This document shows, piece by piece, positions 1 through 64,000 of a stretch of 64,000 nucleotides of DNA. The DNA is from Monilinia fructicola (Eukaryota; Ascomycota; Leotiomycetes; Helotiales; Sclerotiniaceae): contig VICG01000003.1 of NCBI GenBank assembly GCA_008692225.1, forward strand, positions 1,109,501 to 1,173,500, read 5' to 3'. The notes beneath the pieces are model-generated. The model did not search any database, was not told where the DNA came from, and worked only from the letters and a program-made list of their open reading frames with translations. The first letter of the stretch is position 1. The number at the start of each line of letters is the position of its first letter. A program made the position numbers and the translations under genes.

Positions 1-1876
1 CTGGTCGGGTTATCTTACCCGGTTTGCTCATTCTATCCATAATGCTCCACAGTTCCTCTGTCTTGCCCTCCTTATCTGCGCTAGCGGCTTTAGCACCCAA
101 CATGGCGGCACCGTGAACAACAGCCGCGTGTACGTATCTGGGAATCAAGACAGGCATAGCGCAGGTGGTAGCCATAAGTTCCATGAGGATTTTGTTTTGG
201 CATTGTGAGCCGGACATGAAAATAGATGTGATGGAATGGCCAGCATCGTTCATGGTCTCGACAATTTGACGAGTTTGCATGGCGATGAACTCCATGGTTG
301 CGTAGTAATAAATGGCTAGTCCATCCATACTTCGGTCATTGGTAAGACCAATTACCGAACCGGTCATTTTTGGGTTGGCAATTGGAGAACGGTTGCCCCA
401 GAGGTCACCGTAAAAGAAGAAGTGGCGCCCAAGGTATGAAATGGTTGGAGCATTTTCCTTCTCCATTAATTCCTCGAGATGCGAATTTAGATAATCGTAA
501 ATACTCGTGTTGAATGATTCCGCCATGGACATAGCTTCATTGTATGCTGGATGGGTTTCCAAGACGTGTTTAAGAAGTTCACCAGTAGCCGATTGACCAC
601 CTTCTGCCATCCAGTAGCCAGGAAGAAGAACGTCTCGGTAAGGACCCCAGACTCCATCTACGAAAACAGGCTCGCGTGACATGGCCAAATGGCAGGTGGA
701 TGTTCCAGCTACAGCTGCAAGACGGCTGAATGCCTGGGAGATGTCGTTCTTAGGTGCGCCTGTATCGAGATAGTTCGTTCCGAGGTTAACCTTTGCACCA
801 ACAGTACCGATCCAGCCGGCATAAGCATCGATAACACCACTTCCTACAGCGATACCGGCTGGGAGACCAAGCTCATTGCCGGCCTTTTCGCTGAGAGTAC
901 CAACAAGTTCACCCGCGCTAAGATAGTGGCCATTCTGTACAGTTAGATTAGCATTCATTTGGATGTTTGAAAACATAGATCGCAATCAAGAGGGCTTACT
1001 ACTCCGTCAACTCCTCCCATTTCGCTTGAAGTTGTCTTTTGCAAGATCACCCAAGCCAATAGCCTCGTAGAAGTCTTCTTGCCAACCCTTTACACTTCCG
1101 TCAACACCAACTGGGACAAATCCCTGCTTGCAGACTGTACTGCAGAAACTTCTGCTCTCATTCCCAGTTGCGATATGTGTCAAGGCATCTGCCAAATCGT
1201 AGAACTTGCATCTATCAAAGAGCTCTGGTGGCATGTTGTTCTTGAGCCAGAGCACTTTTGGAATTTCCATCTCAATGCTCATCTTTCCTCCGAGGTATCG
1301 TAGAAGATTGTGTTCTGTTGCGTTGATTTTCTTCGCTTCTTCGACTGGTCTATGATCAAGCCATAAAATGACGTTGCGATCATTGCCATCATTTGCAAAG
1401 TTTGGGCCAGTGACAGGCACTGGCTCGTCGGTATCATGTGAGAATACTGCCAAGGAGCAAGTAGCATCGAAACCGATGCCGCGAATTGTTGTTGGGTCGA
1501 TGTTGTGCTGGCTAAGAGCTCTTTGCACACACATACAGATGCATCTCCAAATATCCGTTGTAGATTGTTCATAGTATCCAACTTCTGGTTGCCAGAGGCC
1601 AATGTTCTCTGTAGCCACTATGATATATTAGGGGATTATTGCAGCTGCTTCGGGGATGCAGAACTCACAGGCTTTGATATCTCCTGAAGCGTCAATAATA
1701 CAAGCTCTGGCTGATCCAGTTCCAACATCGATTCCGACTATATTTTACAAAGACGTTAGTAAATTGTTACCAATTGAACGATGATCCCCCAAGTAATTCC
1801 GTAGCATGAATTGAAAAATGAAATTGAGAAAAGCTTACTGAAATGGTCCACATGAGGATTCAAATCGTTATGTGGG
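1..1876 (-). CDS. FGGY-family carbohydrate (pentulose) kinase, 3' end outside the window
   Basis: ATP-dependent sugar kinase of the FGGY family, most like the D-ribulokinase/FGGY pentulose kinase type, presumably cytosolic. Visible exons on the minus strand are 1876-1839, 1737-1669, 1617-1000 and 934-1, joined by GT-AG introns. The second and third give the N-terminal phosphate-binding segment (FIGIDVGTGSARA) and then the WLDHR motif typical of the family. The last exon carries YAGWIGTVGAK, the substrate-domain motif GTSTCHLAMS and the C-terminal ATPase-domain segment FMSGSQCQNKILMELMA. No ATG is visible in the 1876-1839 exon, so a further 5' exon must lie upstream, perhaps near 2190-2330; I could not fix it. 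All four exons keep one frame with no lesions. The family assignment is secure; the exact sugar is not. Confidence 0.88.
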
Positions 1877-2564
1877 CTAGAAATACGTCAGTAAGAAAGA
1901 TACCTCCAATTCTTGTGATGTAGCATCAGACGGCCTCCACTTGATCCCCAAAACTGTATTATCGGAATCAATTGGAGGTAGCCGATGCACCTGTCTTTCC
2001 ATGTTCGATCATCTGGGCTCATTTTGAAAAGGAGAAAGGCTCTCGCTGAATCCTGATCAAATGATGTGTTGGGCATCCATCATCTTCAATGCCCGAGCTC
2101 GGCGTGATCATTCAAGCAGGATAAATTGGATTGGGTCCTGAGGGGGTAGAATGGGAAGTACTGTACTCACTCCATACTCGCTTGACGCGATGGTCTATAA
2201 GATTATATAGTCAGTACAGAGATCTAGCAATGCTGAAATATGTGAATGTATTGAGGCCAAAGCCATTGGAGAAGAAAACATAACAATGCTTACTTTCTAT
2301 AGTTTTGACGGAAAAGGCAATGAGTGATTCATGATGGCGGTATTTGTATGAATTCCTTGCGTCTATTTGTGTCTACATTCTGGATTAGCAAATGTTACAC
2401 ATGTCCTTGACGCAGTGCTAGCTATTCCCATTGGATTGGTATATAACAGCGTATGTGCCAATGCTCTCAAATGATGGTGAGAATTGGGCGCCACGGCGGG
2501 GTAAAGAGGGGGAATGTGTACCTTGCTGATACAACTTATGAGAGTAGAAAGGAGATCTAGTTCT
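1877..2564. other. 5' region of the FGGY kinase gene
   Basis: Low-coding sequence upstream of the kinase exons. It probably holds the missing first exon(s) and promoter. On the minus strand a short segment near 2196-2166 is flanked by intron-like AG and GT signals, but I cannot prove it is exonic. The 62-codon frame at 1888-2076 is not supported by any motif. Confidence 0.4.
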
Positions 2565-2636
2565 CTATGTGTATGAGTAGGAGATATTTGATATGCTGAG
2601 CGTGCAATATCGTGAAGAGTTGTAGGTGTTGTTATG

Positions 2637-2870
2637 GAGAAGGAGAAGGAGAAGGAGAAGGAAGATGATGAAGATAAGACGAAGAGAAGAAGAAGAGGAA
2701 GAAAAAGAAGAAGAAGAGGAAGAGGGAGCGAGGGAAGAAATTTTTAATGTATGCAAAAGTACTACTACTACTGCTACTACTGCTATTGCTACTACTATTA
2801 CTGCTCCTACTACTGCTGCTGCTACTACTCCTGCTACTACTACCACCACCACTACCACTACTCCTACCTA
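2637..2870. repeat. GAA/GAG purine tract followed by CTA/CTG triplet array
   Basis: Positions 2637-2745 are nearly pure purine (GAA, GAG and AAG units) on the plus strand. After a short spacer, about 2757-2870 is an imperfect CTA/CTG/CTC/CCA triplet array. Open frames through it translate only to low-complexity strings, so they are treated as non-coding. Confidence 0.9.
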
Positions 2871-2880
2871 CCTCCCTACC

Positions 2881-3758
2881 TACTCACGATGCAGAACTGA
2901 GCTCGACCTCAGACCTGTGGAAAGCTCCAACTTTTTATCGTCATAGACCCCCACATTCTACTTACCCTGCCCCACTGAAAAGGATAAACCTACCAAATAG
3001 AGAATACCATCATGGAATACCTAGGTACTAGTAGTTGTGATGCTTGTGATCATGTGATGGTTGTGATGGTTCTGATGAGTGGCATAATTGGAATCCTTGA
3101 ATCCATTGGGATTAGAGAACGGAAGCTGTCTCTGGACACTTTCGCTGTACCTACCTTCTAGAATGAAAAGGCATACCGTTTGCCCCAAGGGGAAACTTTC
3201 GACGCCCTCGTCAAACCTTATCAGGGCAGGTTTTCATGCATGCCAGAATGTTGAATAAATCTCGACCATCATTTATTAGACTCTGGTTAGACCTTGTGAG
3301 ACCTTGCTAGACTCTTATTAGACTCGGCTTGTTCTTCACCGAAAATGGGGAAAAGCAAAGCTACCTATATAATTTCAGGTTTCGAGTACGAGTGAGAAAT
3401 GAACAGCGTTGCCTGCATAATCTACCTAGGAGGTGAGGACTCGGGAGAGATTATGATGATTATGGATGGTTTCTTATGATACAAATTCATGTCTTAATAC
3501 TTATTCCACAACATGAGAACAACATCAAGTGTCAGTCAATGACTTCCGAATCATGAAAGTTGATTGCAGCATCCCCAGACCCACCCACCCATATGTACCT
3601 ACCCCTCGTACATTACATGGTTTTCACATTCTCTGAATCCTTCGTGGCAAAGAGAACCTTGGAAGCCCAGGACACACCATACAAGGGAGATCTGCAGCTT
3701 ATCGCATCAGGCAAGCAGGGCGAGGATCATACGAGCTCCGGTCTCCGGCTGCTTTGCT
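2881..3758. other. Intergenic, no gene seen
   Basis: Intergenic DNA downstream of Rpt6. It has a cluster of imperfect TTAGACTC/CTAGAC words at about 3276-3330 and TACCTAGGTA-type words near 3018 and 3421. It may contain the last short Rpt6 exon, because the Rpt6 C-terminus is unresolved. Confidence 0.5.
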
Positions 3759-5211
3759 TCACTTCAGCGACTTCCTACTACCTATTCCTACTACTGCCAA
3801 GGAGACTCCGAAATCATGAACCAGGGAGCCGGCTTTTAGATTTGCTAAAATACCAAATATGTTTGAAATTGATATCTCTTTGCTGCTCGTGCTGTTGTAC
3901 TGTACAAATGCCACTCCGGCCATTACCCAGCCCTCTACTTCCATAACTTCCCTAAACTGACTTCTTTTGTCGTCGTGCTTGTTCAACACCTTCGCTGTCG
4001 CCAGATCGAAATCTTCCTGAGTGACATGGACTCTGCGTTCTCTCAATGCGTACATTCCAGCTTCCGTGCAAACACCCTTCAACTCAGCTCCGGAGCATCC
4101 GTTCATCTTCTCTGCAATCTTCGTCAAGTTGATACCACGAGTCAGGTTCATGCTGCGACTGTGAATCCGTAAGATATCGGCTCTGGCCTCAACCGTTGGG
4201 GGTGGAAACTCGATCTTTCTGTCGATACGTCCGGGTCGTAAAAGAGCTGGATCCAAGATATCTAAACGATTGGTCGCCATGATGACTTTAATTCCTTTGG
4301 TTGGCTCGAAGCCATCCAATTGATTCAGCAGCTCCAACATGGTTCTTTGGACTTCCGAATCACCACCTGAAGACCTTCCACACGCGAAGATCCAATAGAA
4401 TCGATCTCATCCATGAAAATGATGGATGGAGCATGCTCTCTTGCCATGACGAATAGCTCTCTAACCATTCTCGAACCCTCACCAATATATTTTTGAACGA
4501 GTTCCGAACCAGATACCCGAATAAATCGGCAGTCGGTATGATGTGCAACGGCTCTTGCCAACAACGTCTTTCCAGTTCCTGGAGGTCCATATAAAAGGAC
4601 ACCTTTAGGCTGTGCTATACCAAGAGATTCGAAGAGTTCGGGATGCTTAAGACCAAGCTCAATAACCTCCTTGATTTCCTTTACTTGTTGATCTAAACCA
4701 CCAATCATATCGTACGTACTATCCGGCACCTTTTCGACCATCATGAGGGAAACAAGAGGATCGACGGATGATGGTAACATCTTTTCGAGCTTATAGGAGT
4801 CCGAGAGGAGGGTTACCCTCTTTCCGACGGTGAGTTTTGAGATATCAACACTATCCGCGATGTCGACAACTTGATACCGCAGTCAGTATTGTTAAGAATC
4901 CACACGTTCCGTGAGGAAATGCGTACCATATTTGCCCTCTGGATGCACCTTAACCAACACCTTCTTCGTACCCATAACCTTTACCACCTCACCAACATAG
5001 GATCCCGGTTGTTGTAATAATCCGAGCTCCTCTCGTAAAAGTCGCACTATCATTATTAGCTACCTGTTGATATGCGATGATGTTTGCAATAAGTACCTCT
5101 CGAGTTGTAATCATTTCGTTGAGCTTCCAATCTTCGTAAAACAGCTTGACCTTGGATGATCTCGAGCTTCATGCTCTCAATCTTATTGTGAAAGAAGCTA
5201 TCCAACGCCAT
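3759..5211 (-). CDS. RPT6: 26S proteasome regulatory ATPase subunit Rpt6 (frameshifted)
   Basis: AAA+ ATPase of the 19S proteasome base, which unfolds and translocates ubiquitinated substrates. Exon 1 is 5211-5097 (start [13 protein letters not shown] with the N-terminal coiled coil), exon 2 is 5046-4927 (OB-fold, KVHPEGKY), and exon 3 runs from 4869. Visible motifs are Walker A GPPGTGKT, Walker [10 protein letters not shown], the SRVEG pore-side segment, [32 protein letters not shown] (sensor 1 and arginine fingers) and the C-terminal helical domain up to [13 protein letters not shown]. At about 4371-4376 one base is missing between SRVEG and GGDSEVQRT, so the two halves are in different frames. 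In an essential single-copy gene this is most likely a sequence error. The usual Rpt6 C-terminal HbYX-like tail is not seen after HDDK, so a terminal intron or a second lesion is likely. Confidence 0.93.
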
Positions 5212-5398
5212 GATGGAATAATGTGGGAGAAGAAGAAGAAGAAGATGATGATGATGATGATGGAGCGGAAGAGAACAGAGTCGAAATTATGATGAAAATA
5301 CAGGTGGCTTGAATTTTGAGTGCTGTTGTTTCTCCAAGGCTGATATTTTTGTTGATGCGATGCGTACCTAAGGTATCACAATTACAAGTCGCCCTTTT

Positions 5399-5452
5399 AG
5401 GATGGATGGATGGATGGATGGATGGATGGAGGGAGGGAGGGAGGGAGGGATG
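5399..5452. repeat. (GGAT)n / (GGGA)n microsatellite
   Basis: About eight GGAT units pass directly into about five GGGA units, about 190 bp upstream of the Rpt6 start. A second GGAT array lies at about 6764-6795. Confidence 0.92.
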
Positions 5453-6874
5453 GATTTCAGTTTGTACACAAGGCTAGGAATTTCGGAGGTACAGTACTGT
5501 ACTAGTTTTGGTAGATAGGTGCTAGGTAGGTAGGTAAGGCTTACCTCTTTTTTTAGGTAGCAAGTGTAAACGCGTTTTCATTATTATTATTATTACTACT
5601 GTATAATTATGATTAATTATGAAAATGAATAAAAAGGGACCAAGCTTCTTATTAAGCTAGCTAGAATTATCATTATTATTATTATTGCGCTACTTGTATC
5701 TACTTTACTATCAATATCTATCTACTCCGGATATCTGCCGATCTATCTATCTATGGGCTGATATCATACCTCCTCCGTACTGTATCTACTAGGTACCTAC
5801 CTCCGTACACATAGAAAGAAATATACTGTAGATGATAGATAAGTCCATCCGTCCTCCATTAGCAGAAGTGGCATTATCAAATATACTGGTTCACCTATCC
5901 ATATAGAACTACTAACTACTAGGTAGCTCCCTAGGTATCTGCAGGAGCATACCTCCTACTCCGTTCCTATATGGATGAACACACTCATCCATCCATCAAT
6001 CTCATACTACCAGGTGCTTCCTACGTGTACTGACTGACAGTACTTCTCTCCTGTACCTCTCTTGTTTGTAAAAAGAAGAAAAAGAATACGAAGGAAAAAG
6101 CCAATCATAAGCAATCATGCGACTTCATGGATCATAACTGCTGTTTAAAATAATGATTTCTCATGCACTCCAGATTTTAAGAGCTGGCTTGCTGACAGTA
6201 CGTATGTAGTAGGGAAGTAATAAGTAGTAGGTAGAGAGAGAGAGAGAGAAAGAGATACCTAGTAGATAGATCAGACAGTAGATTGATCATATCAAACATC
6301 TCATGATTATGATGAATATCATCAAAAGCATCCAATACCTTCCTAACCTTGGAAGTGATAATAAGAATTTAGATCTTACGATGCACAACACAACATATAC
6401 ATGACATGACATGACATTACATTGTTACTGTACCTACCTACCTGCTCAGTGCCTCTACCGATTATACACAGATGAGGCTCAAAGCTTCTCCTCCTCCTCC
6501 TCCTCCTCCTCTTTTTAAACCTTTTCTTCCATTCAAGAGTCACAAATATCATCATCGCACATGAAAACGTCCTTGTCTTTCCTTGTTCTCTATGACCAAA
6601 GATACTTTAAATGTATAAGCTTATACAGGAGGGTCCCACATACAATATTACCATCAGGTAGAATTTGGAAATCATCGCATGCCATTCGATGAGAGAATGC
6701 AAGACAAACCTTCTTCCACCATATCCGCCTGATCTTTTTTTTTTCTTGGGTTCCTTGTTGAAGGATGGGTGGATGGATGGATGGATGGATGGATGATTCA
6801 GATAATCAAATAATAATTCTAATTTATTGCTTCTCAACACCACCTTCACCGAAGCGCCATAGCCTTCACAAAAA

Positions 6875-7020
6875 TCATATCTCGATTCCGATTCCGATTC
6901 CATTTTCATATTCACATCTGTTTCCATTGCCTCTACCGTTTCCGTTTCCATTTCCATATCCATTTCCATTCCATTTCCATTTCCTTTTTCTCTACTATTT
7001 CCTTTTCCTATTTCTTCCTT
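6875..7020. repeat. TTCCAT/TTCC hexamer-like pyrimidine tract
   Basis: Imperfect tandem TTCCAT, TTCCGT and TTCCTT units on the plus strand. The open frames on both strands (6607-7104 minus, 6765-7025 plus) are products of this repeat and show no domain. Confidence 0.8.
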
Positions 7021-7390
7021 TATGACCTCTTTAATTAGTTGAAAGAAAAAAAGAAAAGAAAAGCAAAGCAAAGCAGAGCAAAGCAAATATACCACATACC
7101 ACATACCACATACGAGGTAATAACATATTGTATTTCGAAAAAATTCACTGCTGAATGCATCATCTGCCTATTGCTGCTGCTGTGTGTGTGTGTGTGTGTT
7201 CTTCGCATGTTTAAGCTTCCACAAACACGGGAACTAATCAATCATACCTACCTACTAATCAAAGGACTCAGCTCGATTCAAGCCTCAAGCTTGCGTTCAT
7301 ACCCGATGTGCTACGGTTCGCATTACTTTTCTTAACTGCTTGTCAGATAAACAAAAATTTGGGCTTTTATTCCAATTTCAAGTTCCAAAA

Positions 7391-10300
7391 ATGTCTCGAA
7401 CTCCCGGCGAGTCTTCTGTATCTGGGAAAGATACCCAAGATCACACTCCAATCCCATCCGGCATGTCGACGCCCACTAGCCCGACAGATACGCGCCACCC
7501 ACTATCCAAATACGAATCGATTTCACAACAGCATGATGGACTGGCAGAAAGCTTCCAGTCAACAGACACCATTCGACGAAGACCAGACAATACGGGAGGA
7601 TATGGTACGCAATTTCTCTATGCTTCCACGAAGCCCAGTGCTATAATGATCCATCGGTCTACCATACTAACGTCTGATATAAGGAACTATGCAATCGGCT
7701 CCTCAAACCCCACAGCCTGGCGACCACAGAAACAGCGAATCTTCTACAGCGGGCGACCGGCCCCAGCCTGTCAGCTTAGAATCGTCGCGATCATTCCAGC
7801 CAGCCAGATCGCCTATGCTGGGACCTTCGGATCGCGGTCGAACAGGGCAACGACCAAAGAAACCCCCGCTGTCACGCCGAACTTCATCGAACGTACAAGC
7901 GCCTCATCGAGGTCAAGAATTCTCGGTAGATGATGATGTAACTGAGATGGAGGAGGAAATGAATAGGCAACAAGCAGGCCTTGGGATCGGAGGTATCGCA
8001 TCCGGGTTTGGACCTTCAAGGCATGCTCCTGGCACGGTGCGACGTCGACCTGCTCCAACTCAGCCAACTTTACCAAGATTGGATTCTTCCCACGAAGAAG
8101 AGGTGGAAGCCGAAGCTGAAGCCGAAGCAGAGGCCTCTGTAACCGGTGAGAGGACGAAGGATGATCATACGGCTGCATCGGTTGAAGGGACTCTCCAAGG
8201 AGAAGATGGAATTGCAGAGCTTGATGAGGGCGAAGATTCTCTAAGTGATGCGGAGAGTTTTACACTCAAGGATCGTCAAGAAGCAATCAACGAAACTCAT
8301 CCTTTCGGTATAAGGATCTGGAAGCCTGCGTTGTACAAAAAGAACCGCTCAGTCCAGAAAACAGCCGAGGGCGATATTCATTCATCCCCCGGTGGGCGTG
8401 TGAACAAGTGGTTGATATTCTTCAACATCACCTGGACCCTCGTTTTTGGCTGGTGGTTGGCACTTGCGGCATTTGCTGGAGCGCTTGTATGCTTCATTTG
8501 CGGAGCAGCGCCCAGCGCTATCGAATATGGACGTGTACTCTTAGGTCTGGCTGGGTATCTGCTCTATCCTTTTGGAAAATTCGTTCGACTCGAACAAGAC
8601 GAAGCCTATGCCCATGAAGATGAAGGAGAAGGTCGTACCATTACCGAATACGAACAATGGCAAAGTGGAGACATCGAGGACGGGCGACTCTTCTTTGGAC
8701 CTCATCACACGCGATCGATTGTGGGCCGATCAAGGAGAAGTATCGACTCATTCGGCAGCGAGACTGACAGTTTACTTGGCCGTTCAAGACGTGGTAATCA
8801 CCGAGAAGATTCAATACGCCCTAACAAAAGAAGACTCTTTGGAAGGGGCCAGTGGAATACCGGACGTGTTATTTTCTTCCTATTCTTCTATGGACTAATC
8901 ACCCCTTTACTTTTTGTTGCCTCGGGCGTATGCTGGTTCCTCGTGTTTTGGATCCCCATGGGCAAAGTTACCATGCTACTATTTGACCACCTTCGACGAC
9001 ATCCTCTAGCGTTATCGTTCCAATCCGACTCGGCATATTCTCGTGGATCCATTCCAAATTCTTCGATTCTCGTTTGCACGTATCGCGCTGTAGGGAGCAA
9101 GTACTGGAAATATACAGTTGACGGCACGAACATCTTCTTGATCAATCTCATGGCTGTCGTCCTGTTTGTCATTTTTGACTATTGGGTTCTTCTAGAAATG
9201 CTTGATATGAACATAACCATCACCCATCCTGCGTTCTTGTTCATCATGGCCCTGTTCTCCATTATTCCTTTGGCATACTTCATAGGACAAGCTGTAGCCT
9301 CGATTTCGGCCCAATCGTCAATGGGACTTGGCGCAGCAATCAATGCTTTCTTCTCTACTTTGGTAGAAGTCTTCCTCTATTGCATTGCCTTGAATCAAGG
9401 CAAAGGGCAACTTGTTGAGGGTAGTATCATCGGAAGTATTTTTGCTGGTATATTGTTCTTGCCTGGGTTGTCCATGTGTTTTGGTGCAATCAAGAGAAAG
9501 ACCCAACGTTTTAATGTTAAGTCTGCTGGTGTGACTTCGACAATGTTACTTTTTGCTGTTCTTGCTGCATTTGGTCCTACCCTGTTCTACCAAATATATG
9601 GAACTGTAAGTTGATAAAGCTCCTCCCGTTGCCAACCTCGCTAATTTTGTTCACAGCATGAGCTCAACTGCCTCACTTGTACTGATACCTATGATTCTTC
9701 GAGCCGCGATTGCCGCCGTTGCTACTTTTCACAGACGCCGGCATTAAATGATAGATTTTACCTCGAAGCTGTCCGACCATACTGCTGGTTTGCTGCTGTT
9801 CTCCTATTTCTCTCATATGTCATTGGGCTATGGTTTACTCTTCGAACTCACGCAGCGGTGATATGGAATAATGAGGTAGAAGAGAAGCAAAAGCCGGAGC
9901 CTAGCGGCGCTGGTCCACAACAACCTTTAGGAGGAACCCCACAAACCCGCACGCAACGACATGCCCAGTCGGCTTCTGATATTCGTGGAACTGAAATTCG
10001 GGACTCTCAACTTTACAAACGCATTCTCGGACAGTCTTTGAAGCAAGCCGGTCTGGGTCCTAAAGACAACGGTCGACAAGAATTTCCGGAAGACGCGAAT
10101 CATGATGGCTCAGTACAAACACCTCATTTAGTTCCACCAAAAAGTGCCGCAGGAGATAGTACAAGATCCGAGATTCAAATACCAGGATTTTCGGATGCTC
10201 AAAATACAACATTCGTTCGAGAGGTAGCCGAAATGGCTGCAACCGCTGCAACAATCGCTGCTCGAGATGCAGCCCGACCACCCCATCGAAAGATATCTAC

Positions 10301-11055
10301 CCATACACACAAGCTTCCTCCCGTGAGACCAGCTGCCGTGCCCGCGGAACCTGAGGAAGCTGTTCACGCAGAAGCTAATGCCACGAGTGGTGGTCACGAT
10401 GCACCAAATTGGAGCCGAATGAAGAGTTCTGTAATATTGTGTGGTGCCACTATACTTTACGCCCTTATCGCAGAGATTTTGGTCAACACAGTCGATGTAG
10501 TCCTTTCAAATGTAGCGATCGACGAAAAGTTCCTCGGTATCACGTTATTCGCACTTGTCCCGAATACCACCGAGTTTCTTGTGAGCTCTCCCCCACAGAC
10601 TCCCGTTTTCAGAAAGCTAATATAATTTCTAGAATGCTATTTCATTTGCAATGAATGGTAACATCGCATTGTCCATGGAAATCGGATCGGCTTATGCACT
10701 TCAAGTATGTTTGCTCCAGATCCCGGCTCTTGTTTTATTCAGTGCCATCAATGGGCAATGGCTAGAAGGCTCTGATCTTGTCGACAAGACATTCAGCCTT
10801 ATATTTCCACAGTGGGACATGGTCACGGTTATCCTCTGTGTGTTCTTGCTTAGTTACATGTACGGCGAAGGAAAGAGCAACTACTTCAAAGGTTCTATCC
10901 TTCTTCTCAGCTACCTCGTTGTCATCGTCGGATTCTACTTCTCGGGAATGACGGATCTCGAAGCTATGGGAGCAAGCCGTTTCGATATCATTGAATCGGG
11001 AGGCAGTTTCAAAACCATCGGGAGAGGCAAGTCAGGACATGCTTTTCAACAGTAA
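7391..11055 (+). CDS. VNX1: Vnx1-type vacuolar cation/H+ exchanger (CaCA superfamily)
   Basis: Secondary transporter of the vacuolar/endomembrane CAX-like branch that in yeast exchanges K+/Na+ for H+. Four exons, 7391-7604, 7684-9605, 9657-10580 and 10633-11055, join in one clean frame of about 1160 residues. Residues 1 to about 245 are disordered and Ser/Pro-rich, with an acidic EAEAEAEAE run. Membrane segments begin at about residue 250. The first exchanger alpha repeat (AAINAFFSTLVEVFLY) is near residue 620. A CxxC...CxxC pair (CLTC, CRRC) follows near 717-735. A cytosolic Ser/Ala-rich loop separates it from the second alpha repeat (FLNAISFAMNGNIALSMEIG), which spans the exon 3/4 junction near residue 1020. 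The ATG was chosen because it follows an AAA context and opens the exon that splices in frame. This is the best preserved large gene in the window. Confidence 0.93.
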
Positions 11056-11469
11056 TAGACCTTGAAGGTTCGCAAGGCCTGAAGGTCAAAAAATAATGAT
11101 AGGGCGGGGTATTGGAGATGGATGATGAGAAAATTTACCGTTTCGTTTTGTTTTTGTCAATATTGCCTCGGGTTTTGGAGCGCCGGCGTTGAGGATATGG
11201 CCATGGTAGCAGCACAAGCATTTCAAGACTTTCGGAAGGTTGATACCACATTACATTTTCCTTGCACAACTTACTTGTCATATCGAGGAATCTCTCGAGT
11301 CTCATATGTGTGGGTAGCGTAGATAGCATATTAATCCTCATCTGTACAAATAGTGGCAAGAGATGAAATGAGAGAGGGTTCGAAAATAAATACAGAAAGG
11401 ATTTGCGTGGATTTTTAATAATATCTCGGTGAAGTAACCGAGCTCCCTGTATCATGCATGTCCCTGTAT
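11056..11469. other. 3' flank of the Vnx1 gene
   Basis: Ordinary-composition DNA after the stop codon, presumably 3' UTR and terminator. No gene seen. It ends abruptly at the AT-rich block. Confidence 0.6.
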
Positions 11470-12409
11470 CTTGTACGTTTTTTCCAAAAATCGAAAATTA
11501 ACAAATAAAATTAATTAATAAAAAACCTATCAATATTATAATAACAAATTTAAATATTATATATTTTTTAATAATTTTAAATAATATCATAAAAAGAAAA
11601 ATTGTAAAATTAAATGTATTTAAATATTAATTATTATTATAAAAATATATATTTGATTATTATAAAAAATTAAATAACTTTTAATGAATTATAAAAAATA
11701 GATATTTTTTATTTAAGTAATATTTTTTTACAATATAAAACTTTAGATTATTAAAAAAACTAAATTTTTTTTATAAAGATTTAAAGATTATATTAAATGT
11801 AATCTATTAGAAATTAATAATTAAAAAATATTATTTAAAAATAGTTTTATTATAATAAATCAAGAATAATTTAATAAAAAAATAAAATATTATATAAATA
11901 CTAATTGAAAATTTTATATTTATTAGAAAAATTAAAGATTTAATAATAAAAAAGATAAAGAGTATATTGTAAAAAATATATAAAAAGCTTATTGTTTTAT
12001 ATTATATTAATATATAATATTTTTTTAAAAAAAGAATATTTTTATTATATATATAAATAAATTAAGATTATTATTAAAAAAATAAAAATGTATTATAATT
12101 TTAATATAATATTAAATTTAGAATATTTATTTTCTATATACTAATCGCTATAGAAAATCAAAAATTTAAATTATAAAAATTTTATTCAAAATAATTATAT
12201 AATTTTTTATTTTAAAAAAAATTATATATCGTAAATTTATAAAATAACAAATAAAATAGATTATTTTTATATAATATTATATACAATTATATTCTTTAAT
12301 TTCAATTTAACTTGATTTTTTAGATTATTGAAAATTTTAAATAATTATTTGAATTTAATTTAGAATAAGATTTTTCAATTAGAAACTTTTTTTATATAAT
12401 TCTTTTATA

Positions 12410-12410
<1 letters not shown>

Positions 12411-12480
<70 letters not shown>

Positions 12481-12490
12481 TTATTATTAT
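12411..12490. repeat. (ATT)n microsatellite inside the AT-rich block
   Basis: About 25 uninterrupted ATT units with one C substitution near 12480. Confidence 0.95.
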
Positions 12491-12494
12491 TTTC

Positions 12495-12590
12495 AGATAA
12501 ACTTAGATTTTGAAGATAAATTTAGATTTTTAAGATAAATTTAGATTTTTAAGATAAACTTAGAATTTTAAGATAAACTTAAATTAAGTA
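12495..12590. repeat. Tandem repeat of about 20 bp
   Basis: Five tandem diverged copies of a unit like AAGATAAACTTAGATTTT follow the ATT array. Confidence 0.85.
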
Positions 12591-12697
12591 ATATAATTAG
12601 TCATCAAATAATCTATTATTATATTTATTATTTATTAATATATTAATCATATTTCATTTATAATATATTAGTCATATATTTATCGTTACGGGATTTC

Positions 12698-12747
12698 GGC
12701 CTTTTAAGGCTTTATCCTTAACTTAAGGATAAAGCCTTTAGAAGGCC
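12698..12747. repeat. 50-bp near-perfect palindrome at the edge of the AT-rich block
   Basis: The left arm GGCCTTTTAAGGCTTTATCC is mirrored by GGATAAAGCC...AGAAGGCC on the right, with essentially no spacer (centre TTAACTTAA) and one small mismatch or insertion near the outer end. It could form a cruciform or hairpin and sits exactly where normal composition resumes. Confidence 0.88.
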
Positions 12748-13350
12748 AGACATCATATGCATGGGGTGACATGCATACATACATACTAGCGAAGATTACT
12801 TTACTGACTACTCGAGTACTTACTTACCTACTGCCGTATCTCCTCGCAAGATACTCAAGTACTGAGCAAAGAAAGACTCATGGCCGATTAAAGCCAACTC
12901 CCTTCGCCCGAGTCAATATTCGTGATCTGCGTGCGATCTGCGGCTTGTGTTCGGGGTCCAGGCTGCAGTAGGTGGTTGGTTGGTTGGTGATGAGTTCATA
13001 ATTGGTGCTTTAGACGTCATTTCGTTATCGCTGGTCTGGTGAGGGCTGGGAGGGTCTGGGGGTTTTCTGGTGCGGGTCTGGGTGTTGCCCGGCTTTTTTT
13101 TGGAGGGTTAGGGAGGGAGCGGGGGAGGTAGGTAGGTAGGTACCTAGGTAGGTATTTAGAGGTGGGTTTGTCTTCAATTTGCTTTTGCATCTTGCTTTTG
13201 TTTTGTTTGTTAGGCTTGAGGATATTTTTGAGTGCATTGTTGTGCTTTGGTCGGTGTTGAGATTGGTATTGGTGTTTTGGACAGGATTGATGCGATACGG
13301 TAGAGAGGGCTTGAAGTTTTGTATAGGCTTGGTTGGATAGGTTGGGGACA
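12748..13350. other. Intergenic, upstream of the reductase
   Basis: No gene. It has a GGTA/GGTACC-rich stretch at about 13125-13155 including a TACCTAGGTA word, and GT-rich DNA. The minus frame 13025-13351 is low complexity. Confidence 0.5.
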
Positions 13351-14863
13351 ATGCATGTTTTACTTACTGGTATGTATTGAGTTTTGTTGTTGTTTTTTTG
13401 CTTTGGTTCGTTTTGGTCTCATATTGGGAGATGAGGGTCGTGGGAATTGAGTGATGGGTGATGGGTTTCCATTGTATGTCTGGATTCAACTGGAGGGGTG
13501 GTGGTAATCAGGACGTGTATTTGATCATTACGTCCGGGTGTTGGATATGATGAAAGCTGGTTTTAAGGCATGCATCTGGATTGGCGTGCTGGTGACATTC
13601 ATCTTCGATTATGAGATGATTCAGATACGTATTCGAAAGTTTTCGAACACTTCCAAGATTCCTTTTAGACCTAATCCCAATCTCCTTTCTCTTTTCCTTC
13701 TCTGGCCCAGATCCAATAACTAACCTCCCTCTTTATTCTAGGTGGGTCTGGCTTCATCGCCGCTCACATTCTCGATTTTCTGCTGTCCCGTGGACACACA
13801 GTCGTCACGACCGTCCGCTCCCAACAAAAGATTGACGCTATCAAAGCCGCTCACCCAAATGCTCATCCTTCCCAATTAGAATTTTACATCGTGGAAGATA
13901 TTGCAAAGGATAATGCTTTTGATGAATGCATAAAGGCAGTTGGGCCGGGGTTGGACGCTGTATTGCATACTGCTAGTCCGGTATGTTTCTATCTCCTTCG
14001 TTTATGATGCGGGTGTGAATTGAGGTTTTAGAGCAATAGTTGCATTTAACATGAAATCATGGAGGAAATCTGCTAACACCAACATCCCAGTTCCACTTCA
14101 ACGTGACCGACACTAAAAAAGACCTCCTGGACCCCGCCATCAAGGGCACAACGTCCATCCTGTACGCCATCAAAAAATACGGCCCCTCCGTAAAATGGGT
14201 CGTGGTAACGTCCTCCTTCGCCGCCATCGTCAACCCCTTCAAGGGAAACTGGCCCGAGCACACCTACTCCGAAGCAGACTGGAACCCCATCACCCTCGAA
14301 GACGCCGCCCAGAACCCATCCAACGGCTACCGCGCCTCCAAGACCTTTGCCGAAAAAGCCGCGTGGGACTTCATCGAGCGGGAACGGCCCAATTTCACCA
14401 TGACCACCATCAACCCACCGCTGGTCCTGGGCCCCATCGTGCACTATCTCAACTCGCTGGACGCGCTCAAACCCTCCAACCAGCGCATCCGCAATCTCCT
14501 GCAGGGACGCTGCAAAAGACGAGCTCCCCGACACGGGAACCTTCCTCTGGGTCGACGTGCGCGATCTGGCGCGCGCCCATGTCCAAGCCATCGAGGTGCC
14601 CGACGCGGCGCACACAAGCGATTTTTCGTCACCGCCGGCTATTTCAGCAACCGGGAGATTGCCGACGAGATCATCCGCAAGAATTTCCCCGAGTATGAAA
14701 AAGGAGCTGCCGGGGAAGGATGTGAAGGGGGGTGGCTACCGGGGAGGGCGGTGTTTACAAGTTTGATAATTCGAGGACGGTGGATATCTTGCGCTTGAGC
14801 TTCAGGGGGTTGGAGGAGAGTATTGTGGATACGGTGAAGAGTTTGAAGGAGGTGGGTGCTTAG
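13351..14863 (+). pseudogene. Extended SDR (GRE2/cinnamoyl-CoA-reductase-like) NADPH reductase with four frame breaks
   Basis: NAD(P)H-dependent carbonyl reductase of the extended SDR family (methylglyoxal/aldehyde reductase type). Exon 1 is only 19 nt (13351-13369, MHVLLTG), then a 372-nt intron. Exon 2 is 13742-13980 and exon 3 is 14091-14863. The Rossmann motif TGGSGFIA spans the first splice. The catalytic YxxxK is seen in GYRASKTFAEKAAW, preceded by WVVVTSSFAAIV. The C-terminal part is recognisable in three alternating frames: WVDVRDLARAHV, KRFFVTAGYFSNREIAD, KELPGKDVKGGGY, then KFDNSRTVDILRLSF. Breaks are near 14516 (extra A), 14612 (extra AC), 14700 (extra A) and about 14740 (base lost). 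Exon 3 is clearly GC-richer than its surroundings. The gene is either a decaying copy or error-laden sequence. Confidence 0.8.
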
Positions 14864-15683
14864 ATGGTCGTGGCTGGGTGATAGCAGGGGTGGGCGTATG
14901 TGAGGAATGGTACTTTGGGGCTGGATGGTGGCGCATATTGGATAGGGTTAGAGCTAGAGCTAGAGCTAGAGCATGAGCTGAAGGAACAGTGAGAAGGAGA
15001 AAGCGCGCAAGGGCAACAATATGAGTAGAAGATAGATAGATAGATGAATATACACGGTGTGTACTCCTCATACTCGGGAACTTGAGCTCTCAAGAATACA
15101 ATATATCTCCCCTCCCTGAATCATTTCACAGCACCCATCCCATCACTACCACCGCCGACTTCTTCATATGCATTCCAATACCAGTCTTTCATGTCACGTA
15201 AAGCTAGGGAAGCAAAGCATACCCCCTGTATCAAGCTTGGAATCTCTACCTTTTCATATATCAGGCTCCGCATCTCTAGATAAGAGAGCAGTATCTTACA
15301 AGATAATTCGCTTGTTATATAATTCTCTAGCTAACAAACTAACTACATGGTCCGTCTCCTTTCGTGGCTCTCATAAATAGTCATTCATCTTTTTATTTAT
15401 TTATTCATTCGTTCGTTCATCATCTGTTTTGTAAAACAAATCAAAACAGTCAAAATGAGGAACACGTGGAGGATCTGAATACCAAGCATTGAGTATTATA
15501 TATTTGTGAATTTGGAATACGATTCCAACGATGAAGTCAATAGCGTTGTGAGGTATTCCCGCTGAAGCCTGAGAGCATTCGGTTGTTGGATCGAATTTTA
15601 TCGAAGGGTGCTCTGAGTATCTCGTCTTGATTGTGGTTTCATCGTTGATGCTGATTCGGGTATTGAAAAGGTCGAGGAGATAT
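14864..15683. other. Intergenic between convergent reductase and F-box genes
   Basis: It contains a GAGCTA hexamer array at 14950-14972 (four units) and GATA/GATAGATA at about 15030. The minus frame 15401-15706 has no recognisable domain and overlaps the F-box gene end in another frame. Confidence 0.5.
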
Positions 15684-17449
15684 CTACACCTCAAGTGCCG
15701 CTCCATTGCTGGCTCTACGATCGGATATCGAAGAATGCGATGAGATATTTCTGTCTGAGGTGGGTAAGGTTACAGATGGATCGAAACTCCACACTACGTA
15801 TCCATGCTGATTACTCTCAATCATAAAGTCATCATCACCCCATAAGCCTTTTGCGCCTTCCAAAAATCTGTGATGTCGTATTTTCTCTCGCCTCTGAGAT
15901 TCGAGGGCATTGGGAAGGTCCTGGTTTGTTTGTCAAGTGTTCCAAATTCTTTGGTGATGATGTTGAAGGTTGTGAATGTAAGGTTGGGATCACAGTATTC
16001 TGGATTTTTGGGTGGTACTGTGGTTGGGAGGTGATGGGGGTTGAGTTGGAAAATGCCGTGTGTCATCCTCGCATATGAGGGCAACAAGGCCATCGTTGTC
16101 AATGAGTTTGGCATTGAGAGCTTGGAAATGGCTTGACGTGAAGATCATGGTACCATGTTTTATGAAGTAGGCCTGCCACATGCTCCTGTACAATAATTCT
16201 TGTGTCTTTCAAAAGAAGCAGGCTGATAGAAGACGAAAATAATGATTCTCTTCGGTGGGGTGGAATACAAAGCCACATAGACGCACCTCCAAAGAAGCAT
16301 TTGGAATATTTGGATCTCCAAACCTCGACTCAGTTAGCTTTCGGATGTGCCCATCAATCCAGACATAAACGGCGTCGACCGTCTTTGTATTGTTGGCATT
16401 ACGGCAAAAAGCAATCTGTTTATTATGAGAAGAAATTATTGAGTGGTGGCACTCAAGATGAATAATAATAGGCGTCTTCTTCATCATCATCAAGTGGCCA
16501 TACGTTGAATTGCGGCTTCCTGTTTTGCATCAACGCTTAGCATGAAATTCGGAATCTTGACCTGTAAAGAGATCCCTCAAATTTATGCAGGGTTCAAGCA
16601 CAGCTTGGGGTGGTACTGAATAACTTACGGGTAATCGATGTAGGGCTATAAGAAGTTCGTTTGAGAGAACGCAATCCTTAGAGGGCTTCGCTGTCCATGC
16701 ATGTAGTGCATTGAAGTATGCGTCCGAAGGTTATCGACTCGAATGCTGAAAACGGTCTGACATTTTTGCCACCCTTCCATTTCTATATAGGAGTTCATTT
16801 ACAGGTTCACCATCTGGATAGCGAGAGCCGTTAGAGATCCGGGGATAGTGGTAAGATGACCCAGAATGCCATTTGCCACGACGTCTTTTGAGGCGTTTCG
16901 TACACACACATCAAGGAAAACTGAGGATATACTCTCAAGTATCGGTTCCCTGTCGTTCTCACTTAATGGCACGTATATACTCTCCCAGGTTCCACGAAAA
17001 TGCAATCGAAGTAGCGGCCCACACACCTTTCGGTTGAGTAATTTTTCTCTCCAGTCTCTCGAAACGCCACACATAGTCATAAAGTCTTCGAGGTCAACAT
17101 GCTCCAATACATGAACAACAAGCTCAGATGGGAACATGATGATAGGATCACGACGAAAGTCGATATCATCAAAAATGGGCTTTGAGCATGCGTAATTCTC
17201 CGAATGTCAAGGCTGGACTGTTGAGAAAGTTTGCGATCCTACTTCAATCTTAGTAAATGTATGTATCTCAAATGTATAGAATTCCATAGTTCATATCACA
17301 AGACTTGAATGCTGACCCTAATTACCCACGAAGGGTTGCAAGGTAGTAATAAAAGTCTTTGACATACGCTGATTACGCAAGTTGATATCCGGCGTGCCGT
17401 CTTCAAGCTTCATGCCTTCGAGCACCTGGACTAAACTATTTGATGTCAT
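15684..17449 (-). pseudogene. F-box protein gene, multiply interrupted
   Basis: Substrate-receptor type protein for SCF ubiquitin ligase. The start MTSNSLVQVLEGMKLEDG at 17449 is followed by an intron. After a frame change comes DPIIMFPSELVVHVLEHVDL-EDFMTMCGVSRDWREKLL, a canonical F-box. Downstream parts remain readable in different frames: DGEPVNELLYRNGRVAKM, KDCVLSNELLIALHRLP, DAVYVWIDGHIRKLTES, YCDPNLTFTTFNIITKEFG and WGDDDFMIESNQHGYVVWSF, to a stop at 15684. Frame changes include about 17190, 16800, 16065 (base lost in ACACAC) and 15850 (T lost in a T run), and an in-frame TAA lies near 16735. Because nonsense codons accompany the indels, I class it as a pseudogene, though sequence error may contribute. 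Confidence 0.72.
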
Positions 17450-19469
17450 GATGCAGTTTGCAAAGCAATGAAGTCAAAAGTCACTCGATGATGAGAGATG
17501 TGAATTTCGATCGAAGGAACAACGCATCGCTGCCACCGCCGTGTTCACACAATGCAGTTATAATGAATGTATCATAGCATTTTATTTGCGTGAGAAGTCT
17601 TTGTGTTACTCGAACCTGGGAATATGTAAACTTCCCTAATGGGGAAATAATGATGATGGAACTCATGAAGGCATATTCATCAAAGGCATGTGATCAGCCA
17701 CACTAACCTTAGAACTAACCTTACGCCACACCTGATTCCGAGATCGAGTTCTTTCAAACTTTTCATATCTATTTCTTTTGGGTAGATGCATATAGTTTAT
17801 AATGTGGTAGTTTGTATTACTACTTGATATGGCGCATATATCACTGAATCTGACATTCGAGAACTAAAATCTGACATTGAGCCCTCCAATATCTAGCATC
17901 CTTGAGCGACCAGGCGAAAACTCCTTTGTTTTTTGAGGGCTTGATACTTCTGAAGAACCGATATCACGTCAATTATTCTACTTCGACATCATTTTTGGCA
18001 CATCAGCCCCTTTCAATCTTCAGAGCTATTGTTTCGTTCATTTATAGTATGACTGATATTCTGGGCCTGCCCGTGGTGGACGGGTACTGTAAAGTAGATG
18101 TAATATCAGCAGCCATCTGAATCAAAGTAAACAACCAACGAGAACAGCAGAAACAACATTTCCTCTTACGGATGAATTGATGACGGGAGAATTACCCTCA
18201 GCATACTACAGCATCAAGAAGATGACACACTATTGATCGAAACTTGAATACGACTTCTGGTACTTCCGAAGAATATGCTAATATCTTTACCATTCTGTGA
18301 CTGAGAGTTCACGGCTTGCATATTAGTTCACACGGTACAAGCATAGTAGATGGTGCTTTCATAGGTATAGATCTCTTTCGGAGTCTTTATCTGGACCTGC
18401 AGAAGTTTCGCACGACAGGTATGAGCTATAAGGTTTCACACACACGACCAAGTTGATACTTTGAATGGGATTCGATTGTTCTGGTTTGAAGCATCCACAA
18501 TAAGGGTATGAGACTGTTGATCCGAACCTAACCTATCGAGTCTTGAGATCTGTCAGCAGAGAGTATGGACCGTTTTTCAAGTCCTTTGAGTACCACTCCA
18601 TAGCAAGGAAATGCCTCGATTGAAAGTTTTGGCGTTCCTCGTCTCCTCATCTCCTCGTCCCCAGGAATTATTGATCTGGCCGTGCTTGTGGTGCCCAAGC
18701 TGTTTCATGACCAATGCGCTCTAGAATATACGGGACGGGAGTGGTTACCTCAGTGGTAGGACGAACCGATCTGAAAGGTTAATTTGGTCCTTCATATTAC
18801 ATGCAGCAAGTAATATATTATATACACAGTAATGATTATACATGGTAGGAACACATGCACTCAGCACAGCAGTAAGTTCGTACAAAGATCTGGGTCCTGG
18901 ATGTGTATGTGTGTATAGGTGTATATGGGGGTCGAAGAAATGAGGGATTGATTCAATGCCCCTATTCCTCGGGCGTCTTTAATCATGAACAAGCCAGACC
19001 ATATGCATCAGTGAGACGGCATGCGAGTCCTACCTAGGTACTTGCTACTGGTGCACTTTACGGAAGACTGGATCACTCACTGGGAAGGAAGATGGAGCAT
19101 ATGGTAATATCACAATAAGAAGTCTCCGATTTTGTATGCATACTAAGTTACAAGAACTCCATGTACTTATTGCTAGCACAGTAGTTCTCAAGAAGATGAT
19201 CTATCATCCATGCTACCGTAAGGATGATAGCCCCCTAATCCACCCTGGGCGTGAGCGTCCGCCGTCCAGTGCTGTTAACGTTTGCTGTAGCCGCCGTATC
19301 CTCTTCCTTCTCTTCTGTTTCTAACTTTCTATGGTCATACTGTATTCTGCTAATTCCTGTACCTAAGGCTTCTAGAATGAAAGAAAATTCTGTGCATGTT
19401 CAACCTTGGAATAGATGGATTGCTGGATGGATGACATGAGAAAATGATACAACAACCGGTATTGATGTA
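17450..19469. other. Gene-poor intergenic DNA
   Basis: About 2 kb with only short unsupported frames. I see no coding signature, RNA gene or mobile-element protein. Confidence 0.5.
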
Positions 19470-19670
19470 TACTTGGGTAGGTACCTGGTACCTAGTACTT
19501 TGTACTTTGTACCTAGTACCTAGTATCTAGTGTCTAGTGTCTAGTGTCTAGTATCTGGTATCTAGAATCTAGTATCTAGATACCTACCTACATACCTACA
19601 TACCTACATACCTACATACCTACATACCTACATACCTACATACCTACCGACCTACCGACCTACCGACCTC
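19470..19670. repeat. TACCTAGTAC / CTAGTATCTAG words and (CCTACATA)n tandem repeat
   Basis: The first half is imperfect GGTACCTAGTACTTTG- and TCTAGTGTCTAG-type repeats. From about 19577 there are roughly eight CCTACATA units passing into CCTACCGA units. Confidence 0.9.
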
Positions 19671-21179
19671 TACTCATATACGGTTTGAATCTTGTTCCAC
19701 TACGTAACCTTACAGTATTCAATATCATTCCTTCATTTATTCCTTCACTCTTTCACTCTTTCACTCATTCATTCATGCATAACAAAAGTTTCAACTTTTT
19801 CGTATGTTTGGCGAGGTTCATCATCCCCCTTTTGTTTCTCCAATTTTCAGGTAAACCTTGAGGTTTTTTCAAGTTTTTGAAGGTTTCCGAGATACCCCAA
19901 ATATACCTTTCAATTTACAAATGTTAGTATTTATTACTAAATGATGACTAGTTCTTCATATATTTAATCTATTTAATCTATTTAATTCCTAAAACGGCGT
20001 CAAGGCGATATCGGGAGTTACCATTTTTATATTTCGCAGTGGGGAGGGAGAGGGGGGCCGAGTTCATATCCGGAATAGCTCAATCCTAGTTAAACATCAT
20101 TCTTTCTCATCCATCAGATCTGCATTGACATTTGGACTGGGACTTCTCATCTACTACATACATCCACCCATCATCCATCCACACACCCACACATCCACAC
20201 ATCCACACATACATACAAACCGTGACATACAAGTACATACGGAGTACAAAGAAACCATACCGTCCATACCGTCCATATCATCCATACACATAAACCTATT
20301 TCGTATGGTATCTTGGGCATTCCATTTGCATCTTATATTATATGATTTATTTTATTATTTTTATTATACATTATCCTTTATCATCATCACTCTAAAACAC
20401 TCTTCAAAAAACAAAAACAAAGTCCAAATATCATACTACATACATCCATACATCCACACATCCATACATCCATACATACTTTATATACATTGATACATTC
20501 CCACATTCCTACATTCATACACTCATACATACATACATACATCCATCCATCCATCATCAATACACGTCGACCTTCGGATACTCTAGTATTGGCTGTACCT
20601 AACCTACCTGCCTGCCTGCCTACCTACTTCCCTACCTACCTACCTGCCTAGTAGCATCTGTCAGTCGCAGTCATTATCTGTATCGATATCCATACACTAC
20701 TACACTAGTTCTGCCGAATCTTCCTAACCTACTAGCTTGTACTTCCTTCCACCAAATGAAATAACTCTACACAACACAACTCCTTTAACTTCAATCCGAA
20801 AGAGAACCAAAAAAAAATATTCGCAAATAACTTTGGAACTGTCATCGCTACTCAAGATCTTTTCGATAATAAACTCGCATAACTATCGCACCTCACACCT
20901 TCTATTATTTGCTACATCAAGGTGCGCAGCGAGGCTGAGGTGTCTCGGGAAGTTGCAGGATAACAAGTAGCATCAGACAAAGAAGGGCATTCTTAGCATC
21001 GCCATCGATCAAATCTCCTAGTAATTCAAAAACTCCATTAACTTTCGCATGAGATGAGGTTGTTTCCCTTTGACTTTTGTTTGCGCCGCCATCATTCCTT
21101 GTTTAATTCCATCTCAACTAGAACTTGATTCTCGTACATTGACAAAAGTTTGAGATACATTGAATACCCAGGTAGCGCG
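19671..21179. other. Intergenic upstream of the HSF/Sfl1-like gene, repeat-rich
   Basis: It includes CATCCACA/CATACATC arrays at about 20160-20285 and 20440-20560 and TACC/TGCC repeats at about 20605-20650. No supportable gene. The 5' leader of the downstream transcription factor probably lies in the last few hundred bases. Confidence 0.5.
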
Positions 21180-23124
21180 ATGATGGACCTCACGGATGAT
21201 CGAGTGCAGCATCACTCCTACATCAACGGCCCAATCTAGCCCAAAATCCCGCTCGAACAGTTCCAATTATTCAACAACCCGTTCTGCAACTTCTGCTCCA
21301 TCTGGCGAAGCAATGGACGTTACATCCCCGGTACTGTGATAATGGGACCCCCTTCAATCACAAGCCCCGACAACGAAGCAAACGGCATACAGGATCATAT
21401 GATGGGGGAGATCAACCTACTTCGGGCAGTTTAGGAACTCCCAGTGCAGCTGCCGCAGCTGCAGCTGGAGGAATTGGGCAACCCAAAGTAGTACAGACTG
21501 CATTTATTCACAAAGCTATACAAGTAAGAGCTAGAAGAGGTTATTACTGGCCTACGTACTGATTCCCTTCCAGCATGCTGGAAGACAATACATTCGACAC
21601 CTATATCATGGTCCGGCCACCCACGACAGCTTTGTAATGTCTCCAAATAGCGATTTCGCAAAAGTTCTTTCGTAAGTTGGATCACTCAGGGTTGCATCCT
21701 TTGCTCATAGAGGGTAGACAATATTTCAAAACACACAAACATCTCTTCATTTGTACGACAACTGAACATGTACGGATTTCACAAAGGTTGGCTCGCAGTT
21801 TCGTCCATTGGTCACATCGCTAATAGCAGTGCAGTCAGTGAGTTTCCATCAAAATGCGCAGATACGCCGCTGTGGGAGTCAAAACATGGACTTAACAGCT
21901 TCAAGCGCGGAGACCTTGTTGGCCTGCGGGAATCAACGACGGGGCTTCGCGACAATCTTTGGTCATCGAGATTCATACTCTGCCCAAGACCGCCGCTTTC
22001 ACTACCTGGCACTCCGCCGAACCAATCCAATCGATACAGGAATCAACAGAATCTAGATTGACACAGTTGGAACATACTCTATATGACATGCATGGTAGAC
22101 TCGCAAAGAATGATGAGACCATCATTCGTTCCATGTTGAAATCAGATCGTTATGGACTTTAACTCGTGTCCTCCAGGTAAATTTTCGCTTCGTTGAAATA
22201 TAAAGGGGTGGTGACTAATCTCGCACAGATGAACCATGATATGTCTAGAATGATGCTTTCGTTAACCAATCGAATCACCTCTTCATCGTGATGGTATGTA
22301 TTTCTCGCTACAAGCCAATAGCTCAAGTTTTAACGATTTTAGTGATCGCTATGCAGGGGGACATCCAGCGACAGATCGAAACCCGTCAGAAGCATGGAAG
22401 ATTCTAACGAGCCCATTCTCCAATACTCGTCCGTATTTTTCAAACTTGTCATTAGATAATCCCGTCACCACGACAGGTGCCCCAATGATACCCGTCGTTC
22501 ATCGTTTTTGAGTTCCTCCTCGCCAGACTTCCATCGCCCCCCGTTCCGTCCAATTTGTCTTTCAGTTCCCGTAGAGGCTACGGTTCGATTGGAGGCGCAG
22601 GTACGGCACAATCCTCACCAAGTTCACTGAGATCCCAAGTGCCACACCTGCCCTCAACCCCATCCCCCGCTAACGTATCATCACACCAACTAATTTACCC
22701 GCCGCCACACTCTGCTGATATTCGTACGTAGTCGGATGGCAAGCGACCTCCTCCCCCTTCGCGTCTGGCCAATCATCGTCACATTATCCATCATCTCCCA
22801 AAGAACGGCAACACAAATGATGAACGGGACCAACGAATCCGTGACAGTTTCAGCTTGTACTCGCTGACTGGAGCTTCCCAGGGACATAGTATGTCTCGCC
22901 CACCACTCCTCCCTATACCAACGGAAATACGGCAGAACACTTAACAGCTGGTCATGGGCCGGATAGGGATAGAGGGCCATCAAGTCTCTTTAGAGATAAC
23001 TCAGCCTACTCGACGAGGAAGTATGGCACATATTTTAACCCAGCAGAAACAGCGGAAACGCGCAGAAGAACACGAGGAGGAGATGCTTCGGGAAGAAGAC
23101 CGCAAACGAAAACGACTTCAATAA
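21180..23124 (+). pseudogene. HSF-type (Sfl1-like) transcription factor with many indels
   Basis: Nuclear DNA-binding regulator with a heat-shock-factor domain, most like fungal Sfl1. A Ser/Pro-rich N-terminus (SSPKSRSNSSNYSTTRSATS) and an Ala run precede the domain. It reads VVQTAFIHK, then across an intron of about 50 nt (acceptor near 21572) the parts MLEDNT, HDSFVMSPNSDFAKVLS, and, after a second intron, HTNISSFVRQLNMYGFHK. Then come LNSFKRGDLVGLRE and a coiled coil (LEHTLYDMHGRLAKNDE). The C-terminus is basic, AEEHEEEMLREEDRKRKRLQ, ending at 23124. Extra or missing single bases interrupt it repeatedly, for example CACAAAG for CACAAG, CAAAAC for CAAAC, and GGGG for GGG. The start is uncertain. 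The family call is firm; whether the breaks are real is not. Confidence 0.75.
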
Positions 23125-24059
23125 ATTCAAATATTACTGCGCTTCATTATGTAAAACCGGAAGAGATGGGAAGAACAGAGCGATACCCCCTCGGTATAAA
23201 TTATCATCATCATTCCATTCATTATTTGGAAAATTCAGGGCGTAGACGCGCTGGTGGCGTATTTATTGTGTCAACTATTTTTGACTTTGGGGTTTTTTGT
23301 GCATACGCGGCAACAGGAAACAACAAATAGGAATGGGAGGGGCTTTGAGACTTGAGCCAAGTCTAATTTTGTATAATGGCTACAGTAGGCGTTTGTGGTG
23401 GTTATTGTAAAGAATGAATATCTGTTGGGGGGGGGGAGATGAAAGAAGGAGACAGAGGTGCAGTGGAGTGATGAGAAGGAATTACGAATGGAATGGGGAT
23501 TGGGCACCAGCTTTCAAGATTCGGTCCTCTGAGAAGTCAGTGGTAGCATCACATTTTTGCATGGAAATAAAACGTGCAGCAGTAAAAAGGAGAATAATAA
23601 GATTACTATACTAATTCTGCACGTATCCGCGCATATGGGTCGAATTATATTTCTGGTTTGATGTGTATTACTATTTCTTTTTGTTCTATCTCTATTTTCA
23701 TCTGTGCACGAATGACCGAAAGAAACAAACCGATCACTTGAAGAAACTCTGGTGAGTTTGACTCTAGACTTTTTTTTTACCCCTTGCCGCTTAAGATCAG
23801 ATAATGTGGCCACCCATAACATACAATCCTGAAACATCCTCGCTAAACACCAAGCCCCAGATGAAATTCGTCAAAGTTGACGATAAAGCTATCACGACGG
23901 ACAAGTGCCTGGTAGACACCAAGCGTAACCTGTCAGCTGGATCGAAGCTGGAAGCGCGCCATTCGTAGTTCTTGGCGTGGCGTGTAGTCAGAATCTTGCG
24001 GCGGTGCAATTCACTAGTTGGAGACTAGCGAGGAAGGAAGCGCGGCGAGCAGAAGGGCA
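23125..24059. other. Intergenic between convergent genes
   Basis: No gene supported. A G9 run is at about 23426-23434. The minus frames here lack motifs. Confidence 0.45.
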
Positions 24060-25430
24060 TCGAAGCATTTATGGCATAGTATCCACGATACCCGGAAAGG
24101 CCGTACGTGCGTACGTAGAATGAGACCCGGGCCACAGACATCTTAGGTATGCAGGATCGTGTGGTTGCCCGTCGCGACGTGACGAGCGACGGCCGTGTTT
24201 GGATTTATATGTATGGCGTAACGATTTGAGTTCCGGGAGTCTATCAGGCCCCGAGGGGGTTTCGTCCTTGTCAAATGATAATCTCACGAGATTGTCTGAA
24301 AGCGTGGCCCACACGCTCTTGGGCTACCCCGTTCATCCGGTACAAATTTAAGGCAGTCCACATTGGAACGAAAAATTGAAGCCACTTAAAACTTGTCCCC
24401 CATGTAAGGAAAAGAGCGTAATGGCTGATGGTTCATCTGCCGCGCGATAATACCAAGGTCAATGTCAACGTCGAGTGGGACTCCGATGAAGCCATTGTTT
24501 CGGTAACCTGGGTAGGTCAAGTAAGGTTTTTCAGAAGCAGTTCGCACCGTGGAAAATATAGAACGATCAGTATTTCGCTTAATAAATCGTCTATCGTACT
24601 GGCAAAGATCGGATGCACAGCCTGCAGCAAGAATGCGATGTTCATCGAGAGGCTTGATGTGTGCGACACAGCTTGTATGCTGGACCTTTTCTGCTGCAGC
24701 TCCAAACTGAGGCAACCGGAGATCAATGATGTTGAGAATACACTTCGTTCACCCGATAGGAGAATATCTTTGTGATTTGGAAGATATGCCAATGAAAATA
24801 CATCTAGGATGGTTCTGGGAAGTTCCGAAAGCGTTGTGGGAAGACCCCTTTGAACCCAAGACATATCAAGGTTTTTGTCGACCACAAGAATACCTTTTGC
24901 TCGAACCACTAATTCATTTTAGGATCAGCTGCTGGGTAGACATTCAGGTGTATGATTATGTTTCACTTGTTACCTGAAGCACGCATGCCGTTTGAAACGA
25001 TGAGGGAAAAAGGCAAACTTACATGGCAAACATATCCTGTGATTTGGAGGTGCTGGGTGGACGAGAGTATATCAACGTTCCGCGTGGTCCCTGGGCCGAG
25101 GAATACGTCGGTAAGTGAGAATGTCGATTATGAGGTGCGATCATCTCAGGACAACGGCTAATTGCGATTCCTCTATCTGCAGGTGCGCCCCCGACCATGT
25201 TTTGCAACTTGTTCAACCGTCTCATTGACACGACTGAGTCCGGTAGTATGCCCCTGATCCAGTATTTTGAAAATTACCAAGTCCATCACTGGGTGTACGA
25301 ACTCGTAGGATGACAAGGATGTGTGAATAGATGAAGCCATTGAGCTATTCCATTTCCAATCCAGGCCTGGAGAAAATGATCCCATCAAGATCAGAAAAAG
25401 TTTCTGCATTTCGAGAAACATGAATCCAAA
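24060..25430 (-). pseudogene. DCAF4-like WD40 protein gene, interrupted
   Basis: The best preserved part (minus, 24715-24386) reads VAHIKPLDEHRILAAGCASDLCQYDRRF and later PYLTYPGYRNN plus DVDIDLGIIA, a pattern I associate with the DCAF4/WDR21-type WD40 proteins that act as CUL4-DDB1 receptors. Downstream, WATLSDNLVRLSFDKD (about 24314) would be the next blade. Upstream, GPRGTLIYSRPPSTSK at about 25150 and frames back to about 25421 may be the N-terminal half. No continuous gene model can be made. A GC-rich patch with GTACGTGCGTACGTA lies at about 24100-24120. Identification is moderate; boundaries are approximate. Confidence 0.5.
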
Positions 25431-28200
25431 CTTGGATCATTTTTTACCTTTGAAAATGAGAGGATATTCCGTGAACCTGTGCAGCCACTGGTGTCTCAGT
25501 GTTTCCAACAATTGAACTTCAGTCTGAAAATGGAAGTTCTTTGCTTATTGATGTTGTTTGAAAGATTGAAATCACTTGACAATCGATCCATTGCCAGATG
25601 TTTACATTTCTTCAATATTGGAAGCCTTTAGAGCCGGTTTTGCTAGCCCAGACTATTGGAAAGCTGTGCGGTCTTAGGGCTATGGCAAATGTACTTACTC
25701 GAAGTGATTTGTGAGTCAACATGATTCAGTTGCCATATCCACAGCCTGAAAGTACGGGACAGATGTTCCAAAATTTCTTATATTATTTTTCGATACATTC
25801 TCCACCTGCTGCCCATTGCCATTGTTCTCCAGTCAACCGCGAAGTGTCCAATTTTATGACCCTTGGCTTGAAAATTTGTCAGTCAACAGCTAAAGCTTGT
25901 GTGATCCTAATGCAGAAAAGCCTAGAAGAGGTTCGAATGAAACATACCCATAGAGAAACGGAGTGGAGAGCGGGGACTTTTGAGGCATCACCACGAAAAG
26001 ATGTTTACCGCCACATCTTGTTAAACCAGCGTCGCCTGTTTTTATGATGTTTTGAAGCGTAAACAGAAGTAGAAATAGCATGTAGGGTAGATTGTCCGAA
26101 CCCAACAGATAAAAAACCACCAGCAATGGTGCCTCAAGAATCCTTGCTCTTCTGATGCGACCAAATTCCGTTGAACTTTCAAGGTCTGGGCTTTTTTATC
26201 ATTCATCATCAATCTTACGTCTCTTTACATCTTGAGATGAGTATGCAGAGCCTGATGGTGCGTTTGCTTGTATTTTGAAATACTTTCTCTTTTTCGTTAT
26301 CTAATCATTGTATTATCAGTAAGTTGAGTGCCAATCAAATACAGAATATTTCAGACAGGTACCATAATAGTATCCAGGAATTTCTGGTACTTGAGACATA
26401 TTGAAAATCTCAATATCAATCATCTGCTGTTTCTATTTTATATGATGGAGGGCTGGCTTTAAAGGTCAGTGTATGGACTTCATTGTTTGAGAAGGAACAC
26501 ATGTTGAGACCAGATTTTGAGTGTATATCAAATTTCAGGAAAGACAATGGAGTTATGAAAGTTATGAGATGAGGTTTGTGTATTTTTCTGGTCAAGATTC
26601 AAAATTTGTTTGTTGATGTTGTTGATATTGCTGTCAGCTACAATAGAAATATAAAAATGATTGATTCTGTTCTTCAAAGTCACATGATTAACCTTATATT
26701 CTATTCATCGGCCTTTCCCTTTCTTGTTCCACATTTATGCTACGACAGTTCCCCGAAACTTCTCTTCATTTCCTTTAAGTATTGAATCCAAAAACGTTCT
26801 GACAACTTGACCTTTCACTCAATATATCTATAGACTACATACCACACCATCAACTCCAAAATGTTTACACTTTGACCGTTCACCTTCTATGCCCAACGAG
26901 CATCCAGATTCGATACCCCGCATCAAGCCAAGCTCATTGAAGCGTCCCGAGTCTACAAGCAGGACAAGGAACTGTAGACTGGATTGTGATGCAAGATTCC
27001 ATGATCCAGAGCATTCCCATTGTAGAGAGGTTCGAGCAAGAAAGTGTATGTACAGTTCATTCAAATTCTCTACATGCCATGCTCCTAGTTATGATACTGA
27101 TCAAAGCCCCTCACCAACGCAGAGTCAAAAATACCACCTCGAGAACCCATACTGGAAGACCTTCGACCCATATGTTGTCCCACTCCTAGGCAAACCAATG
27201 GATCTCCGAGACACGAGGAGTTAGATATCAGCAAGGAGGTTGAGGTTCCAGCTTAAAGGATTGATAGTTCACTCGAGTCATTTCCCAGATACAAGAACAA
27301 TGACACTTGAGCACCCTCCTTATCATTTTTCTTCAGATCAACTCTGCAGACATAGGAGTCACTATTATGAAATATCAATGCAATGGTGTTTGGATGGAAG
27401 AATTCCGTAGCCATTACCTTGGAACGTATGATTTAAATTGGTGAAATACTGTGCGGTTTTGTGAGAGCGCCGATGTTCCAAATTTCGATGTTATACCTGA
27501 GTATAGCCTATACCTCTTCAGATTCTTTTAAATATAGTCATCTCTGGCAATGGGGATAACTGTGATTTTACTGCCCTGTTCATATCTGGTAATAAGTTTC
27601 GTGTTCCGAGCTGCAGAACATCAGAATGACGAAGGCCTGAAGGTTGGAACTCTGTGAGGTATGAAGTATGGCTTTTTTTCATTGCATGGACTCCAAAGTG
27701 CCATTGGATTTCGTTACGTATACCAAGCGGCATATATCCCATTAGAAATACTGTTCGATTGGCAGATGTAGATAAATGTGCCAAAATAGATAGCTAGAGC
27801 CATTGGATATCTATTGCCTTGGCAGTTCAATAAATTCATGCCACAGGTTGTGAAGTTGATCAAGTTTCAGCCTTGCTGCAAATGAATCGGCAACTATGTC
27901 TTCCAGGTTATTATCTATTAGTAAGGTTGACTAGAACTATCGGTGTTTCTTTTATCCGTTTCTACACAGATAGTTCCGCGATAACGATAAGGGATTACTG
28001 ACCTACAAATCAGATATTGTCTAGTACCCGGCTACCTTATTATTGTCTTTGTTTATCAGCCCTGCCATCTATGTACGCCTTCTCCTTGAATTCGATTTCA
28101 GCTCCCACATTCTAGACTCTCTGATATTTCCATTGCCTTCTCGGGATATTATGCTACCTCGGTATCTCTATTCGAGGTGCATCTTGGTTCCTGCTTCACA
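25431..28200. other. Long gene-poor region
   Basis: About 2.8 kb with short frames only (25721-26047, 26889-27224 and others), none with a recognisable domain. Composition is ordinary. Decayed genes are possible, but I see nothing that can be named. Confidence 0.45.
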
Positions 28201-31200
28201 ATGGCCCCGGCTCCCATGACGCGACCGCCGTAAGTTATTTGTTTGTCTTCCATCTCAAACACGCGACTTATAAAAGTTTAGTGCCTACAAACCTCAAGTG
28301 GTGATCGATTTGACAGGCGAAGACGAAGACATTACTAGCGGACCTGTCCTCCCACATTCAAATCATGGGCTTATACTGGCCTGGTACCTTTCCGGCTACT
28401 GTGATCGAAATTTCGCGACCATATTCAAGTCCATACTGTAACAACCGCTTTGCGCCAATCTTACCCGCAAACCCACCCTCAAAAGTGACTACAATGCCTA
28501 CACATAATGGATTGGGCTACGCACCGATACTACCAGGTGCTACTATCGCAAACAGATACCCTCAGCCAAGAGAGGTACCGCCGTCTGCTAATACCTTCGC
28601 TACTAAAAGACTGGATCAGAATGGGGGAAAAGATATCGGTCCATTTTCTTACCAAGAGCCGGGCTCCATCATCAAAAATGCTTCAAAGAGAAGACGAACA
28701 GCGGGGGACATAGGGGGGAACAGCTCTAATCAAGCGCCGCAATCAACAATACCAAACGCGCTCCTAAACGGCGGGCAATGAGGCAAGCTCAAGAAAATGG
28801 ATGTTTCGCGAACGAGCGTTCTTACCAAGATCTACACCCTCTAATTGAAAATCCCCCCAAGAGAAGACGATCAACTAGAGGGATCACAGAGCAGGAATCC
28901 ACTCAGAATCTCAAAGAACAAGCCCAAGACAATGAAGAATTTGCAGCTACTCCACGAAGCACGATGAAAGCTATTTTACTTCCCAAAAGAGAAAGTTCAA
29001 ACTTGAGCGAGGTAGCGAAATCCGATAGGCTTGCTCAGATACTCAATGATCAGGTATTTGTTCACATCAGGGCTGCGATGGCCCGTCATACCGAACAATA
29101 AGTACAAGGAAACTCCATGAGATTGGAACTTCTGTTGCTGGGTACTTGTGGATAATCCTATGTTCGAAAACCTTGGTCGTTATGGAGGGGCATTGTCGCG
29201 CGAGGATGAGATCACGATATCAGAGAGAGCTAGACAATATATAGATGATTTTGTTGCACACAGCCTGGCTCTTCCGGCCGTGGAGCGCAACCAGGCAGAA
29301 CACAAGCCAAACTCCGACTTGAAGGAACGTGAGGACATCGCAAGTAACTACAATCGAGATAGCAGTATATTGAAGGAAACTCCGGTTCCAATAGATCGTT
29401 CTAGATCTCGAACCTACTCATCATCTCCAGCAACTTCTCTGGTACCGATACCATCGATGCTGTTCGCCTTTGTAGCGAGGAACGAAAAGCAAAACAAGCA
29501 AGTAGTATTCTTCCCCCGCAAAGAAGGAGTAGACGCTCGCGAGCTCAATATGACCAAGCAGAATCAAGTGCGTCCTCGATAGATGTCCAGCCACTTAGAA
29601 ACCAAGGGTCCGCCCAAGACAAAAGGTAGAAAAAGTACCAGCTCACAGTATGTTAGCAATAATGCCATGCAAGTCAACACAATATAGATCTAATTAACTT
29701 GATATCTTCTCATGACTCAACTGTTCCCGCTCAAACCATTGATGGGCAGCCGCGGCCATACATCGACGCTAGCAGTCGAGATAGGATCCGCCGCGGCCTC
29801 GAACGTATCTCCGTTCAAGAGCGGGAGATACTTCTCGGGCGTATCTACCACATTGATTTTTGTGAGGAAGAGCTATCATTTGTCCGGCAAGTCCTGCAAT
29901 CGCAAGTGCAATTAAAGGGGATGCCAACTATCGCACTGCTCATGCAAAAGCAGAAGCTTAATGTCCCCCGAACTGGTCTCGTTGCTGATGTCACGAAACC
30001 AAACATCCCATGAAGCCACTGGAGAGGGCCTTATCCACAGTCGAGGATCAGAATCATTAACTGCGTTCCTTAGAGATGCCGCTGCTGGCGAAGTCTCGAT
30101 AAATGCCAGAACACTCAGGGTTGGTCCTAAACGCCCCCGTGGACAGTTTTCTCCGCTTCTAAGACAACGCGAAATACACGGCATGGTCCCCGTCCGGTCT
30201 TGCAGCGGCCAGAGATCATACATACAGAGATCAACTCCTCACTCGAGACTCATTGCAAAGAAAAGTGGAATGGACAGATTGTTGCGGTGACATATGGGCA
30301 ATCAGTTGGATAAACAGTGACGCTTTTGTATGTGGTGCCACTGCACATTCTGATAGCCATAATATGCAATACAACAAGCCAGGTAATCTCGTCGTTGGTT
30401 CTGTTTCCAAGGAAACTTTGGATGCAATACCAGACCACCGAATAGTTCGCCCAATTGTAAACGCGAGCGAGAATGCAGAGAACGCTCTGGAATCTATGAG
30501 GCAAACCCAGGATCCCTGGTTATATACGTCCATCTCTGCAATATCTCATAGCGAAAAGAGTGGGCTTAGTTTTACCGCGAGCTTTGATGGAACTGTAAAG
30601 GTCTGGAGGGTGTCACCATCTGATACTGGATCATCAATGGATATTTTGGGGACCTGGCCGCATGAAGGAAAAGTCAATTTTCGTCACAACCTCAGAGCAT
30701 CACGATCTCGTGGCTACAGCGTCTGATGTTTACAATAATGCCGTCCGTGTCTATCGTCTCGACGAAAGCAATTTAAGTGAATCGCCGTTCTATACTTACA
30801 ATGGTAGAAGGCCGCTGAGCAAGCACAGGAACTGTGTAGAAAAGATCTATGGGCGTACTATCCTGCTACTGTTCAGTGGGGAAAATTAGAAAGTGTATCA
30901 CATCTATTACTCGTTGGCTACTCACCACGATCAATCAGCAACGAAGAAGTTGATATTCCTGAAGACAAGAAAACAGCGGAGAGCTATGCTTGTGGAACGC
31001 CTTCGATGGTTCTAAGGTTCCTATCGCTTCTGCCCGTACTCAGAATGTGTTTGAAGTTGTTTGGCACCCTACAAAACCAGCTTTTATTGCTGCTACATCT
31101 CCTTGCGGTGTTTCCAAAGGCGAAACAAAAACACAAGTTAGACTATTTGCAGCAAGAACTGACAAGGATGATTACACCGCTTTTTATCCAATCAGAGTCC

Positions 31201-32355
31201 TTGATTGCCCTGCGTTGGATTATTAACGAATTGACAGTCATGTGAGTAATCATTCTTCCTCGCAGTAATTTATTGACTGATGTGATTTTAGGCCCAACAG
31301 CTTTTATCAGTGTTACGTAACGGCTAGCTGTACAGATGGCAATACTTATGTTTGGGATACTGGGTCCATCGGCGATGATGCAATCCATGTACTTCCGCAT
31401 GGAGGTGAGACTTCATGCACTGTTCCTCAATTCATCATGCTAATCAACACAAGAATCACTTGATAATCCATTACCATGACCTTCCTCGTGAACTTGCAGA
31501 TACCGGTGTTAAATTCGCTGCTTGGGGTAAAACCTCTGATCGATTCTACACCGGTGCTTCTGATGGCCGCGTGAAGGCCTGGGACATAAAGAGACCGCGA
31601 GGGAAAGCACTTGTTCGAGAGGTGCTTGCGGCTTCTGGCGGGATCGGGGCCGGTGCTTTCTCCCCGGACTTTTCTAAACTCATCATCGGTGATGCAACTG
31701 GAAAGGTTCACTTATTAACACGAAGCGAGGATGATCACGAGCTAGAGAACTCGGATCTCGAAGAGTATCGTGATTCACTAGGTGGCCAAACCACAAAAGC
31801 AAACCACAATCTTCCACATCTCAGAGGACCGCGGCTGATCAAACACCATCCGGAGCCTGCTCCTCCTCAAGGCTATATAACCCAAGATTTTGACAAAGGT
31901 GTCGAGATCTCGAAACTTTTTGTTCAACGAAACTACATCACAATAAATCCAGATCCAGCCATTGGTGCAGTTCAAGGTCCAAACTATCAAGAGTTTGGTT
32001 TATATCGTCTTGATGCACATTTAGATCGAGATGGTACCAAATCATTGCTGCCTTATCATCAGGCTCGACAACAACGTCATCTTCATTTGAACGCGGTTAC
32101 TCAACCCCTTCCAATTTTACCAGTCCTTACGAAAAAAGCTCAGATCTGGCTGCTCATATGCGCAATCTGTCATTGAATCTTGAGTTCAGTGAGCTGGAGC
32201 CGGAAACCCAACGGCAGCTATTAATGGATAAGGCACAGCTGGAAGCGGATGTCGATTTTGATTATGAGATTGGGCCGAAGATAGATATTTCGAGAACAAG
32301 CAATAAAAAGAGCATTGGTTGGATGGAAAGGAGATACAAAATTAATATTGGGTAG
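28201..32355 (+). CDS. Large nuclear WD40-repeat protein with N-terminal SUMO-interaction-like motif (multiple frameshifts)
   Basis: The start MAPAPMTRPPAYK spans exon 1 (28201-28229) and exon 2 (from 28282). Residues 15-25, VVIDLTGEDED, look like a SUMO-interacting motif followed by acidic residues. A long basic, disordered region follows, with repeated KRRR-type clusters (ENPPKRRRSTRG). A domain starting PYIDASSRDRIRRGLERISVQ (about 29760) comes next. The C-terminal half holds WD40 blades: LSFTASFDGTVKVWRV (about 30567), DLVATASDVYNNAVRVYRL, VTASCTDGNTYVWDT (about 31320) and RFYTGASDGRVKAWDI (about 31540). It ends GWMERRYKINIG. At least eight frame changes interrupt the reading, for instance near 28340, 28780, 29600, 30020, 30270, 30690 and 32150; some may be introns. 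A chromatin role such as a Raf1/DIM-9-like factor is possible but unproven. Confidence 0.65.
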
Positions 32356-33296
32356 AATGAGCATCGACAGAAGAATGATTAGAATCGGGGGCAAAGCTAT
32401 GGTTAGGCGAAGTGTATATATATGATACAAATAGAGAAGCCTATGATGAATATGATCCATTGGTTCACTCTGTATGATATGGTGAAATATTGATATGTTG
32501 AATATCAGTCATATGTATTGTGATAATGAGGGTGTTAGCTGCTATAAATACGTCATTGGGCATTTCAAAAAAGTAGAAGGCCTTCGTCTCACATTCAACA
32601 TTCGCTGATCACTATAAGTGGTGACCTTTTCCTCGCTAGAATCCTGCGCACTTGCTATTTTCACATCAAAGTCCATACCCGGTTTCTCAGTCCAGCAGAT
32701 ATACAAATTGTAGTGCTCAGCAATCTTCCCTGCCGAGTTACCCGTTTGCAGCTCACTGTTTCTCTATCTAGGATGTTTTCAAAAGAAAAAAAAATAGACA
32801 GCATGGATATGTATCAATGTTAGGTTTGCATTTGTTTCTTGCATTGGGTTCCACATCACTTCAAGAGAATTCATTCCCGGGTGATGATTTACCGATATGA
32901 TATGGCCAACGATTTGAATCCCATTATCATCGTGGCATGCTGAGCTTGTTTGATTTGGATATGCGTGCATAAGGATATCCCCTTGTTGGTGTACACATGC
33001 AATCATGTACATCCTTGGTACTTTCGCTGAATACTACCCACGTACTACTCCCAGCACATATATAAACAACTTCTTCCTGCGCTCAAATTCAAATTTCCTG
33101 TTACTCTGCATCAAGTAAGCTGCGCTGAGATATCGTTCAGCATCTCAAACTCTTGGTCCATGAAAACAAATCTATCTCAATCACTTATACGGATACTTTG
33201 ACTTTCAGGTCCGATTTATAAAACTGCAAGGTGGGAAACTATTGCGACGCATACGTTACTGTCTAATTGAGCCAGGGTTAATGCTGTTCAGACACG
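32356..33296. other. Intergenic, no gene seen
   Basis: Ordinary-composition DNA between two same-strand genes. The minus frame 32779-33012 has no domain. Confidence 0.45.
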
Positions 33297-35310
33297 ATGA
33301 ACTCCATTGATTGTTGTACTTTTTGCACTAAGCGAGGAGGGCAACCATCTCCTTCAACATCCTTGCGGCAAATAGACGACGATGAATCGACTCCAGCCGT
33401 GGAAAAAAACTGTGACGGAGAAAAATTTTAATGCAAACAAAAGTATTTGTAGTATAAGAAGGAACGGGGCCAAAGATGTGGGAGAAACGATGGATGTCGT
33501 GTTCATTACACGGAGGAGTACGAAAAGATCCGCAAGAAATATGGCCGCTGTGAAAAGACAGACGCAGAGAATGAAACCGCATCGAAAAAGGGCAAAGAGA
33601 AAGACGGAGAGGAGGAATCAGTGATGGACATGGTATCCGAGTTTTTTCAAACCAGTGAAACGACAAATATCTTCAAGTTTTCTACAAAAGCTGAATCTTC
33701 CATATCTGCAAATGCACGTCAGAGAGCAGCCTCATCTCCGAATGTCTCATCTTCATTAGCTTCGTCTCCAGAAGTACAATCCCATTTTGAGTCGCGAAGC
33801 GAAAGGAATGAAGCCTATATTCGCCACCAATACGATAAAAACAAAGAGAGAGATACCCAAGACTTCCAAGCCATCACCCAAGAAGGTGACAATCAAATCA
33901 AGGGAATCCAAGGCTCCCATAGGAGTGAGAACTAGAGCCGAGTATAATCGCGATGCTGCAGCGGTCTTTATCCATTCACTAGAAATTGGACATGATGACA
34001 TGAAGAGATTGACCCGGAACGGGGAGGGTACATTGGCTAGGCTGCGCAACGGGGCCCCGCGGGGCGGCTTGTTCGAAATTCCAACCGTGGACCGTCAAAA
34101 CCGCAGATGATCCGCAATGTAACCGTACAGGGCAGTTAAACCGACCGCCCCGCGGTTTGCGCTTTCTCTTCGCGTAGCCTAAAACTGGCATACCACGGAG
34201 GTGTGGATCGAGAAAACGACTTACTAAACTGGTGTCTCGATGCACGCAGGACCTCTGCACGGCGGGACTGTCCCGCAAGAAAGATGAATTAGCCACCCAA
34301 AGAGACACTGAAAAGATGGAGCGCATGGCGTGCCTTTCGAGGCTCGGACACCACCGGTACTCGAGAAGAGGTGCAAAGAAGACTGCGTGCGTAGTTTACC
34401 GCGAAGAATTCTCCGTCTGAAGGAGAACAAAAGGGACAGAAGTCTGCTGAACAGATCGCTGAAGATGAGAAATATAGAGAACATCGAGAGGATCGGAGCG
34501 TGTGGAACAAGCTATTGAAGATAAGAGATGCAGTGATAATGATGTTTCTTGGATAACGCGAGAGGATGAACGCACGACACTATGGGGCATACTATCAAAT
34601 GGAAAGCGATTTGAAAAGAACTCCTTGATTAGCGATGAGACAATTTTTAATTCCACAAGCCAAGATGTATGGGTATATGTTTAAAACCCGTCCCAAGGTT
34701 TCCGCCGATCAGTGATAGGATTGTTTTCGGATCCAGAGTATTTTATCCTGGGTTAAGTCTTTATAATATCCCCTGCGTGTCCCGATGGCACAGAAAATGC
34801 TGATGGCATAGCTTACCAACGAGATGACATCCAAGAAATGCCTCATGACAAACCTTACTTGGGAAACTCTCGTAGGGACAGGCTTTGACAGGGGAATTAT
34901 TCTTGGCAGAACTCAGTCGCTAGTAGCGCAAAAGATCGAGGAGATCTTCGAATAAGTTAGAAATAGTATTGTAGGAAAATATATACAAGAGAAGAGACAG
35001 GAATAGGAAGTGTGATTATTGAACACCTTACACAACGCTACCATCTCCAGCAGCAAAATCAGTGCACCCAGCAGATCCAGACTCATGGGCAGCAAGAGAA
35101 GAACAAGATGCAATACGTGTGTGGAACAGTAACGAGAGATACAATAAAAAGCCATCAAATCTCTCGTACAGATTTGGTAAGGTTTTGAAACCACTCCTTC
35201 CATCTCACACCCAAGTATCTCCTGTAACACTGACACCAGCGCGCTTTATCAACCATTCAACATACACTCATAAGGATGGCAATGATGATGGCCTAAAGTT
35301 GTTATGTTGA
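33297..35310 (+). pseudogene. Copy A of an unrecognised cysteine/charge-rich gene (SAP-like motif), interrupted
   Basis: Starts MNSIDCCTFCTKRGG at 33297. The same frame continues through two nonsense codons (TAA near 33429, TAG near 33447) into GRNDGCRVHYTEEYEKIRKK and on to VMDMVSEFFQTSETTNIFKF up to 33935. Later parts in other frames are APIGVRTRAEYNRDAAAVFI (about 33920), GTREEVQRRLREF (about 34360, like the end of a SAP helix-extension-helix), LVGTGFDRGIILGRT then LVAQKIEEIFE (about 34870-34945) followed by a TAA, and DSWAAREEQDAIRVWNSNER with LSYRFGKV (about 35080-35180). The last three parts match copy B at 46.3-48.0 kb segment by segment. Function unknown; a nuclear role is only suggested by charge. 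Several glutamine-like positions are stop codons. Confidence 0.6.
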
Positions 35311-35756
35311 TGTTACACTGAGTAATAATATTGTATCTACCGTGATCAACCTACAAGATGGATGGATCTCAGAATCACACGCGATTGGACATCGGACAGA
35401 ACGTATATGGCTTTATGAATTCATGAATTTAATCATGGGTCGCTATGGCTGGAGTGCTCATGATTCTCACCGGTCTGCTTTATTTATTTTGATAAACAAA
35501 ATCCGTATAAGGAGAAGCATGTTTCATAAGGAGTATACAGACTGATAAAAACATTTGAAAGTTGAAACATATGTTACTTTTGAATTCCTTACTGGGATAC
35601 TCCATCACTTTGTAAAGTCATTTAATATCGAATGAAAAGTAACATTGTGCAGTATGAAAGACTCAATCAGAAGTCGATCAAATTTTGGCTTTTGGAAGTT
35701 GCCAGGTGCTCCATGGGTACGTAAACTTTGTGCTGCCCTTTTCACGATTGTGACAG

Positions 35757-37404
35757 TTATCGTGACATCCTATGAGATAATTCGCGATCTTTCACAAACA
35801 ATGCTGCAACCAAAGCTAACATTCCTAATCCCAGCATCAAAAAGAAGACAGCCCTCACAGCACCCATATAAGCCTGGAGCGCTAGCTCCTTCAATCCTTC
35901 CTCGAGTCCATTGACCACTCCAAAATCATCAATAATTTTTTTGGATACGCTCTGCTGCATGATCTATATCCCCAAGTTTTCTCCCATAATAATTTTCCCA
36001 GCACATTTTTGGAACGCAAGTCCTGCAATTGAAATCCCCCAGTACCGTTCCTGTGCTGCGGAAGGCAAAGAGTGCGGATGTAATGACCGCTTGATCCTTT
36101 ACTTTTACCGATGATAAAAGTGCAAGTATTGTGTGTGGTAAGTGTAATTCCATATCCGATGTTTATTACGCAGAACCAGACATAAGGTGGCCATTCCGGT
36201 GTCTGTAATGTAAATGTACAATGGAATGCCATGCCTAAGATATAGATAAGTTGCGAGGCTACACCAAGTTTGTAAAATCTCTCCCGGTGCTTTTAACGAT
36301 GATTCCGGCGACCATGGAGGCAATTGCTGTGCCGATGGAACCGGGTATGAGACGCAGACCTATTTGAGTTGCGGTATAGCCCTGGGCTTCGAGGAAGAGG
36401 GGAAGGTAGAATATCATTGCGAAGCGGGAAGCGGAGGAAAAAGCATTGGTTAAACAACCACCGGCGACAGATATATCATAAAGAAGGGGGAGGGGAATTA
36501 TGGGCTCTGTGGCGTATTTGAGTTCCGCAAAAATGAAAATTATAAAGGATACTGATGAGAGAGGGAGACTGATTAGGACGATAGGATCGGTCCAAGATAC
36601 GGTATTACCCCCGGCACTCATACCAAGGAGTAATGTAACGAGCGTTGTGAATAAACTGATTGAGCCCAAATAATCAATTCGTTTGAGTTTTGATTTCCCT
36701 TCTCCATCATCTACAGCGGGTATGCGAATGGTGAACCAAGTCCAAATCGTAGCCAAAATCGTAATAGGAATTTGCAATAGAAATGCAGCGCGCCAATCCA
36801 GACTGTCATTAATCCAACCTCCAAGCACACCTCCAATACCAGAGCCTACTCCTAGTATCATATTTCCAATGCCCTGCCACATACCTCTCTCCCTCAATGG
36901 CACTAGATCAGATAACAAGAAAGTGGCAACGGCCATGACCCCTCCTCCTCCTAGCCCGGCTACGACTCTACCTGCGATTAAAACCCACTCGGATTGCGCA
37001 GTCGCGCACATATAGTTTCCCAGTGAAAAGACGATGTTGGAAAGAACAAGACCGCTTCTCCGACCATATATATCCGTAAGCTTTCCAGATAAAGGCTGGA
37101 TTGCAGCGTTCGCTATGAAATAAGCGGATGCAAGCCACGGAAGATGAGAGAGTGACCCAAACGAGGAAGTTATGGGGGACGAGAGGGTAGCAATCATGGA
37201 GGAATCAATGGATGCCACGAATGCGGATAAGAAGGGCCCGATCATGAGTACCCACACGTAGAGTGTAGAAGGGTCCTCTGAGACGGCTGTATTTGAATCT
37301 GAGGCATCGACATTTGGATAGAGGATTTCAGATTCAGGTTCATATTCAGGTGGGGGATTGAGTAAAGGAGTGGTTTCGGAGGGATTTTCTGTGTTCATTA
37401 TCAA
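35757..37404 (-). CDS. MFS transporter, DHA2/VBA-like, frameshifted C-terminus
   Basis: Drug:H+ antiporter-2 type major facilitator with about 14 expected membrane spans, in the branch containing vacuolar basic amino acid (Vba) and multidrug carriers. The N-terminus carries ETTPLLNPPPEYEPE, an acidic dileucine-like ETTPLL sorting motif. The first 380 residues are uninterrupted and show DSSMIATLSSPI (motif D1 area), GKLTDIYGRRSGL (motif A), AGRVVAGLGGGGV (motif B) and GSGIGGVLGGWIND (antiporter motif C). From about 36275 the reading shifts: RFYKLGVASQLIYILGMAFH, then LALLSSVKVKDQAVITSALF and FFLMLGLGMLALVAALFVKD in successive frames, ending at 35757. Breaks look like an extra GA (about 36277), extra C (about 36145) and G-run changes (about 36028 and 35977). 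It is the leftmost member of the aldoxime/nitrile neighbourhood. The start could be M1 or M3. Confidence 0.85.
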
Positions 37405-38194
37405 CCTAGGATTTAGCGGTCAATCGACCACAATAAAATGAAGAAATAAAGATGCAGAGACAAATCTTTGTCGTATTAAGATAACGGGGAAGTGAAGCGG
37501 GGCCGAACATTGGCTTACACGCGTCTGCGTTATTGGCTCTCCAAGAAGAAATCAAGAGGGCGCGGCATAGCGTAATCAATGGTATAAATATTGACTTCAT
37601 GAAGAACTATCTGCATACATTTCAGCAAACACCAGTAAAGCGCCAGGACTACTTGAACACTGCAGCGAGCTTAGCATATTGAAAATCTCGGTAGAATGAG
37701 GGGTTTGGCTTGGAATAATTGACAATTACAGCGAGCCACAATGTATGTAGAGATTAGATGGGAGTTGGGAGGCGACTGGCCAATGATGATTTAAGATCTA
37801 GACCAGATAGCTGAATATAACATCGGAGTCGGGCTCATTGATGCCAAGATGAAGAAACTGTGCATATTGTCACGTAATGATTTTCATGCTCAAGAGCATT
37901 TTCGACATATCATCCAATTATCCACTCCCGGTTGCGAACATTTCATTTCGGATAGCTTGAAATGACGCTGTACACATACTTTGTGATATACAACTGATCC
38001 GTGGGATTACCTGGCAAAACATCTAACTGGTTTCAAGGTAGCTTGTTGCCGGCATCAAGATTGCCAGAGGTAGTGATATACAGATGTAAGCTGAACGAGG
38101 ATGGATGTTGTGGAGAAAAAGATTGGAAGTCACGCTTCTAACCTCACTCTTGGCGGATCAATGACCTTATGCTATCGACTCGAGTACGGAGTAT
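37405..38194. other. Upstream region of the MFS gene
   Basis: Promoter-side DNA, no gene seen. The minus frame 37406-37600 is unsupported. Confidence 0.45.
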
Positions 38195-38403
38195 ATAAAA
38201 ATTGTAAAAATTATAAAAATTATAAAAAATTATAAAAATTATAAAAATTATAAAAATTATAAAAATTATAAAAATTATAAAAATTATAAAAATTATAAAA
38301 ATTATAAAAATTATAAAAATTATAAAAAATTATAAAAATTATAAAAATTATAAAAATTATAAAAATTACAAAAATTATAAAAATTATAAAAATTATAAAA
38401 TTT
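38195..38403. repeat. (TTATAAAAA)n 9-bp satellite
   Basis: About 23 tandem copies of a 9-bp unit with rare one-base variants (for example an extra A near 38225 and a C near 38369). It starts right after CGAGTACGGAGTATA. Confidence 0.95.
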
Positions 38404-39370
38404 ATATTAAGGTTTTGTTAAATACTGTAATTTCAAGTTTTACAGTACGTGTATATTCGTCTATACTTCTTTTCAAAACCCGCCCGAGGATAAGGTTAAG
38501 CTAATTAGTCGTTGAAGTGATTGGCTACCAGGCTACCAGCGCAACTAATGCTTGATTCACGAAAAGTCGCAGGTTTTCAGCATAGATGATAGAACTTACT
38601 CTATGGACATCATGAGCAGTTTCAAAAGGGTTACAATATGGACTCTGGAGTAGAGACGTTTACTTTGTAGGTGACTAGCTTTTAATAGTTTTGAATAGAC
38701 CCAAGGAAATTCATACTGTACAGTACTGTGATAGCGATCAATCCACCTTCGGAGAAAGTCCCGAAATGCAACCATGAAATCCTTGCCTCACTCTACGGAG
38801 TATAACCTTTTTCCTTGATGGGATATAAAGTGGGGTGTTGTTTTTATCAAGTTAGCCTAGTTACATCGCTCCTGCCGATACGTCGGCTACGTCGCCGTCG
38901 ACTCCTTCCGTGACGACCGCCACAGAAATAATGTCTTTACAGACTACCTAGTGTGCCTATTATATAAACTATGAGAATGAAAATGAAAATGAAAATGAAA
39001 ACTGGCTAAATGTTTCTGGTGTAGGTTACAGGATATCCTGCTATGTTTGGATACTTGATATGAAATACGAATTTTTGAATGCATTGGCAATACCTACGTA
39101 AGATTACTACTCGGTAAGCTTAAGGACTACATACTAGAATCATTCAATATCAACCAGATCTTCTTGATTGAAATAATGATTATCAAGCAGGGAGACACGT
39201 TCTGCGTTATCATACTACCTATTCAAGGACCAACAAAAACTCCCAATTGTAATCAAGTAGTGAGACATGATATAATGGTCTCGAGCGATTCGTAAAATTA
39301 TTCAATTATCAACTAACATCCATGAAAATGGGATTATATTATACAGCATTGTTATTTCTCCGATATTTAT
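38404..39370. other. Intergenic downstream of the nitrilase
   Basis: No gene seen. It has a short GAAAAT tandem at about 38975-38999, a TACGGAGTA-like word at about 38797 and a GTACAGTACTGT palindrome-like word at about 38717. Confidence 0.5.
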
Positions 39371-40469
39371 TTATTGAATCTTCTCCTCGATTCGAAGTGT
39401 GCGTCCACGGGTATCACACCCAAGCCACAAAAGATCCGGTCTACTGTAATGGCCACAAATATCTAAGAAACTGCGCGCAAAGATAGCTTGATCTAGATCG
39501 ATTTCTCCAAATATGATTCCCTCGGTTGCAGAATCAAGAGGCTTCGACATGACTCGGCCGTCAGGTCCGATGATAGCTGAGCTGCCACCACCAGGGGCTG
39601 ACATTAACAATCTCCTCCTTCGCTAGAGTTTGCCTTAACGCCCTTTTCTGTAATTACAGTGGTGGCGTGAAGAACGAATGTCTGAGACTCTATAGCATAT
39701 ACTTGGGAAAGGCTCTGACAACCTAGAGAATATGTTAGCGATACTTTATTTCAATCCATCTAAACAACCTTCTAAAAGCTTTTTCAAGAACTTACCTTGT
39801 TTCGACATGGACCATAGCTCGGGCCCGCCAGTATGGTCGACGATTGGCGGCCATGCTGAACAATGAATCTGCTCTCGTTGATGTAAGGTGTGATATTTCA
39901 GCAATGGCTGGCAATGTTCCCAGCATGCCAAAGCTCCGACTTTCCCGATACGAGTCGAGACCACATTCATGAGACTATCACCGGAAGCATCCCCAAAAAT
40001 TGTACGTTCCATATGTGTGGCCTTAAGCTTTCTCCTCTTCATGACTATCGTACCATCTACATCAATAATAGCTTGTGCAATATATAATGAGTTATGATCA
40101 TTCTCAGAAAAGCCAAGAGAGACGATAATTCCATGCTTGGCCGCACAACTTTGTATAGTTCTCATCTCATCAGAATCAACGGCTAGGGAATTGCGAATAT
40201 AAATGGTAGAGAGGACTGGATCTACCGGGCGAGTCCTGCTGTTAAATTAGCTTCGCATAAAACAAGACTTTGATCTTTGGTATTTCTCACCAAATCCAAG
40301 CAGGATAACCTGGAATGAATGCTTCTGCAAATGTGACTAATTGTGCACCATTCTCTGCAGCTTCTGCGATAATGCGGCAGGTCTTTGCCACTGACTTTTT
40401 CAGGTCAAACCATTCTGGTTCATGCTGAGAAACAGCCACACGATACGTTGAGGAACTTAAGCCGGTCAT
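39371..40469 (-). CDS. Nitrilase (nitrile aminohydrolase), one frameshift
   Basis: Carbon-nitrogen hydrolase that turns nitriles into carboxylic acids plus ammonia. Exons are 40469-40291, 40235-39796 and 39722-39371; total about 320 residues, typical of the family. The catalytic triad is visible: Glu in [14 protein letters not shown], Lys in [20 protein letters not shown] and Cys in [17 protein letters not shown]. The C-terminal segment is [19 protein letters not shown], then [11 protein letters not shown]. The start is the Met before [20 protein letters not shown], because the family begins with this beta strand; the upstream in-frame extension is dismissed. One frame change, two bases gained or one lost, lies at about 39608-39615 (GGAGGAGATTG). 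It is co-directional with the regulator upstream, and its promoter is rich in GATA sites. Aromatic or arylaliphatic substrates are suggested by the neighbouring aldoxime dehydratase only. Confidence 0.87.
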
Positions 40470-40658
40470 GTTTTCGCGGATAGAACAATGAATGACAATT
40501 GTATTGTTGAGAAGGTTGTGCCGTACGACAGATGTATGTATGAATTGAACAGTGTATAATATGGGTGTGTGAATGGAACGGTGCCTCATGAACGAATATA
40601 CCTTCGGTCTTATATATTCAAAGCTCGCACACTAGATTGTCGCGGAACTTCGCAATCT

Positions 40659-40937
40659 TGATAAGATACGAGATACTAGATAAGCCAGATAAACTCCCTG
40701 CTAGATACTATCAAGTAATTTTGTGTTCCAATACTGCGGCTTAGTATGTTTCAATATCCCACTTAGTAACTTTTCCCCGCGTTCGTAAACATCTTGTCGG
40801 GATCTTGCTAAGATAGCGGCTTGACCCCTTATCAATTAGTCTAGCGCTAAAACGGGGGATGGGGACAACACGGCGGTGGTAATTCCGCTTAGATAAGAAT
40901 ACCTGGTCGTGTGACTTAGCATACCCCTAATTTATCT
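40659..40937. promoter_or_regulatory. Cluster of seven HGATAR (AreA/NIT2-type GATA factor) sites
   Basis: Matches to HGATAR occur at 40659-40664, 40678-40683, 40687-40692, 40811-40816, 40829-40834 (reverse), 40891-40896 and 40932-40937 (reverse), all within 280 bp and 190-470 bp upstream of the nitrilase start. Closely spaced sites of this kind are the usual signature of nitrogen-metabolite control by AreA-class GATA factors. Confidence 0.6.
40873..40888. promoter_or_regulatory. GCGG-N8-CCGC inverted repeat
   Basis: An inverted pair of CGG half-sites with an 8-bp gap, the form bound by Zn2Cys6 dimers. It lies between the regulator's 3' end and the nitrilase start, inside the GATA cluster. 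Candidate site only. Confidence 0.4.
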
Positions 40938-41012
40938 TGCGGGATAACGCATCGACCGACTGGCCACTAAGCATCAGGAATCCCCTATCATTGGCATTTC
41001 CTGCCATTGCTA

Positions 41013-43373
41013 TCATAAACCCACAAGGCTTTCGTCGAAAAGCCACTCAAGACTTGACTGATATGCAATATGTTCTGGGAGATTGACATGCTCCAGCGCG
41101 TTCTCAAACAGGCTTGGGTCCCACAGATTCCCGAAGTCGTTATGAAAATCAGTGTACATGTATCCGCCCCCATTGCATCGATATCACAATCATATGGGAT
41201 TGGAGGGATGCTAGGAGGGATGCTAGTCCATTCTTGGGATGGTATTGTGGTTTCGTTGTGATCTGGAGGGATCTCCCTTGCTGGTAAGCGTTGACTCAAG
41301 TGTAGTGGTAAAGCCCATACTACTTTCCATCTATCCGCAAGCTCTTGGATTTGCCGTATTGCTCTGCTTGCCTGAGGCATCCACGTGTTCTGTATCTCAA
41401 TGAGAGCATCTGAACAAACTCGTAAGCTATTCGCAGATTGTCTTCCTAGGAAATTACGACCAGATGTTGCATTCAGTAAATGAATGACAGCCGCACTAAG
41501 GATATAATCGATGATTTGAGGGTTGACGCCAGCAAAACCACGAAACTTTCGATATGCTCGAACGATCCTGGCTATCGAGGCGGCTGCATTCGTTGCCGAT
41601 CTCAACGCAAAGCTCAAAGTCTCCGAACCTTTAGGCTCATTCAAAAATGGCCGGTGAATGAGTAACAACGCAGTATGATAAGCTAATTGGAAAAGAAGAA
41701 AAGTTTGAGGCATGTAGTTCTTGCTCAGAGCTAACTTATTATCGGTATCCGCATAGAAATCTGTGAGTGCTTTGTGTGCGCGGTTAAGGAGATTTTGTCG
41801 TTGGCTGGCCTTTAAATAGGTCCACTCAAAGGCATACCTGGTTTTTGTAAGTCTACTGTACTTTGTTTGATGAGGAACCCTACCTTTGATCCATAAAAGA
41901 GTCCCAAAGATGCCATAACTGACAGAACTTGTCATGAGCTAGTTCATCAAGCAATGGATCATGATCCAAAGCACCGACGAATGAAGACATGCGAATTCGT
42001 TGCCAGTGGATGGTACAATTCATCCCAAGACTCGAGGTTACCATACTAGACTTACATGTCATTATTATCGTACTTGAAATTCATGGAAATTAGATACTTG
42101 CCGATCAACTGAGAAATATGCCCAAAACGATCTTATTCGGCGCTTACGAATGTAGTCATCATTCGTGGAATCAATATTTGAGGCCGAATCAGGTGATTTT
42201 CCGGGTCCCAGATTGCTCACATGGAGCCCAAGGTGTAGTATCAGACCAGTTGCCATGGCTGCAGTGATTTGTTAATTGGATGTTTGAGCAAAGTGATACG
42301 ACTTTATACCGACCTATATAAGTATACGCCATGCTATTGTTCTCCAGCATCAGCTCACGCCATGATAATAGCGCAAGCCCTTGAACGGCTAAGTCGCTCG
42401 GATGTTCCCGCACGCATCGGAACAACATATTTTCGGCAGATATTGCGTGATAACTACTCAACTCCCTTGAATCCGAGTTTGGGGAAAGGAACGCACCCAC
42501 AGAAAGTAATGCATGATTTCTAAAGCCCAAATCAAGCTCTGTTGAGAACGTGGTCTCCGAAAGCACGCATGGCAACTCCGCTTGTTCTATGAATTGATGA
42601 TAGACATTGAATGCATTCGTAAAACATTCCACGAGGTGCTGACGGGTCTCTAAGCAGAATCTATCCTCGGCAGAGCTTGCACTATGGTGGTTAGGATCAA
42701 ATTTTATGTTGTCGATCGATAAATTTGTTCTGCCTCAAGGAGTACTTGTCCTTGCCTGACGGAATGGTAAATGATGGTTCACCTTTCTCCTCAATATCCA
42801 TGGTCAACATCAACGAAGCAAGCTCCTCCATAGCAGCCTGTGAGCGCGGACCATTGCTCTCCCCTTCCTTTTCCGGAGTACCGGCTTCGGTCTCATCAGC
42901 AGGGGGCGAAGTGTAATCAATACTGGCTGGCCCAGGTGTAGGTAGAATCTCGTGACCCATAGACTCCTCATGATTTTGATGTTGAGGCTCCGATTTTCGA
43001 TAGCTTTCTAACTGATCCTCCAGGATTTTGACCTTATCTTCAAGGTTACGTATATAGCCATCATCGTAATGCTTGCGTCTGCAAACCTTAGCTGGGCTCG
43101 GGAGTTTCGACTGATCAAGCAACTGAGAACATACTTTCGCGAAAGCTCGGGAGGATACTGGCACAGCTTTCCTCCTTTCTTACAGAGAGCACAGATTGGC
43201 TTCTGGCCTTGGCACTAATTGTCGTAAGCATGGAAGGTCATACCGGTATCATTACCATTAATTCGAAACAGCTCGTGCGCGTCAAGTACCTTTCGTTTAT
43301 TCTTCCGACACTCCTCACAAGCAATTTTAGTTCGTGAAGGCGGCGGTTGCTGTTGAGAAGCCATGGAATCCAT
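41013..43373 (-). CDS. Zn2Cys6 fungal transcription factor, pathway-type regulator (two frame breaks)
   Basis: Binuclear zinc-cluster activator or repressor. Exons are 43373-43290, 43214-43135, 43078-42314, 42258-42102, 42045-41884 and 41837-41013. The cluster spans exons 1-2 with exact spacing CX2CX6CX6CX2CX6C (CEEC-RKNKRK-C, then CQGQKPICALC). A basic linker and a coiled coil (YIRNLEDKVKILEDQLESYR) follow. The fungal middle homology region holds MATGLILHLGLHVSNLGPG and RRIRSFWAYFSVDR. The intron after VDR begins GC (GCAAGT), a GC-AG intron. Frame breaks are a TCGA duplication at about 42715-42722, separating KFID from NIKFDP, and one A lost near 41172. After the latter the true end, NLWDPSLFENALEHVNLPEH to VGL, is in a second frame ending at 41013. 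It lies between nitrilase and aldoxime dehydratase and is divergent from the latter. Confidence 0.88.
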
Positions 43374-44266
43374 GATTGCGGATACACAAAGATCAACCCC
43401 GCACACGAGGTATGTGGGATTCCTACAAGCTATCAGTTGGGTCAACTATGTTATTAGTATGTAATTGGCATGACATGATTGATTGACTATCATTTGACTC
43501 CTCTCTCGAACGAAACTCACATTTGGATAGTACAATGGAATTGTTTCCGCTAACAAAGTCAATGTTGATGGGATAACCTTCTATAATTAACTTGGCATTA
43601 TAATATATCAATGAAGGCTGAGCAAGCCATGAATGAATTCGTGGCGGAAATCCTCTCGTTAGAAATTGGGCGTTCGTCTATGGCTTTTGCCATTAGCAAT
43701 ATGGTCCGAGCTTCTGTCGATAGGATGCATCCGGTGATAAGGTTAAGGGGTATACGGAGTACGCGGTTGGGACTGATAAGTAAAAAGGCTATTTATCAAC
43801 GGCATCTACCGTACAATATACACATCTCATTAACACCTCCTTTACCAAACACACCTCGTTCTTTTACTAGGTCATAAGTACACCTCCTTTACTAAATACG
43901 CCTCCTCTGCTCGTCAAGCAAGATATGGATGGTCTACGGATATGTCCCAAGCCAAGCGGCTCAACAGATGTCCAAAATTATCCAAATGATCTCAATAGTC
44001 TATCCACTAGAATGCTGAGATGGACACGTTGGGTGGTTCGTGCAGATACCATAAATGATTCAACCTGATTGGCTATGCAACCTTTAGGGTCAAAATAACT
44101 TTTTCAGATACTGTACTTATAATCTAAAAAGTTACTTTACCTGAATTTTTGGGTTCCTTAAATTCCTCAAAAAGGCGTATAACTAAAGAGTTACTAAAAG
44201 TTTATATATATGAATTTTTATAAAATATTTTATATTTCAAGATTTATAATGATTTGTGTCAAGATT

Positions 44267-44293
44267 GGCACGTGACGCTGTACATCACGTGCC
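44267..44293. promoter_or_regulatory. Perfect inverted repeat GGCACGTGA-N9-TCACGTGCC
   Basis: Two 9-bp perfect inverted arms separated by 9 bp (CGCTGTACA), each containing the bHLH E-box CACGTG. It lies about 890 bp upstream of the regulator start and about 740 bp upstream of the aldoxime dehydratase start. Likely a protein-binding site; the factor is unknown. Confidence 0.6.
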
Positions 44294-44312
44294 GTGCTAG
44301 TCCCATAAAGTT

Positions 44313-44320
44313 CGGATCCG
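44313..44320. promoter_or_regulatory. CGG-AT-CCG palindrome (possible Zn2Cys6 site)
   Basis: CGGATCCG, an inverted CGG pair with a 2-bp gap, 20 bp from the E-box inverted repeat in the same divergent promoter. It is also a BamHI site by chance, so low certainty. Confidence 0.3.
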
Positions 44321-45028
44321 CTCCTTTCCCTCCTCATACAGATCTATTTACGTTACCGTCGTCTCTTGGCCACCAGTTTCCGATCACTGCGTGACAATTT
44401 GGTTGGCCAATAAGATCCCTGCTAAGCGAACGTATCCATTTTCGGCATTTTAGGGGATAGCAAGTGATACTGAAGCTAAGTAGCATCAGAATATCCACGC
44501 TCAGTCTTATAAAGTTTTTACAGTATCACCCGCTAAAAAACCCTATTCAGTCCTCTCACTTGAAGGAAGGGCAAAGGATAGATTGGCCCATATAAATCTA
44601 GCAGGTAAAATTTATCATTGGATTTCGATTTTGCTACAAATGAAGAATAGGAACTTACTAAATACTTCTTGGGAACGATTAAAAGATCAAAATCAGGTCT
44701 ATGCAAGGCATTTTAACCATTCAAATGAAGTATATCAGGGAGGATCCATCAATTACTGTTTATTTAGGAGGGCTGCATATGGCTATCTTGCGCGGGTGTT
44801 ACATCCGCAGTGTGAAGAAGAAAATAAAGGTTCGTCATGCGGAAATTGGAGAGTTCGAAAAAGGAGGCAAAAAGGTATAAAAAGTGTTCAAATCACTTCA
44901 GATTACTTGTACATTCATACTTCTTCACGGTGCTCAAAAGTTAGTTCTTTATACGCATATTTAGACACAAGTGTCAAAAACCAATTGTTCAAAACCATCA
45001 ATATCATACAGAGTAGTTATCGATCAAC

Positions 45029-46114
45029 ATGGTTTACCTACTTGATACGGACGGAAAGGACTATGTCTTCACCTATGGCATCTTCGGTGTGCAGCATGAA
45101 GAACTTACCTCAGAAAAGGCTACCTCCATATCTACCCTCTACAAACTCCTTTCCTCATCAGCCAACCGCGTCGATCACCTCCAAGACGAAAGTCACGGAC
45201 TTCCACGACAAGGCCCAAAATCCACAACCTTTGTTGCATACTGGTTATCGTCCGCTGACTACGAGTCATGGAAAGAGTCATCTCCCGTAAAAGAATTTTG
45301 GGCGTCGCTGCCGGCCGACGCAGGTGTCTGGCGAGAAGTAATGTCAGTTCCCAAATCTCGCTTCATGTTCGCCTCTACCCTACCTGTCGCATCAGCAATG
45401 GGAACACTCCTTCCCCTAAAACAAAGCAGCGATGAAGGATACTGGGGTGTATATCGTCATCGACTTTCCGAAACTCCGGATTCCCATACCGATCCTTCGG
45501 ATACATTTACCTCAGCCTATACTACCCCAACCAAAGCAAAACCAGACGAGACGAGAAAAATTATCGATATACCTAGTACTCGAAGTACAAAAGTAAGACT
45601 AGGAAGGGTCACCATCTCCAATCCCCCCGATAACCTAGTCTTCGTCAGAGAAGGTCAACGCCATCCGCACATCCCTCCCGCCGAGACAGCAGCATGGATC
45701 GAGCACATAAGCCCACACGCACAGTCTTGGATATCACATATCGATACGGAACGCAACAAAAATGGCGTTGTCGCATTCACCACCCACATTGGACACGAGA
45801 ATCCTAAACCAGAGGTGGTGAATGAGGAATTTGACCCAAAAGCGGACTTAGAGCTCAATACAGAAGCTGTCGCAGAAGCTAACCAACTTGCTTATTTTAT
45901 AGACTTGGCACATTTTGAGCAGGCTGGACGCTCATATAAGGCCCATGTGCAGATGAGAAATAAGCTTTTTAGTCTTTATGGGCCTGGGGGTCAGTTAGAA
46001 AAGGGGAAGACGGTCTTGTTTGTAGAGTTATGTGTCTTGAAGTCAAAGGACTTGGATGCGGAGTATATTGGCTGTGCAGAAGGGACAGGCTTGATGTATT
46101 TGGCTGATTTGTAG
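45029..46114 (+). CDS. Aldoxime dehydratase (phenylacetaldoxime dehydratase family)
   Basis: Heme-dependent lyase that removes water from aldoximes to give nitriles (R-CH=NOH to R-CN). The 361-residue intronless frame matches the usual length of 350-370. Recognisable segments are YVFTYGIFGVQ at the N-terminus and TTFVAYWLSSADYESWKESS with WREVMSVPKSRFMFASTL. Next is EGYWGVYRHRLSE, then NPPDNLVFVREGQRH. The C-terminal heme region YFIDLAHFEQAGRSYKAHVQ contains two histidines; one is expected to be the proximal heme ligand and one catalytic, but I cannot assign which without alignment. LFVELCVLKSKDLDAEYIGC closes the fold. No frame break occurs. It is divergent from the Zn2Cys6 regulator and 4.6 kb from the nitrilase, which would consume its product. 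The N-terminus is a little short, so an upstream exon is possible. Confidence 0.85.
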   Translation: MVYLLDTDGKDYVFTYGIFGVQHEELTSEKATSISTLYKLLSSSANRVDHLQDESHGLPRQGPKSTTFVAYWLSSADYESWKESSPVKEFWASLPADAGVWREVMSVPKSRFMFASTLPVASAMGTLLPLKQSSDEGYWGVYRHRLSETPDSHTDPSDTFTSAYTTPTKAKPDETRKIIDIPSTRSTKVRLGRVTISNPPDNLVFVREGQRHPHIPPAETAAWIEHISPHAQSWISHIDTERNKNGVVAFTTHIGHENPKPEVVNEEFDPKADLELNTEAVAEANQLAYFIDLAHFEQAGRSYKAHVQMRNKLFSLYGPGGQLEKGKTVLFVELCVLKSKDLDAEYIGCAEGTGLMYLADL

Positions 46115-46317
46115 CTGACAATTTAAGAAGTTATGGATGGAGCTTATATCACTGATAATTATGGTATTCCCGGTCGAGTATCCTGTGACAAATAATCCCA
46201 ATTTATTTCCTTAATTCATCCGCTAATCAATGTCAAACTGCCTATCACGTATCCTTGAAAAATCATCTTGACATCCCGAAGTCCAGAATGTCCAACAACC
46301 TTTTGGGCATAAGACCA

Positions 46318-48033
46318 TCAAACTAATCCCACGGCGCATGGTCCTCCCCATCCATTCTTATCGGTGTATGTGTAACGGCCATCATCGATAGAATAATCCT
46401 GGGCCGGATCGCTTCGATACACCTGTCCCATAAGATTACGTCTCGGCGACGCTTCGATCATAGAACAGAACTTTCCGAGTCTGTAATTATACAACTCTAA
46501 CTTCAGTGGCCTCTTTTTGGCCTCGTCAAGATCCCACGCGGCTCGAGCACTCCGCTTGTCCTCTTCCGTCCAATCTTCTGGACTATGCGATTGAGGTACG
46601 GCGTCACGCGAGAGTGAAGAGAAAGGCTGTTGCCTAGGTTCATCTATCGCTATGGTGAGTATTGAGATAAAAGATCTATGCAGAAAGTACTTGCCAGTCT
46701 TGCCTGTAAATGCACTCCCAATCCTTTGGACATACCTGCTGATAATATCATCCTCGATCTGCTCACAAATCTCTTCGACTTTCTGCTTCACCAAAGCTCG
46801 AGTCTTGCCAAAAATTGTTCCCTTCTCGAACCCACTGCCCACCAAGGTCCCTCCCAGGAATTTATAATCACTGTAGTCAGGTACTCCTCCGCATTGATTA
46901 TCATCTATTGATAGCCAAGAGGCACCATCTATGCTACCTCGTTGATACCTTATATCAACTAGAGCACCTCAGGTAATTGAGGAAATGTAGTGAAAATGAA
47001 GCCCATGTCACTATATTCCAAAGCTTTGGACAATTCCAACCATTTCTTATCTGGAAGCTCTGGACAGGGCTTGAAGCTCCAGACACCTTGGCCTCAGGAT
47101 TTAGCAAGAGCAGTCTCTTTCAAAATTCGCTGAAGGTCTTTTTTCAAGTTTTTGTTCTGTTGATAACATCTCCCATAATCGAGTTCTTTCAGCTTCATTG
47201 CCTTGTTTCCACTCGCGCTGCGGTGCTCCACCTCTGGTTGGCATCACCAGATGAAGCGTGTATCCCGCCGATGGATCAGATGATTGGACGTTCTTCCTTT
47301 TCTTGGCCTCTAGATACTCTCTCAATCTGTTCTGCATGTCTTCCAATTTGCCGGAAGTATCTAAATTTGGAATGCACAATATGCACGCCATGTTTTCTAG
47401 GTCAATTTGGGTGCCTCCTTCAAAAGTTTTCCAGAGTAAGAATTTATCCGAGGAGCGAGCCACCGTTTTATCTTTTCATCTTTTTCATTTGGTTCGCGAC
47501 TGGCCTCATCTGTTACAAGTAAGCCCATCCATGCTGTTATTTGTAGCTTTGGCGGCGTCGACAACTAGAGGTTGGATGAAAACGGCGGAAGGCTTAGAGG
47601 TGTACTAGGTTCTGAGCCTGACAGCTTTTGCCTTGGGTGTTGCAGCTTTTTGTGGAGATGATGCATTGACGCTCTTAATTTTCGGTTTTGCAAGCTCTTG
47701 GGGACGCATAGCAGAAGGTTCTGACGCTGTATCCTCGTCATTGTGTGTAGCACCTTTCTTCTTCCTCTTCGTTGTACGTTCTTCTTCTTCTTCTGAGTCA
47801 TACTGCTCTTGATATGAAAATGCAGCCCATTTGGATCTTCCGCTACGTCTGTCACCATCAATTGGTATAATTAATGAATTGTGATCAGTATTCACGGGTG
47901 CTCCTTCATCTTCTGCTTCTGATTGTTCTGTGTCGCGGATTGCGCCAGAAACCGAAGCTGCATCATTTCTCTTGCGTGACCCAACTCTTTTCACCGGAAT
48001 GTTTTTGCTCTGAATCGAAGTTTGTTCTTTCAT
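46318..48033 (-). CDS. Copy B of the unrecognised flanking gene (SAP-like motif)
   Basis: The start MKEQTSIQSKNIPVKRV at 48033 opens a basic, acidic-patched, disordered region (YDSEEEEERTTKRKKK) up to about 47605. A second block, 47463-47093, has ENMACILCIPNLDTSGKLED with MQNRLREYLEAKKRKN, resembling a SAP DNA-binding helix pair, then, after one lost A near 47150, KNLKKDLQRILKETALAKS. A third block from about 46968 reads DDNQCGGVPDYSDYKFLG, LVGSGFEKGTIFGKT, LVKQKVEEICEQIEDDIISR and ends at 46318. A 45-nt GC-AG intron may interrupt it near 46650. The second and third blocks align with copy A at 33.3-35.3 kb. Whether one or two transcripts are made is unclear, because a stop follows ALAKS. Function unknown; possibly nuclear. 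Confidence 0.55.
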
Positions 48034-48836
48034 GTTCGATTGTCTCAAGTTTGTTGATAGTTCTTGCGTATAATGTATTGTTATTTCTTGGGAGGCGATG
48101 CAAGAACCTCAGCAGGACTCTTGCCTAATATGCCTATTTAGCATAAGCTGATGATATATGCTGGTGATTTTAGCTGTAATTTTTAAGGTGCGGTAGTCTT
48201 CTGCCTAGAACCTGGAAGCTTCTCATGTGCTTTTACATAGATATTAAACAAGGTATGGCTGCACTTCTCTCCAACCATCTGTTCTCTTCGATGATTTATT
48301 GAGATGAGAAGATATCACAACATCAAAGACTACAAGAACTAGGGATACCAGGATATTTCATTCACAAGTGTCCATCACAAATTTGAATTGATGTCAAAGT
48401 ATTGAATTAAACTCTAAGCCCATGTAATTATACCCTGCATTGTCACGCAATATCAACGCCACTACTATACAAATACAGTAAGAGCTGATCCATGGAGCGG
48501 GCCGAAACGAATAGAATCAAGCTAGAACTACCGTGGATGAATCAGATCCCATGATTCTATACAGATTAGATATTCAAATCATATTGCCCTGTGATATCAA
48601 GGATGATTCATCGTCTAGATTCGTATGAACGAAATATCTAGTATCAATGATTCATTGTTCAAATTGAACTAGCGATGCTGGATATGTATATAACATATTC
48701 ACTTCATTTGTCACTTTCACTCAATATTTCTGTTGATACCAGGTGTTGTTCTACCCGTGAACCTTTTTGAAAAGTTCTTCAAGACCTTTTCTGGGGGGCG
48801 TTTTTGGATTTTTCAGGCAGGGGCTTTAATTTAACT
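48034..48836. other. Intergenic, no gene seen
   Basis: Ordinary-composition DNA upstream of copy B. No frames of note. Confidence 0.45.
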
Positions 48837-49255
48837 TTCAGACATGCCACTTTGCAGCTTCTCATCACCTTCACTCTTTTCAACATTCTTTAAGATGATT
48901 TCCTCATCCCCTTGTCTGAGTACGTCAACTATCCAAGCACAGAACTCTTCCAAATCATGTTTGCATTCTCCCAGTCTCTCAGTCTCTTCGGGTTTGACCC
49001 ATTCTTCAAAATCTCACCTCCTTGGGTGCCCAATTGCCATCCCTTGTCGGTCTAAACTTCAAATCGTGACCATTTCGCCCTGTTTTGTGCCGGGTGCCCC
49101 TATTATCGCAAATTCGCTTAGAAAATCTCACACAAGCTCGAAAGTTTTCATAGAAGAAGTATACACCAGACTACCCAATCACAAATTCTCCGATGACCAA
49201 GTAGCCAGCAATAATCCCCTTGAACTACCCGTTATTTGTTGCCCAAGTAAATAAG
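48837..49255 (-). pseudogene. Unrecognised coding remnant
   Basis: On the minus strand a clear acidic helical segment reads DFEEWVKPEETERLGECKHD and VDVLRQGDEEIILKNVEKSE before a stop at 48837. Upstream in the same frame are two stops and then GQQITGSSRGLLLATWSSEN. Codon pattern and periodicity favour this strand over the 136-codon plus-strand frame covering the same DNA. No family recognised. Confidence 0.35.
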
Positions 49256-52200
49256 GGTCATCCCAGTCCAATATTAGCACCTAAGCCTTTCGCCTACAGC
49301 ATTGGCGACTGTGTCCACTTGTAAAATAGTTTAACCTTAAACTTCGATTTGAGCTTGGATAAGAATCAACCATAACTTGATATTCTTTGTAAAGCTCTTC
49401 GAGAAATGATATTTAGCAAAAGAATATCTGTGTCCGATCCGTCAACCACATAGAATGATGGTGTCGCTAAGAAGGCAAAACTTATATTTTGAAGAAAAGA
49501 GAAGGGGATTTAGGCTTAGTCACTAAATGCTATGATCATTTGCATCACCAGTGCCCAGGCATTCTTCCGCATTTTTATGATGGAGTATTTTCATTGCAAA
49601 GTTTGCATTGTTCCTTCAACCAGAGCATAGAGCGCAAGATCATCAAGCGTGCGACCAAAGCTCCTTCTGCCCCACAAAATCGGGTCCCGATATCAGATCA
49701 GTATACAGTAGCATGCTTTGACAGGTATGTAGTTTTCCATGTCTCCGTATGTGAGACAATATTTTTTTGCGACCTGGTATGGTAGGATATCGCATCAGCA
49801 CTAGTGTCTAAAATTCACCAAAGTCTCAAGCTCGTCCAGACGATTCTAAGTCCCCACCATGCTTTGGGTTTGAAAAATTTTCTGTCCACAATTACCCCTG
49901 CCATTTCTAATTCTCCGAAAACTGTACATATAACTTCCTTCTAAATGAAAACCGAGCTTAAAAATCACGCGGATGTCCTACCACTCAAAATTACTGGATT
50001 CGCGAATAAAGGGGTCAATTGAATTCACAGAAATTCTGTTCATCTATGAACAACGAATAGAAGTATAAGGGTCTTAAAGACAAATGAAAGATGCTCGCAG
50101 TCAAAATAAACCTAGACAGCCCAATATTGTTGATATTCAAAACTCTCCGCCTGATTGTTCTACAACGCAGTCCACATTGGAATGATTGCCAGGTGCCGGC
50201 ACTATCATGTGATCAAGATGGCACCGTACAAGCTAAATGCAGTCAGTATAAGCAAGCACTAGCATATGGCGAGCCTTTTATATAGGATTTATATAGGATC
50301 AGCTGCGTAAATATCCAACAGAAATCAAGAATGATATAACTGTGGAATCAAGCACTTATACTTTTAACGGCCAGGTCGATACCAACACCTGGCGCAAAAC
50401 ACAGTAGCTGCGGTTCTGATCCATGGCCCTGGTCCAAGCCTTCTGCCATTGAAATGGGGAACGGATCTCCTCCATCGATACGTATACCATGAATGACTGA
50501 CAGCCTAAGTACAAGATGGTAGTGAGAGGTCTAGCCAAGTACCGGAAGTATGGTATCCCAACCCAAACTCTGATTCTGAGATAATAATAAGCTTTAGAAT
50601 TTTTGGGTTACTCCCGTAAATAGCCCGAGTCCTTATTTTTACTTGGGCCGATCTTTAGATTTATATTTAGATATGCAATACAACTTTGAAAAGCTATGAA
50701 GTAAGGCTGAGTTCTTCCGTCTTGAACTTGAAATAGGGATTGACTAAGTATCATTCTGCCTCTGACACGATTATAGCAAATCACTATAGTTTCCTTCTTT
50801 CTTCTTTCTTCTTTTGATTGGCTTGCTTGCTGTCTGGCAACAATTCTCCACAGATAAAAAAAAAGTTCATCAGCGGACCCGACAATTATACTCTACTGTA
50901 TTTAAGCTTACACTGGTAAGTATTGCCACACCGATCGCGTCCCTCGTGAGCCATGTGAGCACCTATGTGAGCGTTCTCAGACATTCGAATCACATTTGGG
51001 GTGATGGATGTGCCCACAACTAAGTGGAAACAAGTGGAGAAAGACTCTCGTTCAACCATGGTTGCCATCCATCTCCACAAGAAGGACTGGTCGTGCGGGT
51101 TGTGCATGACCTGAATCCATCTTAAGCGCTTCAGATGATGGATTTAAATTGATAATAGCTTCTAAATTATTCTGCAGAGAAGTCTTCCAGCCCAACCTAA
51201 TCATTCTAGAACAAATACCTGCAGACAGTGCAGTGATGCATGGAAAACGTTATTTTTCGGCCAGTGTGGTGATTTATCAACCACGTCGTTGTACGAGGTC
51301 CGAGGTAAATGAAGCTTTGATCAAGATCATATGGGAGGATGTACATGTTGATGGATTCTCATTGTAACAACTCTTCATGGCGATGAAAGTTCTGGAGGCT
51401 TGAGACGGTTTCGTGATGTGATGGAAAAAGACAATGAAGGTGAAGATGAAGGTGGAGTTCAAAAACCCTCAATACTCATCGGAAAAACTTCTGCCGAGAA
51501 TTAGCGTGAAATTCTCGTTTGGCTATTGCACGTAGTTTCCCCTTCACAGCTTTACATTCTCAGACAATAATATATTGTCACTACCAATAATTCAGTACTT
51601 TCACAACGAGTTGTTGAATTCTCATAGGAAAATGGATATAATTTGATACAGCTGATACTATCGAGATCGAAATGATCTACTGAATGCGCATTTATTTTCC
51701 AAAATCGGCAATCTTTTCCGCCCCGCAAAGCCTACCAAGCTCACGGTGAGCTGTTAAAGTTCCCCGTTGACCGCAAGATGGTGGAGAATCATTTCCTTTT
51801 TTCTTCAAATTTTCTTACTTTTGCACAATTTCATCTACCATATTCGTTATTTTGGGTATCGTAAGTAACATGTGCCCAACCAGAATCCGTGCTCCAGAGC
51901 GTTCCAAGCAGAGCTTGGGAATTGCGGATTTTGTTCCAGATCTTGAGCTGGCAAGTCTTTTTGAATGTGTTGCTCTCAAGAGCTAGTTTTTTCGAGCCAT
52001 TAGTGTGTACAATATGGAGCTTTGTCGTGATCACGCCCAAAGAGCATATTTGCTGTCGGCTCAGGAAGGGGGCTAGATTCTCAAGTGGTTGATTTTCGAT
52101 TAAGCTGAACCATAATGTCGAGCATTGGGAGCCAAAAGAGAGTTTTACTCAATCCAAGCCACCCTGGCGCATCTATCATATATCAAGTAGTTATTCCCTT

Positions 52201-52266
52201 CACTTTCTACCTCAAGCCATCACATATCGAAAGCATACAGGAAGTTTCCCTCCCCACTCACGTATC
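49256..52266. other. Decayed or non-coding region
   Basis: Short coding-like islands occur, all on the minus strand: at about 49600-49700 (GAEGALVARLMILRSMLWLK) and at about 50360-50520 (HGIRIDGGDPFPISMAEGLD then LLCFAPGVGIDLAVK). They cannot be joined or assigned to families. This looks like a graveyard of old genes between copy B and the MCT carrier. Confidence 0.4.
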
Positions 52267-53774
52267 ATGGACCACTCGGAAGCAAAAAATGACTTTCCTT
52301 CAACCATTGATCTCGAACAGGGCATTGGTGGTGTCTCCCTAACTGAAAGTTTAGGAAAAGAGAAAGAGAAAGATGTCGTTATCACTTGTACTCCAATTCC
52401 AAATCCACTCATAGATGAATCGTCAGATTCAGATTCGGAAGATGAGTACAAGTACCCCGAAGGTGGATTACAAGCTTGGCTTGTGGTCTTTGGGGCATGG
52501 TGTGGAATGTTTTGTAGCTTTGGAATTGCGAATTCCACGGGTTCATTTCAAGCATACCTAGCTACGAACCAGTTGGCATCATATTCTGATTCGCAAATTG
52601 GATGGATCTTCTCCCTTTATTCATTCATTTTGTTCATTGGTGGCATATACATTGGTCCTGCATTTGATGTCTATGGACCAAGATTTTTGGTCCTACCAGG
52701 AAGCATTTTACTCGTCCTTTCAGTGTTTCTGTTTGGAGAGTGTACTGGTAAGTTTTCAAACCCCAAAAGTCATCTCAGGCAAAGCTAACCCATCCAAAGA
52801 GTACTGGCAATGGATTGTTGTATTCAGCATACTTGGTGGTTTTGCCAGTTCTCTTACTTTCACTCCGTCGGTTGCAGTGATCGGTCACTGGTTCCATAAG
52901 AAGCGTGGGAATGCAACAGGAATTGCCGCCACAGGTGGCGCTTTCGGTGGTATTGTCTTTCCACTTCTCCTGGAAAACCTCATCCCAAAGATTGGTGTAA
53001 GTACTCTTTTTCCCAAACTCAATATATTATACTGCAAATTTCTAAGCGCTTGACCTGTAGTTCTCCTGGACAATGCGAGTGATGGGATTCATTTTCGTTT
53101 TCGTCACCGTCATAGCCAATGTCCTCATCAAACCTCGTCTTCCTCGTTCTCAAACTGCGCAAAGTCCTCATCCAGATTTAAAGATATTCAAAAAGCCGGC
53201 CTTTGCCTTCACCGTACTCGGTGTCTATCTTCTTGAATGGGCATTCTTCTTACCAGTTACCTATATTACATCTTACGCTCTTTATGAGGGATTTCCAACA
53301 GCAATCTCTTACCAATCCCTGCCCATCATGTGCGCTGCATCTGTTTTTGGTCGTTTTCTACCAGGCCTCCTTGCCGATAAAATTGGTCGATTCAATACCA
53401 TTATCTTAGCACTCTTTCTCACCGTCTTTGCTTGCTTCGTCGTCTGGCTTCCTTTTGGAAACACTTACCCCGGTCTAATTTGCTCCGCTCTACTGCTTGG
53501 TTTTGCAAGCGGTTGCAACGTTGGCCTAACACCTGTTTGCGTGGGCCAACTGTGCGAAACCAAAGACTATGGTCGATATTATGCGACTTGTTATTCAGTA
53601 GTCAGTATCGGGTGTTTAACTGGTGTCCCTCTCGCCGGCGCCTTGATTGAGGCTTGCGGTGGTGCATATTGGGGGCTAATTATGTTTACGGGTTTATGTT
53701 ATGCTGCCAGTGGAGTCTCTATGGCTTTTGCTAGAGGAAATGGTGGTGGATGGAAATGGAATGTTGTTTTTTAA
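52267..53774 (+). CDS. MFS monocarboxylate-type transporter (MCT/SLC16-like, MCH family)
   Basis: Membrane carrier of the fungal MCH/MCT group, whose members move monocarboxylates, riboflavin or related solutes. Exons 52267-52747, 52800-52996 and 53061-53774 join in one clean frame of 463 residues. The acidic cytosolic N-terminus (DESSDSDSEDEYKYPEGGLQ) leads into the family-defining first span (GGLQAWLVVFGAWCGMFCSF), with GSFQAYLATNQLASYS after it. Twelve spans are expected. Visible landmarks are IGPAFDVYGPR between spans 2 and 3, HWFHKKRGNATGIAATGGAF and GRFLPGLLADKIGRFNTI in the second half. It ends in a short tail, GGGWKWNVVF. No lesions. It is not obviously part of the aldoxime cluster (6 kb away, decayed DNA between). 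Confidence 0.9.
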
Positions 53775-55960
53775 GAATGAACGACTTTCTGGATATCGAG
53801 AGAACAAAATTGGGACCGGTGCTTCAAAAGCGACTTCTAACGAGTTATGACTAAAAGTGCAATGGACACGCACATGTATGTATAGATAGCGGTGCTTAAT
53901 TTTGGGTGGCGTTTATTACTTGAAGGGCTGGCGTTTGTTTTCGAGAGCTGGCGTTGAAGAACTATTTAATCACTAGTCACTTTTACAATGTACTCAATAC
54001 AATGTCAGCAAACATTTGATCTAACTCCAACTTCCAGGTGTTTGTCTTATATTCTCATAATTTCATCACATTCAATGCATCTATAACCTCTCTTTTTTAT
54101 CATATTCTCGCTTGACTTTCATATCAATCTCCTCGGAAACAAAACAACACAAATCTACCAATCTCATTGCATCCCATGCATATGCTATCCCATCTCAAGT
54201 TGCTTATGAGCTCCACACCTATCCATGAACAGCTAAATAAACGCCATATTCCTCCAAGATAATTCTAGACTTAGAAGTCTCCCTGCATAGCAGAACCGAA
54301 GCAACGCGATGCATGACTCCAGCCCGCGAACCATGCCAGTTCGCCTCACTTCAAACAATCGTCTAAATGTGCCGGGAGATTCAAAATATATATATCATCC
54401 GAACCATATTTCTATTGAGGTGCCCCACAATATATACCTACCCAGACCTCGGTCGACCAAACAAACAACATTCTTTCCTCGCCTCGCCTCGCCTTGCTGC
54501 CGCCTCTCCCGTCAAGCATCCACGCACATCACCACCGCCCACCAACCGCAATCTTGGAATCCAAGCCCCCAGAATCTCTCAACCCCCTCCCTCAAAACCC
54601 ACCCAAAAACAATTAAAAAATACCCAAAGAACAACAAAAACATGCAAAACCTTACCCCGCCTCAAGGCGGGGCAGGAGAAATCCCCTCTGAGATGGGGAT
54701 TTTTTTTCGGACCAGGCGACTTTACCACTCCACCACAAGAGCGCATTTGTCCTGAACAAACAAGTCTGTTTGCATGCCCTGCACTCTCGATGGGAAGGTC
54801 TGGCTTAAGGTGGCTTATATAGTAGAGGAGGGGTGGTAGGTGGTATGTGATGCTGGTGGTGTGATTGTGGTGGTGCTGGTGTTGTGTTGTGTTGTTGTGG
54901 TGGACGACTACGAGGTATGATTATATGCTCTCATTTACGTGTTTAGTTTTCTGAAGTTATCGATTATTTGTTTGGGGGTACCTATTCATGGATTTCTTTT
55001 CATGTGTGTTTTACTTGTATTACAAGAGGTTATGGTCTAATTGCATGGGTACACAGAGGTAGGTAAGTGTTCCTTGCAGAAGTAGATATCAGATCCGTAA
55101 TCTTTTGCTCTTCGAGGTATATAAAGCATCCATGGATACGCGTTAACATTCTTACCTCCTCATCTTAAGAGATTGTTCCATGAACCGCGGGAGTATGGTT
55201 TTGAAGACACTCTTTGAGAATCCACGTAAGTTCTTACAGACAATTGAATCCCATCTCAATATTTCACAAAATGGCCATAATTAGCCATACCTCCCTCCCT
55301 CGTCGATATCTCACAATCCATCACTGCCATTGGGTAACCATGCTTCAAGATACATAGCGTACTATCACCAGCCCAAGACGGTCTTAATTAAATAAGAGAT
55401 ATCTCTAAATCGAAGTTCCACCAGCCTTATGATCAAACACAAACATCCATCCACATCCCTCAAATTCCAAACCTGCCCCCTTCCCCCAACAATCTGATGT
55501 TATAAACTCCTCTCTACTACCCCCTACACACATAATCTAAGCAGTGACCGAACGGGCTGTTATGATCTACTATCCTAATAAATTCATAGCTTGTATAAGA
55601 CCCGAAAGAAAGCATACTCACTCATAAATTACACTAAAAGTAACGAATAAATGAACCTCAAACCTCAAACCTCAAATCTCAAATCTCAAATCTCAACCTA
55701 AATCTACACCCATCCAACTGAGAAACTAAAACCATCCCCCTACCATCACAGACACGCCATCCCATTCCATATGCAAGCATCACCCCCACCAAGCGAACAA
55801 CAATGCGATCAAGAAAGGGAATACCAGCAAAACATCCATCCAGTCTTCCTACCTCCAGCCCCAACAATCACAATCGCAATCAGATACAAGCTGACAGTTA
55901 CCATTCCCAGCCCAGAATCCATCGCAACATTTCTTACATATTATACCATACGATTCATCA
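53775..55960. other. Long intergenic region, no gene supported
   Basis: It contains the double hairpin at 54655-54702 (separate entry), GGT/GTTG-rich DNA at about 54830-54905 and an AAACCTCAAATCTC tandem near 55650-55695. The overlapping plus frames at 54309-54822 are Pro/Thr low complexity. Confidence 0.5.
54655..54709. other. Two adjacent perfect hairpins followed by an oligo-T run
   Basis: CCCCGCC-TCAA-GGCGGGG (54655-54672) is followed by AAATCCCC-N8-GGGGATTT (54679-54702) and then T residues to about 54707. This is the shape of a structured small RNA ending at a Pol III-type T stretch, but no A/B boxes were found. Could also be chance. Confidence 0.35.
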
Positions 55961-56004
55961 TACATACATACATACATACATACATACATACATACATACA
56001 TACA

Positions 56005-56038
<34 letters not shown>

Positions 56039-56170
56039 CATACATATATACATACATATATACATACATACATATATACATACATATATATACATACATA
56101 CATATATATATACATATATACATATAATACATACATACATATATATATACATATATACATACATACATAT
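55961..56170. repeat. (CATA)n / (TATACATA)n microsatellite
   Basis: About 19 CATA units, then mixed TATACATACATA units. The long Tyr/Ile/His frames across it on both strands are artefacts of this repeat. Confidence 0.95.
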
Positions 56171-59100
56171 ATCCTCAAAGCAAAAAATCAATGAGCAACG
56201 TAACACAACAACGGGGTACATCCCAGGAATCATAACAGACTATTCCCATCCTCTGGTGACGGGAATATCGATATCAACAGCCCATATCGAGCTCGTTTTG
56301 CCATTGCTGTTAAGAATGAACGTTATTTTCTGGCCGGATTTCCATGATAATATTGATGTATGATATGTGATATGAGAGGTGAGGGATGAAACATCCCAAA
56401 GCCAATCCATCGACATGGTTTATCAGGAATCGGGTATGTCTGCCTCATCACGAGAAGAATCTATTTGTAGATACTGCGTTGTTCTTACATTCTCTGCACT
56501 ACGCTGGGTCGATGATGGATGGCCGACCGCTCGTGAGGATTTGATGTCGGGTAGTAAGTCTTCTTTTGGAGATATCCGTCCATTCATTCATCCACCCAGA
56601 GAGATGACATGTCACATGTGAGACTGCGTCTTGCGCAGGAATGCATCAACGCGAGATGGGCGCGACGTGTGTTTATATGACTTAGGACAGGTCGAGGAAG
56701 ACAGCGAGGATGCCGCGCCTGGACGATGAACGTCCTGCAACGACGAGGAAACTCTTCGCATCGATGACGCGAAAGGGCGAGAAGGGAACGGGCGAGAGAG
56801 CGAATGGGAAACCAAGACTGCCCAAAGATCAAGCGAAAGCCGTCTATCCTTACCCTTGTGGTGGTAACGTCGACATGATTTCTCTAAAAATTGTGCATTG
56901 GACGCAAGGATGGATGATATCAGTAGAGGAGTGATCAGTAGGTGACCTACATGGCTCAATTGACAGATCAGTCAAGGGCGCGATTCCACCGCGTGAAGAG
57001 GCATGGGACGAAAAAGGGGGGATGAATAAAATTACTTTCCGCCTCGACTTTGGTCGATTGTGAGAATTCCTAGAATATTTACACGCGATACATCAACTCT
57101 TGCTCTTCACAGCCGCTGAAATCAACAAGGAAAAAGATTCTGGTATCGATAGCTTTTGTTTCCCGATCATCATTGTATATAATACTATTCAAGAGCCTCA
57201 ACCACAAGACCACTCGGTATATTGCGACTAAAGACGCGTGGAGGAATATGCATTATTCACCAAAGCCTCTACAGTTACACACGCGAGCCTTCCAATCCTC
57301 ATGGTGAAGACCCCATCACCTCTGATATCCTCTCGATAACCAGCCTTTTCCACTCAGGACTCCTTGTATTCTTATCGGCATATACACTTATGGGCACGGG
57401 AATAAAGAAACAAATCCAAACAGACACCTTCCCGCATCACAGCAAGTCACGGGCCCCAAGATCCCACAATCCCCCATCGATAACTTCCAGACGTAGAATG
57501 CCAGGATGATGTTCGGCGCCATAACTTCATAGCATAGTCGCGCTGTAGGCTCCCGAACACGCAGGAGCTCTGCATCAGTTGTTGCAATTACTAACTATAT
57601 GTATGTATGTATATATATATGTATATATTATATATATATATCTGTATGTATATATATTATTTTTACTCAAACTCATACCATAGCCCAAAAAACATAACCA
57701 AACCCCAGCATGGGGGAAGAAAGGAGAGGCAATATCAATATCAACCAGTGCGTTTCTGGGGGCGCTGGGGGAGAAGGGATGGGACACCTGGGATGGAAGT
57801 CGATCCTTGACTGGCAGGAAGCGGAGAGCATGGGAGGAAGGCGCATGGAGAGTGAGCACCGAGAGTGCAAGCAAGGGCCTTGGGGAGGGAGAGAAAGCCG
57901 TGCGTTTCGAGTTGTGGTGGGTGAGGATTGGGTTTGGGGGTTATTCTCACTGCGTGCGAGGGGGAGGTTACCTAGGTATTTATTTTGTCGTGGAATTTAG
58001 GATCGTGGGTGGTGTCTGTTGTGTGTGCTTAAAACGAGATCGTGGTTGGAATATAGAGGAGGAGGGTTGGGTGAGATGTTTGGCGGAGATGAATCACTGG
58101 TGAATGTGGTGATAAAGGAAGGGGTCTCCAAGTTATCATTGGAGGAAAATTGATTGGTAGGGGTTTGTTTGGTTGTGATGTTTACAAGTGCAAGTAAGCC
58201 GCCACCAATGGCAAGTAAGGTACGAATGAGGTCAGCCAAGGAATTCTTTCTGTCGATTCCCATTAGCCATGGATCGAAGAGGGATGATACTATGATAGAA
58301 ACTAAAAAAAGGAATACTGTAGAATAAACAGAGAAGAAAAGGGGGGGAAAGAGTAAGCGCAAGAATGAGAAAAAGAAGAAAAGAAGGAGCAAAGATTATT
58401 TCCTTTCTCACACACACACACTCTCTCTCTTTTCATTCATCATCCTTTCCAATTGCGTTATTTCAACAATAAAGCTGTAACTTTCAGAGTTAGATGATAC
58501 CTCTGCAGATCCCAACCATGACCCGTCAAACATTTCCTTCTCATCGGATATTTGTTTGGGGGATGAAACACAGTCTATACGAAGTCAGGTAACCTTGGAA
58601 CTAAAGGCTGGGGGACTTCCAAGGTTCAAACTTATTAATATGGGCCTCCCGCTGCACGGTTCCATGCTGTACGGAGAAGAGAGAGAGAGACAGAGAGTAC
58701 TTGGAAGGGATTTCTTGATTCACCAATTAAGTTAATGGGCGATGGAGATTAGGGTAGACATACTAATAAGTACAGATAGATAGATAGACTGTACATCATT
58801 TCAACGGTACACCAGTGCAACACTACTTGTACTACTGTAGGTTTTGAGGTGGGCAAGTACCAAGTAGGTATAGGTAGGTGTCTAGGTCTGGCGATGGCGT
58901 TGCTCTGGGCAGGGTCTCGATATCTGGGGAATGGGGGATACTCGCTCTGTATATTACTGTAGGAGAGTAAGCTTGTCCACGTACTTGTAGAACTACAGTA
59001 GCTCCTTACGACCGTACTTGCTGTGATACTTCACGCGAGTTGACTGGCTGTTCCAAGGTCAATTCATGATCGGCTGGAACGATTTGGTGTGGTTGTTGGA

Positions 59101-59837
59101 AAGGAAGAAAGATTTCTATCGGGGCACGGAGTAGATACCTACGGAGGAGTCGTAATTAGATTATCGAGCACAGTAAGTTACGTGGTGCAGGTCAATGAAC
59201 GGGAAGAAGTATCCAGGTAACATATCTGGGCACTGCCGGTTTGATTGGCTCTGAAGTATCTGCAGAGTACATATCTAGAAGAGTAGATCGTTGCTTGAAT
59301 TGAGAGTTTGTGTAAAGGTTGTGAAATGAGAGGTTCCAGGTTGCGCCATGTCCGAGTCCATCAGGTAGTCTTACACAATACACATAACATACTTGTTTGT
59401 ACTCTACGGAGGATACAATGCAGGATCGCAAGACTTACATCCATGGATCCATACACAAACACATGTTGATCTGGACAATCTATGATACCCGTGGACAGCA
59501 ATGGTGGTAGGAGTAGGAGTAGGAGTACCGGTACCGGCAACCTTATAGTACTGTATATACATCCATAATTACTACAGGAGATCGATATACTCGCAAACCA
59601 TCAATCCATCAATGCATTAATGCATCATCATCCATTGGATCCATCAATGATCTCCAGACCCAATACTCAAGTAATCTTACAAGGACTTCAATTACTACCT
59701 GCATCACCCATTCACTCATACCCGACAGTATAGGAAATCCCAATCAATACCCGTGGACAGTCGGGTACATTTGTTTGTTGTAAATTGTAGTCTTATCCAT
59801 GCTACAAAACTTCTATGTATCTCTTTCACTTGATGAC
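56171..59837. other. Repeat-rich intergenic DNA, no gene supported
   Basis: Many overlapping short frames on both strands (for example 56612-56959 minus, 57807-58103 plus, 57997-58392 minus) but no domain or credible exon structure. Local features include TATATA/TGTATA at about 57600-57660, CT-rich and CA microsatellites at about 58405-58430, AGAGAG near 58676 and TACGGAG words at about 59128 and 59402. Confidence 0.45.
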
Positions 59838-60602
59838 TTTTTTAATTTTTAATTTTTAATTTTTAATTTTTAATTTTTAATTTTTAATTTTTAATTTTTA
59901 ATTTTTAATTTTTAATTTTAATTTTTAATTTTTAATTTTTAATTTTTAATTTTTAATTTTTAATTTTTAATTTTTAATTTTTAATTTTTAATTTTTAATT
60001 TTTAATTTTTAATTTTAATTTTTTAATTTTTAATTTTTAAATTTTTAATTTTTAATTTTTAATTTTTAATTTTTAATTTTTAATTTTTAATTTTTAATTT
60101 TTAATTTTTAATTTTTAATTTTTAATTTTTAATTTTTAATTTTTAATTTTTAATTTTAATTTTTTTTAATTTTTAATTTTTAATTTTTAATTTTTAATTT
60201 TTAATTTTTAATTTTTAATTTTTAATTTTTAATTTTTAATTTTTTAATTTTTAATTTTAATTTTTAATTTTTAATTTTTAATTTTTAATTTTAATTTTTA
60301 ATTTAATTTTAATTTTTAATTTTTAATTTTTAATTTTTAATTTTTAATTTTTAATTTTTAATTTTTAATTTTTATTTTTTAATTTTAATTTTTAATTTTT
60401 AATTTTTAATTTTTAATTTTTAATTTTTAATTTTTAATTTTTAATTTTTTAATTTTTTAATTTTTAATTTTTAATTTTTAATTTTTAATTTTTAATTTTT
60501 AATTTTTTAATTTTTTAATTTTAATTTTTAATTTTTAATTTTTTTTAATTTTTAATTTTTAATTTTTAATTTTTAATTTTTTTTTAATTTTTAATTTTTA
60601 AT
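59838..60602. repeat. (TTTTTAA)n 7-bp satellite, about 765 bp
   Basis: Roughly 105-110 tandem copies of the 7-bp unit TTTTTAA with scattered 6-bp (TTTTAA) and longer T variants. It is the largest array in the window and has sharp ends. Confidence 0.97.
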
Positions 60603-61670
60603 TAATGCTTAATAACGTAACGCTTTTCTTCTTTCCCCTTCAAATAGATTTTTGGAATTCCGAGGTCTCTTTCTTCCCTTCCCTCTCCTTTCTCTTTCTT
60701 TTTCCCCTTCCCCACAAGAAATCCTATCAAGTTCCGATATGATGAATTGATGAATTGATGAATTGATGAATACAACCTTGAAACACCCATCGGTAAGGTT
60801 ACCTGGGTACTTTCTTGATCCAACTCTTGGGCTGTGTTCTCCTCCTCCTTCATCCCTTCTTCCTCTTACATCTCTTCCCACAGCTCCTTCCTTTGAAACC
60901 TTCAACGCTTACTACCTTCTACACTATCCATCCATCCATCCATCCATCCATCCATCCATCCATCCATCCACTACAACGACCCGTTGCTGGCACAACTTCC
61001 GCTCCGCTCAAGATTATAAAACTTAGGAGTACTCGACAACTTCAATACGTCGATCAAACACACAACACAAATTCCCTAGGTACTACCTGGCATATGGTGG
61101 CGGTATACCATCTACCGTCTTCCATCTTCAACATCAGATCATTCGGTCGTTACAAGGTCCATCTCCAAAGGCCATCTTGAACTGGACTCTTCTCAAAAGT
61201 ATCCTGCTCTAGGCATTTTGTGCTTCTTTTGCATTTGCATTAATTGAAGCTCGCACATTACATTACATTCATTTGTCCATTTGTTCATTTATTTCGTGCA
61301 TCTTCTAAAATCAGGTGGCGCCAGGGTTGTTCACTTGGTACCTCTTCCCCTGCAGCAAGTTGCATCAAGCCGAACGCTTTGATTTCGAAAGTCTCCAGTG
61401 TGAAAAACTCCTCCTATTCGTCCATTTCAAAGTAACACGACCACCACTGGACCTTCCACGTTAATCCGGAATTTTTGACAAACAGCATTTCAATCATTCT
61501 ATAGATCTTTACTCCTCAGTCTTCCACAGATATCCAGCTACATTCAAAAGGTCAAATATCGACCATCTACCAAAGGAACAAACAGTTCATAGAAACACAA
61601 TCTCTAGTCTTTCAACTGCTTTGGTCTGGCTTCACAAAATTGAAGCTACAGCGACATATATGAGGTCATC
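60603..61670. other. Promoter-side region of the acyltransferase gene
   Basis: It has a GATGAATT tandem at about 60739-60770, an ATCC array at 60929-60969, pyrimidine-rich DNA and a CCTAGGTACTACC word at about 61075. No gene supported. Confidence 0.5.
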
Positions 61671-63182
61671 ATGTTACGATCACTTCGAGGCTTGGTTGCA
61701 GGTTTCTTACCCAACAGCAATGAACAAAACTACGAATTAATACACCCAAATGGAAATTCCTCACCGACATCAGCAACTTATACCACCAAAGATGATACCT
61801 TGTCTCGATTGAGATTATCCTTCACTCGATTTCTCTTCTTTCTCTTACCCTCGCCTATCCAACGAAGACTTCAACCGGCTCATTTCAAGCCTCAACGATT
61901 ATACGCCACATCCTACCTGGATGGACTCCGTGGAGTTGCTTCCTTACTTGTATTCTTCTGTCATTTCACCGAGGAAAATATCCCATTCATGGTACCATCA
62001 TATGGCTTACCGATAGATGATCCTGTCCCGTCATCTTTCATGCAACTGCCCTTCTTTCGAGTCCTTTATAGCGGGCGACCCATGGTTCACATATTCTTCG
62101 TTATATCCGGATTCGTGCTGTCTTTGAAGCCTTTGAAGTTGGCCCGAGCACATAATTATGCCGATTTTTCAAACAACTTTGTCATCATCCGTCTTTCGCC
62201 GGGGAATGCGACTTTTCTTACCTACGACCGCTTCTACGTTCATGGTGATGATATTTATTCGTATACGCTGGGTCAGAGTACAAGGTCTCGAGACCTTTTC
62301 CCTCCAGTTTATGGACTGGATGGATGCGGTCTGGACGATATGTTATTCTTGGGACTGGGATAAAATTGTGGTGGCCAAAGTATGATGTTCATACCTGGAC
62401 CATTCCCATTGAGATGGCCCAATCTATGTTTCTCTTTTTGTGACTCTGATAGGCTTGGCCCGATGCAAAGTTTGGATCCGCCTACTCATGTTTGTTGTCA
62501 TCATGCTGTATAGTTTGAAGTGCGGACGTTGGGCTGCATTCGAATTCATCGGTGGTGCGCTCGTGGCAGAAGTTGGTCTCATTCAACAAGCACGAGCCGA
62601 ACGAGAATCTAACAAGGAGAGATGTCGACCTCGGATGAAGAAGCTTCTGGTTCTTGGAAAACGTCAGCAGCTTATGCATTCTGGACCGCAAACTTTATCT
62701 TTGCCATGTGGATCGCAGGATGGCCGAACAAGAACGTTCTAAAAACTCCCGGACTTAGTCGAATCGCACCTTATACTATGGAGCCATACTGGTCTCAGAA
62801 ACCGCAGGAGCAACAAGCATTCTCTTGGTTTGCGTTGGGTGCCATGCAGGTTGTCTTTGCTTGTCAACAACTTCCTCTCTTGCAAAAGTTTTTTACTTCT
62901 GGCCCGGCGCAATACCTTGCTAATATTTCCTATGCATTGTACCTTATGCATGGACCGTTTCTCGATATATTTGCTCACCGATGGATGCCATGTGTTTGGT
63001 CAGCCGTGGGTGGAATCGAGAACAGTGGCATGTGGTCGCGAACATTTGCTTGGTTTGGTGGAATACTTGGCTTGTCGATACCTATCTTCTGGGCAGCAGA
63101 CATTTTTTGGAGGGCCGTGGATATTCCCTCTGTAGAATTTGCAAAGTGGTTAGAGGGTAATTGTATTGTGAAGGAGGATTGA
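61671..63182 (+). CDS. Acyltransferase-3 family multispan membrane protein, frameshifted
   Basis: Integral membrane O-acyltransferase of the Acyltransf_3 (OafA/NolL-type) family, which acylates sugars or small secondary metabolites; the acceptor is unknown. The start MLRSLRGLVAGFLPNSNEQ is followed by the signature YLDGLRGVASLLVFFCHFTE, with the family's catalytic-type His, then YSGRPMVHIFFVISGFVLSL. Later parts in changing frames are FRRGMRLFLP, LWWPKYDVHTWTIPIEMAQS (the conserved WTIPIE segment), GRWAAFEFIGGALVAEV, SWKTSAAYAFWTANFIFAMW and QYLANISYALYLMHGPFLDI. The last 187 codons are in one frame to 63182. Breaks lie near 62170, 62352 (extra A), 62440 (T run) and 62622 (extra AG). Length of about 500 residues fits the family. 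Confidence 0.85.
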
Positions 63183-64000
63183 GGAATTATTGAAAGGCGA
63201 TTGAAATGTATTTTTGGGAGCATCTGCGGGGCGTTTGAGAATATCCAAAATGGGGGCGCATAATCAATGGGGAAGTTCTAGATAACTTTTGTCGACAAGA
63301 TATAAAGTTAAACATGACGGTGGAATTATGTCCATTAGCGGGAGTCTGGGTTCACGAAAGTCTAAACAGGTTAATTTGGATTTGCCTCAATTATGAGTCC
63401 TTTTTTAGAAAGAACATGTGCAACATAAACCCTTCTCTTGAGCTACCTATACGATGTCGTGAGACATTCCATCAGAATAATGCCGAGGCTTATCGTAGAA
63501 CTATCAGCTGAGAGCCACAAAAGCTTATGAACCTATATCTCCAATATCTTGCGTGATGATCCGTCCCGGCACGGGGAAGCTGAAGACCGGGGATCGGCGG
63601 CGGCTGGTGATTCGGTTCCCGCTAAAGAATGACCTCGTGTTCCGTGGCGTACAAATCACCTGAATTATTATAGTAAAGAGCAATCACGTTGCAGATTTTC
63701 GCGAAAAAAATACACCCCCCTTTTTGTGGATTTTGCTATTGATGTAAAAGGACCCAAGGGAGAGGGGCTTATAAACACGATACCAAATTCGGCTTGTGCT
63801 CCTGATCTTGGTGTGAGTAGAATGGTCACACATGGGCATCTAGTAGCCTACAAGCGCGGCGATAGTACGTACTGTGGTACAATACTAGTGATGGGCCAGG
63901 TTACATTGTCTGAGATTGTGTCAGGTTTCAATAATACTTTGCAGGGGGGCGGAATAGGATGAATGGCCTTTGAGACGATGATGGCTTGATGAGTTGAGAG
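63183..64000. other. Right-edge intergenic DNA
   Basis: 3' flank of the acyltransferase gene. A short GC-rich patch (CCGGGGATCGGCGGCGGC) lies at about 63588-63605. No supported gene; the frames at 63314-63511 and 63726-63962 lack motifs. Confidence 0.45.

Follow-up and report, generated by a model that had tools for sequence, protein, structure and literature searches.

We find that genes for an aldoxime dehydratase (OXD), a Zn2Cys6 regulator (TF) and a nitrilase (NIT) lie next to one another in Monilinia fructicola, the fungus of stone-fruit brown rot, and that the linkage of these genes across fungi is real. The locus is probably best explained as a fungal aldoxime-nitrile pathway unit, and its OXD carries an active site of the type R145-E208-V332, with H306 as the proximal histidine. 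The genes lie in a window of 64,000 nucleotides, the whole stretch of DNA that was analysed, in which a first-pass annotation had proposed a nitrilase, a zinc-cluster regulator, an aldoxime dehydratase and a DHA2/VBA-like carrier; all four genes were found where it had placed them (Table 1).

Table 1. Features of the M. fructicola locus, in positions of the window.
Feature	Position	Strand	Evidence
Aldoxime dehydratase (OXD), one open frame of 361 aa	45029..46114	+	PF13816
Divergent intergenic region TF (-) / OXD (+), expected shared promoter	43365..45028	.	gene coordinates
Zn2Cys6 regulator (TF), several introns, between NIT and OXD	41013..43364	-	tblastn of relatives
Nitrilase (NIT), three exons	39371..40469	-	exon map; PF00795; relatives; public model EYC84_005280
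MFS carrier, putatively of DHA2/EmrB type, with 379 open codons at the N-terminal end	36262..37398	-	MFS_1; EmrB in PDB
Probable out-of-frame carrier tail, approximate limits	35760..36280	-	frame change vs paralogue L003; three-frame reading

The OXD gene is intact, as had been claimed from the first inspection. Its product scores 251.8 bits in a profile search with PF13816 (cut-off 25) and is the only match to this family found in the 44 Mb genome. In the AlphaFold2 model (pLDDT 84.5, pTM 0.87) the Oxd fold spans the full length of the protein; the best matches in the PDB are OxdB (TM 0.76/0.81), OxdRE (0.70-0.73) and OxdA (0.71/0.73), and the fold alignment gives 16-17% identity to the solved bacterial enzymes. 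Active-site positions were mapped onto OxdB, OxdRE and OxdA, and the residues at these positions were counted over 111 sequences. The heme-ligand histidine, whose absence on alignment would have refuted the first-pass annotation by its own account, is present as H306; this position, which we take to be that of the proximal ligand His299 of OxdRE, is histidine in 108 of 108 non-gap sequences. The Arg178 position is R145 in OXD and arginine in all 111 sequences. The Ser219 position is occupied by E208 rather than serine, with glutamate in 104 of 109 non-gap sequences, and the position of the bacterial distal acid-base His320 is V332 (valine in 98 and alanine in 5 of 103 non-gap sequences). Valine for His320 and glutamate for Ser219 occur together, the REV combination, in 95 of the 102 complete sequences, including the OXD of the window. 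REV and REE types of fungal Oxds have been distinguished in a sequence network (PMC11568032), and the residues of the M. fructicola protein at the Arg178, Ser219 and His320 positions match the first of these labels, whose three letters presumably stand for these positions. The same 2024 review states that information on the REV/REE-type fungal enzymes is lacking, and its section on them does not place them beside nitrilases, in contrast to the M. fructicola locus (PMC11568032).

Synteny in other fungi was judged from the locus tags and equal-length contigs of protein matches. Among the 39 named OXD matches (of 110), at least 20 have a contig or neighbouring tags in common with a NIT or TF relative among the matches listed, and in at least 14 of these, counted as species or strains, the tags are neighbouring. 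The linkage extends over Leotiomycetes, Dothideomycetes, Eurotiomycetes and Fusarium; the first-pass annotation had suggested looking for conserved collinearity in fungal genomes. OXD and NIT lie on equal-length contigs in at least 13 species or strains, with tags 1-3 apart in at least 8, and OXD and TF tags are adjacent in at least 8. Halenospora varia is among the species in which OXD and NIT share a contig, and Aureobasidium pullulans among those with adjacent OXD and TF tags. The order OXD-TF-NIT is found in M. fructicola, in Neodothiora populina (tags 006089/006088/006087) and in Cudoniella (g10736/g10737/g10738). The remaining 19 of the 39 named OXD matches have no partner among the matches listed; as the linkage rests on the best 120 of 1257 NIT matches and on a TF search that scored 7998 candidates, these missing links are no evidence of absence. 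In M. vaccinii-corymbosi OXD and TF share a scaffold, but their tags differ by 404, which counts against a unit. The distances of OXD and NIT between species correlate (rho 0.668 over 13 species, a value reached in 7 of 2000 permutations), where the M. fructicola NIT was the public model (P0111), which carries an altered stretch; those of OXD and TF do not (rho 0.128 over 10 species, 479 of 2000 permutations). Both comparisons were made without Amylocarpus, for which no OXD was listed, and without M. vaccinii-corymbosi because of its distant tags.

NIT is encoded by exons at 40469-40291, 40235-39796 and from 39722, separated by introns of 55 and 73 nt, and is 85-89% identical to its relatives (P0112-P0118). 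Both of its pieces exceed the PF00795 cut-off in a profile search, and the triad of which the first inspection had spoken is read as E49, K129 and C164 from what we take to be the nitrilase Glu-Lys-Cys motif. The frame changes near 39604-39613, about 80 codons short of the end, and the conserved C-terminal 77 codons run on in another frame to 39371; NIT thus has no continuous full-length frame in this assembly, for which an assembly error is plausible. TF is matched piecewise by a relative from M. laxa (P0231; 65-91% identity), and its frame changes twice, near 42718-42731 and again near 41165-41183. Its Zn2Cys6 cluster, CX2CX6C...CX2CX6C, was read by eye as six cysteines across two exons; PF00172 and PF04082 are over cut-off in the relatives P0231-P0233, P0236 and P0246, and the window's own piece scores 22.0 bits for PF04082, just below the cut-off of 23. 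The carrier scores 147.6 bits for MFS_1, has EmrB as its closest relatives in the PDB, and reaches 156.8 bits with the DHA2 profile TIGR00711 against a curated cut-off of 230.2, the query being a 379-codon fragment. Its frame changes at about 36280 relative to one paralogue (L003), but another (L005) aligns across this point in one frame, to 36037; further frame changes were seen by eye from three-frame translation only. We scanned the promoters for CGG/CCG pairs at spacings of 0-15, with expectations from 200 plain shuffles. CGG-type pairs are not enriched in the TF/OXD intergenic region (4 found, 5.75 expected), and nothing clear emerged for such pairs in the promoters of NIT (5 against 3.39) or the carrier (4 against 4.2). 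The lack of an enriched CGG motif in these promoters counts against the reading as a pathway unit.

That the four genes are unrelated and their neighbourhood accidental is hardly credible. Nitrilase-family genes are numerous, with 15 PF00795 pieces in the M. fructicola genome, and comparison lends the carrier no support. Against this, neighbouring tags are found for all three of OXD, TF and NIT, or for two of them, in at least 14 species or strains, and OXD is matched once in the genome. An accident is largely refuted for OXD, TF and NIT and is still a candidate explanation for the carrier, which we regard as a neighbour and only a candidate member of the unit, of unproven relevance. It is also unlikely that the unit of M. 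fructicola is decaying, with OXD open, NIT, TF and the carrier as pseudogenes, and no working pathway. Decay would agree with the frame changes themselves (one in NIT, two in TF and probably others in the carrier), with a shortened OXD entry in B. cinerea (P0011), and with the finding that none of the 39 named OXD matches (of 110) is from M. laxa or M. fructigena. However, HSP70 and chaperonin genes of the same assembly are similarly broken: 5 of 12 loci with multiple matches contain 7 frame changes at which no intron would fit, in about 25 kb (a length summed over 38 of 41 matches). Thirteen loci had two or more matches, and this control covered 12 of them, leaving out one HSP70 locus (C4:138819) as well as the one-match loci. 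At one chaperonin locus (C16) a nested match hints at two further breaks, which were left uncounted. Chaperonin subunits are essential in yeast, so that decay of these loci is hard to credit, and the breaks in NIT and TF are therefore weak evidence for pseudogenes. The broken pieces are, moreover, about as identical to their relatives as OXD is, and the assembly combined 24x PacBio with Illumina reads via DBG2OLC and Sparc (PMC6795239), which also speaks against decay. We set aside the pseudogene reading of NIT and TF after the chaperone control, while noting in favour of that reading that their three breaks exceed the 0.84 expected from the rate in the control (P about 0.054). For this M. fructicola assembly, gene loss should not be concluded from a broken frame unless the reads have been consulted.

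The active site raises a different objection to the pathway reading. The His320 to Ala variant of OxdA is reported to be without aldoxime dehydratase activity (PMC5391958), and OXD has valine at this site. The dedicated unit of the first-pass annotation fits the way in which OXD is linked with nitrilase and Zn2Cys6 genes across several Ascomycota classes; for its chemistry we can only infer the reaction of OXD, because the catalytic distal histidine of the bacterial enzymes is missing. REV-type proteins might not dehydrate aldoximes, and might instead be heme proteins with other chemistry on nitrogen compounds, redox for example, whose product is passed to the nitrilase or which share an inducer with it. 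The joint substitution at His320 and Ser219 in nearly all complete sequences would suit such a change of function, as would the altered catalase, peroxidase and peroxygenase activities reported for His320 variants of OxdA (PMC5391958). We consider this quite unlikely, given the invariant arginine and heme-ligand histidine and the nitrilase nearby in many lineages; glutamate, too, should be able to act as an acid-base residue. To judge from the adjoining nitrilase, REV enzymes may well still produce nitriles, and Glu208 and Arg145 probably take over the acid-base role of the bacterial His320 in this clade. Our fuller proposal is tentative, and we hold it possible rather than probable: the REV fungal enzymes would be a second catalytic solution for converting aldoximes to nitriles, with Glu208 and Arg145 in acid-base catalysis and Val332 widening the pocket for an indole or phenyl group. 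Since REV OXDs have kept nitrilase and Zn2Cys6 genes as neighbours in several fungal classes, the whole unit would then be a self-regulated pathway, specific for its substrate, with which the fungi counter plant aldoximes.

In the pathway that we favour, the aldoxime would bind through its nitrogen to the ferrous heme held by H306 of OXD, and water would be removed to give a nitrile. Hydrolysis of the nitrile by NIT would yield a carboxylic acid and ammonia, and the Zn2Cys6 protein probably switches on OXD and NIT when the substrate is present. Arylacetaldoximes, such as phenylacetaldoxime or indole-3-acetaldoxime, appear the likeliest substrate class, and the pathway may serve as a nitrogen source or in the detoxification of plant defence compounds. 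For plant pathology, the locus is a candidate fungal route for handling aldoxime or nitrile defence compounds or for releasing arylacetic acids. Now that REV OXDs are seen to share a conserved unit with nitrilase and regulator genes, their unassigned active site becomes a question open to a concrete and cheap test.

The fungal neighbourhood of oxd and nitrilase genes is itself already known, and the twist here is the REV active site. In Fusarium graminearum and Ochroconis mirabilis, as in M. fructicola, the gene for a heme-containing aldoxime dehydratase adjoins a nitrilase gene (PMC4738786). A predicted regulatory protein is mentioned there as missing in O. mirabilis (PMC4738786), by which its presence in the earlier cases is implied. 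In M. fructicola it is a Zn2Cys6 gene that separates OXD from NIT, the OXD is of REV type and the linkage recurs across several classes. The aldoxime-nitrile operons of bacteria (Bacillus OxB-1, Pseudomonas and Rhodococcus) likewise bring together in a single locus an OXD and an enzyme that hydrolyses nitriles (PMC8955678); M. fructicola differs from them in the residues at Ser219 and His320, in the low identity of its OXD and in its eukaryotic type of regulator. A literature search with a Botrytis locus tag gave no match, and a search on aldoxime, prunasin and phenylacetonitrile gave none naming Monilinia. The Sclerotinia sclerotiorum enzyme OxdSs comes from the same family as M. fructicola, the Sclerotiniaceae; as the 39 named OXD matches (of 110) include none from S. 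sclerotiorum, it may lie outside the clade of the M. fructicola OXD. OxdSs is an indolyl-3-acetaldoxime dehydratase of 347 aa, and the purified enzyme is described as dehydrating the aldoxime (PMC11568032, PMC8955678).

The aldoxime dehydratase (OXD) described as intact in the first-pass annotation is a single open frame, and its strong PF13816 match is the sole one found in the M. fructicola genome (44,028,109 bases searched, in 20 contigs; the window covers 64 kb). The nitrilase (NIT) does carry the Glu-Lys-Cys triad ascribed to it, at E49-K129-C164 by motif reading, and the zinc-cluster regulator (TF) is likewise present, with Zn-cluster and fungal TF domains in 5/5 relatives scanned. The public model EYC84_005283 equals the window OXD over the first 188 of 211 residues and then has an altered end, whereas the window frame remains open. 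The nearest NIT paralog in the genome (G000 C2:1499709-1500755) shows 60-72% identity by piece to P0112, a NIT relative, and its matched pieces contain no stops.

Genes at the locus, neighboring locus tags in named fungi and control loci (G000, whole M. fructicola genome; C, contig)
Feature	Location or tags	Strand	Description
OXD	45029-46114	+	single open frame, 361 aa; strong PF13816 match
NIT	40469-39371	-	three exons; PF00795 matches
TF	43364-41013	-	covered piecewise by M. laxa relative P0231, 65-91% identity
Carrier	37398-36262	-	likeness to EmrB-type DHA2 transporters
M. fructicola	5283/5280		neighboring tags
Botrytis porri	8336/8334		neighboring tags
Sclerotinia borealis	3388/3387		neighboring tags
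Dothideomycetes sp. NU459	7083/7085		neighboring tags
Neodothiora populina	6089/6088/6087		neighboring tags
Cladophialophora chaetospira	117/116		neighboring tags
Fusarium solani	17463/17462		neighboring tags
F. falciforme	1422/1423		neighboring tags
Cudoniella acicularis	10736/10737/10738		neighboring tags
Botrytis calthae	60/70		neighboring tags
Exophiala aquamarina	6886/6885		neighboring tags
E. mesophila	4144/4145		neighboring tags
Aureobasidium pullulans	175/176		neighboring tags
Aureobasidium sp. EXF-8845	8958/8957		neighboring tags
HSP70 or chaperonin gene	G000 C4:2238789-2240603		frame change without intron space
HSP70 or chaperonin gene	G000 C1:2565689-2567117		frame change without intron space
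HSP70 or chaperonin gene	G000 C13:1145989-1147524		frame change without intron space
HSP70 or chaperonin gene	G000 C3:614888-615777		frame change without intron space
HSP70 or chaperonin gene	G000 C12:1397088-1398132		frame change without intron space

The proposal of a dedicated unit depended on a conserved neighborhood in relatives, and one was found for OXD, NIT and TF. Linkage was judged by locus tags and equal-sized contigs of protein matches; the OXD search gave 110 proteins, 39 rows of which name the species or strain. At least 20 of these 39 have a NIT or TF relative, among the matches listed, on an equal-sized contig or with a neighboring tag, and OXD has neighboring tags with NIT and/or TF relatives in at least 14 species or strains among those matches; for the remaining 19 no NIT or TF partner was found among the matches listed. 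In Lachnellula suecica all three genes lie on one 11.7-kb contig. A long contig that offers no tags for gauging distance is shared by OXD and NIT in each of Halenospora, Tricladium and Bisporella, and by OXD and TF in Glarea. M. vaccinii-corymbosi has OXD and TF on one scaffold, but with tags 404 apart, which is evidence against tight linkage in that species. By look-up, Neodothiora belongs to the Dothideomycetes, Exophiala to the Eurotiomycetes and Glarea to the Leotiomycetes. In a set of 13 species, OXD distances correlate with those of NIT (rho 0.668; 7/2000 permutations), and no correlation was found between OXD and TF distances in 10 species (rho 0.128; 479/2000).

The M. fructigena public model P0232 (DID88_002794) is a Zn2Cys6 regulator fused with nitrilase pieces, probably an annotation artifact, and is consistent with the same gene order there. 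M. laxa and M. fructigena are named in none of the 110 OXD matches (39 named), though regulators of both are listed. The Botrytis cinerea OXD entry P0011 (312 aa) stops before the C-terminal strand bearing the distal position, perhaps through decay or a poor gene model; the regulator BCIN_02g03020 of this species is among the TF matches listed.

Active-site residues were placed by aligning a profile built from 30 fungal OXDs to the bacterial enzymes OxdB, OxdRE and OxdA and counting positions with the tag offset. Arg178 maps to R145, Ser219 to E208, His320 to V332 and His299, the heme ligand, to H306. Loss of that ligand would have argued against the proposed unit; it is retained, as His in 108/108 non-gap sequences among the 111 compared (110 matches plus the window OXD). 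The R145 position is Arg in 111/111, 98 of 103 non-gap sequences have Val and the other 5 have Ala at the V332 position, and R-E-V occur together in 95 of the 102 having all three positions. The predicted structure of OXD has the Oxd fold along its full length. For the roles of Ser219, His320 and Arg178 in the bacterial enzyme we follow PMC5391958, where OxdA His320Ala is reportedly without dehydratase activity; dehydration by the REV type must therefore rely on another residue, for which Glu208 would be the obvious candidate. A 2024 review describes REV and REE active sites as widespread among fungal homologs and information as lacking (PMC11568032), and we infer that its letters REV denote the Arg178/Ser219/His320 positions.

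Going by predicted roles, the unit most likely turns aldoximes into acids: OXD would convert aldoxime to nitrile and NIT nitrile to acid and ammonia, with the Zn2Cys6 protein as the putative switch. The closest solved structures to P0112 are nitrilases (258 bits, versus 209 bits for cyanide hydratase), which is weakly consistent with nitrile hydrolysis. Phenylacetaldoxime lies on the route to prunasin and amygdalin. Stone fruits, the hosts of Monilinia, make both compounds (PMC5987419). By analogy, arylacetaldoximes are likely substrates, because plants produce aldoximes as defense compounds and precursors and the best substrate of a Sclerotinia enzyme is indole-3-acetaldoxime (both from PMC8955678). 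A fungal oxd-nitrilase neighborhood has been published for Fusarium graminearum and Ochroconis mirabilis (PMC4738786), and no description of wide conservation or of a REV-nitrilase link was found among the papers listed from an open-access library, from which most subscription journals are missing. The neighborhood is thus of a known kind, with an unexplored active site in its OXD.

Aligned to relatives, NIT has one and TF two frame changes without space for an intron, which may reflect gene decay. M. fructicola HSP70 and Cpn60/TCP1 genes served as a control: 13 of their loci had two or more matches, and 12 of these were tested. Intron-less frame changes occur in 5/12, seven in total, or 0.28 per kb over ~25 kb of matched sequence (38/41 matches). 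These chaperone genes are mostly essential, and the assembly therefore very likely contains indel errors. Given such errors, the three breaks in NIT and TF against 0.84 expected from the control rate (P ~0.054) do not establish decay but may still reflect it, and the NIT, TF and carrier frames are given as assembled, without correction. The carrier changes frame at ~36,280 against its paralog L003, while paralog L005 aligns across the same place in one frame; three-frame reading suggests further changes in the tail beyond this point.

The 2-kb gap between NIT and the carrier holds a 9-bp TATAAAAAT tandem array of 23.4 copies (38194-38406). Elsewhere in the window are an AT-rich block (12000-14000, 33% GC) that includes several short AT tandem arrays, a 7-bp TTTTTAA array of 109 copies (59839-60603) bordering a 30% GC stretch, a YccF and Na/Ca exchanger-like gene (7683-10622) and a further MFS gene (52093-53774).
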